This document shows positions 1 through 64,000 of a stretch of DNA of 64,000 bases, in pieces. The position numbers and the translations under genes are program-made. This DNA comes from Nereocystis luetkeana (Eukaryota > Sar > Phaeophyceae > Laminariales > Laminariaceae), in the NCBI GenBank assembly GCA_031213475.1, contig JARUPZ010000018.1:8878406-8942405 (forward strand), read 5' to 3'. Below the pieces are notes generated by a model. It was not told the DNA's origin, did no database searches, and worked only from the letters and a program-made list of their open reading frames with translations. The number at the start of each line of letters is the position of its first letter. Position 1 is the stretch's first letter.

Positions 1-1645
1 ATATGTTGTCGTCGTCGCAGAGAACGTTGGGGAAGGTGGTCGTGTTCTGCAAGGCGTCGTAGGTCATCACGGGGGTGTCGGAAGAAGGGACGACCTCGGC
101 AAACACTTCCGGGGTGGGGTTTCCCTTGATGACCCCTAGGAGAAGCATGAACAATGCTGGGAGGGCAAGCTCCACCACCTGCATGGTTCACATGATCACG
201 ACATACGGGAAAACCCATGAATGTACGAGTAAAAGTGTTGGATATCGTTCGTATAATAAGAATACATACGGGCCCTCATTTCCAGGACGACAGACACGGG
301 GATCCCAGATCAATGACCGAATCAGCCATGGGATTGGAGGGCAAAACACGTTCGATAGGATATGCTTGGTATCGAAAGTTTACAGTCCCATATTTCGATA
401 CATCGAAACTATCGATACGATATCCAACACTATTTTATAGAATGTGTATGTCGTATCTATTAATAGTATTATGGCATGGCATTGCGTTGCCCACTGCTGT
501 GCTTACTGCATACTGGTACGTGGCAACGTAGTATCTCTGTGGCGTAGCTTTGTGACCACAGAACTTGTACGTAGCTCTTCTAGGATTGAAGAATCGGCAC
601 GGACACTGGTTGTGCTGGATGTCGACGGGTAGAAAATGGTTTAAAGTGAAGAACACACCACCGGTACCTCTGGTTTGAACCGGTAAAAATATACACTCGT
701 ACACGTACACGCACTTTTTTCTTCTTTTTTAACATCACTTTTACTTTCCAGCCTAGCTGGTAGGAGGTTTTACCCTCGCCGATCTTCTGGACAAGCCGTG
801 GTCGCAGGTGCCATCCCTTCTACCCCCCGGTACGTGCGTTTTATTTTTTGTCGCACACAGATAGGGTTCAGCATTCCCACTGCTCGTCGATTTTCATCGA
901 ATGTAGCTAACTCACGCTCTCGCGCTTTCGGGTAATAATTTTTTTTTAATGCAAGAAAAAGTCCCTACGAGCATGCACTTGGTGAGACTTGAACCCACGG
1001 AATTGATCTTGATAGGCACGCGGACCACCTACCAAGCCACCGGGGACGCACTAAAAGCTCTCTGATAAGAATGACCCTTAATATCTGGTACACAGCAAAT
1101 AATACTACACAACAAGGAGTACATACCCTAGACATCCGGTAGGAGGCGGAATACATTTATTGGAGGTTCAATAACGGTGACCAAATGACCACATGACGAG
1201 TGAGTGCGATGTGTGAAGGCCTCGCAGAGGTATCGGCGTAACGGCTGCTCTTCTCGGGCCAGAGGGAGCCAGCCACCTTCTCCAAAATAGTACAGAAAAA
1301 AAGTTATGGGGTTTTAATATAGAAGATTCGGGGAAGGTCATGTATGTACATGATACCTGGCAGCCCGTACTCGTATATTTTGCCTTTTTTGCGTTTTGCT
1401 ATCTGCTTCTGTTTTTGTTTTGGTTTTTTTTTGCTTCGCTTCATCTTCTTTTTTAGGTTTTTGTCTCCTATTATTATTAATAGTCTCCTTTTTTTGCTTC
1501 CCTGGTGTCCGCAGTGGTGGAGTGCGTATGCCTGTTTTTTGTGTTTGCTTCTGTTTTTACTAGCGAGGTATTTCTTCCACTCCAGAGTTATTATTGGAGC
1601 CTGTCCTGCGACCACGGACTGCATTGTATTATGAGTTAATGTGAG

Positions 1646-1701
<56 letters not shown>

Positions 1702-2436
1702 ATACACGTATGGATAGCTTGTTGTGCCGCTGTTCAATGTACGACGTCGGAAAGGCTGCGCCTAAAAGGGGTCGACCAAAGAGGTCCGGCAAGTTCATGA
1801 CATGTACGACTGGCGGAGTGTCATGTTAAAGTCTGTGCCTACGTACAGATTACAGATGGACTAGAACCGGTACACAAATAAGAAAGTGTGTTGGGCGTAA
1901 GCTTTTTTTACCCAGATCTCCGAGGAAGATCAAAAAAAAAAAAAAAAAAACCCAAAAAATACCACTGCTTGTCGAATGCCCGTTGGGAGAAAAAAAAAAA
2001 AAAAAACTCTGCAGCAACAGCATTACCGCCTGCGAGAGGCCAACGCGGCCCCCTGGGGGGCGCCCATAGCAGCTCGCAAGCCGTGGCGTGTGAAGTGGGT
2101 TTTACATCACCAGAGATCGAGAGTGTCGATCAAGTGCGTCAAAACAAGGCAATGAAAACATCAGCCAGGCGCACACAGCAGCACCAGAAACCGTGCGCCA
2201 CGCCATATATCAACGAGAGGCAGAGTCTCCCTCCCTCTCTCTGCCCCCCCCTCTCTCACCAGCTGGAGCTTAGCGCGCCTCTTGGTGAGCGCGTTCTTGC
2301 GCACGAGGGCAGAGAACTGCCTGCAAAATAGCCCACACCCACAGCAACCACCACCATCTGCAGCCTCATCGTCATCTTCTCTCATCACCCGCTTGGGATA
2401 GTAATTTGGCGCTGCCCTGCTCTCCGCAGCAGACAT
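1..2436 (-). CDS. ABC transporter, ABCA-like, 5' end of gene (partial, two exons)
   Basis: Two minus-strand exons join in phase: 2260-2436 (ATG at 2434-2436, 59 codons, donor GTGAGAG) and 178 down to the window edge (acceptor ATGCAG). Exon 1 has an acidic, Cys/Gly-rich start and then FCRQFSALVRKNALTKRR. Exon 2 opens with VVELALPALFMLLLGVIKG, a hydrophobic helix. An N-terminal stretch of the form 'QF.AL..KN...KRR..L...E..LP..F.LL' is the usual start of ABCA-type full-size transporters: a cytosolic basic stretch, the first membrane helix, then an extracytosolic loop (here Thr/Asp-rich, ending in a run of Asp at the edge). An in-frame ATG at 2526 would lengthen exon 1 by 30 residues. The ATP-binding domains would lie beyond the left edge, so the family call rests on about 118 residues. 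The 2.1-kb intron contains a SINE and a LINE tail. Confidence 0.6.
500..660. repeat. Dispersed repeat shared with 46845-46960
   Basis: The segment around 560-660 (CGGCACGGACACTG, then GCTGGATGTCGACGGGTAG) reappears as its reverse complement at about 46848-46945. A shorter piece (GTCGACATCCAG) appears near 63560. It lies in the first intron of the ABCA-like gene. No coding potential or terminal structure is evident. Confidence 0.5.
714..1049 (-). mobile_element. tRNA-derived SINE, copy 1
   Basis: On the minus strand the element begins near 1049. It has an A-box-like TGGCTTGGTAGG and, about 35 bases on, a B-box GTGGGTTCAAGTCTCAC that can still form a five-pair T-stem around the loop TTCAAGT. 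A roughly 250-base body follows, then an A-rich tail (minus strand AAAAAAGAAGAAAAAAG at 714-730). A second copy at 55864-56202 aligns across head and body and diverges at the same ends. Head, internal RNA polymerase III promoter boxes and A-rich tail are the standard anatomy of a tRNA-derived SINE. It sits in the first intron of the ABCA-like gene, in gene orientation. Confidence 0.7.
1378..1701 (+). mobile_element. LINE 3'-end fragment with (CAA)n tail, copy A
   Basis: From TTTTGCCTTTTTTGCG onward this matches the 3' untranslated region of the LINE at 15150-17749. The match includes the block GGAGCCTGTCCTGCGACCAC and the closing GAGTTAATGTGAGAA, followed by a pure (CAA)n run at 1646-1701. 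The 5' end is cut far inside the 3' UTR, as expected of target-primed reverse transcription that stopped early. It has no coding capacity. Confidence 0.7.
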
Positions 2437-3111
2437 CAGATCAGGCGTCTCTCCCAGCAGATTGGGCTGCTGCGCGCCCTGGCTGTCAGTAGACTTGGTG
2501 CACGTATACGTAACCCTTGAGCGCACAGCAAGGGCCCGTGATAGAAGGCGAGATGGATGCTACTACTGCGTGGTACCAGGTACCTCGTAAACGCAGCCGA
2601 AACGGGCCAAAACTCGCCATAAACGAGGCTACGCCGAGTTTGCATCGAACCAGGAAATTTCTCAGATGCGGACGACGATTCCGAAGTGCAGACCACGCTA
2701 GACATTTTTCAAGTAAAAAACATCCCTAAAGATCCCTTCTCCCAGACTGCTAAACCAACTCTGCAAACAACACCAACAACACAGCAGTAAAATGCAACAA
2801 CCAACTCAATTCAACCACAGCAGTAAAACGTACGATACGAACCACAGGCACGTTTTTTTTTTAATTTTAAATTATTTTTTGAAATTTGTGACGGGGAACC
2901 GGTCCGAGCGGCGGCATTCTGCGAGGCAGTGGGTAAAAGAGTCCTACGAGGTATCTTTCATCAGAAATTTCCTCGGACAGCGGATGAAAAATAAAATGTG
3001 CAAAGGCTCCACGCTCCACAATCCACAACATAAAAATACTCGTACTGCTCGGTCCGCATCGCTCGTGACGCCTGGTGAGGTGTTTCGTGGAATAGCAGCA
3101 AGAAGATACAA
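2437..3111. other. No recognisable gene
   Basis: Upstream flank of the ABCA-like gene. I see no conserved coding region, RNA gene or repeat with another copy in the window. A promoter may lie here, but no convincing core element was identified. Confidence 0.4.
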
Positions 3112-4551
<1,440 letters not shown>

Positions 4552-5039
4552 TGTGATAGATATGGCCGAGGTAAGGGTAAAGGACGCAGGTGTTTCTGGC
4601 AGCTAGGAAGCAGTGCTTCGCTTCTTCTTATATAGATCTTCTTTATTGATGACTAGAGCTGAGGAGGTGCTCTGGTAGAGAAGTGAGAGGTAGGGGGGTG
4701 GGACTCGACGCTCAGATATACTCGTCCCACCCCACGCTACGAGCTCTCCTAAATTCCTCTTATCTAACGTACTCCTAAATAACTTTCCTAGGGCTACCGA
4801 TAGTTCTTCTGCTAATATAAGAACTTCTCACTTTACGATCCTATCTGCGTTAAGGAACATTACTCTTGTCTAACGACCTATCCGCCTTAGAGAACATTCC
4901 TAAAAGACGGTTACTCTCAACTACCGGAATATCCGCCGGGTTAATCCATTCTTTGGATTATTCTCGTATTCCTCAGGCTACGAAACTGCCGACTATATTA
5001 TCTATATCTATAGCCCATGAGCACTCGACTCATATCACA
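4552..5039 (-). repeat. 3' LTR of the gypsy element
   Basis: 488 bp, TGTGATA...TATCACA with 7-bp terminal inverted repeats. It appears identical to 14402-14889. It is the 3' LTR because the element's genes read on the minus strand. Confidence 0.95.
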
Positions 5040-6436
5040 TTAGCCCACCCTGAATAGTCGTATATGCAGACCACAATATGGTCGAAGGATGATGACAAAG
5101 TTATCCCAAAAGACCAGGAAAAGGTGGTCGAAGATGCGGCTATTCGAAACAAATAAATGAGGCTATAGATCCCCCCACACCTCGTCATAAGACCCAAACA
5201 CTGCGAAGGGGTGTTTACTTAGAACAACCACTTAAAGGTAGAGACCGAAGGAGAGGAAGAAATAACTCAAAGCGGAAGCGAAAGCAGAGAAAGGCAAAGC
5301 GAAAACCGAAGAAAGAAGAAAGAAAACAGGAGACAGAACAAAAGCCGAAGCGAAGGCTGAAGAAGAAAACTAGTACCGAAGTGAAGGCGAAAGAAGGGCG
5401 CACAAAAAGGTGCGAACGGAGGTTGGTCGCCGAACCGGGTTGGCAAACTAGGAAACTCACGAAAGGAGGCAGTGACCGCAATACAAAAAAAAAACACATA
5501 TATATTTGGTAGGAGTAATGCCTTGTCTTGTGGCGGAGGTCCTAACGTGGTAGACATCACTCGAGAGAAACGGGGCACTGCTAAAGTGCAAGAGGGCTGC
5601 GTACACTAGAGGCTATTCAAACCGGGAGACGGAGCGAACAACGCTGCGTCTGGGAGACCTCTTCGTGGTATGAACTATACCAGCAAACGTAGCAAGGTTT
5701 TTAACTCAAGAAGAAAAAACTGAAGAAGATCCGCAAGGAGATTGGCCTAATGCGTGCAGTTCAAGGTGGTAGATAGCGCAGGGCTAAAACACTAGCGTGT
5801 GCAACTCGGCCAACAGGGGCGACATCAAAGATGGTATCGTTTGCCACAGAGCAGAGGGGCGCGCGGAATACCGAACAAAAGATGAAGAAACCTAAGAAAA
5901 AGAAAACAAAGGACGATCGGGACCAGGAAACTAACTGAAAGCAGAACACAAGTCATGGAAAATCGATCTTGGTAGAACCGCCATGGTTGATAACTCTGCC
6001 GCCTTCCGGGGTGGCAATGCTATCCGGACCCTACTAGGCAAACATAGAAGAAACACGGGCGAGCTGGAAGCTCGATAAAATCTTAGCTCGATGACCGTCT
6101 GAATCAGGGGTCGGTGGAAACCGACGGAGGCTAGGGTACAGCCCAGGCTACGACACGATTTTACCTCGGCGTAGTATTGCCAATAATTTGCGGTAGGCTA
6201 GTGAAGTACAAACACATATGAAAATGATGGTATCGCTACGACTCGGTGGCCTGAACGTAAGAAGGCAACACGGAGGTGTAGGCGGTATGAAGAAAACAAA
6301 AGGTAGACGGAAATATATGCACCCAAGAAGCTGGCTGTTGGTGGCTATTGAAGACTAACCCTGAAGAACTACTTTAATATATTGTTGACTAACCAGAAAC
6401 AAGTACCCAGAACTAAAAAAAAATGCTAAACCAAGG
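5040..6436 (-). other. 3' untranslated region of the gypsy element
   Basis: Region between the last coding module and the 3' LTR. Between about 5220 and 5420 the plus strand is rich in GAAGCGAAAGC-type purine repeats. No conserved domain is seen. The sequence next to the LTR (minus strand CAGGGTGGGCTAA) is a weak candidate for a polypurine tract. Confidence 0.5.
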
Positions 6437-6760
6437 CTATCCAGGGGGGGGAGTGGAAACCGTGGGGGCTCCGCGGGACACATCAGAGTTCCGCAGCAGC
6501 CCACGTGCTAGGCTCCCATTCCCATGGCGTTGAAGACACCACGATCCGTACACGGCGTTCCGTGCTGTAGTGTAGCGGGAGGGTTGAAGGTCGATCTTGA
6601 TCGGTCCGGGGTCATCCAGGAACCGGATGATGTAGGAGCCGCCCGGTGAAGGTTTCGGTGGAGCTCCCGAAGAGACGTCCGGGGGTGAGCGGTGAGCGAT
6701 TTTGCCCAGCCACCAGAGGCCGTCGCGCGCTTTGTACCATATATATGTGCGCTCCGGGGG
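6437..6760 (-). pseudogene. Tudor-like C-terminal module of gypsy Pol
   Basis: Minus-strand frame with YIWYKARDGLWWLGKIAHR and, about 30 residues later, YIIRFLDDPGPIKIDL, then a stop at 6437. Aromatic 'W.KA....WW.GKI' followed by 'Y...FLDD' resembles a Tudor or PWWP-type barrel. This is pattern similarity only. It lies in a different frame from the chromodomain just upstream, and the change falls at the G7 run near 6758-6764 (CCGGGGGGGAGG). A one-base change there would join the two modules. Confidence 0.5.
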
Positions 6761-6935
6761 GGAGGATGGTGGTGCTGAAGTTGTGGAGCCAGAGGCTGCG
6801 GGAGACCAGGGCGTAGCCGGGGGCGAGAAAGATTTGTCCTTGAGATCGTGCCAGTTCGCGGTGGGCAGCGCCGATGCGCATCTGGCGGTAGAGGCGGTTC
6901 GTCTGGCGGTGTTGTGTCGGCGCTCCTGACCAATA

Positions 6936-7149
6936 GAGTAGGATGTTGCGCCGGAAGTGTTGAAGGTCCAGCTCGCGTTCCCAAGAGGGGCTGAGAAGTC
7001 CAGCCCAGTGGGTCTCGTACAGAACGGCGATGACCCCGCCGCGGCCGCGTACGAGTTGATGGCCGGTGATCTGCTCGACCTCGAGGCGTTCCGGTGGGGG
7101 AGTGACGTCGTCGACGGTGACGTGGTAAGGTGGGGACTTGGCGGCGGAA
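6936..7149 (-). pseudogene. Chromodomain of gypsy Pol
   Basis: Minus-strand frame reading ERLEVEQITGHQLVRG, then IAVLYETHWAG, then PSWERELDLQHF. This follows the chromodomain pattern 'VE.I..H...RG...YLV.W.G....SWE.E.DL'. Chromodomains at the integrase C-terminus target chromoviruses to chromatin carrying particular histone marks. The frame differs from the integrase just upstream, with the shift near 7150-7165. Confidence 0.75.
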
Positions 7150-8607
7150 GCTGTGAGTACGTACCAGGTATGTAGTGAGGTCCGCGGGCAGATGCTTGGG
7201 GATGTCGCTGGTGTCGTCGGGGTTCCGGCAAGGTTTGCATCGTTGAACGGAGACGCGTGGCTTGGAGTCCCGTCCCGGGAGGTCGGATGGAAGGTCGAGG
7301 AAAAGTAGCTTGTCGTGAAGAGGGCGGTTGTCGGGGGTGTTCGAGGCGGGCGTCGGTCCAACGGCGAGGACCTTGAAGGGCCCATTCCAGTTCAGGGAAA
7401 GCTTCGTCTTGAGTACAGTTGCGTCGGTGCCCTTTTTGACGCCTTGGCGAATGGTTGAGGCGGAGTTGTAGACCCAAACCCAGCCGCCGACGGCGAAGGG
7501 GGGGGATGCTCGGAGGGCGGTCATGATGGGCGCGTTGCGGCGCTGGAGACGCGAGACGGTGAGTCGGTGTAGTTCGCGGACGAGGGAGTACGCGCGTCGT
7601 TGTCGGTCGGTGGCGAGGTTGATGTAGACCAGATTATCGCGGTCCAAGCTTTGGTGGCCGCCGATGTTGTCGGGTTCGAAAACCGAGAGCGGGAGGCGAG
7701 GAAGGCGGCCCATGTGGATTTCGTTAGGCGCAAACCCTGTAGCGGCGTTCACGGAGTTGTTGTAGGCCGACGACACGTGTGGCAGCAGCACGTCCCAGTC
7801 GGTCTGCTGTTCGTTGCCGACCATAGAGAGCATTTGGGCAAACACATGGTTGACGCGCTCAACGCCGCCGTTGGTGCAGGGGTGGTAGGAGCTGGTGTTG
7901 ACCTTGCGGATACCAAGGCGCTCGTAGACGATGTTTGCAAGCTTGGAGGTAAAGTGTAGTCCGTTGTCGGAGAGAAGCGTAACCGGGCACCCCCAGAGAG
8001 GAATGTATTCGTTCAGGAAGATGTCGGCGGTGCCGGCGGCCGTGAACTGCGCCGCTGAAACGGCAAACATATCGGCGCGCCGGCTGAAGCGGTCGGTGAA
8101 GAGAAGGATGTGGACGTTGCCGCGCGGCGTGAGCGGCAGGGGTCCGAAGTAGTCGACGCTGACGGTGATGCCAGGCCCGTTGGGCAAAGGAAGAGAAAGG
8201 ATGGGCCAGCGAATGGTGTGCCGGGAGGTTTTCCGCGCCTGGCATTGAAGGCAGCGGCGGATCCACCAGCGGGCGGAAGCGTCCATGCCAATCCACCAAA
8301 AGAAACGTGCCAGCATGCGGACCGTTCGGGTGACTCCTAGGTGTAGAGAGGTGGTGGCGTGGCAGGTGTTCAGCACCCAGGGGCGCATTAACATTGGCAC
8401 GTAGATGCGTGGGGTAAGGGGGACGGGTGGTGGTAGGCTGTTCCCGGGTGGGGGTGGGGGTGGTTGTTGGACCAGGAGGGTGGTTCCGTCGTCCGTACGG
8501 TGCAGCTTGCTTTTGGAGGCAAGGGTGAGGACGTCCGGAAGTTGTGGGCGCCGGGCCGAGGGGATGAAATCCAGGAGGTCGTTCGGCGGGGGGGCAGGGG
8601 AGTCCAA
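7150..8607 (-). pseudogene. Integrase of gypsy Pol
   Basis: Open frame of about 480 informative residues counted from 8607. The zinc finger is H83-x5-H89-x29-C119-x2-C122. The catalytic core is D152 (VSVDYFGPLPL), D214 (LLSDNGLHF) and E250 (TNGGVERVNH), giving the DX35E spacing of retroviral-type integrases. A GPF/Y-like motif (NWNGPFKVLAVG) lies near residue 409. The domain inserts cDNA into chromatin. The apparent Met start is only where this frame opens: upstream reading continues in another frame and switches at the C7/G7 run at 8588-8594. All catalytic residues are present. Confidence 0.85.
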
Positions 8608-9437
8608 CGACAGGAAGCGGATGGTGGCGCAGCACAGGGGCTCTGCTCGTTGTTCTCGCGCCCAGTCTTTGAAGGTGTAGTGCTCGACGCGGGCGAGGAG
8701 GTAGGGGTCGTCATCGGGTTCGACGATGGGCTCCGGGAGGGGCAGCGACGCTGTTGGTGCCGGCGGAGAAGGCGTTGTTGGGGGGGTTGGGGTTGGGTTT
8801 GCGGGCGCAAACGGGTCGGGCGGTGCGGGAGCTGTGGCTGAAGGCGCCGTAGGAGGAGGGGGTCTTGGCTGGACCCCGGCCGGGGCGTGGGCGCACTGGT
8901 GGGTGTAGATCGTCTGCGTACGACGGGTTGTGGTCGACGGCCGAAGCGATAGTCGGCTGTGGGTCGAGGGGTTCCCGCGGCAGCGGCGATGCGATGGCGG
9001 GTCCGAGAAGATATCAGGCCTGAGACGGCTGGTTCCGTGCCGCCAGTGGTGGACGGAGGAGAGATGACGGACGGCCTGGAAGCCGAGCCTGGAGGAGCTC
9101 CGCTGTTCACGGCGGCGTTCTCGGGGCCAACAAGCAGTCCAGCGGTGGAGTCAGGGGTCGCAATAGGCCCGACGAAGGTGTCGGGTGCGGGGGAAAGGGT
9201 GGGGTGCTCCATACGTGGTCCCAGTAGGCGGAAGTCGCGGAAATCGTCGGTGGTGAAGGGAAGCGGCTGGATGGTTGGGATGGGCCTTGAAGGGGGGGAT
9301 ACGAGCCCACCCAAGCCGATACCCGGGGCGGGAGGGTCGTTCGGCGCGAAGCCGCAGGGGCGGATGAGGTAATTGCCGACGGTGTCCGGGCCGGTAAGGC
9401 GGTTGCGTCCGGTGCGGTCGGCGTCGGTGGCGGGTTG
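8608..9437 (-). other. Low-complexity Pro-rich linker between RNase H and integrase of gypsy Pol
   Basis: Minus-strand reading is open in long stretches in more than one frame and is rich in Pro, Arg, Ser and Thr. It includes the segment LRHHPLPVVGLPCPP just before the integrase. At least one frame change occurs here, so its exact protein is uncertain. No domain was recognised. Confidence 0.5.
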
Positions 9438-9797
9438 GGGGAGCCGGGAGAGGAAGTCGGCGTTGCCGTTGGCCGTGCCCTTCCGGTATTCCAGCGTGTA
9501 GGTGTACGCCGAAAGGAACTCGAGCCAGCGCCGGACGCGGGCGTTGTGTTCTCCGACCTTGGCGATGTTCTCGAGCGCCTTGTGGTCCGAGTAGATCTGG
9601 AAGCGGGTGGACCATAAATGTCCACGGAGGCGTTTGATCGCCCACACGATGCTCCCGGCCTCGAGGTCGAGGGGTGTCCACGAACGTTCGGAGTCCAGGG
9701 TGGCACGGCTGATGAAAAGGATGGGTCGGACTGAGCCGTCGGGTTGTTCTTGCTCAAGGGTCGCGCCGAAGCCGTCGATGCTAGCGTCGCAGTAGAG
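9438..9797 (-). pseudogene. RNase H domain of gypsy Pol
   Basis: Minus-strand frame with RLYCDASIDGFGATLEQ (first catalytic Asp), then DLEAGSIVWAIKRLRG, YSDHKALENI and GNADFLSRLP. This is the Ty3/gypsy RNase H order 'DAS..G.GA.L.Q', 'E...AI...R..L', 'TDHK.L', 'ADFLSR'. It removes the RNA template during cDNA synthesis. The frame differs from the RT frame, which ends at the TAG at 9781-9783. The shift lies in the overlap near 9795-9800. Confidence 0.85.
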
Positions 9798-12700
9798 GCG
9801 GATCGGCGACGGCGTCCCAGTCGGGGTAGACGAGGATAGGCGGTTCGGCAAGTTCTTGGAGGATGGCGCGGACGGTGGTTTCCATGGCGGGGGTGAAGTC
9901 GAACGTGGCGCCTTGCTTGAGTAAAGCGTTGATGGGGCGCAGACGTCGGGAGAGATTCGGCAGGAACTTGCCGTAGTAGTTGATGCCCCCAAGGAGCGAG
10001 CGCACTTGCTTCTTGTCGGTCGGCATGGGCATTCTGGTGAGGGCGGCGACCTTGTCGGAGTTGGGGCTGTAACCGCCGGCGGAGATGGTGTGTCCCAGGA
10101 AATCGGCGGTGGTGGCGCCAAGTTTGGCCTTGGCCGGGGAAAGTTTGAGGTGGTGCTTCCGGAGGCGTCCGAAGAGAGCTCTGATGTTGGCAACGTGGTC
10201 GTTGGGGTTGGGGTCGAAGACGATGATGTCGTCGAGATACGCGGCGACGCGTTCCAGGCCTTTGATGACCTCGTTGATGACCTTAACGAACCAGCCGGGG
10301 GAGGCGCTGCTGCCTTGTGGCATAACAAGCCACTCAAATAACCGGTTCGGTGTGCAGAACGCTGTCAAGGGGATGGTGTCCTCGTCGATGGTGATTTGGT
10401 GGAACGAGGAGACCAGGTCGAAGAGGGAAAAGATGCGACCTTTACCCAAGGAGTCGAGGACTTCGTCGACGCGGGGGATGGGGAGTTGTCCGAGGGAGCT
10501 GATGGCGTTGAGCTTCTTGTAGTTGATTGTGATGCGAACACCTCCGTCTTTCTTGGGGATGGCGACCATAGGGCTGGAGTATGGCGACGTGGAATGCTGG
10601 ATCAGGCCGGCAGCCAGGTACTGGTCCAATACGGCGTCGGCCTTTTTGGCGAGGATGGGGTTGATCCTATAGGGGCGGGAAGTGACCGGTGCGCTGTCCG
10701 GAGGTACCGTGATCTTGAACGGCATTAGCGAGCACGAGCCGAAGTCGGTCTTCGACGTGGAGAAGACGTCCTGGAATTCGCAGAGGACGTCGCCCAAGTT
10801 GTTGATCACCGATGGGGTCCATCCAGAACCGTGAAGGTCGAAGTTGACGTCGCGTAGGTGCAACGGTACGCGTTCCCAGAGGTCGAGGAAGCTTTTTCGC
10901 TGGTCGGCGTCGAGGCGTGCAAGGAGCTGTGGGCACGGGGCTTTTAGTGCGGTAGAGGGGTCGGCTGTTGATGGACTCTGGTCGGCCACCGGGATGTTGT
11001 TGTGGAGGGCATGTACGTCCGGAAATGGAGGGGGGAGCGGCGGGTTTAAGGAGGGATGCCCAAGGGTGGCGAGCGGTACCTGTACCAGTGGGGAGCAGGA
11101 GGTTCCGAGGAGGTCACCCGGCTCGAGTTCGGTAGATCCAGATAGGGGGACCGTTTGGTACCCGTCGTAGACGAAAATCGCCGTGTCGGAAAGGGGGTTC
11201 TCGCGGGGGAGCATGTTCACCATGTAATTCCCGGCCAATGCTGGAGCGCCTGACTGGCGCACCAGGTTGACCTTGGCGAGCTGTGGGGTAGAGGAAAGCG
11301 AAATAGCGTTGTTGCCGGCGAATCGGAGGTGGTAGACGTCGTCAGTGGAACGATCGTCGGGAATGAATGCTGAGGCTCCGTTGGGGTCGTGGTGACTTAA
11401 AGAGAGCTCACCACGGGTTTGCCGGGAAGGTTGGTGGGGGAGGGCGGGCTGTTGCCGGAGCGTGGTATACGAGCGGTGCTCGAAGCGCATCCAGCTGTCT
11501 CGTCCCAGGAGGATGGGGTGCTGCATGGTTCCAGCAGGAACTACGCAGGCCCATACTGCTAGGGCAGCGGTGGGGGTCTGGAGGCGCATAAACTGGATGC
11601 TTAAGCGGATAGAGACGGAGGTGGAGAGTGGGGCTGAGGTGCCGAAGCCTCCCCATGAACGGGGGGAACTGTGCCGTTCGCAGGCGTCGGTGGCTGACTG
11701 GGAGGCCTTCAGTTGTTCCATCGCGGTTGCGGTGATAAACGACTGGGGCGAGCCGGTATCGAGCAGTGCCACGAGTTCGCGGCGGGTAGTGGCGTCGGGG
11801 CCGCTGTGCACGAGTACCTTCGTCGTGAACGACGCGTCGTCGACGGTGATGATGCCGCCTGTAAGGCATGGTCCGTGTTCCGGTATCGGCGGCCGACGGG
11901 TAGGAAGGTGGCTGTGGGCTGCGGTGTTGATGGTGGACACTTGGGCGAAGTGGCTGATGGGGTAGGCGTCGGGTGTAGACGGTGGTAGAAGCAGCCCAAG
12001 TGGGGAGTTAGGCGGTTGCCGTGGGGGGGTCGGGCTTGTCTCGTGGATGCCGTCGGCGGTGGGGAAGACCCGGGTTGAGTCGGTGGAGGCGGGTGTTTGC
12101 TCTGGGTCGTTGGGACTGGTACCAGTAGGAAGTTGGGGGAGGCGATCGGCGTCGAAGCTTTCTCGGACGTCCATCAGTACCCGGCCCAGCAGATTCCGAC
12201 CACGCCAACGCGTCGGAATGCAGGCGTCCGGATGGTCGGCCTTGAGGCCTATGCCCCAGATGAGGTCGTGTGGGCTGGCCTCGGCAATGTGTTTATCGTC
12301 CGTTGCCGCCAGCTCTCGCCGTAGCTCCGAGTGTTGGCGGAACTTGGAGAAGTTGATGTTGAGGACGATGTTGTAGCGGTGTCGCTCCCAAACCAGTTCG
12401 TCGAAGCCGAAAACGGTGCGTCCAAGTGCTTTTTGGTCGGCCGGGTCGCGGGTCGCTTTGATGCGGCGCTCAGTGGTGGTGTCCCCGAAGAGCGCAGCCT
12501 TCTGCGCCATCATCATCTGCTCGGCGCAGTTGTATGTGACGCAATCGTGTTCGATGTCGCACAGGTACCACTGCGAAAAGACGGAAGAGGAGTCCCAGAA
12601 CAAGTGAAAGGATGAGGGGGCCTCTGCGGTGGTGTGAGCTGTTGATGGCGTGTTGGTTGTTGGGGGTGGGGGGCGACGATAATTTTTCCTATCGCCACCT

Positions 12701-13719
12701 GGCGTCGACGGGGGTAGAGTCAGCCACGACCTAGCGGTGCTGACCGGAACCCTCGTGTTCGCGGGGGAATTGCTCGGCAACGCCGAGGTACCGGGGGGGT
12801 CCACGCCGGGGCTTATACGCCGGGCGAGATGACCCTGAAAGGTGTTGACAATAATTTTTCTATCGCCACCTGGCGTCGACGGGGGTAGAGTCAGCCACGA
12901 TCTAGCGGTGCTGATCAGAACCCTCGTGTTCGCGGGGGAATTGCTCGGCAAAGCCGAGGTACCGGGGGGGTCCACGCCGGGGCTTATACGCCGGGCGAGA
13001 CGACCCTGAAGGGCCCTGTCGTCCAACTTTTGGAGGACAGGGGGATACTCGCTAGGAGATACCACACCTGGGGCCCGTGTCCACGCGTTGCACAAAGCAG
13101 GCGAGGAGGACGGGGCAGGGGGCTCAGGGCATGTCCTGGTCGACGTTGGTCGCGAGTCTTCCGTTTCTAATACGGGACTGTCCCTCGAGCTCAGGGGCAG
13201 CGGTGGTGTCAACACCGTGGCAGCGGGTGGAAGCCCGTCGTTCGCGGGTCCAACGCTGTCACAAGAAAGGCGCGCATGCTGGAACAAGCGCGTATGGAGC
13301 GGCCAATTAGAGGCAGGCTCAGGGGGCGATGGCCCGGTCGACGAAACGGTAGTTTCGTGTGAACCGGAACCGCTGGTAGCCGTAATCGTCGAGACGTTTC
13401 CCAGGGTAGCAATGTCTGGGGTCTCGGCAATGGTCGGCGAGTAGCGTTGCTCACCGCCGGAAGACGTCGAGTGGAGCATCCTGGTGAGGCTCGGCGTCTT
13501 GGCCTCCTCCCGCCCACACCTCAAGGCAATCACTTGAGCAAGAAGATCAGTGCTTGAGCAAATGGCTGGGAAATGGGCTGGGTTAGGGGGGGGGCAGGGG
13601 TCGGGGGCAGGGGTCGGGGAGGCGTGGTGCACGTGATTTACGCGTGCGTCCTGAGAGCCTCGGGTGCTCGCAGTAGATGCTGTTGGTGGAGATGCGGCAG
13701 GTGCTCCACCATCGGCTTG
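9781..13719 (-). CDS. Gypsy Pol part 1: linker, NADAR, aspartic protease, reverse transcriptase
   Basis: Open from just after the Gag UGA (13720-13722) to the stop at 9781, about 1,312 residues in the same frame as Gag. Counting from 13632, residues 1-340 are Pro/Ser/Thr-rich with an exact-frame 57-residue duplication (about 210-316). Residues 340-495 are a NADAR domain. LLDTGSPQSF at 623-632 is a retropepsin active site, followed by ILLGRDSWM. Residues 960-1200 are the RT, with FDLVSSFHQI (first Asp), MPQGSSASP and YLDD at 1132-1135. The connection domain follows (RSLLGGINYYGKFLPNLS). All RT and protease signature residues are present. NADAR between Gag and protease is not part of any gypsy layout I know. 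Expression would need UGA readthrough or recoding. Confidence 0.88.
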   Translation of the reverse strand, partial: QADGGAPAASPPTASTASTRGSQDARVNHVHHASPTPAPDPCPPPNPAHFPAICSSTDLLAQVIALRCGREEAKTPSLTRMLHSTSSGGEQRYSPTIAETPDIATLGNVSTITATSGSGSHETTVSSTGPSPPEPASNWPLHTRLFQHARLSCDSVGPANDGLPPAATVLTPPLPLSSRDSPVLETEDSRPTSTRTCPEPPAPSSSPALCNAWTRAPGVVSPSEYPPVLQKLDDRALQGRLARRISPGVDPPGTSALPSNSPANTRVLISTARSWLTLPPSTPGGDRKIIVNTFQGHLARRISPGVDPPGTSALPSNSPANTRVPVSTARSWLTLPPSTPGGDRKNYRRPPPPTTNTPSTAHTTAEAPSSFHLFWDSSSVFSQWYLCDIEHDCVTYNCAEQMMMAQKAALFGDTTTERRIKATRDPADQKALGRTVFGFDELVWERHRYNIVLNINFSKFRQHSELRRELAATDDKHIAEASPHDLIWGIGLKADHPDACIPTRWRGRNLLGRVLMDVRESFDADRLPQLPTGTSPNDPEQTPASTDSTRVFPTADGIHETSPTPPRQPPNSPLGLLLPPSTPDAYPISHFAQVSTINTAAHSHLPTRRPPIPEHGPCLTGGIITVDDASFTTKVLVHSGPDATTRRELVALLDTGSPQSFITATAMEQLKASQSATDACERHSSPRSWGGFGTSAPLSTSVSIRLSIQFMRLQTPTAALAVWACVVPAGTMQHPILLGRDSWMRFEHRSYTTLRQQPALPHQPSRQTRGELSLSHHDPNGASAFIPDDRSTDDVYHLRFAGNNAISLSSTPQLAKVNLVRQSGAPALAGNYMVNMLPRENPLSDTAIFVYDGYQTVPLSGSTELEPGDLLGTSCSPLVQVPLATLGHPSLNPPLPPPFPDVHALHNNIPVADQSPSTADPSTALKAPCPQLLARLDADQRKSFLDLWERVPLHLRDVNFDLHGSGWTPSVINNLGDVLCEFQDVFSTSKTDFGSCSLMPFKITVPPDSAPVTSRPYRINPILAKKADAVLDQYLAAGLIQHSTSPYSSPMVAIPKKDGGVRITINYKKLNAISSLGQLPIPRVDEVLDSLGKGRIFSLFDLVSSFHQITIDEDTIPLTAFCTPNRLFEWLVMPQGSSASPGWFVKVINEVIKGLERVAAYLDDIIVFDPNPNDHVANIRALFGRLRKHHLKLSPAKAKLGATTADFLGHTISAGGYSPNSDKVAALTRMPMPTDKKQVRSLLGGINYYGKFLPNLSRRLRPINALLKQGATFDFTPAMETTVRAILQELAEPPILVYPDWDAVADPPLLRR
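12148..12615 (-). other. NADAR (YbiA/DUF1768-like) domain inside the gypsy polyprotein
   Basis: About 155 residues match the NADAR pattern in order: SSFHLFWDSSSVFSQWY (family 'F....S.FSN..'), CVTYNCAEQMMMAQKA ('Y...E...Q..KA'), then LFGD, DPADQKALGRTVFGF ('K.LGR'), W-ER near 415, NFSKFRQHSELRRELAAT ('KF.QN..L...L..T'), EASPHDLIWGIGL ('E.S..D..WG.G'), and RNLLGRVLMDVRE ('N.LG..LM.VR'). In the known family these surround the active site, and the conserved Glu, Trp-Gly and Asn-x-x-Gly positions are all kept here. Members cleave N-glycosidic bonds of ADP-ribose-linked or ribosyl-pyrimidine substrates; some reverse guanine ADP-ribosylation of DNA. Activity here is inferred. Confidence 0.85.
12679..13020 (-). 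repeat. 171-bp tandem duplication in the Pol linker
   Basis: The block ATCGCCACCTGGCGTCGACG starts at 12691 and again at 12862, a period of 171 bp (57 codons), so the duplication keeps the frame. Both units contain HLARRISPGVDPP-type text and differ at a few positions (R/H, LI/PV), so the duplication is older than the last insertion. Confidence 0.85.
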
Positions 13720-14352
13720 TCAGTTGGTGCGGAAGGTTCCCGGCTGCCGTTGGTTCGAGTGGGTGGTCGAGTTGTTGCTGCCCATCCGCATGTTCGCGGG
13801 GGTGGCAGGTGCGGACGTGTTGGTCGCAGGGGTATGAACCGTCAACGCGGAAGACGAGGGGGCAGGCTCGATGCGTTGTTGTCGGAACTGTTGCCCTGGC
13901 GAGTGTCGGTTGCCGTTGTCGTAGTTCCGGCGGTTGCTATGGCGCCAGTTGTTGGAGCGCCCGTTGTCGCCGCGGTAGTTGCGGGAGTGGTTATAGTTGG
14001 AGCGGCTGTTGATGGAGTTTCCGCTACGGTTGGTGTTGTTGCCTCGACGGTTGTTGTCGTAGCGGTTGGAACTCCGCTCCAGGTTGCGCTCGTATTGCCC
14101 CCGGCGGTAAGAGAGCATCCTCTGCTGCCACTGGCGGTAGGCGTTTCCGCCGTCGTTCAGCTGTCCTAGCGCCGGGTTCAATATGCCGGACGTGTTGAGG
14201 AAGCCCTCGGAGCAGGTCTTCATGCTGTGGTCCGTGCCATTGCAGTTGAGGCAATGACCACCGTGGGCACGGAGGGCTTGGGCGCGGGCAGAGCTCGTCA
14301 GGAGTGGTGTCAGGAGCGGTGGGGTCTGAGGATTGAACGTCGTCGTCACCAT
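13720..14352 (-). CDS. Gypsy Gag-like nucleocapsid protein (CCHC), no visible capsid
   Basis: 210 codons from ATG (14350-14352, 50 bases inside the LTR) to UGA (13720-13722). Near residue 34 is a zinc knuckle CLNCNGTDHSMKTC (C-x2-C-x4-H-x4-C), which binds the element RNA. Residues 70-160 are extremely rich in Asn, Arg, Ser, Gly and Tyr, an RNA-binding or disordered composition. There is no helical capsid or matrix upstream of the knuckle, only about 30 residues, whereas ordinary gypsy Gags carry some 200-300 residues of capsid there. Either the capsid was lost and is supplied by other copies, or the true start lies elsewhere. The frame continues past the UGA directly into Pol. Confidence 0.75.
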   Translation of the reverse strand: MVTTTFNPQTPPLLTPLLTSSARAQALRAHGGHCLNCNGTDHSMKTCSEGFLNTSGILNPALGQLNDGGNAYRQWQQRMLSYRRGQYERNLERSSNRYDNNRRGNNTNRSGNSINSRSNYNHSRNYRGDNGRSNNWRHSNRRNYDNGNRHSPGQQFRQQRIEPAPSSSALTVHTPATNTSAPATPANMRMGSNNSTTHSNQRQPGTFRTN

Positions 14353-14380
14353 GTAGACCTCCTCGTAGTGTCGCAGCGGT

Positions 14381-14399
14381 TGGTCGTCAGTGGACGCCA
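14381..14399 (-). other. Primer binding site of the gypsy element
   Basis: Two bases inside the 5' LTR the minus strand reads TGGCGTCCACTGACGACCA. The TGG start pairs with the CCA end of a tRNA, as in gypsy elements primed by tRNA 3' ends. I did not identify the tRNA. Confidence 0.6.
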
Positions 14400-14401
14400 G
14401 A

Positions 14402-14889
14402 TGTGATAGATATGGCCGAGGTAAGGGTAAAGGACGCAGGTGTTTCTGGCAGCTAGGAAGCAGTGCTTCGCTTCTTCTTATATAGATCTTCTTTATTGAT
14501 GACTAGAGCTGAGGAGGTGCTCTGGTAGAGAAGTGAGAGGTAGGGGGGTGGGACTCGACGCTCAGATATACTCGTCCCACCCCACGCTACGAGCTCTCCT
14601 AAATTCCTCTTATCTAACGTACTCCTAAATAACTTTCCTAGGGCTACCGATAGTTCTTCTGCTAATATAAGAACTTCTCACTTTACGATCCTATCTGCGT
14701 TAAGGAACATTACTCTTGTCTAACGACCTATCCGCCTTAGAGAACATTCCTAAAAGACGGTTACTCTCAACTACCGGAATATCCGCCGGGTTAATCCATT
14801 CTTTGGATTATTCTCGTATTCCTCAGGCTACGAAACTGCCGACTATATTATCTATATCTATAGCCCATGAGCACTCGACTCATATCACA
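14402..14889 (-). repeat. 5' LTR of the gypsy element
   Basis: 488 bp, apparently identical to 4552-5039, with TGTGATA...TATCACA ends. It should contain the promoter and transcript start. A specific TATA element could not be chosen with confidence. Confidence 0.95.
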
Positions 14890-15149
14890 AGTCTGTGTCG
14901 TGTATCAAATTACACCCGTCTCTCCCGTCGTTACAACACACAGCAGAGTCTGCTGTGTTGTTGCCACCCAGTCAATATTAATATGTCTATAATTATATCA
15001 GACTCGGCAGTATATTAATAATATAGTAGTACCTGGTGGTGCAAGCGGGATCCACGGAAATCTCCCCTCACAGCTGCTGCTGTATAGTAGTAGTGTTATA
15101 CGGGAAGCGACCCTATCTATGAAATATACCACCACAGGTACCAGGTAGG

Positions 15150-17749
15150 TATAATATGCAAGAAGGTGATCAGTTTGGGTTCTACAAGCACCTTAAGGGG
15201 ATGAATGTGGAAGGAAAGAGGACTTTCCATTCGCAGTACATCAGGGACGAGGAAGCTAGATTACTACGAGACATAGGCCTCATCCGGGAACGATGGGTAA
15301 GGTGGTTCCATAAGCTGCTAAACACAAGGTCATCGACCCTCGACCCGACTATCGTCGATGAGCTCAAGGTCTGGCCCTCGTGCAGTCCGCTGGACGACGT
15401 CCCGTCTAGATACGAGGTGGAAGACGCGATCAGGGCGATGGCGAACCGCAAGGCGGTTGGGCCTGATGGTCTCCCAGCTGAACTTCTGAAGGTCCTGGCC
15501 GACGAGGGAGACTCGGACACCTTGGGAAGCTTCTACGAGATTATCGTCGCTGTGTGGAGGGGAGGGGTCGTGCCGCAGCAATGATGGAAGGATGCAACGA
15601 TTAAGGTGCTGCACAAGAAGAAAGACAGGACGGAGTGTGGTAACTATCGTGGCATTTCCCTAGTCGCGCATGCCGGCAAAGTGCTCCTCAAAGTCATCGC
15701 GCGCCGACTCAGCGACTATTGCGAACGGGAAGGCATCCTGCCGGAGGAGCAGTGTGGATATAGGCCCGAACGATCGACGGTCGACATGATGTTCGTGGTG
15801 CGACGCTTGCAGGAATTGGCAAGGAAGAAGGACACTCCGCTCTTCATGTGCTTTGTCGACCTCACGAAAGCCTACGACTCCGTCGACCGAACCCTCCTGT
15901 GGGCTGTCTTGGCTCGCTTTGGGGTGCCACCTAGAATGCTCACCGTTATCCGCCAATTCCACGACGGCATGCGAGCATGCGTGCGGCTGGATGACGGCGA
16001 GTGCTCAGATATGTTCGACGTGAAACAGGGCCTACGGCAAGGGTGTGTGCTCGCGCCATTGTTGTTCAACATGTTTTTTACAGCGGTGCTGCGTGTGGCG
16101 GAGAAACGTTTCACTGCTGATAAAGCCATCACGGACAGCTTGGTGCAACTCCAACAAAAGCAGGAGAAGAAGAAAAAGAAGAGGGGGAAGGCACGGGTCG
16201 GGCACGCCGACGGACAGGGGAATGATAAAGAGGCCCAGACACTGTGGGCTATGCTCTATGCCGACGATGCAGGCATAGTATCGAGATCACCCAACGGCCT
16301 GGAGAGGATGATGACGGTGATCGTGTCTGCATGTGCCGCTTTCGGCCTGACGGTCTCGGAGGCCAAGACGGAGATAATGTGTCTGCAAACGAAAGATGGG
16401 GGGAACGTGCCGTTCACCGTCACCGCCGCCGGCCAAGTGTACAAACAAACGACCGAGTTTGTGTATCTGGGCGGGGCTATCAGCGCAGATTGGACGGGCA
16501 GAAGTGTCGAGGTAACGCGTCGACTCCAGAGGGCATGGGCATGCTTCGGACGGTATAAGATGGAAATTTATGACCGCCCGGGTGTGCGCCTACGCCTGAA
16601 GGTGCGAATGCTGAGAGCCGAGGTGATCGAAACGTTGCTCTACGGTTGCGTTACTTGGAGCCCGAGCAAGACTGATTACGGTAGGCTACGGGAGGTCCAC
16701 CACAAGATGCTCCTCCGATGCATCGGGTGGCGAAAACGAAAGCGCGAAGACCACATTATATCCTATGCTAGCGCGCTTCTCAGGACAACATCTGAAAGCG
16801 TTGAGACGACGGTACGCAGACGTAGGCTCTTGTTTGCGGGCTTTGTGACACTAATGGGAGAGGAGCGTCTGCCGAAGAGGGTGATGTTTGGGGAGATGGT
16901 TGGGGGTAAGGGTTACTCCGGAGGACAGGAGTGGGACTGGATGAGGTACCTTGAGGAGGACCTCAAGGAGTTCGGCATCAAGCTCGAAGGGTGGCGCGAG
17001 GCAGCACAGAAAGCCGGCAGATGGTTCCGACGGGTCGAGGAAGGGGCGGAGGCCTTCATGCGGAAATGGCATACAGATGAGAAGGAGGCATCGGCAGAAC
17101 GGCATAGAATAGCTGCAACCACGACCACAGCCGTTGACGCCAACGCGAGTGTGCAGAATGGCAGGGAAGAGGGGGGGGGCGAAAGGGGGACGAGGGGGAA
17201 TGGCGGGGGGGGGGAGGGGAGGCGGTCCGCCCAACAGACTGAAGCCTGGTTATGGCCATCATCGTCATGATGCACTCCTTTCTTTGGGACCCAAGTAACT
17301 AGCATGGTGCCATCTGGGCAACTTTGCGTGTCTGTATGCCCCAGTGCCTGCCTTTGGTATTTTCTTTCCCCCCCGCCCGTGATTATCGCTTTTTTGTCCC
17401 TTCTTTTTTTTCATTTTTCTTTCATTCCCGTTTGTACCTCTTTGTGTCTTTGTTAGTATGGTCCGTTTTGCCTTTTTTGCGTTTTGCTATCTGCGTCTGT
17501 CTTAGTTTTGTTTTTGTTTTTCTTTTGCTTAGCTTCATCTTCTTTTTTTAGGTGTTTGTCTGCTATTAATAGTCTCCTTTTTGCTTCCCTGGTGTCCGCA
17601 GTGGTGGAGTGCGTATGCTTGTTTTTTGTTTTTTGCCTCTGTTTTTACTTGAGGGAGGTATTTCTTCCACTCCAGAGTTATTGGAGCCTGTCCTGCGACC
17701 ACGGACTGCATTGAATTGTGAGTTAATGTGAGAACAACAACAACAACAA
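15150..17749 (+). mobile_element. 5'-truncated LINE (non-LTR retrotransposon) with (CAA)n tail, copy C
   Basis: Contains a reverse transcriptase reading frame (15156-17270) and a T-rich 3' UTR beginning CTTTGGGACCCAAG. It ends in a short (CAA)5 tail at 17733-17749. Two other copies of the 3' end lie at 1378-1701 and 3112-3646. No endonuclease domain precedes the RT, so the 5' part is missing. The exact 5' boundary is uncertain; the left flank between the gypsy LTR and 15150 shows no second copy. Confidence 0.85.
15156..17270 (+). pseudogene. LINE reverse transcriptase with one in-frame UGA
   Basis: About 704 codons in a single frame interrupted once by TGA at 15582-15584 (CAG CAA TGA TGG AAG). 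Upstream is the pre-RT region, including NRKAVGPDGLPAELLKV. Downstream are [20 protein letters not shown], the first catalytic Asp in [30 protein letters not shown], the catalytic [11 protein letters not shown], and a C-terminal region with [24 protein letters not shown]. These are standard non-LTR RT motifs in order. Every catalytic residue is intact and only the UGA breaks the frame. The clade is not assigned: the C-terminal 'RRRRL.F.G' pattern suggests the RTE/CR1-like group, but weakly. Confidence 0.85.
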
Positions 17750-17835
17750 TGCGCACCACGATTTTGTACTCCTACAACAACTCCGGGTCTACAAATAAAA
17801 TGGTGAAATGCCCTCTGCTCGCCGTGACAGCAGTG

Positions 17836-18334
17836 TGTGATATGAGTCGAGTGCTCATGGGCTATAGATATAGATAATATAGTCGGCAGTTTCGTAGCCT
17901 GAGGAATACGAGAATAATCCAAAGAATGGATTAACCCGGCGGATATTCCGGTAGTTGAGAGTAACCGTCTTTCAGGAATGTTCTCTCGGGCGGATAGCCC
18001 GTTAGACAAGAGTAATGTTCCTTCACGCAGATAGGACCATAAAGTGAGAAGTTCTTATATTATTAGCAGAAGAACAATCGTTAGCCCTAGGAAAGTTATT
18101 TAGGAGTACGTTAGATAAGAGGAATTTAGGAGAGCTCGTAGCGTGGGGTGGGACGAGTATATCTGAGCGTCGAGTCCCACCCCCCTACCTCTCACTTCTC
18201 TACCAGAGCACCTCCTCAGCTCTTCTAGTCATCAATAAAGAAGATCTATATAAGAAGAAGCGAAGCACTGCTTCCCAGCTGCCAGATACACCTGCGTCCC
18301 TTACCCTTACCCTTACCTCGGTCATATCTTCACA
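17836..18334 (+). mobile_element. Solo LTR of the same gypsy family
   Basis: It starts TGTGATATGAGTCGAG and ends ATATCTTCACA, and matches the reverse complement of the 488-bp LTR along its length with scattered differences. It is flanked by the 4-bp duplication AGTG (17832-17835 and 18335-18338). No internal sequence is present, so it is the footprint left by recombination between two LTRs. It is older than the full element at 4552-14889. A TTACCC triplet repeat near the right end is an expansion absent from the full-length LTRs. Confidence 0.92.
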
Positions 18335-21022
18335 AGTGCGTGTGCTGCTCGGACTAGATATATTGATGCGGTGTGGTGGTGGTGGTGGTGTTGTCGCCCG
18401 CATGGCCATTTTAGAAGAAGGGTAGCAAAAATGGTGCCGAGGGCGGTCGTCGAAGCGGCGGACTACACTCAACTCGTATCGGACGCTTGCTACAATTCTG
18501 GGGGGGGGGGGTGCGTAGGTTCATTGGAGAGTGAACAGAGGGGGGGGTCAGACCCGTTTCGAGTTTTTCCAACAGACATCACAGAGAAATCTATGAAACT
18601 ACGTACAATACAGAACTGTCAACAGCAGTGCAAGAGAGTACTACCGGGCCCACCACCCGCACATGCGAAGCGATCGGCTTTTGGCCGAAAGCCAGCGACT
18701 AAAATCGAGGCAAATTCCAAGCGGGAGTCGGGTACACTACGGTTTCATGATGGCATGAATACTATACCCTGTTGTTCTATTATTAGTAATAATTTTTGGA
18801 GATAAAAAAATATGTGCACATACATACATACATGCTGTGAACGTTTTTGGGGCGTGCTGTAACGGCGCATTCTACGAAAGGGTACGAGCACATTTCCGCA
18901 AATTATTTTCTGAATGTCGGGGTTTCTCTGAGAACCGCAGTCCCGTTTAGGGGACAACCACTCGAATTCCAAGTAATTTGTCCACAAAACGAGACAGTCT
19001 GCGGTTCTATTAATAAAAGGGTTTTATAACCCAGAATCGTCGGAATGCCAATCTTGTTTCGTAAGAAGACGTCTTTGTATACTTGGATATACTTGGGCCA
19101 TGGGATTCTTCATCGGGATGCAGTTTGATTTTCGCTGAATGAAGTCAGTTTTCCGGTGAAGTATGGAGCTCCTTGAGTGAGGAGAGCCTCAGAAAATTAG
19201 GGTGAACTGCAACTACTGCAGTTGTTATTATCGTAGAACGCCTCCAACCCTATACTTTCAACAAGAAGTATTATTAACAACGGTGTGCGCTCTGCAGGTG
19301 GAGAGCGAAAACCCATGACATGAAAAGTCAGTTGACCTTCCTGGGACTGCGACAGAGGGCAACAAAATTGACGGTGAAACGTGACGATTTACAGCAACGG
19401 CGACTGCGTGATAATAAGTAATAAGGGGGATGATGCAATGGTTGGTGTCCGAGATACAATGGTTGAATTCAAGCGGGTCGTACGGCACAGGGCGCAGCAT
19501 GATACTGACTATTAATACTACCCGAACATACTGCTGGGCGCCCACGCTGCTCGTATTGGATACGATTGATATTAACAGCCACCGAAGGTATAATGAGTTG
19601 ATTTCCGACTCGCACAGGAAGCCTCGATGAGCGAATCCAATTTCCGCGTACGTACACGTACTGCAGCTGCTGTGGCTGCAGAGTCCCGAAAGTTTTTTGT
19701 TGGACGCAAAAATGGCCATGCCCTGCATCAGCACACTACCTGGTACAATTTTAGTAGAAAAGAGAGAGAGGACATGCCGTAGATAAATAAAGAGCGTTCG
19801 AAAGACAGCCCTTCAGATGCGGAGATGCCAGCACGTGCGTCACTGGCTGCATCCGAACAAATATTGAGGCCATTTGAGGTCACTCCCAACTTCCCAAGGC
19901 GCACGTGATCTTTGTAGTGCCGATGTTACAGCGTTCTCTTCCGAGTCTCAAAAAACAGGACAGCGTGTAGCATACTTGTCGATGACATTCACAAAACCAC
20001 CCTAGGCCGGAAACAATAAGGCGCCGACCTTCCTTGCCGGTTTGTTCGTTGTCATCAGACGCCCCGCTCGTCTTGATGAATTAAAACAATCTTGTTTCTT
20101 AATCCACTCCCTGTCCCCGGTTACCCTCCCCCGGACAAGCTGGAAGTACGCTTGAGGGGTTTCCACTATTCGGTCACACCTCCTTGCGCCACAAGCCGGG
20201 AGCAAAAAAAGCCAGGAAGAGCAAACAAAAAAACAGCACAAACAGCAAAAATAGCAACACCCATAACAAAAAATCGCTCCCCTCCATTGAATAACGCCGC
20301 AACCGCCTTTCATCGAGCCTGCGCAGCACCCCGCTTCCCCCCCCCCCCAGTTGGCTTGCTTACGGTCGTCCCTCCCGACCGTTTGTGGCAGCCGGCTTAG
20401 TGCATGCACACCGGAAGGCGTTGTCAAAAGCTGCTATATACTGCTGCTGTTGTATGTCGTCATCGTGACGGTTCAACCAAACCAACCCAACCAACAAACC
20501 CTGCCAACGCGAAGGAAAAGCAGTCAAGTCCAAACCTAAAAAAAAACTTCGGCCCGTGCTGTTGTTTTTTTTTCTCACAATAACTCAATTAGTCGGCATA
20601 GCCTAGTCCGCGTGGTCGCCAGACAGGCTCCAATATCTCCTGAGTGGACCAACACCCCAGGCAAAACTAAGGAAACAGGGATTGTTGTACAACCAGGTAT
20701 ACTGTTGCTTGGGTCCGATCGGGTCAGGTGCAGTCGGGTCTGTCTTTGGGTCGGTATTTGGAACGGTCCTTGGAACGGTCTCCAAATGAACGCCGCACCT
20801 CATATCTCCTGAACCTCCCCCCCCCCCCCCCCCTTATTCAAGGAATACGTAGCAAGGGGAGGTTTACATGTCTACTTGCATAACTTGCGCTGTAACGTTC
20901 TCGCACTTTGCGATCTGCGACATGAAGTACTTCTCGTACCTGTGGACATGTCGACGAGAGAGGGACACGGAGGCGGAGGCGGAGGGGATACGGGGTATGA
21001 GGGGGTGGGGTGGCGGTGGGGG
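18335..21022. other. No recognisable gene
   Basis: Apart from a palindromic repeat at 18928-19023 and a C16-type homopolymer near 20818-20833, nothing coding or repeated is evident. Open frames here lack any protein-like signature. Confidence 0.4.
18928..19023. mobile_element. Palindromic MITE-like repeat, family 2, copy a
   Basis: Left arm AGAACCGCAGTCCCGTTTAG and right arm GACAGTCTGCGGTTCT are near inverted repeats around a short centre. The family consensus at other sites begins ACCCTTTTAGGACYGCAGTCC and ends GGACTGCAGTYCTAAAAGGG. Confidence 0.65.
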
Positions 21023-21677
21023 GTGTACTCATGCCATGCATGGCCGTAGTCTGATGGCCATAGACCCCCGCACCCCTTCAATGCCGGGACGGAGCACGTC
21101 GGGTTTTCACCGTCAAGGCAGGCATTTCTTGCACGTGGGGGGGGGGGGGGGGGGGGGGTACTTGATATCATATATGGCCGTAGTCGTATGAACATAGACC
21201 CTCGCATCCCTGCAATGCCGGGACGGAGCACGGAGCACGTCGGGCTTAGACCAGACAGACATTTCATGCCCCAAGCGCGAAGCGCCGTGAGGTGTCCGGC
21301 GAGTGGCAAGAAGGGTGAGCTGCATCCTACTAAGAACCGCTTGTGAGGCGGGCATGCATATGGATTACAGCTTATAAGTTAATACAACTGCCGGTGTGGC
21401 CACTTCCAGAGACCGCGATGGGAGTACTATTTAGCTGCCTCTTAGATGCCTTACCGAGAAAAAAAAGGTGATACGACCATTCCCCTAGTGCGGAGTAAAG
21501 GTTCTCTACCCCGCACAAATGATATATAACTCGATCACTATTAATAGCTGAGACCGACCACCAAAAAAAAAAAAAAAAACGGTACGCTGGTTGTCTAGCT
21601 TACGTAGTGAGCGGCATGTTTTACAGTGTCGTTGCCAACCGACGCCAACCCAGCCTATACATAATATATGGGGGGGT
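21023..21677 (-). repeat. Poly-C/G-bounded dispersed repeat, family R, copy 1 with partial extra unit
   Basis: It contains the shared blocks CATGCATGGCC, CCGGGACGGAGCACGTCGGG, GGTGTCCGGCGAGT, TGTGGCCACTTCCAGAGAC, GCGGCATGTTTTACAGTGTC and CAACCCAGCCTATA. It lies between G tracts (near 21000-21022, 21138-21157 and 21669-21675). The first 110 bases are present twice, at 21023-21140 and again from 21159. Confidence 0.7.
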
Positions 21678-22295
21678 TACATTTTCTCGGTCATACAGAC
21701 CACATGCATAGTATGTGTTTTGTATGCGGATGTTGCCATTTCTTGTCGGAAACTACTGACCCAGTCCACGGTAGGGGAAAAATACATGTTGAACTCTTCC
21801 CGAGACAATTAGGAAGGCACGGATCCTGGCGGGGAGGGGGGAGGAGTGCCCGCTATGTGACTCCAGGTATCTGAGTAACGAAAGGGGGGGCGCCGAAGAA
21901 GCAGACCAGAGCCAACATTCATGGGGAGGCCAAAAAAAAAAAAGACGAAAAAAGTGAAAGAAAAAAGAAAGAAAAAAGAAGAAAGGGGGTTTGGGGGGGG
22001 GGGAAGGGGCACTTTCGGGCCCAGAGTTTGGGAATATTTGGTGGATGCATGAGGGTTACTACGCGATAGCCGCAGGTGACGGAACGATGGCCCGTCACTA
22101 ATTGGGGGCTAAAAAAAGAAGAAACGCAAAGAAAAATTCAAGGAAGAATAAAAAAAAGCATCGCGAGAATAAAAAAAAACAAACACCGCTGAATGATACC
22201 GGTATTATTAGTAGTATCATGCGACTCGTAGTGGTCACGGGTCACGGCAGTGCAGGGGTGGCTGCCCGTTTCGACTTTCGGATGGCTTCCTGGAA
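21678..22295. other. No recognisable gene; 3' flank of eIF3L
   Basis: Purine-rich and A-rich runs with homopolymer G. If the eIF3L reading frame does not end at 22296-22298, one more short exon could lie here or further left; I could not identify it. Confidence 0.35.
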
Positions 22296-25200
22296 TTATT
22301 TGCTGCGAACGCACCCTTGTTGTTCCCTTGCGTCAGCCTCGTCGATGACGACCGTGTTATCCTCCACGAAAAAGTTGAAGTCCAGAGCGAATCCCGGCTT
22401 GCCCTCCAGCAGGGAAGTCTCTCCCGACATGCCCCAGTCCATCTGGGGTCACCACCGCGTGACAGTCCAGGGCAGGACAACCCGAGGCAGGGCAGGGCAG
22501 GGCAAGGCAAGGCAAGGCAGGGCAAGGCAAGACGAGGCAAGACGAGGTAAGACGAGGCAAGGCAAGACGAGACAAGGCAAGGGGGGGGCAAGGCAAGGCA
22601 AGGCAAGGCAAGGCAAGGCAAGGCGAGGCAAGGCAAGGCAAGGCAAGGCAAGGCAAGGCAAGGCAAGGCAAGGCAAGACAAGCCAACGCGAGGCAAGGCA
22701 AGGCAAGGCAAGGCAAGGCAAGGCAAGGCAAGGCAAGGCAAGACAAGCCAACGCGAGGCAAGGCCAGGCAAGGCAAGGAGACGGGAGAAGCGTTAGTCGG
22801 CGCGACACCAATTCGTAGAGAGCAAAGGTGGAGATGACGAGGAAAAAACGCCAGCGTAGAGCCACCATGTTATTCAGCAAAAGCGCGTCAACATATGCTG
22901 CCATATTTTTGTCGACGTCGGCGTTTTCGGGGGAGTACCGTACACGATCCCAAACCTCATGCAGGAGCCTGAGAAAAAATACGTGCCGCCTATGCCGTAG
23001 AAATAATCAACTGCGAGGCATAATACCTGGTACGATGCTACTGCGATGAGTATCCTTACGGGGAACACGGTAATCAGGACCGAATAGGCTTGGAGGTAAA
23101 AATATTTGATTACATTGGTTTTTGCGTGCATGATGGGTCCTAATCACTATGCCCCCCCCCGTGTAATATTACGGGGGGCCATAGTTAACAGGACCAAATA
23201 TTGTTAGTCAAAATGCTTAAACATATAGGTTTTTATGTGTACCATAGGTCCTGTTAACTATGCCCCCCCCCCGTGTAATAGTACCTTGACAGTACCAGGT
23301 ACGCCATAATCAAGTCGGTGACAAGATGGATGGGAAGAACGGTCTGCGTCGTTTCGTGTCGTGATAACTTATTTCGTCTACCACCACGCCAACAAAAAGC
23401 CCCACGCTTGACCCTTTTAGTACTGCAGTCCCGTCTTGGGGCACAAACCACTCAGATTTCAAGTAGTTTACCCTCGAAACGGGACTCTGCAGTCCTAGAG
23501 GAAGGTTTAATCACGGGTGACTAAACTGGTCGGCGTGCAATTCAGGCAAATTGGTGTGATAATCCCAGGCGTGTCGTTATCATACCTGGGTGAGCTTGTG
23601 CTTCATGGACACGAGCTGCGCGCTGAACTGTTCCTCGTTCAGGTTGTTGAATCGCGCGATCTTGTCCAGCCCAATCGTCGTGTACAGCTTGAGGTACGAA
23701 CGGATCTGGGGGAAGAGGATCTGCTGCTTCACCTCTTCCATAAAAAGTTGCGCCTTTTGCAGGGGCGGAGGGGGCGGGAGGTTACACGCGCAAAGCGGGC
23801 GCACACGGGAAAAAAAAACAAAAAAACGAACGAAAAAAAACAAGCGAAAGGACGGAGGGATTGGTTGAGTGCGCGAAAAAAGGTCACAGAACACCAAGGA
23901 GGTTAGAAGGGTTCACGCAAACAAACAAAAAAGCCGATATCTCGGAAGGTCCGACGAGCGGCGGCACAACGGCATACACGCTGTCAAGCCTTCTCGTGTG
24001 CTGCTGACAAAAAGCGAGCCGCCACGACGCCTGGTCCCTCTTTCTTTCGCTCCCCTCTGTTCCCTGGCTCTTTGCCGCCCTCTTGTCTAACTATGTATTT
24101 CCCCCTCTCTCTCCTCTTGTTCAGCTCTCTGCCTCACAACGCTTATCTCCCTCCCCCCCCCCCCCCCCCTAATATGCCTACATCAACACGCCTCTCTCTC
24201 TAACTCTCTTGCGCGTCTCCCGGTATTTCAAGCTCTATACGTTTACCCCAGTCTACCTACCCCTTCCGCACCCCATGACTCCACGCCTCCAAACACGACT
24301 AAACCCCCTCAAATTCCCTGTCTTCGATCGATCGACATGCACTGGATTAGGGCAACCCTGGAAATCGAGCTGCTAAAGCCCCTTTGAAGTCCCGAGCCTT
24401 CCATCGACACGCACTGGGAAAAAACAAACCAGGTCGATGAGCCAGGAAAACGAGCAGCAGCACGAGGAATAACGCCTCCGAAAACCTCTGCGTAAAATGC
24501 CCTCTAAATCCTCTGCCCTCAATCGACACGCACCGGGTTTAAATAAAAACAAGGTTTCAAGCCAAGGAAACGAGCAAACATGAGGCAGGAAGAGGCAACA
24601 GCGGCACTGCAAGCACACGCGAAAGGCCTGGCTCACTTGCAAGTCGCAAAACTTTCCGCTGCCGATGGAGCAGACGAACTTCGGCGCGGCCCACGAGAAA
24701 AGATCGCGGAAAGCCGACTCGTCCCCCGAGCCCATCTTCGCCAGCTTCTCCCGATGGGTGTCCTGCATCTTCGCCTGCATCTGAAACACGTGAAAAAAAC
24801 GTCACCGCGGTTTGTTTCGACGATTCGGGGGGAGGGAGGGAGAGGGGGAGGGATGGGGAGGGGGGGCGTACTCATTCGTTGCTTGCCTTTGTCATTTGAC
24901 CATCGACCACGCATCCCTTTCGAGACGGAGCACCGTTCCTACTCCTAATAGAGGCACCTCCAACAATTGGGCGCTCATTACGTTGTTTCCATATATGACA
25001 TATAAACTTTTTGCTAATCTTATCCCCTTCCTGTTTGGCCGCCTGTGGCCACCATCTATCTCCTAGGATAGTGATTGTTTTCTCGCTGCTATCTAATGTG
25101 TCGAACTCCTCCATGTCACATTCGTCTATTTCCCTCATCTCCTCTTCTAACACATCCCGTTCCTGCTTGCAGATTTCACATTCTCCTACTATGTGACTTC

Positions 25201-28200
25201 TACTCTCTATTGCTTTGCCACACGGGCACATCTGCGCATCTATTTCCTCCTCCTCCTCCCGGCTACTGGAGCGAGGGGGGGAGGGAGATGAGACACACAG
25301 CAACAGCACAAGAAGGGTATCAACAGTAACCAAAATACACCAGTGCCTGGTACGTACCAGGCATGAATTACCTGGTATTAAATACCAGCACACGTCAAAA
25401 GAAGGGAAAAGGGAGAAGTTGACGGGGAACAAGGGTAGCCGTGTCCAAGGCAAGCAGCGGGGGAAAAACGAGGGAAAAGAAGACTATCCCAGGGGGGTAG
25501 TGCTGAGAGAGAACGAGCTTCGTTCTACAGAACAGCCGCACAGGAGTCCACGACAGCAGTACACCAGCAGCAACTTTATCGCAGGCTGCGATCGACGGAT
25601 CGGGGCCCTGGGTTCGGCGGCCGAGGTAGCGGACACGGAAGAAAGACATCATACATCAAACGTCACAGAAAGGGAGGCCCCAGGGTAGACATCATACATC
25701 CTACATAACGACAGGGGGGGGGGAGCGGGGGCGTGAAACCCCTCAGCACGCGCCGCAACGCTACTACGGTGACAAGCCAGAACGGTCAAGGTCACATCCT
25801 CCTCTTCCTCCTCCTCCTCCTCCCCTCCGTCGCCCCCGCCTCCTCTCCCATTACGTCCACTTTCTTCTCCACCACTACCACCTTCTCCTTTTCCCCCACC
25901 ACTACCACCTCCCCCCCCCCCTTCCTTTCCAACTCCCGCCCTTTCCTGTCCACCTCCTCCTCCTTCTCCTTCCTCCCCTCTCCCCCCTCCCCCGACACCA
26001 CCTCCTCCTCCCCTCCCCTTTTCTTCTTCCATCGCCATCACCTCCTCCTCCTCCTCCTCCTCCCCCCCTTCTCCTGCTCCCCCTACCTCCTTTTCCTCCG
26101 CCTTCCTGCCAAGACACATCCCACCCCACCCCACGCACCTGCTCGTCGATCTTGGCCCCCGGAGCCAGGCTGGTGGCGATCGCCATGAGCGCCATCATCT
26201 TGTCGGCGATCTTGGGAACCTCGTCCTGGTAGCCGGAGCGCTGCAGCTGGCCGCTCCGGACAGCGCGCCCTACGTGTACCAACGCCTGCACATGAAGACC
26301 ACATTTAGACGCGTTGAGACACGTTAAGACACACAAAAAAGAAACACAAAAATAAACAAACAAAAAAAACATGAAATGGGGGTGCACACAACAAACGAAG
26401 GGGTGCGCTTGTGACGTTGGCAACTCACCCCCCCTCCCCAAAAAAAAAACAAAAAAACGCAGCATATGGTGGAAGTTTCTCTACTATTACGGGGGACCAT
26501 AGTTAATAGGACCTATGGTATACATAAAACCCTATATATTTAAACAATTTTACTAACGATATTTGGTCCTATTAACTATGGTCCCCCGTAATATTACATG
26601 GAAGCATAGTTAATAGACCCAAATTTTGTTAGTAGAAATAGTAGTAAGAACGGTGCTCCGTCTCGAAAGGCATGCGTGGCCAATAATTGTCACTTGACTA
26701 AGGCAAGCAACAAATGAGTACTTATGCAAGATTAAGAAGATTTCGGACACAAAAAAACATAACACGAAGGAGTGCACACAAAACAAGGAGTGGGTGCTTG
26801 TGATATTGGCAAATCGCCCTTTCGCCCCCCCCTCCCCCTCCTGATCGGACCTCTTCCCCTCCCCCCCACCTCGTTGAGGATGCGCGCGGCATCCTTGTAG
26901 CGCTTGAGCATGAGGAACGCTAGCCCCGCGTGCTGGTGGACGGTGACGAAGGCCAGCATATTGGAGGCGAACAGAGCGTCCTTGTCGGTGATGTCGATCG
27001 CCTCGAGCACCTTGATGCCTGCGCCGAGGGCGGTGGGGGGGGGGGGTGCGTGGGGGTGGGGGGGGGGGATGGGGGTGGCGGGAGCGATGAGGCATTTTTG
27101 CAAGGGTTTTCGAGCAGCAGAGTATACGACTTGGCCTAGCTTCGACAAAAATGGTTGATCGATCGTCCACCCTACTGCAACTCCTCGGTTCTCAGACAAA
27201 AGAGTTGACGGTCCACACTAAACTCCTCACTAGTTCTTCGACGAAATGGTTGATTAAAAGTCCGTCCGCACTTCCTCCTTATTTACTTCTTTCCGAGAAA
27301 GTTCCCAGGCGGTGAAACCTATTATCACTCTGGGCGCAAGTAGAAGCACCGCTTAGTCTTGATATTACTGTATAAACGTTCCTTATAGTTCCGACCAGGG
27401 TGGCAGAAGTAACTCTTCTCTGGGCGTAAATAGAAGGACCGCTTAGTATTGATATTAGTGTACAACCGGTCCTTATATTTCCGACCAGAGTGGTAGAAGT
27501 AACGCTTCTCTGGGCGTAAATAGAAGGACCGCTTAGTCTTGATATTACTGTACAAACGGTCCTGATATTTCCGTCCAGGATGGTAGAAGCAACCCTTTTA
27601 GCACTGCGCAGTACAGAAACCTAAATCTGACTATGATTCCAGGGTTTGTTTTTTAGGTTCCCACAATGGGATTTCAGTCCTGTAGAGATCAAGGTCACAG
27701 AGTTGGCGTTTTAAAAGACAACTACTAGTATATTTCAACAATCTCGCCGAAGCTACGCCTTAATACACACAGCCCTTGTTTCGAGGGTGGTGGAGGGGGG
27801 GTGTGTGGTGGTGGTGGGGAGGGGGAGAAACCGGGTCGAATGTAGAATGTGGAAGGGGTTGGGGAAAGGATGGGGAGACGGAGTTCTATATATGAGAGAG
27901 AGGGGGGGTGGGGGGCGGGTGTACTCGATACCATGCATGGCCATAGTCGTATGAGCACAGACCTTCGCATCCCTACAATGGCGGGACGGAGCACGTCGGG
28001 TTTTCACCGACCAGACATTGCTTGCACCATGCTCTGCGAAGCGTAATGTGAGGTGTCCGGCGAGTCGCATGTGTGGTGAGCTGCATCCTACTATGAGCCA
28101 CTTGTGAGGCGGACACTCTCACGATGTCAGCTTCATTGATTTTATTTATTTTCCGGTGTGGCCACTTCCAGAGACAGCAATGGGGGTACTATGTAACTGC

Positions 28201-31200
28201 CTCTCGGGTGCCTTACCATGTACACACTACGTGATACGTGAAACGACCATCCCCCTTGTAAAGGTTCTTCACCGCGCACAAACGATCTAACTCGACAACC
28301 AGCTGTGATCGACGGCCGAAAAAAAAAAAGCAAAAAAAAAGCGCTTCCCTGATTGTCAAATAGCTCAAGTAATGAGCGGCATGTTTTACAGTGTCGTTGC
28401 CAAACGACGCCAACCCAACCTAAAAATATATGTGTCTTATATATTATGTACTATATAGGGGGGGGGGGTATCCGCATGCCCACTCACACTCGTAGTAGTC
28501 CCCGAGCAGGCACTGCAGTCGCGACATGCCGACGATGGCGAAGTAGCCGCACATCTGGTGAAGCTGGGAGGGGGCGGCGGGAACCGCTACGTTCGACGGC
28601 CTCTGCTTCGCCTGCCGCACGTTGCGGTATGTTAATGGACGAAGTTAAAAAGAAAAACAAAACAAAAAAGACGAGGTTGAGAAGAAAAAAAAAAAAAAAA
28701 AAAAAAAGCAGGGGAGAAGAGAAAACAGTCTCGACAAGTTCAGACGGTGGCGAGGCAAGCCAAGTAAAGGGAAGGCAGTCCAAGCCAATTGTCAAGCCAA
28801 TTGCCAAGCCAAGCCACTCCCATCGAAGACATGGCAAACAAAATCCAACCCAAGACAAGCCAAGGGCGAATCAATATTAACCCTTTTAGGACCCCAGTTC
28901 CGTTTTGGGGACAAAGTCCATGGAATTTGACCGGTATGTCCCCAAAAACGGGACTGCGGTTCTAGAACTCACATCGAGGAAAGGGACGATGTTGGAAACC
29001 TTGATGAGGCCGTGCAGGTAGCCGATCACGTTCTGCACAGCCCACGCGTCCTCCGGCTCGTCCGAGTCACTCCGGCGCTGCCAAATAAAATAAAAAAAGC
29101 AAACACAACAGGAGGAAATAAACAAAACACAAACAAGACAAGGGTGGATCAGATCAGATGCCGCTGACGTGGGTTGCATCAGTGCCGTTGAGGTGGATCG
29201 GATCAGTACCGTTGAGATGGATCGGACTAACGCCGTTGAAATGCGTCGGATCAACGTTGTTGACGTGGACCGTGTCAAATGCCGTAGAGGTGAGTTGCAC
29301 GCGCAACGTGGAGTAGGTGGATTGGGTCAACACCGTTAAGGTGGATCGAGTACAGTACAATACAGTACAGTACAGTCTACAGTACAGCACAGTCTACAGT
29401 ACAATAGAACAGTACATTCCCACAGCATTATGCGTACTGTAGCGCACCTGCCCCCTCATCTGGCAGAAGGACTGGAACTGGTAGACGAACTCGTGCACGA
29501 GGTCGAACGCCCAGCCCTCGGTGATCACAAAGTTGGTGTCGCTGCAATCGAGGAGCGCGTCGAACAGCCGGCAGTAGTTCTCCCACGACGCCAGGTAGTC
29601 CTCCCTCTGGGCCTGTCAAACGACCGAGGCGTTCTTATTGAGATTAGGCCCTGTAGGACTCCACTATAGTTGTGCCGATAGTACTCGTACAAATCAGGTG
29701 TATACGTGACTGCCAGATAAAATGCTGGGAAACTCTTTCGGCTGGAAAACCCGATCGGATATTTACCTCAATTTTCAGAGGCAAAATCTCATCGGGCATT
29801 TACCTTGGTTTTAATGAGAACACTATCGGACAACACTATCATTTCCACATTAGAGCCCCCAGCGGTATAGAGGAAGAACATGCGAAAACGAAATGAAGCT
29901 TAGGTTACACGAAGCAGCCCGGGATGTTTCTACTCGGATGCGGGGTAGATGCGTCCGAAGTGCATCGAACGGAGATGCACAACAGGCGTGCAAAAACATT
30001 CATGATGCTTGCTGCACGCATTTCTTGTTTGTTGAGGTCGCTACACTGCAATCAAGTCCCAAACGCGTTGGTCTAGTGTTAGTTCAAAATCTTGACATTT
30101 GGCGTCGTCCATGTCGTTAACACCAAATATCTTGCGAACAAATTTGGCGTCACCACTTCTCCCCCGCCTCCCCCTGCATATTTTTTGCACTTTGTCAGAT
30201 GCCCCCCCCTTCCCCCCTCCTCCCCCCTCTTTTCCCCCCCTCCCCATCCCTCCCACCGCAACGCCTCTACGCAGTGCGTGTTGAAACCCTCACATCGGTG
30301 GTGGCAAAGAGGTGCCTGTTGCGGAGCTCTCGGTAGAAGCAGAGGAACAACTCGTCATTGCTGCACTGGTTCTGGATCACCTCCGCCTCCGGCCAGGTGC
30401 TCCCCTTGAAGTATGCGTCTGTCAGCTTCTTGAACTCGGAGTTGTACAGCGGCTCCAGCTCGTGAACCCTTTTAGCCCTTCGCATGGAGTCGTGCAGGTC
30501 GAACACGAAGTCCTTCACGGACTCCGGCAGGAGGAAATCCAACGACTGGGTTTCCTCCCGGTTCGCCGGGATGGACGGCCTGGGAGCGGGGGGACGCGAG
30601 GGAAGGAGGAAGGGGGCCGAAAAGGATTTTTTATCTACTTGAAGAAATAAGACAAGAAAAAAAAAGTTGTGAGATGGAAAAAAATACCCAAAGCTCATAT
30701 AATACTTGCAAGCTTGGTGTGCATTTAAGTCGACTGTTCCATGAAGATGAGGGTTGGCGCAATGCGGAATGGTGAGGCCGATGTCAGAGCGAGTTCTCGC
30801 GAAAGGTGCCGCGGTCAATACGGCAGTGGCAACGGTGATTGTTCACGGTAGCGGCTGCGGCAACGACATCGATGGCAACAGCGGTGGTGGTATTGACAGC
30901 GATAACGATATCGAAAACGGTTACGGTATCGATAACGATATCGATAGCGACAGCAAAAATGATATCGTAAGTCGATAACGGTTACGGTATCGATCACGAT
31001 ATCAACAACGGATACGGTATCGATAACGACACCGATAACGACAGCGACAATGATATCAACAACGATGTCGACAACGGTTACGGTATCGATAACGATATCG
31101 GTAACGGCGACGGTATCGATAACGACCGCGACAACGACCGCGATAGGAGGACACCGACACAGCGACAACGATAACGATAACATTAGCGACGGCGATGACG

Positions 31201-32802
31201 ATAGTGGTGACGATATCCGTGGTGACAATAGTATCGCTAACGGTAACGATGTCCAAAACGGTAGCGACATAAAACACGATCGAGATAGCGACAACGACTT
31301 GGCTTGATAAGCGAAAACAAAAGGACGACGTCTACCACGACAAAGATGACAATAAAACAACCGCCTTGTTCCCATCGCCCCGCGGACGGAGCTGCTCGTC
31401 GGGATGACGATAACGATAACGATGGTGCCAACTGTAACAAAACTGATGGTGGTACTGATATCGGCAGCGAAAACGACAACGATACAGGTAACGACAGGAC
31501 AACCGTAACGAAGGAGACCATCTGCCGGAAGTGCGCGGAACGCGTCATGTCGGACAACTTTCACTCCCACACCCTACGCCCCTTTGTTTTGCGTGCTCCC
31601 GCTGGAACAAGGCGTGGCGTTCCAAGCTGGATTGCCCGTGTTTTATAAAGTACCATTCAGGACACGGGCAGTTCGGCTTACTGTAGTACGCCACGACTTT
31701 TTCAAGCACGGAGAGCAGAGGAGGTTAAAAATGTGGGAGTGGAAGGTGTTCGACATGCCGCGTTCCTTGCGCTCGCGGCAGACCGTCTTCTATCGACAAC
31801 GAGGGCGATGGCTATTGATAGCAACAATGATATCGATAATCCATAGTCGTAGCGATCAGTATAGCGAAATACAACCATAACGATGTCGCAAGTCGATGAC
31901 AACGAGCATAAATCACAACCGTAAAAGATAAGAGACAGCGATACGACGACACGGACACGTGTAGAGACAGCGATGTGACGACAACGTTACGAAGAGATAC
32001 TAATAGCTACAATGGCAAGAACAGGATCAAGAATCGCTTGAGTTCCCATCGCCTCCTGAACCGAGGAGCTTGTGGGGAGTCACAGGTGAGGGAGCGAGGC
32101 GTGCCACTGGAGGAAGCAGGACGAGGCCCCGAAAATAAACTCTTGGCCGAAAAAACAAAGCACGCACCTGCAACCATCGCCTGAAAATATGGTTGCCACC
32201 TGTTCCAAAGATCGCAGACGGTAGGCCTCGGGCCTCGGCAACGTCACAGAGGCAACGAAGCCTCATCGCTAGAGCTGTGCGTTTCACAAACTAAAACAAG
32301 GCATGCCTTCACGGGCTACTTTACTCGTACGGTGGCGAAAGTAAGCCAACCGACTGATTCTAGTCTATTTTAGAAAAAAACACACACACACAATTGGAGC
32401 CATAAGCATGCCTTACGTCAGACACAAAGCAAGCAGAACGAATGTTTTATACCTGAAATGCCTACAATACCAGGTAGCTAAGAAATACAAAATCACTAAT
32501 AACAAGTAACTATCTGCGACTTGTAGTCAGCTAACAGCCCTACATAATAATCATGGAACCAACCCAGCCAACTAACAACTATACGCCGACTTACAGGCAG
32601 ACAACTCACAGCCGTACATGCTAATCCTGGAACCTACCATATATTAATATAACCCTACACTAATCACGTTACCCAGAGCGAGACCTTTAACGCGGCGGAA
32701 CTTGCGGAACGAAAAAACAAGAAAAAATACTCACGTCCACTTCCCTCCTCCTCCGCCGCCGCCACCCCCTCCGCCGTAACCGTCATCGCCATAGTCCGAC
32801 AT
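22296..32802 (-). CDS. EIF3L: Eukaryotic translation initiation factor 3 subunit L
   Basis: Ten minus-strand exons join in phase to 500 residues: 32735-32802, 30294-30579, 29448-29612, 28973-29077, 28488-28611, 26870-27018, 26139-26285, 24637-24780, 23586-23753, 22296-22442. Motifs in order: start MSDYGDDGYGG with a Gly run; TWPEAEVIQNQCSNDELFL; FDLVHEFVYQFQSFCQMRG; QMCGYFAIVGMSRLQCLLGD; IKVLEAIDI; FLMLKRYKDAARIL; FRDLFSWAAPKF; the PCI-like segment VKQQILFPQIRSYLKLYTTI; then the DFNFFVEDNTVIVDEAD winged-helix end. These match the eIF3L family, a PCI subunit of the eIF3 scaffold on the 40S ribosome. Between PKF and VKQQ it is about 12 residues shorter than human eIF3L, so a microexon may be missed. 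The end (TAA at 22296-22298) is shorter than usual; a possible GTGCGT donor suggests an alternative. Confidence 0.9.
22485..22780. repeat. (GGCAA)n pentanucleotide array in the last eIF3L intron
   Basis: About 290 bp of nearly pure GGCAA with GACGA-type variants and a repeated internal phrase (CAAGCCAACGCGAGG). On the eIF3L sense strand it reads CCTTG repeats and ends about 40 bases before the exon-10 acceptor (exon starts at 22442). Open frames across it are low-complexity artefacts. Confidence 0.9.
23103..23279. mobile_element. Palindromic MITE-like repeats, family 1, one complete and one partial copy side by side
   Basis: A complete copy (about 23168-23279, ATTACGGGGGGCCATAGTTA ... CTATGCCCCCCCCCCGTGTAAT) directly follows the end of another (CACTATGCCCCCCCCCGTGTAAT, ending near 23167). 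Both are in eIF3L intron 9. Confidence 0.7.
23409..23512. mobile_element. Palindromic MITE-like repeat, family 2, copy b
   Basis: GACCCTTTTAGTACTGCAGTCC ... GGGACTCTGCAGTCCTAGAG, arms about 40 bases, in eIF3L intron 9. Confidence 0.65.
24873..25260 (-). pseudogene. C-terminal remnant of a second LINE reverse transcriptase
   Basis: Minus-strand frame with MCPCGKAIESRSHIVGECEI, then CKQERDVLEEEM, then DRWWPQAAKQEGDKISKKFI and CHIWKQRNE, ending KGCVVDGQMTKASNE. 'C.CG...ES..H....C....R' near the C-terminus is common in LINE RT proteins and forms a zinc-knuckle-like motif. No RT core is present. It lies in eIF3L intron 7. The final 85 bases recur in reverse orientation at 26642-26725, supporting a mobile origin. 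It differs from the CAA-tailed LINE. Confidence 0.5.
25795..26105. repeat. (CCT)n-rich pyrimidine tract in eIF3L intron 7
   Basis: Plus-strand CCTCCTC/CCTTTTCC repeats over about 300 bases, purine-only on the gene's sense strand. Translated frames are Gly/Glu runs and not genes. Confidence 0.8.
26486..26592. mobile_element. Palindromic MITE-like repeat, family 1, copy 2
   Basis: ATTACGGGGGACCATAGTTA ... TAACTATGGTCCCCCGTAAT, about 107 bp with arms over 25 bases and a centre ACATAAAACCCTATATATTT. A decayed half-copy follows to about 26640. In eIF3L intron 6. Confidence 0.8.
27331..27600 (-). repeat. Three 90-bp tandem units with an open 30-residue repeat frame
   Basis: Units start at 27331, 27421 and 27511, each TGGGCGYAARTAGAAG... 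and ending near TTCTC. The minus strand is open through them with a 30-residue repeat (SNIKTKRSFYLRPEK, then YF-H-GRKYKDRLY). It lies in eIF3L intron 5. Nothing joins it to the eIF3L exons. Confidence 0.85.
27919..28470 (-). repeat. Family R repeat, copy 2
   Basis: About 550 bp from GTGTACTCGATACCATGCAT to ACTATATAGGGGGGGGGG, with all shared family blocks and G tracts at both ends. It ends 18 bases before the 3' end of eIF3L exon 5 (28488). Confidence 0.8.
28878..28967. mobile_element. Palindromic MITE-like repeat, family 2, copy c, abutting a splice donor
   Basis: AACCCTTTTAGGACCCCAGT ... GGGACTGCGGTTCTAGAAC. The right end lies within five bases of the exon-4 donor (exon end 28973, GT at 28972-28971). 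Confidence 0.7.
29145..29350. repeat. About 27-bp minisatellite in eIF3L intron 3
   Basis: Repeats of GGTGGATCGGATCAGTACCGTTGA with variants. The minus strand shows a nine-residue periodic frame (HLNGTDPI type). Intronic. Confidence 0.7.
30830..32000. repeat. ATCGATAACG-type minisatellite in eIF3L intron 1
   Basis: Degenerate repeats built from TATCGATAACGAYATCG and GACAACGAC, densest at 30850-31300 and again at 31400-31510 and 31790-31990. It produces Asp/Asn-rich frames on plus and Val/Ile-rich frames on minus that are artefacts of the repeat. Confidence 0.75.
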
Positions 32803-33242
32803 CTTTGCCTGCCCAGCGCGGGAACGGGAAAAAAATACCGAATAGCAATAAATAAGGTCGACACACAAAAAAATGAGCGCCCTGCACTCAATCAAATACA
32901 CAGCAGTAGTAGCAATACTACTGCACGTAGTGTCAGCATCAAGAAAGTTTCTAGAAGTTTAGAACTTTCACCCCCGTTTCGAGTACCAACTACTCGGAAT
33001 CTGAATAGAACGCGACAAGTGTTCAAGGACAGTGCATAAGTAAAAGGGGTCATAACCAGGGTCAGTAGGTCTTCAAAAACTCACGGGTCGGGTCGGGTCG
33101 GGTTAGGTGACCCCATCCGACCCGACCTGCAAGTTCTGACCCGACCCGTTCACAGCCCTGGTTATGATCCCGTTGGGAACCAAGGTATATCGACCTCAAA
33201 CGCCATTCAAGTGCGGTGTTTGCAACCTTCCAGGCAGAACAT

Positions 33243-33296
<54 letters not shown>

Positions 33297-33650
33297 GCAG
33301 CAGCGGTGCAAGCATCACCATGCTTGCTGCGTGCCCTACACCTCCTCCCGTTTAGTCATTGCACTTCGTACGCATACCGCAGCCTACCCAAGTAACCCGG
33401 CTTGCTTCGCGTGGCCGACGCAGCAGTAGTGGTCTTTCCATAGTGCCGACTGCCCGCCATAGTGCCTGTGGAATCGCTTGGCACAGATGGGGTTAACCAG
33501 TGTGGCTGTGTGCGGAGTATACACCGCTATTACAGTGCCGGTAATATTGGCTGCCGCATATATACCTGCACTATAGGATATACCATCTTCTTTTTCTCTT
33601 TCTTTTTTCCATCCCATACATCATCTTCGCCCTTGTTTTCTCTCTCCTTC
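32803..33650. other. Upstream flank of eIF3L; (CAG)n microsatellite, no gene
   Basis: Holds the presumed eIF3L promoter (not resolved), short GGGTC repeats near 33085-33150, and a (CAG)n run at about 33245-33300. Open frames through the CAG run are Gln or Ser homopolymers without supporting context. Confidence 0.5.
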
Positions 33651-33868
33651 CTATCACGGGGGACCATATTGAATAGGACCAAATATTGTTATTACGGGGG
33701 ACCATAGTTAATAGGACCTATGGTGTACATAAAAACCTATATATTTAACCATTTTTACCAATAATATTTGGTCCTATTAACTATGGTCCCCCGTAATGGT
33801 AAAAGAAGGCAAATAGGTAGGCTTTTGTGTGTACCGTAGGTCCTATTTAATATGATCCCCTGTGATAG
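33651..33868. mobile_element. Nested family 1 MITEs (copy 3 inserted in an older copy)
   Basis: Outer element: TATCACGGGGGACCATATTG ... AATATGATCCCCTGTGATAG. It is interrupted after CAAATATTGTT by a full inner copy at 33691-33797 (ATTACGGGGG ... CCCCCGTAAT) and resumes GGTAAAAGAAGG. The outer arms are more diverged than the inner, consistent with two insertion times. Confidence 0.8.
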
Positions 33869-34005
33869 TCGTAGTTAAAAGCAGGCTCTCTCTTCTCCCT
33901 CCTCCCCACTACGGTCCTTGCCTTTTAAGGCTGCATTCTTATCGCGAGAAGACTCCCGCACTTCTTTCCCTCGTCGGCTCGCATCGAATTGCGCCTACCC
34001 ACGCT

Positions 34006-34114
34006 ACTACGGGGGACCATAGTTAATAGGACCGATGGTACACATAAAAATCTACATATTTAACCATTTTCACCAACAATGTTTGGTCCTATTAACTATG
34101 GCCCCACCGTGATA
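34006..34114. mobile_element. Palindromic MITE-like repeat, family 1, copy 4
   Basis: CTACGGGGGACCATAGTTAA ... TAACTATGGCCCCACCGTGA, same centre as other copies. Confidence 0.8.
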
Positions 34115-35490
34115 CTACAGTAGCTACTATTAATAGGCGCTCTCGGCAGCTTTTCCTTCATGTACTTTTGCAGATTAACTTAAAAGCCCGACCCACGACT
34201 CTTGTGGTGCTGTCATCGCCACTTTTTTTTTCGGCAAGGTATTGCCCATGAAAAAAAGAAGAAGTCCAAAATGGGTTAATAACTCCTTTAGAAAACTGCA
34301 CCCAAAAACTTTGGGGACGAAAAACTGCTTGAAGTTTGGGCAGGATGGTTGCTTAAAGACCTTTTAGCACTCACTCGATTCTTTTTTGAGTGGTTGGTCC
34401 CCAAAACGGGGCTGCAGTCCCGAAAGGGTTGTTTTAAGCAGCGGCGAAAGGGTGCCCAAAAAAAGCATTTTCGGGCGTTTGGAGGAGGCGAAAGACAAAA
34501 GGGATATTTACGATGCAGCATCTCAGCCAAAAAAAGCAAACCCGGCGCCGTCGGAATGTAGGGGGTGGGTGACCTGTTTGAACTCATCGGACAGATCATG
34601 ATCTGTGAGTAGATCGTCCACAGTAGCTCCTAAATTTCCTGTCATGATGAGCTGTTGTTCAGGAGCTGGACCACACAGATCACACCCGGCGAAACATGTG
34701 CCCAAAAAATCCGAGCCATACAGGTCCTACAAATCCCACCCGGCAGGCAAGATCTATCAAATAGGTCGTGTGCAGGTAATAATACAGTAAATCAGGGGTC
34801 CATCTGCCCCGAAATGTCTATAAGTAATAAAACGAGGATCTAGATCTGATCTGATCTGATCTGATCTGAGGTGTTACTTGTGTGCAACATTTATAATCGG
34901 AGCTACACTGAATAGCGTTGTACAACACGCTCGCAGCATCGCACTCGCAGCATCGCACTACCGGGTAACACGCCAGACAACACCGCCCGCCCCCCTTGGG
35001 ATAAAAAAAAACAGCTACTGCTGCTTCTGCTGCTGTACGGAGCATCGTACAAGAAGAAGGCGAGTCAAAGACTTTCTCTCTCTCTCTCGATCAGAGTGGT
35101 AAGAGAGAACGGTACGGATTGCGGAAGGGTTTTTTCATTTTCTGAACTCGGGGCGACGAAAATGAGTCACATGCCGGGTTTTTTCAATTCGGGTGTCGAA
35201 AATGCCAATGTGTTTGCATTTTTCTTGTTTCAGGAATCCCCACCGGAGATCCGGAGGCGTTTATGTTGCGGGTGATTGACGAAAAAACCCCAAACCTTCA
35301 GCTCGCTGACTTTACCTCGACGGGTTGTGGTTATGCTTGTTTCATAATAATTTTTCAGAGCCGATTCCTCTCCAAACCCGAGGGGGGGGGGGGAAGCCCG
35401 GCTCAACACAACACAGGAGGCGTTTGGGAAGACCTCGTCGAGACGCTCTCCCCGTTGTCGAGGAAACCAGCTTTGGACATCGTTCGAGGG
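34115..35490. other. No recognisable gene
   Basis: Contains a rearranged family 2 palindrome (about 34283-34431), a stretch at 34660-34800 sharing the phrase CACAGATCACACCCGGC-AAACATG with the satellite at 61190-62170, and a short (GATCT)n run at 34838-34868. No coding signal. Confidence 0.45.
34283..34431. mobile_element. Palindromic MITE-like repeat, family 2, copy d (rearranged)
   Basis: Arms CTTTGGGGACGAAAAACTGC and GGTCCCCAAAACGGGGCTGC with CAGTCCCGAAAGGG at the right end. The centre is longer than in other copies. Confidence 0.45.
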
Positions 35491-35494
35491 GGTG

Positions 35495-35850
35495 TGTTAT
35501 CTTATCACCCTAGTGTGATACGGTTGGCGGGGTGCTATCTTATCACCCGGTGTGATACAGGGTGTGTTATCCTATCACACGTGTGATACGGGGGGGGGGG
35601 TTATCTTGTCCCACGTGTGATACGGGGGGGTGTTCATCTTATCACGCGCGTGATACGGGGGGGTGTTCATCTTATCACACGCGTGATACGGGGGGGTGTT
35701 CATCATACGCGTGATGCGGTGGGGGGTGTTGTCTTATCACACGTGTGATGCCGGTAGGAGTTATCTTACCACACGTGTGATACGGGGGGGGATTATCGTG
35801 TCACACGCGTGGTAAGGGGGGGTGTCATCTTATCACCCACTGTGATACGA
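35495..35850. repeat. About 30-bp minisatellite of palindromic TATCACACGTGTGATA units
   Basis: About eleven units, each CTTATCACACGYGTGATACG followed by a G-run and TGTTCAT-type spacer. Most units keep the inverted repeat TATCAC-(A)CG(C/T)G-TGATA although the spacer length varies. A single extra unit-like phrase (GTTATCTTATCACCCTAC) sits at 36453-36470 next to a MITE. Confidence 0.85.
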
Positions 35851-36469
35851 AATGAAGTCGCACTGCGGATCACCCACCATAGAGTCTAGAGGATTTCGGT
35901 GAGACCGCCGCGCTGCTCGAAAGTTATGGCCATAGCAACCTGGGACACAAAAGGGTCAATGCTCCTGCTACGGTATTGGCTGTAATGCCGTAAAAAAGGG
36001 GGGTGATACAACCCCAGGCCCTCCTATCACTGCAAAGCGTATCCTACTTTTAACTCCAAGGAAATTGCCAATCGAAACGTTGGTGCCTCTGAAACTGTAT
36101 AAAGGTAACGTCAGTAATGCTGCATGACACGTACTCGTAGGTCCGTGCTGGTGGGGCGTGAATGACAGGGAGGTATCAATAGGTAGTGCACTCCGGCGGG
36201 CTTTGAAAGATCGACCACTCGGCCCAAGGGGTGAACAGAAACCGCCTACGTATACCGTGGAACATCCAAGACAACCCACCCCCTCCGACGATGTTCAAAG
36301 CTGGGTTTCTCAACAACGGGGAGAGGGCGTACTGAGTACGACGAGCGATGCGTCTATGCTACCTTCTCAGCGAAAAAAATCCTAAGCCACCATTTTCATT
36401 GTGTGTGCCCCTTAAGGCATGTTTTGGAGGAAAACGGGTCTGAAATTCGTGTGTTATCTTATCACCCTA

Positions 36470-36575
36470 CTACGGGGGACCATAGTTAACAGGACCTATG
36501 GTATACATAAAAACCTATATATTTGACCATTTTTTCTAACAATATTTGGTCCTATTAACTATGGCCCCCCGTAAT
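36470..36575. mobile_element. Palindromic MITE-like repeat, family 1, copy 5
   Basis: CTACGGGGGACCATAGTTAA ... TAACTATGGCCCCCCGTAAT. Left flank is a unit of the 35.5-kb minisatellite. Confidence 0.8.
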
Positions 36576-37367
36576 AGTGTGGTACGTTAAGACAAGCTAC
36601 GAGAGGGTTGGTATTGTACTATCTCGTATAAATAGTACTATTAATACGAGATCATATTAAACCAATCCTTGACTTTCAACCTTGGTTGCATTTTCGCTCC
36701 TGCTGCTGCTGCTACTGCTGCCGCTACTGCTGATGTTGCTGCTGCTGCCGCCGCCGCCGCCGCGTGTTGCGTTGTCGGGCACTCTGTGCTTTCTTTCCGG
36801 GGCCGCGGGACCTAGAGAGCCACAAGATAGATCCCTGCCCCCACGCGCACGCCTACGGGTGTTCATGCAGGCGGTATGGCTATCTGCCGATCTCCAGCCT
36901 GCTAGCTTTCCCATATTGTCCGACTACGAGTACGTTCTGCATTGAGGGGTAGGCAGCAATAAGTTGTGACCCCAATCAAGTCGAACCCGGTAAATTTCTC
37001 GCCCTGTCAGTTTGTCATGGAGTTGAGCCCCCTAAACCTTATGCATGTCTATCTAAAACTTGAGGCAGTGAACGCCTCGCCCTATTCAGAGGAGCTTCGG
37101 TCCGCGTGACCTGCCGGGCACTTGCGAGCAGTCGGGTACTCTGTGCCGTACGGTCTGTGTGATGCACGGAGCGGTGGGTCTGAATCTCGGGACTACTTTT
37201 GGCGGCGGGTTGGGTCGCGAGGGAATTTTCTGGGATTTTTCACGGACAGCACACATCCCTCCCTCAGACGCATTTTTTCGCATCTTAGTTTCGCGTACTC
37301 GAACGATGTAACCTGTCCCCTCGTCAGAATTTGCATTTGCTACGTACGTACCGGGGGTGCTTATGCT

Positions 37368-37470
37368 TGACCTTTTTAGGACTACAGTCCCGTTCTGAGG
37401 ACAAGCCAGTCAAAACATGAGTAGTTTGTCCCCAACACGGGCCTGCAGTCTTACATGTAGAAGAGTTAAT
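37368..37470. mobile_element. Palindromic MITE-like repeat, family 2, copy e
   Basis: TGACCTTTTTAGGACTACAG ... GGGCCTGCAGTCTTACATG, arms meet around GAGTAGTTTGTCCCCAA. Confidence 0.65.
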
Positions 37471-38751
37471 GCTTACCAAGGTACTCTGCAGCTGAGCTTC
37501 ACAATTCATCATGGCTGGTGAACGCGTAGATGTCCAGACTATGTGCGAGTACAATACTGGTATTCCTGTTATGAGTGATGCACGGGTCCGCCCGCTGCCT
37601 GCCGGCGCCCTAATACACGCAGTGATTGAGGGCGGGGAAGCCGCTGGTGAACGAACGCTAACTATCAAGAGCAGATTGCAGATTGTCCTTGCAATTTCTT
37701 GGTCCATCATACTTGTACCTGGTATCAATTTCCGGTATGACACATACGAATGCTGCTGTTCATACTCCTGCCGTATCATGGATATATACACAACCAGGCA
37801 CCTCTCTCAAGAGTTTTACGTACAGGCTTGTTTTACTCCTGGTACGAGCGCGGGGCGTCAGTTGACGTCTAGACTACACTATTAATAATACGAGGACTTG
37901 ATCACGGTCAGTGTTCAGACTGGTATTTGGTACTTTCTGGATAATTTCAAAACGCAGCCACACCAAGGCAACGCACTACAGTAGCAGGATAGGGGACCCG
38001 TGACCCACATTAGAGGGCGCATGGAGCATGGAGCTTGCTGAACCCACATAGGCCAACAGGATTCACGGAATTCGATGGTACAGGGGAAGCTTTACCTTGA
38101 AAGCAAAACAGGTGCTCTTTCGACGAGGCATCCCGAGCTCCAGACACAGAAGATGGTGCCTGCTGAATGCTTGTGTTGTAAACCCATGGATAAGCGAAGA
38201 CACTTTTCGGCTTGCTACTAATCGAGCTCTGCTGCTGCCAGCAGGAAGCACGTTGCGGAGATGGTGGGATTGCACACCAGGCACAAAAGGCACAGCCCAA
38301 GGCATGGCCTTCGTTCAACATCTGCATGCCATCTCATCCAGCACCGCACCGAGCAGAGCGTGGGTCGGGTGAGCTCGGTACCACCACACCCTTCAAAAAA
38401 ATACCACATCAGTGGCAATCCTTTTGTTCATTTCTCACCTCTGGTTTGGTCGAAAGTAGAGACTGACAGCGGTGACGTGTCGATCGATCGACGGAGTGCT
38501 TGCCTCCGACACTGCTGCTCTTCCCGAACGTACAGAGCAAGACGCAGCGCGAGAGGTGTCGGCGTCGGCAGCCACGGCCCGCCGATGGCCCTTAGCAGAA
38601 ACGCCTCTGAATGAATGGAACTCCTAAATTCCACCGCATATTCCAGGAAGCGAATGCTGCGTGCTGAACGCAGTGCTTGATCGAGGAGGGGCGTAGCGAG
38701 GCGTAGCAGCGGAGCGCAGACGGTTACTGCATTGGTGGGAGTTGAAGTGGA

Positions 38752-41700
38752 ATGAAGCGTAGTGCATCGTCGGCGTCATCATCCGGGAGATCGTCCGGCA
38801 GCAGAAATACTAGTGCTCGTCACCATGGTGACGATGATAAATTCCAGGCCGGTTCCGCGCCTTCTCGTGAGAGTTTGCCTGCGGCAACCTCTGCGGCAAG
38901 CGCTGCTGCTTCCGCTGGGCACGGAGAAGGAACCAACTACCTCGTGGCATTGGCAGGGATGAGAGCCCTTGAGTCCCACGTGCAGGACTCCAGCCGGGGA
39001 AAGAGGTGGAAGGACCGGGTGACATCGTGGGAAGAGAGGGCGGGGCTAGGGCTACCTTCTGTCAAGCTTGCCCTCGGGTTCCTGGATGTGTTGGGGGTGA
39101 GGCGTAGGGAGGCCTCTGGGTTGGCGGAGGCTTAGAGAGAGGGGTTAGAGAGTAGGGAGGGAGTCGTTGCACCCGCCATTACTATGCGAGGTCTCGGGCG
39201 TTAGGTCAGATAGCAATGGGTCAATATGCCACGGTGTGCCTACTTCTATTCGCTGTTTCCCGGCCCTTACACGCGCGTGAATGCTCTTTGGGCAAGGTAA
39301 TACCAGGTACGTACTGCTGTAGCAGTAGCAAGTATCTGGTACGCGGCTTGTCCGTAAATGTAACTAACATTTGATGACTATTATCAGTAATAAAAGGTTC
39401 CTTATATTCCCGGATATAGTAGTATAACGTTTGGATATGTCCGTCAATCTGTCAACATGATACCAGGCACCGGGTACCTGGTATGCTGGTATGATATGAT
39501 CGACGGGCGACACAGGACGATACTGCTGTACGTAAAGGCGACGGCTCGCATCATTGTAGTATCACCAGCCAGGTAAAAGGATCCAACGCAAATCTAACAC
39601 AAACTTGAAAAACACCAATTCAACACAAACCTTATAAACTCGATTTCGAAGTTCAAAGCACGCGCATAAGCCATAAGCCAGAAGTCGAGACCGGGAATTG
39701 CAGCTGGAAAAAATACATACCTGGTACCTGGTACCAGGTTACCATACTATACGCGTACCTGGTATTATAGGTACGAGTAGCGTCGTTCGGTGATCCCGTG
39801 CACGCTGAAAACGCGGGAATATTCCCGTGGGATTTTTTCTTTCTCAACAGTTTTGGTTTGCACAGGATTTGGTACATCGAGATTTCCACGGTGATTTTAG
39901 TGATTTTACGGCACAAGAACGGAAACCACGGGGAATCAGACATTTCCCCGGGAACTCTTTGGATGGGAACGGGATATGAAGACTTCTTCGGGAACTGTTT
40001 GGATGGGATCACGAGAAGGATATCTGCACGGGAACGGGAAAAAAAACGTTTCCCGTGAAATCCTGAGGGAAATTTCCTCGACATTTCCCGAGGAAGGCCC
40101 TGGAAAATATAAGTATATCCTCGGCGACAGAGCAACAACGCCAATGGCACCATACAACAGTAGTGGGCCATACAGTAGTTGGAGGCCCGTGTTGAGAAAC
40201 GTACCTGGTACCTGGTACATTTTTTGGCGTCCAGACTCGAAGTCTTGTTTGGTGTGCTCTCATTGACTGCATTTCTTAAAATTTCGGTCATTCCTTTTCT
40301 CGGGCAAAACTCAACTGTTTTCAGCGCTTCTTGTTTCCTTTTTTTGCATGTATCGCAAAATATCGAATCTCACGTATGTATGGTTCGCGTAAAACGCGGA
40401 GAGCGCCGCTCGTAGATGTTTGCCGCACGGGCGTACGGGGTGTGTATTTGTTTGGAGCATTGCGCACACGGCAAAGCAATCCGCACTCGAATCTATCCAG
40501 AGGCCGAAGACGGACATTTAAACTAAAGTTAGCTCTCTTGAGCCAAGTAACCATGGAATTTTCAACAGAAAAACATAAGAATGCCGGGAGGAAAAGGGAA
40601 GAAGATAAGGGTCGTCGAGGCCAACCTAAAAACCTTGTCTTCTTCGTGTCGGGCAAACGGTGCCAGACACGGGGCGTGGCCGCACGCCTGGCGATGGCAA
40701 TCAAAACTCGGTGCCATCGCGGCAGCGGAGGGCACAATTGATCGGGCCTAGATGCAGCGAGAAACGAGTCGCCTCTATAAAGTTCAGATGCGAAGGCGTC
40801 ACTAATGTCTCGTGTGTGATAATGTTCGAGTAGCAAAACTCCACCTCGCCACATTCCTTAACGTAAGGACTGTTTGTTCATTCATATGAAAAACAAAAAT
40901 CCTTACTTTTTACGGGCAGTGGTAGGTACGAGTACGAGTGCAGTAGAATGCAGACACCTCAAGCGCGTGGGGATTAAACAGCCTTGACCACAAGACGCCA
41001 AGCCCAGCCGCACGCACCGCAACAACTTGCACGCGAGCTCGAGGTGGGGCGCGCTGCCTCTGAGGTGCAGGCAGCGCCGCCGACCTCGTAGTCTCGGCGA
41101 GGTGCGGCATAGCAACACGCAGCCGACGTCGATGGCTGCGGGTATTTTGTGTTCACACTTGCCCAGCAGCAGCACCAAGCAAGGGCGGAGCCTGCGGTTT
41201 GATCCCTACGTAGATCACGGAGGGGGGAGCAGCATTGCCGTGCTGCCGGCCGTCGATCCCAACGGGCCACCGTTAACGTATAGTTCGCTCACTTTCGCGA
41301 GTCCGTGTGTGCGCTGCTGCTCTGCTCTCTGGGCCTGGTCCCGTCAGCAGCACTTCGCCAAAAAGTAAAGGGACCGGCTGACTTGTTTTTTCAACAGGTA
41401 GCAGATTTTGTGTTGAGGATGCTGCACTATATATAGCCGGGTTTTTTGTGACGTGGTATGAACTTCCCCATCGCGGATTGGTTCATTTCTTCGGATAGTT
41501 TTATTCTCAGCTATGAACATTTTCTTACCGGATTCTACTGTACGTTTTGAAAAAACATTGCCCACCCCTAGCAGTAACTACCGGTATTAGGTCAGGGTTT
41601 TTCAGCCGCTCGCCCGCAGTGAAAGTGCTTGTTCCGACGTTCGAGCTGCAGTGAAGCATATGCCTACATTCTCAGATGCAAACCCCTGTTTATACATATT

Positions 41701-44700
41701 CCGTACAACTCTGTTCCTGAATGTACGGGCCGTTTGTAGGTTACTATCTCATTGAACGGGTCGTTAAGTTTAGGGGCAGAGTGATGGGTATCTCTCTATC
41801 AATAGGACGAAGAAAAACGGCGGTTCCATGTGAGGACGGCAACAACAGCAGCAGCAGCAGCAACAACTGAACCCCCTCTGTTGTACGAAACACCCTCGTA
41901 CTGGTATGAATGCAACACAGGTCAGTCGCGCTTCCGTGTACAAGCAGCTGCTCGAGAACGCCCTGCGGGCCTTGCTGGACCAGATTCCGCATCTCACTGA
42001 GGACCGCATGCTGCTGCTTCTCAACGATTCATTCCGGTGAGGGAGCTGATGGGTCAACGTCGCGTCGCCGCCGCCGGCTCGCGCGAGACGAGCAGAGGCG
42101 GCGCCTCGTCGGTCACTGTGGTTTGTTTCCTGGTTTCTTCTTGACTAGGGTGTTGCTCTGACCGGGTGTGTTGCTCTGACTACAGTACTGCGGTAGATTG
42201 GTCGGTTTGGCTATGTTGGGTTTGGTGTGGTTGGGTGTGGTTTGGTGCGGTGTCGATGGCCTCGGCTTTGCTGACTTTGACTTGGTTTCGTTTAGTTGGC
42301 TTGGCTTTTTAGTTGATTTATTATTTGATTTGATTTGGTTTGATTTTGAATTGGTGCTATTTTGTTACATTTTTGGGGGTTTGATTCGATTCGATTCGGT
42401 TTAATTTGATTTGATTTGATTTATCTGTTGTTTTGTTTTATTTTAGTGTGTTCGCTAGTTTGAGATTGGTTGCTTTTACTTCGGGTTGATTGATTGGGAT
42501 ACGTACCGTTAGGCGAGTTGAACAGAGGTCTCTGAGAGCTTGAATCTGGCGACCCACCCCGTGCCAGGTACGCCACGCAGCCGGAACTGAAGAGCGTGCC
42601 ACTGAAGATCATCACCAGCATGTCAGCCGTTCCAGACAAGGTGGGAAGGGGGGGGGGGGGGAGCGGGCGCGATCGTCACCGGATAGCTCGAACCTGGCAC
42701 ACTGCACCTTGTTTTCGATCCATTTCTATGATAAATTTATCAGTTATTTTTTTTTCTTCATTACCGCAAGCAATATCCCAGAAAAAAACAAAAAACGTGG
42801 GTGCAGCGCTAAAGGTCTTAAGGAGGCCTCACGAAGAAGAGGATGCTGTCGCAAGCGCCTGTTTGTATTGCAGAAACGGTAGTAGTAGATAGGAACAGCA
42901 CCATCCCCAACGACGGGAATTGGCCCGTTTTGTTTTTCGACGCAACGGGCAAATCACGCTGGAGTGATGGGGTACGTATCATGTCTCGCGCGCGTGTCGC
43001 AATCCGTCAAACGGTGGGTCGCCCTTTTTTTTCCTGTGAACAGCGTGCGGGAGAAGAAATGGCGAGGTCTCTCGAAGCTTTTGACACAACCCGGATACGA
43101 GCGCGTTTGTTTCGTCTCCTTTGTCCTCGTGGTCACCGCCTGATCCTTGCCCATACGCGCGGTGGTGATCTACAGTACCGATACAGTCCGCATCAATTTA
43201 TGGAATGACCCCCCCCCCCCCCCCCCTTCCCGCGCGCGCGCGCACACACAGCGTCTGCCTGATCGTGGCCACACCAGAAAATAAATCGATTCCTTCGACG
43301 CTGTCACCCAAAGCAAGAAAAGTCCGTCCCACAAGCGGTCCTTAGCCAGATGCAGCTTACCCTCCTTCCTGCGACTCGCCCAAACACCTCACGTTACGCT
43401 TCGCTAATGGCGCAAGCAACCAATGTCTGCGTGGTGAGTGAAAACTCGACATGCCCCGTCCCGGCATTGTAGGGATGCGAGCGAGGAGGGTCTATGATCA
43501 TACGGCTACGGCCGTGCATGACATGAGTACACCCCGTCCCGTCCTCGCTCTCGTTGCTTTCCCGTGGGGAAACATTCCGTTCTCCGCTCGCAGGTGCTTG
43601 AGAAAATTATCGAGCTGCAGACGCACGAGCCGAGCCAGTTCGAGGAGCTAGGCTTACCCCTTGCTATCAAGCGTCTGGCCTGGGAGAAAGACGCGAAGCT
43701 CTTCGTGAGGATAGCGTCGCCCCACGCGGGCAAATACATCTCCAGCGAGTACGCGCCGAAGATGATCGCCGCATCTCAGCAGGTGGGCGGGGCGGGGCTT
43801 GGCAGAGTACTCACTGCCGAGTTTTTGTGTTCTGTGCCACCTCCGCCTCCGCCGCCGCCCCGCCGCCGCCGCCCGCCCCCTGTGTTGACCTGCGTGATGA
43901 TGATGGTGATGATGGTGGCGGTGATGGTGATGATGATGGTGGCGGTGATGAGGATGATGGCGGTAGTAGCGGTGGCAACGGTGGTGGTGGTGATGGTGGT
44001 GGTGGTGATGTCCCCACATTAGTTGAAAGTATCCGTCACCCAATATGTTTTTTTTTCACAGTAACGACAACCTGAAGAACTTCCGCGGAAGCATCGAAAA
44101 ATTGACGATCCATATGTATTCATTCATCTATACCATGGGTTTTGTTTTCGTCCTTGACCAGTCTTGAGCGAGGTTTGTCGCAGTCTTGAGCGAGGTTTGT
44201 CCTGCCAACCGCAGGTTGACCTTGGTGTTGACGTGTCTATTATCGGTGATGTTCGTGTGTCTGTTATCGTTCGACGGTGCCACAGCTCGAAGCTTTTTGT
44301 TTGCAACTCAACTCGTTGGCTCGTCGAAAATATGTTTTCCCAAGCTTTACCGTTCCACGACGGAAATCCGAAAAAATTGAACTGCGCAAACACGCGCACA
44401 CGATGACGGCACCAAAACCACACTCCAGCGAAGTCCGTTCGTTCGTTGGTCCGCCTGTTTTGCGTGTGTTTTTTTTCTTCAAATACTGCCGTTGCGCGTG
44501 GTCGTCCGGCTGCGTCCGCCCGCGCGTGTGTGCGTTACTTGCACGTGAAAATTCCAGGTGAGGTTCTACAAGCACCTGGACACCATCAAGAGGCGGAAGC
44601 TCATGGGCCCGCAGCGGATCAACGCTCTGGCGGAGTGTACGGGGGGGCGTCCGATTCTGATCGGGTGAGACCGCCCACGGCAACAGTACTCGTAGAAGGC

Positions 44701-47700
44701 GAAGCCGGAGTCAGAGCCACAGCCACAGCCACAGCCACACGGCCTTGGCACCTCTCTCGTGCCTTTTTCCCTCGCTCTGTCTTGGTCTGTGATTATCTCT
44801 CTCTTTCTCTCTCGTTCTTCTCATTTTTACTCGTTCTCTTCTTCTCAATTTTGCCGTTTTCTCTCGCTCGCATCACACGGGTGCCGGCAGCGTGAGACAG
44901 CACTCCCCGCCCTTACGGCAGCCACCATCTCTTCTTCCTCCCCGCCACACCAACCCCTCGTCGCATCCCTGATGCTCACGTCGAAACCCACCCCGTGCCA
45001 TGTGTATCCGCAAACATCAGCTCGACTAACCCTCGCCTACTCGCTTGCCTGCCACTTTTTCTACTCGAACAGGTATCTGTGTGACAACATTGCCGACAAG
45101 TTTAAGGAAGAGTCCTCCCTCTCAAAGGCGGGGATGTGGGCCACCCTCCTCACGGACGTCCTCGTCACCGCCAGGGAGCGAGCCTACGGGAGCATCGCGG
45201 ACCAGTCCGTGGACCGGCTCTGCGCTCTAGCGTCGCGCCTGGACCTCGCCGTGAGGGAAGACCTCTTCGGAGACGCCGCGGTCAGGGACGTGCAGCGGTG
45301 GGTGCGCCTGTTCTTTTTTTTCCCTGCTGTCGCGCTTCCACCGCGTTTACTGCGCAGCGTCAGATGTAAAGCTGCAATCACATACTATTAACAATAATGA
45401 GGCGAGCGAGCGAAGCGAGCCTTTTTTTACTTGGTTTTTAACCAAGGAAAAAAAGCCTCTTCATAACGGCTCGGTACGAGGTTAGGGTGCCTGTTTTGAG
45501 TTTTTCTGTATGTGTGTGTGAGTTGGTGTGTGTAATTCAACATTTTTTTGGTCCACCTTTCACCACCGCGCTCGACGCACACGCCACCAAATCCAGTCCC
45601 GGCGGGCTCTGTGCACGCACACACACGCAAGACACTTTCTCGTCCTGGTGGGGTGGAAAATCGTTTACAGTTCGTCGAGCTAGGTGCGGCAACGTGTGTA
45701 GGCACATGTCTGTGCTGGGCCGTGTTCAAAATACAAAATCATAACGGTTTTTGTGTCTGTGCCAACAGCAGGCAGACTGTGCCTGTCCACAGCATGCACA
45801 CTGTGCCTGCCCACAGCAGGCAGACTATGCTTGTCCACAGCAGGCAGACTGGGCCTGTCCACAGCAGGCAGACTGGACCTATCCACAGCAGGAAGATTGA
45901 GCCTGTCCGCAGCACTCAACAGCAGGCAGGCTGGGCCTGTCCACAGCAGGCAGACGGCTTTGTTTTTTTAGCTCTCTCTTCTACCTACGTAATAACTAAC
46001 GAAACCCAACTACGAGTAGTCATAGGCAGACTTCGCCTGTCTGTCCACAGCAACGTTCGGGCCATGTGCTGCTGGTGATATTGTCAGGCCTACCCTCCTA
46101 CTGACGAGGGGACGGAGAAACAGGAGAAGATCTGCTGTAGATGTTGTACAGCAGTCAGTAGTAGTGGTGGCACCTGCTACGAGAACCTCTGTTGGATACA
46201 TGTATGTTCTTAGAGGTTTTAGATATTTCGTCTTCAAATGATGAAGGTGGAATCAGGAACCACACACACAACATCGAGTACGGTGTACAAAGGGCACAAG
46301 CCGAGCGTACTGCGACGCTGACCCTGGCCTCGTGGATCCTACTGCTACTGCTGCTGCTGCTGTTTTGCTGCTGGAGAAGCTCTGATGTAGATGTTGCACA
46401 GCTGCAGTAGTTGTGGCACCTGCTACGAGAAGCTCTTTTGGGCATGCCATGTTCGTGTTGTCGTCTCGAAAATAGTATGCCGACTTTCGAGGTGGGAAGC
46501 AGGAAACATATATAAAAACGAGTGCAGGGTACGTACTACACTACGTATGTGTATATGTACGCGTACAAAGGGTGCAAGGGTTAGACCGACAAGCCACCGC
46601 GTACGGCGACGCTGACCCTGGCCTCGTGTGTCCTACTGCTACTGCTGCTGCTGCTGCTGTTATGGTGCGGGAGGCGCACTGCTGCTGTAGATGTCGTGCA
46701 TCAGTCCAAGTAAAGTTGTGGTGACACCTGTTGCGAAAAAGAAGCTCTTTCTGTTGGACAAAACATGTGAGATGCAGATTTTTATTGTGCTGAATTTCAA
46801 CCAGAAAACACTCTGCTGGACAAAACATGTCGAGTGTTGTGTGTTCTTGACTCTTTCTACCCGTCGACATCCAGCACCACAGCAGTGTCCGTGCCGATTC
46901 CTCAATCCCTGAGAGATACAAGTTCTGTGGTCACAGCAGTGCAGATTTCGTCTTCAAATTATTATGCCGGATTTCGAGGTGGAAACCAGGATACACACGA
47001 CCAAATCCAGTACTTCTTCATATCAAGAGCCAGGAGAGGCCAAGAACATTTACGAAAATTATGGAGATGCACCCACGACGGCGTACAGTAGTACAGTAGT
47101 ACGTACGTGGTAGATATTCCTTCGTGTTCGTTCGTTCAGCACAATACAAAAATAACCCGTATGCGCCCAGCATGATGCATCGCAGATATGACTACTGCAG
47201 GTATTTACCGAGGTCGCGCCTCATTCCCACCAATTACTAGTAGATACGTATGTGTTGGAAGCTCATTGGCTCTGGTTGCACCGCATACTTTTGTGTAGAC
47301 TCGTAGCGCATACCCCGGCAGCTACCTCTGTTCTTGTTTGGGGCTCTTCTAAGGGAAGACATCTTCGGAGACGCCGCCGCTGTTAGGGGCGTTCAAGCGG
47401 TGAGCGCGTGTCTTCTTTTCCTTGCAGCCGTCCGTGCGTGCCGCGCTTGCCCCGCAGGTGCTGTGGCAGGTGCTGTATGTAGTTTTTATACAGCCCTTCC
47501 TGTAGACCACAGCCCGGAAGCTTCGTCCAACTGCCTTGTTTAGGGCTCGTAACTGCCTTTTGGGGGGGCGTGCAGCAGTGAGAGTGCCTTCATTTTTCTT
47601 GCTGCCGCTCTGCCACCGAGCTTGCTGCGCACTGCTGTGTTATGACAGACCTGTAAGCCTGCCTGTAGTGCACACCTGGTAGCCCGGAATCTACCTCTGT

Positions 47701-50700
47701 CTTGCCGAGGGTTCGTAGGGGAAGGCATATGCTTGGAGACGTCGCGGTTAGGGATGTGCAGCGATGAGTATACTATTTTTTTGTTCTTGCTGCTGCGCTT
47801 GCCGCGTATGCCGCACAGCTGCTGTCGAGGCAGACCCGTATGCCTGCCCGTACGTAGTGCATTCATAGCCCGGAAGCTGCAGCTGCCTGGTGTAGGGCTC
47901 GTTAAATTTGCCTTTGTAAGGACGTGCAACGGTCGGTGCGCCGTTTTTGTTTCGTGTTGTCGCGGCTGCCGCGCTGCTTGCGCCTGCCGCGTGCCGCGCA
48001 GCTCCTGTTGTGGCAGACCTGCATGCCTACCTGCATGTAGTGCATGGCCTGGAAGCTACGTACCAGTTGTCTTCTTTGGAGCCCGTAACTGCCTGTATAG
48101 TGTACCAGGTATAAGCCGCAGTCTGGGAGCTTGTCTTGCTCATGATCTCGTTGCTGCCTGCGTTTACGAATAGCCCGGACGTTCTCTGTGTCCCCTTCCC
48201 TCCCCCCCCCCCCCCTCTTTCTCCTCTGCTGCCATCTTCGTAACCCAAGCGCATGGCGACTAGCAGCAGTTTCGTCCGCCCTACGTAGCCCTAGCCATGG
48301 GGTACAAAGTTTGCTGTGCCGCTATTACACGCGAGGGATGCCAGGGATATATTACCTGATACCATCGAACATCAAATCATGTTGTTTTATCTCATGCCTT
48401 GGTTCGCATTGGCCGCTAATTGATTGCGTTCGGCCCCTCGATCAACCCGCCTCCTTGCTCTCTCGGTGCCGTTTTTTTATTCTTTTGACGGACGCAGTCT
48501 GTTCCGCGAGGCTACAGGGATCGTGGAGGGTCAGCAGGAGGTGGCGAAGGGGACCAAGCGAGCGGCTTTGGACAAGGCTAAGGCGGAGGACGAGAGCACC
48601 AAGCTCCGGAAGGTGGGTGGCGCGTTTTGGCACGGGGCATGGGGAGATGGTTGTCGTTATCTGTTGCTGGTGGTGTTACGTACGGTAGATGCTGCTGCTG
48701 CTGTTCCTGGTGTTTATGCAGCATGCAGCTACTGCTGGCGTTTCAATGTAATGATGTTTACAGGTGGTTTCTGCTGATGTTGACACCGCACGTAGCTACT
48801 GCTAGTGTTGATATATACAGTCGGTGTAGATATATTTCTCCGCGTGTGCGGCGGCTGCTGTGGGAAGTGACGCCGGTAGCATTAGCGGTGACAGAGGGCG
48901 ATCGCGATCGACTTTTGCGGACTGCGAGACTTGCAATTGTCGTTCGTTCTGTCTCGTTTCGACTGGGCACGGCTTAAAAATAACTTTTCCTTTTTTTGGC
49001 ACCAGCACACTTTTCACTTTGGCGAAATATTTCGACCAATAATATTCGCATCTTCTCTGCCCCCCCCCCCCCCCTATTTTATATAGGTTGGGTTGACGTC
49101 GGTTGGCAACGACACTGTAAAACATGCCGCTCACTACGTGAGCTAGACAACCAGGGTACCGCTTTTTTTTCCTTCTTTTTTTTTGGCGGTCGGTCACAGC
49201 TGGTTGTCGAGCTAGATCGTTTGTGCGAGGTGAACAACCTTTACTCCGCACAAGTGGGAATGATTGTATCACGTAGTGTTTATGGTAAGGCACCCAAGAC
49301 GCAGGTACATAGTACTCCCATTGCTGTCTCTGGAATTGCCTGCACCGGAAACTAAATCAACTCATTAAAGCTGTCATCCATATGCAAGTCCGCCTCAAAA
49401 GCGGTTCTTAGTAGGATGCAGCTCACCCTTCATGCGACTCGCCAGACACCTCACGGCGCTGCGCGCTTGGTGCAACCAACGTCTGCATGGTATGTGAAAA
49501 CCCGACATGCTCCGTCCCGGCATTGTAGGGATGCGAGGGTCTATCGTCACACGATTACGACCATGCGTGAGATCGAGTACATATCTCCTATCGAGTACAC
49601 CCCCCCCCCCCCCCCCCCCCCCCGTTGCCCGTCCTCCCCCCAAGCTCTATCCCACTGCTTTTGGGTCGACAAGTCAAACACCCAACCAAACCACCAAACA
49701 AACAGCCAATCAACGGACTTCTTGCCAACAAACCAACCAACGGATATGAACCAACATGCCAACCACTATCAACCAATATCAACCAACCTTTCTAGCCAAC
49801 GAACCAACCAACGAATATCAACCAACGTGCCAACCACTATCAACCAATATCAACCAACCAACCAGCCAACCGAACTCGTCTTCGCGCTCCGACTTTTCCG
49901 ATTTCGACCCTCTCGCGCGTTTCTGCGCATCCCTTTTTGTAAACGCCTCCCTCCTTGTAAACGCCACCGCTGCTACCGCCGCCGCCGCGTGCCCCCGTTC
50001 GACGCGTCGGCTGATAACCTCAGACGCTGAAGTCGGCGTGGTCGGCGGTGTCTAAGATGGACAGCCACAGCTGGTTCAAGGAGGCCGTGACCGAGGCCAT
50101 CGCGGTGGGTTACCACAAGGTCGTCAAGGTTCCCATGGACCTCGGGACCATCCTGAAGAAGGTGCGGCAACATATTAACAGCCTTTGGCAACATATTTAT
50201 ACCTGAACCCTTTGACGAAATATTCATACCTGAAGCTATGAGGAAAGTAGAACCGTAATTCTAAAAATGCAAACGCTTGAAAAAAGCGGACCTAAAAATG
50301 GCTTGAACCATACGTATAGCTAAAAAGCGAACTTTAACATGGCTGTCAATCATTTTCCGTTTTTCGTCCGCGTTGGGGGGTAGGTCCTTGACTGGTGGTT
50401 CGGTTTAGAGGTTGGTTGGTTGGTAGGTAGGTTGCTTGGTAGGTTGGTTAGTTGGTAGGTTGGTTGGTTGTTCGGTAGGTGTATTATAGCGCAGTATGTA
50501 CTCCCCTTCGAGTCCTACCACCATGAATGCCTGCATACAGACCTAGCCCAACCTGCCCCATCACGTAGGGAGTGATTGACCCTTTTAGGACCGCGGTCCC
50601 GTTTTGGGGACGAACTACTTGAAATTTGAGTGGTTTGTCCCCAAAGTGAGACTGCAGTTCTAAAACGGTTAATACGCTAGCGCTGCGAGTCAGTTTATAG

Positions 50701-53700
50701 GAATTCACCTTCGCCTATGAGAATTAATGTACCCCTCTCTCCTTCCCGGTTTCTCGTGCTATTTTACAAACTCTGCCTGGTGTGTGTGTGTGTGTGTGTT
50801 TTTTTTTTGTTCGTCTTCCCCTACCCCTATCCCGAAATTTCCAGATCAAAGGCGGAGGGTACCCCAGCTTCGGCGACTTCGACCGCGACCTCAAGCTCAT
50901 GTGGGAAAACTGCCGCTTGTACAACTCGGAGGTGACTTACAACAACAAAAAACGCCTGCTACATCACTCTTCGAAAAGCCCCCATGTTTCAAAGATAAAG
51001 ACCAAAAAACGTAGGCATCGACCTCCACCGGCACGAGCACGAGCACGAGGATGACGCGAAAAAAGGCACGCCAGTGCCGGCGATCAGAAGCCGCGCGTTT
51101 TCGTGCGCAAACCATGGTTCTGTGTGCTCGATCACTGGCGGGTATTGCACGGTTGGGCCCTACCTTGCCCCAGGGACATACCCGAGACATGCCTGCGATG
51201 TGCGACGCATTTCGTTGCACTATTTTCTTCGTGTAGTCAATAGTTTGCCGTTTACATAGTATAGGTAAAGTAAAACGCTGTTGTCCATATGCAAGAAAGT
51301 CCGCACAGGCGCCGAAGTCCGCCCCACAAGCGGATCGTGCTAGGATGCAGCTCGCCCTTCATGCGACTCGCCGAACACCCCACGTTACGCTTCGCGCTTG
51401 GTTGGCGCAAGCAATGTCTCGCCTGTTCGGCGAAGACCCGACGTGCTCCGTCCCGACATTGTAGGGATGTCAGGGTCTATGGTTCTACTTTTACGACTGT
51501 GGCCATGCATGACAAGGAGTACCCCCCCCCCCCGCCCCCTCCCCCCCCCCCGCCTCACTACCATCAACAACGCCACCGATAGAGGGTCTGCTACAGTTGC
51601 GGGTGCGCCGCGAACCCGTTCCGCGCAAGGGGAATTATCGTGTCACGTACCAGAGAGTGTTTATGGCATGGCTCCCACGAGGCAATTAAACATAGCAACC
51701 CCATTGCTGTCTCTCGAAGTGACCAGGCCGGACAACAAATCAATTAATTCCACGCTGTCATCCATATGCAAGAAAGCCCGCCTCACAAGCGGTTCTTAGT
51801 GGAATGCAGCTCACCCTTCGCGCGACTGGCCGAATACCCCACGTTACGCTTCGCGCTTGGTGCTAGCAATGTCTGCCTGGTCGGTGAGAATCCGACGTGC
51901 TGCGCCCGGCAGTGTAGGGATGCGAGGGTCTATGGTCATACGACAACGGCCTTACTAATTAGTGAAGATTGAGTACACCCCGCCCCCCCCCCCCCGGCCG
52001 CCTCTGCCCCCACGCTCGCCATGAACTCCCCTGCCCTCGTATCCTCTCCTTAAACATATAAAACGAAAACATAACTGGTAAAAAAATGCGGTGTCATAGA
52101 GTCCTTTGTCGCCTGTTCGTGTGTCCAAACGTCTAAAACTCCTGTCAGCAACATGTACGAATGCACGAGTACGTAGCGTTAAACTAACTGTGGTGTTTTT
52201 GTTGCGTTCTACCGGTATGTGTGTCCGCCCCTGCCTCCCTGTGTTTTTCGTGTGCCCATGTCACGCCCTTGCTGCTGAATCTCTTGGCGCAGCGTACGGA
52301 CTTTCACCAGGAGGCCTTGAGACTCGAGAAAGAGTGGTCTAAGGTTTCAACGTCTTTCGAGGACACTCTACGCCACGGCCAGGTAAACGTGCTTCGTGTT
52401 TTCTCTCTCTCTGCATGTTGTCGGAATATTATTTATCTCTTTTCAGTCTGTCCCCTGTGCAATTCTCTCTCTCTGCCTGTACCCCCCCCCCCCCCCCCTC
52501 TATTTCGCACTGCTGTGCATCCGATCGTGATTGTGCTGTTCTTTTTTATTGTCCTCACCGGTGCGTTCCGTCGGCGTCCGTCCCCTCCCCCCCTCCGTAC
52601 AAAACCTTATCGTACTCTTGGTTTTGCCCCTCCCTACGACTACGGCCATGCATGAGATCGAATGCATCTCTCCTATCGAGTACACCCTACCCCCACCAAT
52701 CGCACGCCTCTTTGTTCGGCATCCTGTGTGTGCCCCCCCCCCCCCTCCCTGCCGCCGCCGGTTCTTGTTGCCGAACGCATCCAATCCATCTCAAGAACCG
52801 ACCCGGTCAAAGTTCATCCGCCGCGGGCGCCGGCAGCAGCCACAAGCGCAAGGGAAGCTCTTCCTCGCAGGACGACGCTCGAGGCGGTAGTGGCGGCGGT
52901 GGCGGTGGGGGTGCACCCTTGACCGCCATGGCCCCCGCCACCCAACTGGACGGGCAAGGCCTCGGCCGCCGCGTGGGCCTAGCCGCCATGCTCCTATCGG
53001 AGCCTTTCGTGTCCAAGCTCATGTACCGGCACGCGTCCGAACGCGTGCCGGAGGCCTGCCGTGCGGGCGAGACTCTGCCGCGCAGCCACCCGACATTCGC
53101 GCCGCTGATGCAGCTGCTCGAGCTCGGGGACGCGGCCCGCGCGATGTTTCGCGCGGGCAGCTTCGGGGTTCGCGCCGTGGAGCAGAACCTCACGAGGGCC
53201 GTGCTTCCCAGCGTCGTGGCGCTTCACGCGCGCGCGGAGCGCGCCATCGCCCGTCGTGCCGCCGACGGACCGGAGAGGCCGGACGAGCCAGACGGACCAC
53301 CAGCAGCCGCAGCAGCGCCGGCGGCAGCGGCAGCGGCGGCGGCGGTGGCGGCGGCGGTAGCAGCAGCGAAGAAGAAGAAAGCGGCGCTAGAGGACGAGGC
53401 AGACGCGGTGGCTGCACCACCGCAGGACTGGAAGACGTGGTACAAGGAATTTCCGGCGGTCAGACGCGTGGTTTGTACGATGCTGTGCCGCGCTCTGGTG
53501 AGGAACGGGGATGAGGCCGCCGCGCTGATGATGCCGGCGGCGCGCGCGGCCGTGAGGAAGATGGCCGACGAGCAGTGGCTATGGGCGAGCCTCGCGGAAC
53601 TGCTGCAGAAGAGCGCGACGCTGGTGGCGAAGGCGGGGGGCGACGCGAAAAAAGCTGGGCGGGTTATCCAACCCGAGGTAATTTTGTAATTATGGGTGTT

Positions 53701-55020
53701 TTTGTTGTTGTGGTTTTCTTGTTTTTTGTGTTTTTTTGCTTTGGTATTTTTTTGTTTGTAGTCTTTGTGTCTTTGGTCGGGATGGCCGTGCGCTTTTTGC
53801 GAGTTTTTCTTCCGTGCGCGGATCTCAGCGGGTCCACCTTCCCCCCCCTCATCTGTGCTCTCTGCAATTAGAGCTTTATATAGTCGTTTCATCCTGTAGC
53901 GACTTCGTTTTTTGTCCGAGTATTTGCTTGCCCACGCCCCCCCCCCCCCCTCCCCCGATGGTGTCATCCAAATAAGCGGGGCGGAGCAACGGAGACCCCG
54001 AAATTGTTCGCAGCAAGTGTTTCTTTCTCGATGGATCCCGTACCGTCCTTGTAGCGTAGCTCGTCTCGGGCTCGGGCGTGTGATCCCGATTGATGCTCGC
54101 ATGTCGGCGTTTAGCATGGCACGGAGGAGCCAAGTCACAGCTGAAGGGCGAGGTTAGCACGCAGACCGCGGTGGAAGTAGGAAAAGTGCGCGGCAATGCA
54201 ATGAACTAAGCCAGCCAACCGCCCCCCTCCCCCCTCCCATTGCTGCTCGCTCCTAAAAAATAACACCCAAAAGACCTCGAAGAGCATTCTGGAGCTGTTC
54301 CTGCGCGGCCTGGAATCGGCGGCTGTGACCGACGCGGTTTTTTCCAGGGCTCTGAACTTGGTGGCCAACCTCCTCCAACTGGCATCCCGCTCTGCAGCAG
54401 CCACTGCCACCGCCGGCACCTCAGCAGCGTCATCATCCTCGTCATCATCGTCAATGGTGGTAGCAGGAGCCAAGGTAGCTGGGGTGAAGCCGATACGGGC
54501 GAAGCCGGGGGGGGTACCGCACGCGGCGCTGGAAGAGCTGGTCGACAAGGCTGCCGCCAGGGCGGTGCGGCCTCCGCGGAAACCCCGGACGGAGGCCGAG
54601 GAGGAGCGGGTGAAGGGGGAGTTCGAGCGCGTGTTTTCTCTTGCGCCAGAGTGGAAAAACAAGCTCCAGGATAAGAGGAAGGAAGCCGCGGCGGCTGCGG
54701 CTGCGGCTACGGCGGTGGCGGCCGCAAGGAGAGAGGCTTCCGAGGGAGTAGGGTCGAGGGGGAAGTCCGGGGGTGGGAAGGCGGGGGGTGGGAGTGGGAG
54801 GGCGGGGGGTGGGGGTGGGAAGGGGGGGAGCGGGAGTGGGAAGGGGGGCGGTGGGGGTGGGAAGGGGGCCGGCGAGGAGGTGCGACCCCCACGCCCGCCC
54901 AGGAGCATATCCATCAAGGGACCCAAGAGCTTTTCGATAAAGGGGCCCAAGAGAAAGGGTGGGGAAGGAGGACACGGCGACGGTTCCGAGCCTGCTCCGA
55001 AAAAGAGAAGTCGGGGGTAA
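38752..55020 (+). CDS. Nuclear bromodomain-containing protein, family not identified
   Basis: Twelve plus-strand exons join in phase to about 1,011 residues: 38752-39018, 41921-42036, 42568-42640, 43594-43782, 44558-44664, 45073-45297, 48498-48612, 50024-50161, 50845-50931, 52293-52382, 52796-53677, 54274-55020. The Ser/Arg-rich N-terminus is followed by an all-helical region of about 300 residues (QLLENALRALLDQIPHLTED, LGLPLAIKRLAWEKDAKLF). The bromodomain spans exons 8-9 (SWFKEAVTEAIAVGYHKVVK, PMDLGTILKK, YPSFGDFDRDLKLMWENCRL then YN), with the conserved Asn for acetyl-lysine contact. Then come a helix-rich region with long Ala and Lys runs and a Gly/Lys-rich tail ending KKRSRG, a likely nuclear signal. 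Exon 1 is the least certain: an in-frame ATG at 41906 could be the start instead. Bromodomains read acetylated histones; its complex is unknown. Confidence 0.75.
39019..41920. other. Putative first intron of the bromodomain gene, or intergenic
   Basis: 2.9 kb without a coding signal. Around 39300-39530, 39715-39780 and 40200-40220 it is crowded with the short palindrome TACCWGGTA. The stretch may contain the true promoter if translation starts at 41906. Confidence 0.4.
43207..43530 (+). repeat. Family R repeat, copy 6 (partial), in a bromodomain gene intron
   Basis: Starts in a C tract (43207-43226). Contains GATGCAGCTTACCC, CGACATGCCCCGTCCCGGCA and CATGACATGAGTACACCCCG. The left third of the family is missing. 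Confidence 0.65.
43895..44015 (+). repeat. (GATGGTG)n microsatellite after exon 4 of the bromodomain gene
   Basis: TGATGATGGTGATGATGGTGG-type repeats, about 120 bp, intronic. Open frames in it are Met/Val or His runs. Confidence 0.8.
45745..45960. repeat. About 27-bp minisatellite (CCTGTCCACAGCAGGCAGACTG)
   Basis: About eight units in the intron after exon 6 of the bromodomain gene. Because the period is a multiple of three or nearly so, several frames stay open; these are not genes. Confidence 0.8.
46115..47000. repeat. Three to four degenerate copies of a 250-290-bp module
   Basis: Shared phrases recur: TGTAGATGTYGTRCA, GTGGYACCTGYTRCGA, ATTTCGTCTTCAAATKAT, CTGACCCTGGCCTCGTG. The last part also matches 500-660 in reverse. 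In the intron between exons 6 and 7 of the bromodomain gene. Confidence 0.65.
47300..48130 (+). repeat. Tandem array derived from the exon 6/intron 6 junction of the bromodomain gene
   Basis: Four to five degenerate units of about 190 bp. Each resembles the source at 45255-45370: end of exon (GGGAAGACCTCTTCGGAGAC, GTCAGGGACGTGCAGCG), then GTGAG/GTGGG donor, then CTGCYGCGCTTGCC. The units start near 47300, 47500, 47690, 47880 and 48050 and share AGCCCGGAAGCT and GGCAGACCTGTATGCCTGC. They lie 2 kb downstream of the true exon, in the same intron and orientation. None keeps an intact full exon. Confidence 0.75.
49060..49623 (+). repeat. Family R repeat, copy 3, near full length
   Basis: From a C14 tract through TTATATAGGTTGGGTTGACG, GACACTGTAAAACATGCCGC, CCTCACGGCGCTGCGC and CCGACATGCTCCGTCCCGGC to GAGTACACC and a second C tract. 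Opposite orientation to copies 1 and 2. Confidence 0.8.
50577..50673. mobile_element. Palindromic MITE-like repeat, family 2, copy f
   Basis: TGACCCTTTTAGGACCGCGG ... GAGACTGCAGTTCTAAAACGG. This is the best-preserved copy and defines the family arms. In a bromodomain gene intron. Confidence 0.75.
51270..51990 (+). repeat. Family R repeats, copies 4 and 5 in tandem
   Basis: Copy 4 (about 51270-51551) and copy 5 (about 51590-51990) share CATATGCAAGAAAG, GCAGCTCRCCCTTC, CGTTACGCTTCGCGCTTGG and end in ACACC/GTACC plus C tracts. Both are in the intron after exon 9. A shorter piece is at 52625-52690. Confidence 0.7.
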
Positions 55021-55863
55021 TGTGTGCTGCACGGCTTTGACCGTTTGCAGCCTGCGTACGTCGCGCGGTTTCCGTGCGCGGCGTAAGGTGTAACGGGTGG
55101 CACGCCAATCAACCCAATCAGAATTGTACGAGCGTTTCGAGGGGAATACATACTACTTGGAATTTGACTGGGATCGTTTTTGCACTATTAATAGGAAACA
55201 TGGTTGTGACCCCCTGGTGTGTGTTGCGATCATGAATCACACAAGGTCTGCGCAACTCCATGCCTTTTGACATGGCGCCCCGCCACTACTGCTACAGGAC
55301 ACGTTATCAAGGTTTTGATTTCCCTTGCGTTTTGTGTCACCGCGCTGCGCTCTCGCCGCGTTCACCCCCCTGGTCGACGATGGAACTTTTATTAAACGGA
55401 TGCAAACCCCGCCTTAACCCTTTTCCGATTTAAAAAAAATATATCTGAATCTATAAATCTGAATAGTTTGTCTCCAACACGTGGATGCAGTTCCGTCGAA
55501 AAGAATCGTGCTGACCACAGGAGGACAGTGTCCGAATACGACAATAACATATGGAGTGTAAAGGGGGAGTTATTTTCTGACACGTCGAAGAGAGTTAGAA
55601 AATAAATCAACGAGTTACGGCCGGCCGGTACTCCTTGAGGCCGGCGTTGGAAACCCCGTGTAGGATTTTTTGTCTCTCATGGCGACTTCGGACGTGGTCG
55701 TCACTCCTCTTGGGACCTATCATGTTGAGGTGCATACCGTAAGAAGCGACGAAAGCTCTGCAAAAACGCCTCCCTTCTTTCGCTCCGTTACGAAGTCTCG
55801 TAGGCGAATAGAACTTGACGGCAAAATGTCACATTGTACGGGAGGACTCGTGATCGATCGATG
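55021..55863. other. 3' flank of the bromodomain gene, no gene seen
   Basis: Contains a decayed family 2 palindrome (about 55416-55505). A polyadenylation signal was not singled out. Confidence 0.4.
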
Positions 55864-56202
55864 TTTTTTATTTAACCGCCACTTTTATTTTCCAGCTTTA
55901 AAACTCGTACCAGGTGGGAGGTTTTACCCTCAGCGGTTTTCTTCTGGACAAGCCGTGGTCACAGGTGTCATTCCTTCCCCCCCCCCGGTACGTGCCTTCA
56001 TTTTTATCGCGCATAGGGTTCAGCATTCCCACTGCTCTTCGATTTTCATCGAATGTAGCTAACTCATGCTCTGGCGCTTTCTGCTATTAATAGTCCATTT
56101 TTACGCAAGAGAAAGTCCCTACGAGTATGCACTCGGTAAAACTCGAACCCATGAAATTGATCGTAGTCGGCACGCGGACCACCTACCAAGCCACCGGGGA
56201 CG
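55864..56202 (-). mobile_element. tRNA-derived SINE, copy 2
   Basis: Aligns with 714-1049 over head and body. The A-box TGGCTTGGTAGG is identical. The B-box is GGGTTCGAGTTTTACC, with a weaker T-stem than copy 1. The A-rich tail on the minus strand is AAATAAAAAACATCG at the low-coordinate end. Confidence 0.7.
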
Positions 56203-57067
56203 CCAGATAAAAAAAAACAAATTCGGCGTTTTTTTTTAGCTCTTGATGTGACATCCATTCGTATGAGCTTCACGATTGGTCGATACATGTCTAGCCCACA
56301 AGCTTCGTTGTCGAGCCAAGCTTGACAATTTGCTGTCGTACCCCCCATGATCTTCACCGAATAAATTGGGGAAGGCGTTATCTGCGAAGCCGTGCTCAAC
56401 AACTGACCTCTGAAAATTCCTTTAGAGAGCTACGCCCGAGAAGGGTGTGATGCAGACTCCAGACCATGCTAACCAAGCTTCCAAACGAGCTTGTGTCTGT
56501 GCGTGTTCGTGTCCGCTTTAGTTCGGCAGTAGGGGCACTCCCTTGAATTTTCGATTCTCGGAATTCTCGGTCCCGGCACACCTTGCTACGCAAACATCCC
56601 CACCATTAGCCAACTTTCATCACCTTGCCGACGACCCAAAGTCGCAGCTCCTTTGGTGCCTCCTGCGTCTACGCACTCGTGGCTGGCTTGACAGCGCGTG
56701 GACCATTTCGGAGAGCCACGTACGCCTACGCTTGCCGTTCTCTAGAATATTATAGATGGAAGGCGTCACACTACCCTGGGGGCCGCATGTGACTTCGCGG
56801 CTTTCCACCACCCACACGCTCACGCGCTTCCGTGCCGTGCTGCCTCGTTCAAGAGAGGGCTGACCTACGAGAGGGCAGTAGCCACAGCAGCGCCTTTTCA
56901 CTATTAATAATAAATCGTATGTATGTTTCCGTCCCCGCACGCCGCAATTCACTTCGAAGATTAAATCACGGCGAGAAGGGTGAGCGTCGTGACGTTTCTC
57001 TTTTTTTGTCGTCTACCGCCACGCCAAAAAAACAAAGATCATAAAGGACAACCACGGTGACAGAACT

Positions 57068-57182
57068 ATTACGGTGGAACATAGTTAATAGGACCTATGG
57101 TATACATAAAAACCTACCAGGTATATACTTAACCATTATTACTAACCAAATTTGGTCCTATCAACTATGGTCCCCCGTAATA
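57068..57182. mobile_element. Palindromic MITE-like repeat, family 1, copy 6
   Basis: ATTACGGTGGAACATAGTTA ... CAACTATGGTCCCCCGTAAT. A TACCAGGTA word has been inserted or expanded in the centre. Confidence 0.8.
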
Positions 57183-57640
57183 GTCGGCGTGCAACTCAGG
57201 CGAATTCGACGGCATACTGCTGTCAGAATTTCCGCGGCCCTCTTTCCAGCCAGCAGTATTTGTGCGCCGACAGCTTTCCCACCTGGAACCGACATCGATT
57301 AATTGCGCGCACGCAACAGCAGCGCTGGCTTTGCATGCTGCCAGCATGAAAAGAAAAAAACGCGCGCCAAACTCGAGGCCATGGCACCCTACATTGATTT
57401 GCATGCCGAACCCACCGCTGTGATGACGAACACGGGTAAGCCTTTTTCGTTCCGATATATATAATACCTGGCGCTGTTAGCCGCCCCAAAAGCAACCGCC
57501 TCAAGGCATATTACAATCCATGCAGTCATCTCCGACAGCGCTCTAACACTTAGCTCTACGAGCCCCTCCCGTTTTCTTTTTCTGCACATGTTATCATTCC
57601 CGTTACAATATGTTCCGACTATTAATATTTCGGGACGATA

Positions 57641-57753
57641 ATTACGGGGGACCACAGTAAAGAGGACCAAATATTGTTAGGAAAAATAGCGAAATATATA
57701 CCAGTAGGTGTTTGTGTATACCGTAGGTGCTATTTAATATGGTCCCCCGTAGT
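57641..57753. mobile_element. Palindromic MITE-like repeat, family 1, copy 7
   Basis: ATTACGGGGGACCACAGTAA ... AATATGGTCCCCCGTAGTA, in the reverse orientation of the centre relative to copies 2-6. Confidence 0.75.
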
Positions 57754-58564
57754 ATATTATCCGCGACCCCCACCCCCCCCCTTGAAGCAACACACATCCC
57801 TCGCCTCTGGTGCTAATGCTTTGAAATGGGATGCATGAGATGGGTTTATAGACTCTCTCTCACACATACGCAGCTGGCGTGCGCGCGCGCGCGCTTGAAA
57901 CAAAAAAAACAGAAACGAGGAAAACAAAGACAAAGTGTCCTGTTTGACCTACGGTGCAACGAGAAGAACCGTGATCATCGTGCTCAGTACTTACATCCCC
58001 TTTCACACGATGCGAAACCGTCAAAAGGGCGCGTTGGGTTGCATGCCCACCTATTGTACACAAAAAGCACAAACAAGTAGATTCGCTATTTACTGGTCCC
58101 TTCCGCGCTGTCTCTCTCCCCCACCGCACCACCACCGCCACCACTACCACCACTACCTATTTCGGCCGAGCAGGTGTAAATTTATCCCTTTGGAACTTCA
58201 GAGGGGGAAAAAGGGTAGGAAATAAACACCAATATTTCAGCAAGTACAGCATCGGCCTCGCGCAGTAGCCCAATCTACTGGGGTCAGTAGCCCCTGTAGC
58301 CCAGGCTACTGGTGTCAGTAGTCCCGGTAGCCTAGGCTACTGAGGTAGGAGATGTGTCCAAGGTGTGACTTCGGGAGGTGCACGACACGCGCGCAGCACG
58401 GCGACTACTCGTGCCGCCGCGTGCACGCTCGTCCTAAACGGAGCGATAAGACTGCCTTTACCACTCGTTTTCAGGTCGCTATGGCTGGGTTCCTCAAGGG
58501 CTATCAACAAAAAAGCATCATCAACCCCCTTGCGACCACCAGAATGGCACTCAGCCGCGAGGAT

Positions 58565-61500
58565 TCACACGCCGATGTCGCCCTTGTTCCGTCGGTACTC
58601 AAAGTGAGCTATCAACGCCTCCTTAAGGTGAAAGTGCCCGTCCTCCTTCTCAAGTTTATCGACCTTGCCCTTCCCATACATTGGGCTCCCCCCGTGCCCG
58701 ACCGAGCTCTCGTCCAACGCGGGCTCGTGGTCCCGAGGGTCGTGCAAGCCGTCCTGCCCCCCCCAGTCTTCCCCGGGCTCCAGCTTGTCCAGCCCCTCCT
58801 CCAGCGACCGCACCATGTTGTGGAGGGTGCAGCAGGCCCGGAACATGTTGTCGATGTCCATTTTGTTGTCGTACGGGACCTGCAGCTTGAGGATTCGGAA
58901 GCGCCCCTTCAGGGTGCCGAAGAAGCGCCCGATGTCCTCGCGCGCGGCGGCCAAGGCCTCGCTCCACCTCGACTCTTCCTCCGACGCAGGGTACCTGATG
59001 GGTCCCATTAGCGCCGCCCACTGCCGGTTTCGGGTGGGGGTGGGTGAGAGACGAGGAAGTGGGCAGAGCAAGGTTGTATTTATTTATGTGCGGTTGCTTG
59101 AGTGTGTACTAGATAGGGTTGGTTGTGTGTCGCAGTCGATCCATCGCGTTCCATAGAAATCGTACGATTCAGTCGACGTCGGAATCGCCGAATGGAAACG
59201 GTTATTTTTTGCCGATGCATTCATACCGTAAGGTCTTTCACAGGCTATAATAACCCCCACACCAGCAGGGGGGAGGGAGGGGGGGTTGGAGTTTTCTCGC
59301 GCAAATCGATCGAAATTCGAGATATTTAACGGCCGCGTCACCTGAAATGAAGGGTAAAAATGGCTTCGCCGGAATCGATAAAAATTGAATCGAGCTTCCT
59401 CTCCGATTCAGAGTCCTAGTGTTTATCGATCAAGGATTGGTATGGTGGGCGACGACTATAAGCAGGCGCCAAAAAAAAACCAGTGTGATTGCGGGTAAGG
59501 GAGTCGTGTTTACGACTTGGTTCAGAATCGACGAAACGGTTGAACCATGTTGGACACTGAACCCTACTGCAAGGCCGATGGCAATGGGAGCGCGATGTTT
59601 CCATAAAAAACGAATCTCGAGCATACTCGCCATAATATGTCAGTACCGTCCGCTATGAGCACGAACGAATCTTAATCTTTACAACAAAAAATCCAATTTT
59701 TGGAAAAAAAAACACACGAAAACGATCATTCCTGTGCAAATGTTGGGGCAAGATCTGCTTGAGAAAAACTCGGCGAAATGTATAGTTCGAAGGAGCGAGA
59801 TTCTGAGTCCTCGACAGAGATCGATCGATAAACCGAACGATTGCGGCATGACCTCTGGAAGGGGCGCGCTCGTTAGGGGCTCCAGCCCACCGTAGGGTCA
59901 CAGTGTTTCGACTGCGTCATGAACTATGGGCGGGGCACGCTCGTTAGGAGCTCCAACCCGCCTTCGGGGCACAGCAGTGTTCACCCAATAGCCTGTGATA
60001 TGTGGCGGGCGCTGGCCAGGGGTATTATTTATTATTAAAAAATGGATGACCGCTGGTGTGTAGAAAACAGACGACAAAAGTACTCGATCCCTGTAAGTCG
60101 GCCAAAAATATACTGTCTTTCAGGTTTGGCAGAAGAGCGTCGAACGTCGCCGGCAAGCTCTCAGACCCTAGACCACGGATCCCCCAGATATCTTCGGGGC
60201 CGTCATCTACATTCGCTGGCCTTGCCCGACACCAAGCGGGTTGGCCGTTGGTTGAGTCCATGTCGAAATCGAAGGTCTATCGTCGCATGAGCTTGTTTTT
60301 CATCAGCGTGTTGACATCTTGCAACGACAAAAAACAATCGCGCCGCCCGCAGCCGCGTGAAAAAAAAAGGACGGTGGTCTTTCCTTTTTTCCTATAGCGG
60401 TGGTACGAGAATAACTTCAGCTGTTTGTTGAAAGGAAGAGTGTGGAAACAAAACTTTGCAACATCGCGTTTCCATTAGCATCGGTCTAAGCCTAACCTTA
60501 CCTAACCTTAATCCCCAGCCTTGACCCTTTCCGCACGGGAAAACTATCGGAATGAAGCTGTAAGGAGGAGTTTGTGTGCTTTCTCAACCGTTTTTTCGAC
60601 TCTGATGGGCCGAGTTGTACCAGGTTTATATTACTTTGTACCAAATGGCCGTTTTTTCCGGAATAGTTCACTTTTCTCGTTTGGCCGCGGGTCTTTTCTC
60701 GTGCTTCCTGCTGCGGGGATGCTCGAGCAGTACGCAGCAGTAAAACAACAGCAACAGCCGGCGTACGAGTGCTGCTCGAGTCGAGTGTTGCTCGAGTGCC
60801 GCTGGGTGCTACTGCTGCTGCTGCTGCTGCTGCTGCTGAGTGCTCGTGCCCGTGACCGCTTGGCCACGCCGTGCTCGTGTTTGTCTCGTGCTTGTTGCCC
60901 TTGATCAATCGAGTCATCGTGGTACTACTGTGTCCTTTTTTTTTGCGGTGCAATAGGCCATGGTTGGAAACCTACTCATGCTCGTGCGCTCGAGTGCTGC
61001 TCGAGCGGTACGCAGCAACACAAGAACAGCAACACCAGGCGTACGAGTGCTGCTCGAATCGAGTGTTGCTCGAGTGCTGCTGAGTGTTGCTGCTGCTGCT
61101 GCTACTGAGTGTTCGTGTGCTCGTGACTGCTTGGCCACAAGAAATGAGAGCACGCTGTATCCACCACGTACATACCTGGTAGATTTTTTCAAACTGATCC
61201 GACCCGGTAAAGAAGTACAGATCACACAGATCCCACTCAGGTGCACACCTGTGAAATATCCGCCTCATACAGATCCATCCCGGCTAAACATGATGCAAAT
61301 AAGTCTGAAGTATCCAGATTTCACAGATCCTCCAGACCATACAACAATCCCGCAGGTCATGCAGATCCTGCAGATCATGCAGACCCACCGAAAAAAATGT
61401 GCGTTTCATGCAGATCGTACATACCCTATTCCGGTGTACAGATCATACAGACCATACAGATTCCACTCAGGTACATCATACAGATCCTGCAGATTATACT

Positions 61501-63477
61501 GATCCTGCAGATCGATGACACCCACCGATAAACATGTGCAGATCATGCAGATCGTACAGACCCTATCTCGCTAAAGATGTGTACAGATCGGCAGATCGCA
61601 CAGATCCCATCCCGGTCAAACTGTACTGATGGTACAGATCACACAGCTTGTACTCAGGTACACATCTATGAAAATTGTAACCAGACAGATCCCCTTCCGG
61701 CTAAACATTTGCGTGTCATTGAGATCAACCAGATCCCACTTCGCACACCAGTGGAAATGATACGGAACATATCTGTCTCTCAAGGCAAACTAGTAGGAGT
61801 GTGTCGATAATTGATCCTTCGGATCATTCATGCAGACCCTCCGCATCATGCACACATGGCGTTCAGATCATCCCACCCGGCACGCAAGTGCAATCATCAA
61901 GACCAAGCAGATCTCACTGGCAAAACAAGAGTGATACATCTACATTATACAGACCCTGCAGATCGTACAGATCCTTCAGATCATGCGGACCCACCCACGC
62001 AAAGCTATTCATCAGTTAATCACGGCACATGCATGTTCGATTAACATGCATGTATGTGTAGTTCATGCAGATCGTGCAGACCCCACCCAGTAGAGGTGTT
62101 CAGATCATCAAAGATCACATATATCGATGATACAGATCCCACCCAGGCGATAAATACCTGGATGATACAAACCCCGTCAGTTTCCTTCTGAGTGCTACGC
62201 TCTCCTCTGAGCAATACAGTGGTCCATATCTCCTACCAGGTATACACCAAGACATGCGAGAGCATCGAAGACTAGACTACTACTCTTCGCTTTCAGGACA
62301 AAAATCTGTAGCCCATGACTCAGTTAAATCCGAGATCATTTTTACCCAAAAAAAGAGGTGCAAGGGTTTTACATGCGTCTCCCTTTTCAACTTGCGACAC
62401 CCTCCCGATTTCATGCCACCCACAACCCGAAGGGGAACCTTGTACTGTAACGTATTGGATCAAGGCTACAAAAACTCGCCACGCGCCAAAGATTCGTCTA
62501 CGTGCTGCGTCATTGAGGAAGGAAGGAAGGAAGGAAGGAAGGAAGGAAGGAAGGAAGGAAGGAAGGAAGGAAGGAAGGAAGGAAGGAAGGGAAGGAAGGA
62601 AGGAAGGAAGGGAAGGAAGGAAGGAAGGAAGGAAGGAAGGAAGGGAAGGAAGGAAGGAAGGAAGGAAGGAAGGAAGGAAGGAAGGAAGGAAGGGAGGGAA
62701 GGAAGGAAGCAAGGAAGGAAGGGAAGGAAGGAAGGAAGGAAGGAAGATAGGAAGGAAGGAAGGGAAGGAAGGAAGGAAGGAGGAAAAAACAAAAGCCGTT
62801 CTGAACAGCACAACCCACCCTCCTTCGCCTTGCCACTGAAAAAATTCGTAAGAGCCGCCCAAACGAGACAACCGAAACGGCAAACAAACAAACAAACAAA
62901 CACCAAACACCACGAACAGACTGGTCGCGGAATACCCCTCCCTCACCATGTGATTATCGCTGTCCGAAATGCAGTAGTTGCCCCTGTGCTCGACCAGCGT
63001 GCCGTCTGCTTTTCTGAGGTGGTAAACCTTCTCCGTGTACGTCCGGGAGTGTCGGAACGACGAAATCGCTTGGTCGTGGCGGATCACGGTCTTGTCGTTC
63101 ATACGCCCCGCCAAGCCCTTTGTCACTGCCAGGGCCCGGCCGGTGTGATCCACCGTCGCCTGATAAACGAGGACTGGAAAGTCCTCCTTGCCCGTGTAAC
63201 CGCTCTCGCTCGAGGGAGGGCAGCTTCCCCAGCGGACCCGCATGACGTCCGTCGACCCGATAGCCCCCGTGTACCCAAGGCGGTCGTACTGGGCCATGAC
63301 CCTGTCTTGCTCGGCTCCCTCGGGGAGACGGACGTGCTGGCTGAATACTTCCCGGGCGAGGCGGCTTGCGAACTTGTGGAAGGTCGTCTGGACGGCCGCC
63401 TGGGTCATGAGGGACATCCGGCAGACGTCTTCGAGGCAGTTCATGCCCCTTCCCAGGATGTGGAGCGCTGCCAGCAC
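58565..63477 (-). CDS. PIF/Harbinger-type DDE transposase (HARBI1-like), 5' incomplete, two exons
   Basis: Exons 62947-63477 (acceptor CCGGCAG at its start, donor GTGAGG) and 58565-59020 (acceptor CCGGCAG, stop TGA) join in phase to 328 residues. Exon 1 gives GAIGSTDVMRVRWGSCPPSS (first catalytic Asp), then YTGKEDFPVLVYQATVDHTG, GRMNDKTVI and NYCISDSDNHM (second Asp). Exon 2 gives WAALMGPIRYP, REDIGRFFGTLKGRFRILKL (third acidic position, usually 'ER.FG.LK.RFR') and CCTLHNMV. This is the DDE_Tnp_4 order. Second-Asp context D-N-H-M-W stands where G-Y-H-x-W is usual. The joint crosses the 3.9-kb intron precisely between H-M and W. Earlier exons should lie beyond 63477. It may be an old transposon or a host-adopted gene; no terminal repeats were found. 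Confidence 0.75.
60716..61135 (+). repeat. Imperfect duplication with (CTG)n and GCTCGAG words
   Basis: About 60716-60867 and 60985-61135 share GTACGAGTGCTGCTCGA, GAGTGTTGCTCGAGTGC, a (CTG)n run and GACYGCTTGGCCAC. Both are in the transposase intron. Confidence 0.7.
61190..62170 (+). repeat. CAGATC-rich satellite
   Basis: Irregular repeats of CATRCAGATC with longer phrases CAGATCCCAYCCGGCTAAACATG and CAGATCGTACAGACC. About 1 kb inside the transposase intron. Open frames are of low complexity. Confidence 0.75.
62515..62795. repeat. (GGAA)n microsatellite, about 280 bp
   Basis: Nearly pure GGAA with occasional GGGAA shifts, about 150 bases downstream of the transposase donor on its sense strand (TTCC). 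Long open frames crossing it are artefacts. Confidence 0.9.
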
Positions 63478-64000
63478 CTGCCGGGGGGGGTACGTACGAT
63501 AGGTGCATGTTGTTCTTCCCTTTCAAACCGCTCTCTTATACCTGGCATATACTTACTTGTCGACATCCAGGACACTCAGTGTCCGCGCTGATTTCTGCTG
63601 CATCCTACTAAGAGAGAAGCACAAGATCCGGTGGTGACAAAACTACGAGATAGAGATAATATCTACTGCTGTAGAAAAATACGGTAGGCCTAGTAGACGT
63701 TGCACGGCAATATCAAAGGCGCCAGACACGAAAAGTAAACATGAACGAGGGACAAAAAGAAGAAGATATAGACAACGGGTTCGTTCGTGTACACGCACCC
63801 GAGTCATCGCAACGGCGCGGAGTGAGTTCCTTGTCACAAACATCTGGTATACCAACACCATGGTCTACTTTTTTACCGCAGCGCAGGCGGGCTGTACATC
63901 AAGTAGCCTGGGGGGGGGGGAGGCCAATTTTGCACACCAAGGGTGAAAATGCACTCGACACACCCATTATTAATACTATATTATGGTTCTAGTGTAGATG
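63478..64000. other. No recognisable gene
   Basis: Intron or upstream flank of the transposase gene. A short stretch near 63558-63585 matches the dispersed repeat at 46860. No further exon could be picked out. Confidence 0.4.

What the first reader, a model, noticed from the sequence alone, without database searches (positions are those of the whole stretch)
12148..12615. A NADAR (YbiA-like) domain is built into a Ty3/gypsy polyprotein
Seen: one open frame carries, in order, a Pro-rich linker, about 155 residues with all NADAR signature blocks (EQMMMAQKA, KALGR, KFRQ, DLIWGIG, NLLGRVLMDVRE), then retropepsin and RT. Known: NADAR proteins act on N-glycosidic bonds of ADP-ribose-type substrates, and some remove ADP-ribose from guanine in DNA, countering ADP-ribosyltransferase toxins. 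Inference: the element may protect its RNA or cDNA from host ADP-ribosylation, or NAD-linked capping, during replication. I do not know of a described gypsy lineage with this domain, but cannot search.
Basis: partly seen in the sequence, partly recalled or inferred. Interest (0 to 1): 0.92.

Follow-up and report, generated by a model that had tools for sequence, protein, structure and literature searches.

The report
Retrotransposon carrying an ADP-ribose-removing enzyme
A jumping element in a eukaryotic genome carries a normal-looking copy of an enzyme that strips ADP-ribose tags from nucleic acids; elements of this kind were recently described in the brown alga Ectocarpus, and two database relatives seen here carry such enzymes in other arrangements.

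Summary
Confirmed: a NADAR domain (Pfam E=1.2e-46, window 12157-12600, minus strand) lies in one open frame with a retropepsin motif and reverse transcriptase, inside a 10,338-bp Ty3/Gypsy element (14889-4552) with identical 488-bp LTRs and a GACT target duplication. The three residues matching those tested by mutation in NADAR enzymes are present here and kept in 46-47 of 48 sequences. It is no lone capture: the host genome holds at least four diverged families with NADAR upstream of protease, under purifying selection. Nor is it undescribed: a Gypsy lineage with NADAR at the start of Pol was published from Ectocarpus in 2025 (PMC12477816). The window copy is a shortened, frame-broken derivative of mostly ~14-kb elements. 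Added here: a Gag-UGA-Pol stop present in 32 of 32 loci where the site aligned, a database Gypsy polyprotein with NADAR between RNase H and integrase, and one with NADAR upstream of protease plus a MacroD-type macrodomain after integrase. Retroviruses acquired dUTPase in comparable slots, suggesting nucleic-acid house-cleaning: most likely removal of ADP-ribose from guanines of element RNA or cDNA. Domain identity is near certain; function is inferred (about 0.45). I found no ADP-ribosyltransferase acting on the element.

The parts
4552..14889 (-). whole LTR retrotransposon copy, 10,338 bp
   Evidence: LTR pair and flanks
14402..14889 (-). 5' LTR, TGTGATAT...ATCACA
   Evidence: 100% identical to 4552-5039 over 488 bp
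4552..5039 (-). 3' LTR
14890..14893 (.). target-site duplication GACT (5' side)
4548..4551 (.). target-site duplication GACT (3' side)
13720..14352 (-). short Gag piece with one CCHC knuckle, ending in UGA (13720-13722); four other copies have further sequence upstream that is missing here
   Evidence: CCHC motif by eye, no Pfam hit
9784..13719 (-). Pol frame in phase with Gag after the UGA: Pro-rich linker, NADAR, protease, RT
12684..13013 (-). two in-frame copies of a 57-codon linker unit; other loci show spacings consistent with one to three units
12157..12600 (-). NADAR domain (YbiA subfamily); E, K and E at 12520-12522, 12499-12501, 12280-12282
11749..11760 (-). retropepsin DTGS motif
   Evidence: sequence; no Pfam hit
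10084..10560 (-). reverse transcriptase (RVT_1)
   Evidence: E=8.2e-28
9504..9809 (-). RNase H (RT_RNaseH), in another frame in this copy
   Evidence: E=8.4e-27
8227..8400 (-). integrase H2C2 zinc domain
   Evidence: E=5.6e-15
7879..8178 (-). integrase core (rve)
   Evidence: E=6.7e-6, 26.7 bits, below the curated cut-off of 32.6
6942..7082 (-). possible chromodomain after integrase, in a further frame
   Evidence: E=0.22, below cut-off: weak
17836..18334 (+). solo LTR of the same family, 94.6% identical, flanked by AGTG

Best explanation
The feature is a YbiA-subfamily NADAR ADP-ribosylhydrolase built into the Pol polyprotein of a Ty3/Gypsy lineage (shown by sequence). It is made in a minority of translations when ribosomes read through the UGA that ends Gag (inferred from the shared in-phase stop), travels into the particle as the N-terminal part of Pol, and there removes ADP-ribose from guanine bases of the element's RNA or nascent cDNA, which would otherwise block reverse transcription (inferred). 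It works like the dUTPase of retroviruses: a captured nucleic-acid house-cleaning enzyme in the polyprotein, countering a host or environmental ADP-ribosyltransferase not yet identified.
For: Identity: Pfam E=1.2e-46; P. nicotianae NADAR structure 8bau E=1.3e-16. Residues E43, K50, E125 (numbering and mutants of the E. coli C7 equivalents in PMC11543638) are present in the window and kept in 47, 47 and 46 of 48 sequences, the window plus 47 loci. Lineage: 150 of 150 scored places (800 candidates) match the window's domain, 94 of them over 196-197 of 197 residues at 91% identity or more, window included, counted by hand; in 48 of 48 fetched NADAR loci (one is the window itself) PR and/or RT lies downstream on the same strand, PR in 46, RT in 44. 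Selection: between families A and B (42 pairs) codon positions 1/2/3 are 62/66/38% identical in NADAR, while two old copies in short frames against family A give 92/93/92%; A-C dN 0.37, dS 0.98. UGA at the Gag-Pol border in 32 of 32 loci where the site aligned (48 given), 20 of 32 in phase. Activity of relatives on guanine-ADPr: PMC11543638, PMC11833690. dUTPase was acquired three times in retroviruses, N-terminal of Pro, within pol, and C-terminal of IN (PMC1224870); here NADAR lies N-terminal of PR (window) and between RNase H and IN (P0024), and Macro C-terminal of IN (P0006).
Against: No structure could be predicted (tool off). No transferase tied to the element: one partial PARP match, no DarT match. 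[quoted passage not shown] NADAR is less constrained than PR and RT (A-C dN 0.37 against 0.21 and 0.09). In 12 of 32 loci the UGA is out of phase with NADAR, and in 3 of 32 a TAA follows it directly, which speaks against readthrough in those copies. The window copy itself is defective. The within-family ratio 0.17 is biased because copies were chosen by protein similarity to the window.
Confidence: 0.45

Rival explanations
1. NADAR acts on small ADP-ribose or NAD-derived signals, or on NAD-capped or ADP-ribosylated RNA ends, rather than on guanine bases.
For: PMC9503650 proposes small ADPr derivatives as substrates of phage NADARs, and notes fusions of DUF4326 with SLOG, Macro and NADAR (passages); P0001 joins Macro, NADAR and DUF4326. 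P0037 and P0039 scanned here, and P0038 by its precomputed domains, fuse mRNA capping enzyme and cap methyltransferase to NADAR, linking NADAR to RNA 5' ends.
Against: [quoted passage not shown] PMC9503650 argues that in eukaryotic RNA viruses the polyprotein-embedded Macro and NADAR domains mainly target macromolecules.
Confidence: 0.22
2. NADAR counters ADP-ribosylation of host or element proteins that silences the element.
For: Precedent in mammals: SIRT6 ADP-ribosylates KAP1 to silence L1 (PMC4695847, passages). P0006 pairs NADAR with a macrodomain whose best solved match is MACROD1; that MacroD enzymes act on proteins is recalled. The host genome has one partial PARP match.
Against: In the passages read, the activity shown for NADARs is on guanine bases; removal from proteins I saw only as a prediction.
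Confidence: 0.13
3. NADAR has lost enzymatic use and serves as a fold for RNA or protein binding or as a spacer in Pol.
For: NADAR evolves faster than PR and RT.
Against: The E/K/E residues are kept in 46-47 of 48 sequences over families about 50% identical.
Confidence: 0.1
4. Chance capture or assembly artefact in one copy.
For: The window copy is shortened and frame-broken.
Against: 94 near-full-length matches at 91% identity or more and diverged families in the same genome; independent report in Ectocarpus.
Confidence: 0.01

Closest known systems
Ectocarpus NADAR Gypsy lineage, e.g. Gypsy-12_Ec32 (PMC12477816; passages read)
   Same: [quoted passage not shown] several families in one lineage.
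   Different: Another genome (465 Mb here; the paper's 55.2 Mb being 28% implies about 197 Mb). UGA arrangement, linker repeat and copy-level selection were not in the passages I read.
YbiA-subfamily NADAR of Phytophthora nicotianae, structure 8bau (PMC11543638)
   Same: Sequence match E=1.3e-16 with E43, K50 and E125 matched.
   Different: Not described as part of a retroelement in the passages read.
Retroviral dUTPase (PMC1224870; passages read)
   Same: Captured nucleic-acid-cleaning enzyme in the polyprotein, in comparable slots; a likeness in working, not kinship.
   Different: Unrelated enzyme and chemistry (recalled).
NADAR or Macro domains in polyproteins of eukaryotic positive-strand RNA viruses (PMC9503650; passages read)
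   Same: Hydrolase embedded with the polymerase.
   Different: RNA viruses; the paper says the two are largely mutually exclusive in animal RNA viruses, whereas the Gypsy protein P0006 carries both.

Membership tests
NADAR, YbiA subfamily | Pfam NADAR over the curated cut-off | tested here: met
   159.4 bits against 35.1
NADAR, YbiA subfamily | E43, K50 and subfamily Glu E125 (not Asp or His) | tested here: met
   alignment to 8bau with numbering from PMC11543638 (chain numbers run two higher); kept in 47, 47, 46 of 48
NADAR, YbiA subfamily | fold | not tested
NADAR, YbiA subfamily | hydrolase activity on guanine-ADPr | not testable with these tools
   needs protein
Ty3/Gypsy LTR retrotransposon | LTR pair, TG...CA ends, short target duplication | tested here: met
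Ty3/Gypsy LTR retrotransposon | order PR-RT-RNase H-IN | tested here: met
   RT, RNase H, IN by Pfam (rve below its cut-off, H2C2 above); PR by motif only
Ty3/Gypsy LTR retrotransposon | tRNA primer site and polypurine tract | tested here: inconclusive
   TGG near the 5' LTR end and a purine run before the 3' LTR seen; no tRNA matched
Gypsy-12_Ec32 lineage | NADAR at N-terminal region of Pol | tested here: met
   paper passages
Gypsy-12_Ec32 lineage | C-terminal chromodomain | tested here: inconclusive
   Chromo E=0.22, below cut-off
Gypsy-12_Ec32 lineage | RT groups with the Ectocarpus families | not tested
   reference sequences not held
DarT-NADAR toxin-antitoxin system | ADP-ribosyltransferase gene beside NADAR | tested here: not met
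   no such Pfam hit in the element frames scanned; no DarT match in the genome

The most novel reading that the evidence does not exclude
Gypsy retrotransposons have repeatedly armed Pol with ADP-ribose hydrolases (NADAR before PR, NADAR between RNase H and IN, MacroD after IN), the way retroviruses acquired dUTPase. This would reveal an unrecognised eukaryotic restriction of retroelements by ADP-ribosylation of their RNA or cDNA.
Probability: 0.33. Interest if true: 0.87.

Novelty: new member of a known kind. Interest (0 to 1): 0.5.

Why it matters
A hydrolase for nucleic-acid ADP-ribosylation kept by selection inside a retrotransposon polyprotein points to ADP-ribosylation as a force acting on retroelements. 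Biochemistry of NADARs on RNA and DNA is recent, their role in eukaryotes is unclear (PMC11125620, Discussion), and this lineage gives a concrete protein to test.

Tried and rejected
Single chance capture: rejected by copy number and diverged families. Separate origins of the NADAR-Gypsy groups: not shown. On the NADAR tree (64 rows; 12 of 48 host-genome loci given, L060 left out as a twin of L051) P0006 and P0024 join (97/88) apart from the host-genome families. The host-genome families are not one clade in the best tree, but one clade is not rejected (AU p 0.394), nor is one clade of all Gypsy NADARs (p 0.344). On RT (21 rows; L010 and L066 dropped, too short or no RT match) one clade of all NADAR-Gypsy is not rejected (p 0.24), nor P0006 with P0024 (p 0.215). 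Two placements need two events, captures or moves.

Gypsy relatives in viral contigs: three scans gave 14 NADAR loci, 0 of 14 with a match to the Pol of P0006 or P0024 (the window's Pol was not used as a query there).

Host transferases: one partial PARP match, no DarT match. Macrodomains in the host genome: not completed, so untested. Structure comparison: not possible.

Full report
What is there. The window holds a complete-ended Ty3/Gypsy insertion on the minus strand, 14889 to 4552, with 488-bp LTRs identical at every base, TG...CA ends and GACT on both sides. Identical LTRs suggest a recent insertion. In phase from the 5' side come a short Gag piece with a CCHC knuckle, a UGA (13720-13722), then an open frame of 1312 aa to 9784. 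That frame holds a Pro-rich linker with two in-frame 57-codon repeats, NADAR (E=1.2e-46), an LLDTGS protease motif and RT (E=8.2e-28). RNase H and integrase follow in other frames of this copy, with a weak chromodomain-like stretch (E=0.22).

The copy is defective, the family is large. An LTR search scored 40 of 591 candidates. Besides the window, the listing shows 13 same-strand LTR pairs on one contig: ten span 14.0-14.5 kb, the others 5.6, 12.1 and 15.8 kb, against 10.3 kb here. In 12 of the 13 a NADAR match lies between (not in the 5.6-kb pair). In four other copies whose upstream DNA was fetched (L085, L086, L087, L089) the match to the window's Gag begins only 113 bases after the window's LTR, and 2 kb or more of further sequence lies upstream without an LTR match. 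The last 49-53 bases of that 113-base leader recur in five loci (L011, L027, L033, L034, L036), so the shortened form may itself have spread; fetched stretches of most other loci do not reach that far. Many scored places lie in open frames of 2,000 to 2,428 aa.

Scale and history. A NADAR profile search of the 465-Mb host genome scored 150 of 778 candidates, all 150 over the cut-off. With the window's domain as query, 150 of 800 candidates were scored and 94 match over 196-197 of 197 residues at 91% identity or more, the window included (counted by hand). Others at 43-56% identity fall into at least three more families, called B, C and D here. In 48 of 48 fetched NADAR loci (a chosen part of the hits; L009 is the window) PR and/or RT lies downstream on the same strand: PR in 46 (other strand in L006, absent in L008), RT in 44 (absent in L039, L040, L041, L046 within the stretch). 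RTs of eight NADAR-lineage sequences form one clade (100/100) apart from 11 other Gypsy RTs of the same genome; in the fetched stretches of 22 such other loci no NADAR or macrodomain was found, but the stretches are short.

Selection and catalysis. Between families, codon positions 1, 2 and 3 of NADAR are conserved unequally (A-B 62/66/38%; A-C 67/74/53%; A-D 61/69/45%; 6 of 31 family A copies used), as expected under purifying selection. Two old copies in short open frames, L039 and L040, against family A give 92/93/92%, with pN/pS 0.65. For A-C, dN and dS are 0.37 and 0.98 in NADAR, 0.21 and 1.03 in PR, 0.09 and 0.90 in RT: selected, but faster than the core enzymes. Several family pairs have saturated dS and are not used as ratios. 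The within-family value for NADAR (0.17; PR 0.67, RT 0.57, linker 0.93) is biased by how copies were chosen. Mutants of the E. coli C7 NADAR show that the equivalents of K50 and position 125 matter, and that of E43 with mixed effects (PMC11543638, passages). All three fall on the same residues in the alignment of the window to 8bau and persist in 47 (K50), 46 (E125) and 47 (E43) of 48 sequences.

Translation. In 32 of 32 loci where the Gag-Pol border could be aligned (48 given; one is the window) the stop is UGA. In 20 of 32 it is in phase with NADAR, in 15 of these with no other stop between; in 12 it is out of phase; in 3 a TAA follows directly. The spacing varies in steps of about 171 bases, consistent with one to three linker units. 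Readthrough of the UGA is the simplest reading; it is inferred, and the related copies share it partly by descent.

Relatives elsewhere. Three length-limited protein searches turned up two more Gypsy polyproteins with NADAR, of unknown host. P0024 (1693 aa) has RT, RNase H, NADAR, integrase in that order. P0006 (1560 aa, one contig) has NADAR, a DTGS motif, RT, RNase H, integrase and then a macrodomain whose best solved match is human MACROD1 (E=4.3e-26). Its NADAR lacks the first 43 profile positions, so E43 cannot be seen. Whether these are separate captures is not settled: one clade is not rejected by NADAR (p 0.344) or RT (p 0.24). The placements differ, so at least two events are needed. 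A chimeric contig is not excluded for P0006, though one frame runs through the whole.

What is known. PMC12477816 (passages; [quoted passage not shown] My searches found no other paper on NADAR in retrotransposons (20 of 104 listed; 7 of 7; 1 of 1; 2 of 2), judged by listings, and none on a macrodomain in a Gypsy element (0; 2, unrelated by title). The library holds open-licence papers only. The finding is therefore a new member of a published kind. Additions here are the counts, the codon evidence, the shared UGA and the two further arrangements.

How it most likely works. Of the hydrolase families tested, NADARs alone removed ADP-ribose from guanosine in RNA, and they also act on guanine in DNA (PMC11833690, PMC11543638; passages). 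In a retroelement both RNA and cDNA serve as templates, so adducts could stop synthesis (inference). The placements recall dUTPase, acquired three times by retroviruses: N-terminal of Pro, within pol (between RNase H and IN by my recall), and C-terminal of IN (PMC1224870, passages). ADP-ribosylation restraining a retroelement has a precedent in SIRT6 and L1, by way of a protein (PMC4695847, passages). Against this, I found no transferase tied to the element, and NADARs outside DarT operons were poor antitoxins in cells (PMC11125620, Discussion). The identity claim is near certain, the guanine-cleaning claim about 0.45.

Noticed in passing
P0037, P0038, P0039: mRNA capping enzyme plus cap methyltransferase fused to a C-terminal NADAR (P0039 on a contig of 201 kb; giant virus is my guess). 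Hints at a link between NADAR and RNA 5' ends.
   Followed up: partly
P0002-P0036, most of them: Large proteins joining microbial PARG, ADP-ribosylglycohydrolase, NADAR and often Macro in one chain.
   Followed up: partly
window 15606-17270 (+): Reverse transcriptase outside the element, LINE-like by eye (RVT_1 E=2.3e-34); sequence just after it (17280-17749) recurs in part at 3112-3556 and 1378-1662.
   Followed up: partly
window 17836-18334 (+): Solo LTR of the same family in opposite orientation, flanked by AGTG.
   Followed up: yes
window 62323-63477 and 58568-59071 (-): Pieces of DDE transposases of the Plant_tran / DDE_Tnp_4 kind; Harbinger-like is recalled.
   Followed up: partly
window 26732-27199 (-) and 52415-53686 (+): Likely host exons: Paf67 (E=1.7e-11) and a weak COBRA1 match (E=0.00046, below cut-off).
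   Followed up: no
L087 1712-2968: An open frame of 419 aa upstream of the CCHC frame, in another phase, may hold the Gag part missing from the window copy; how the two join is unclear.
   Followed up: no
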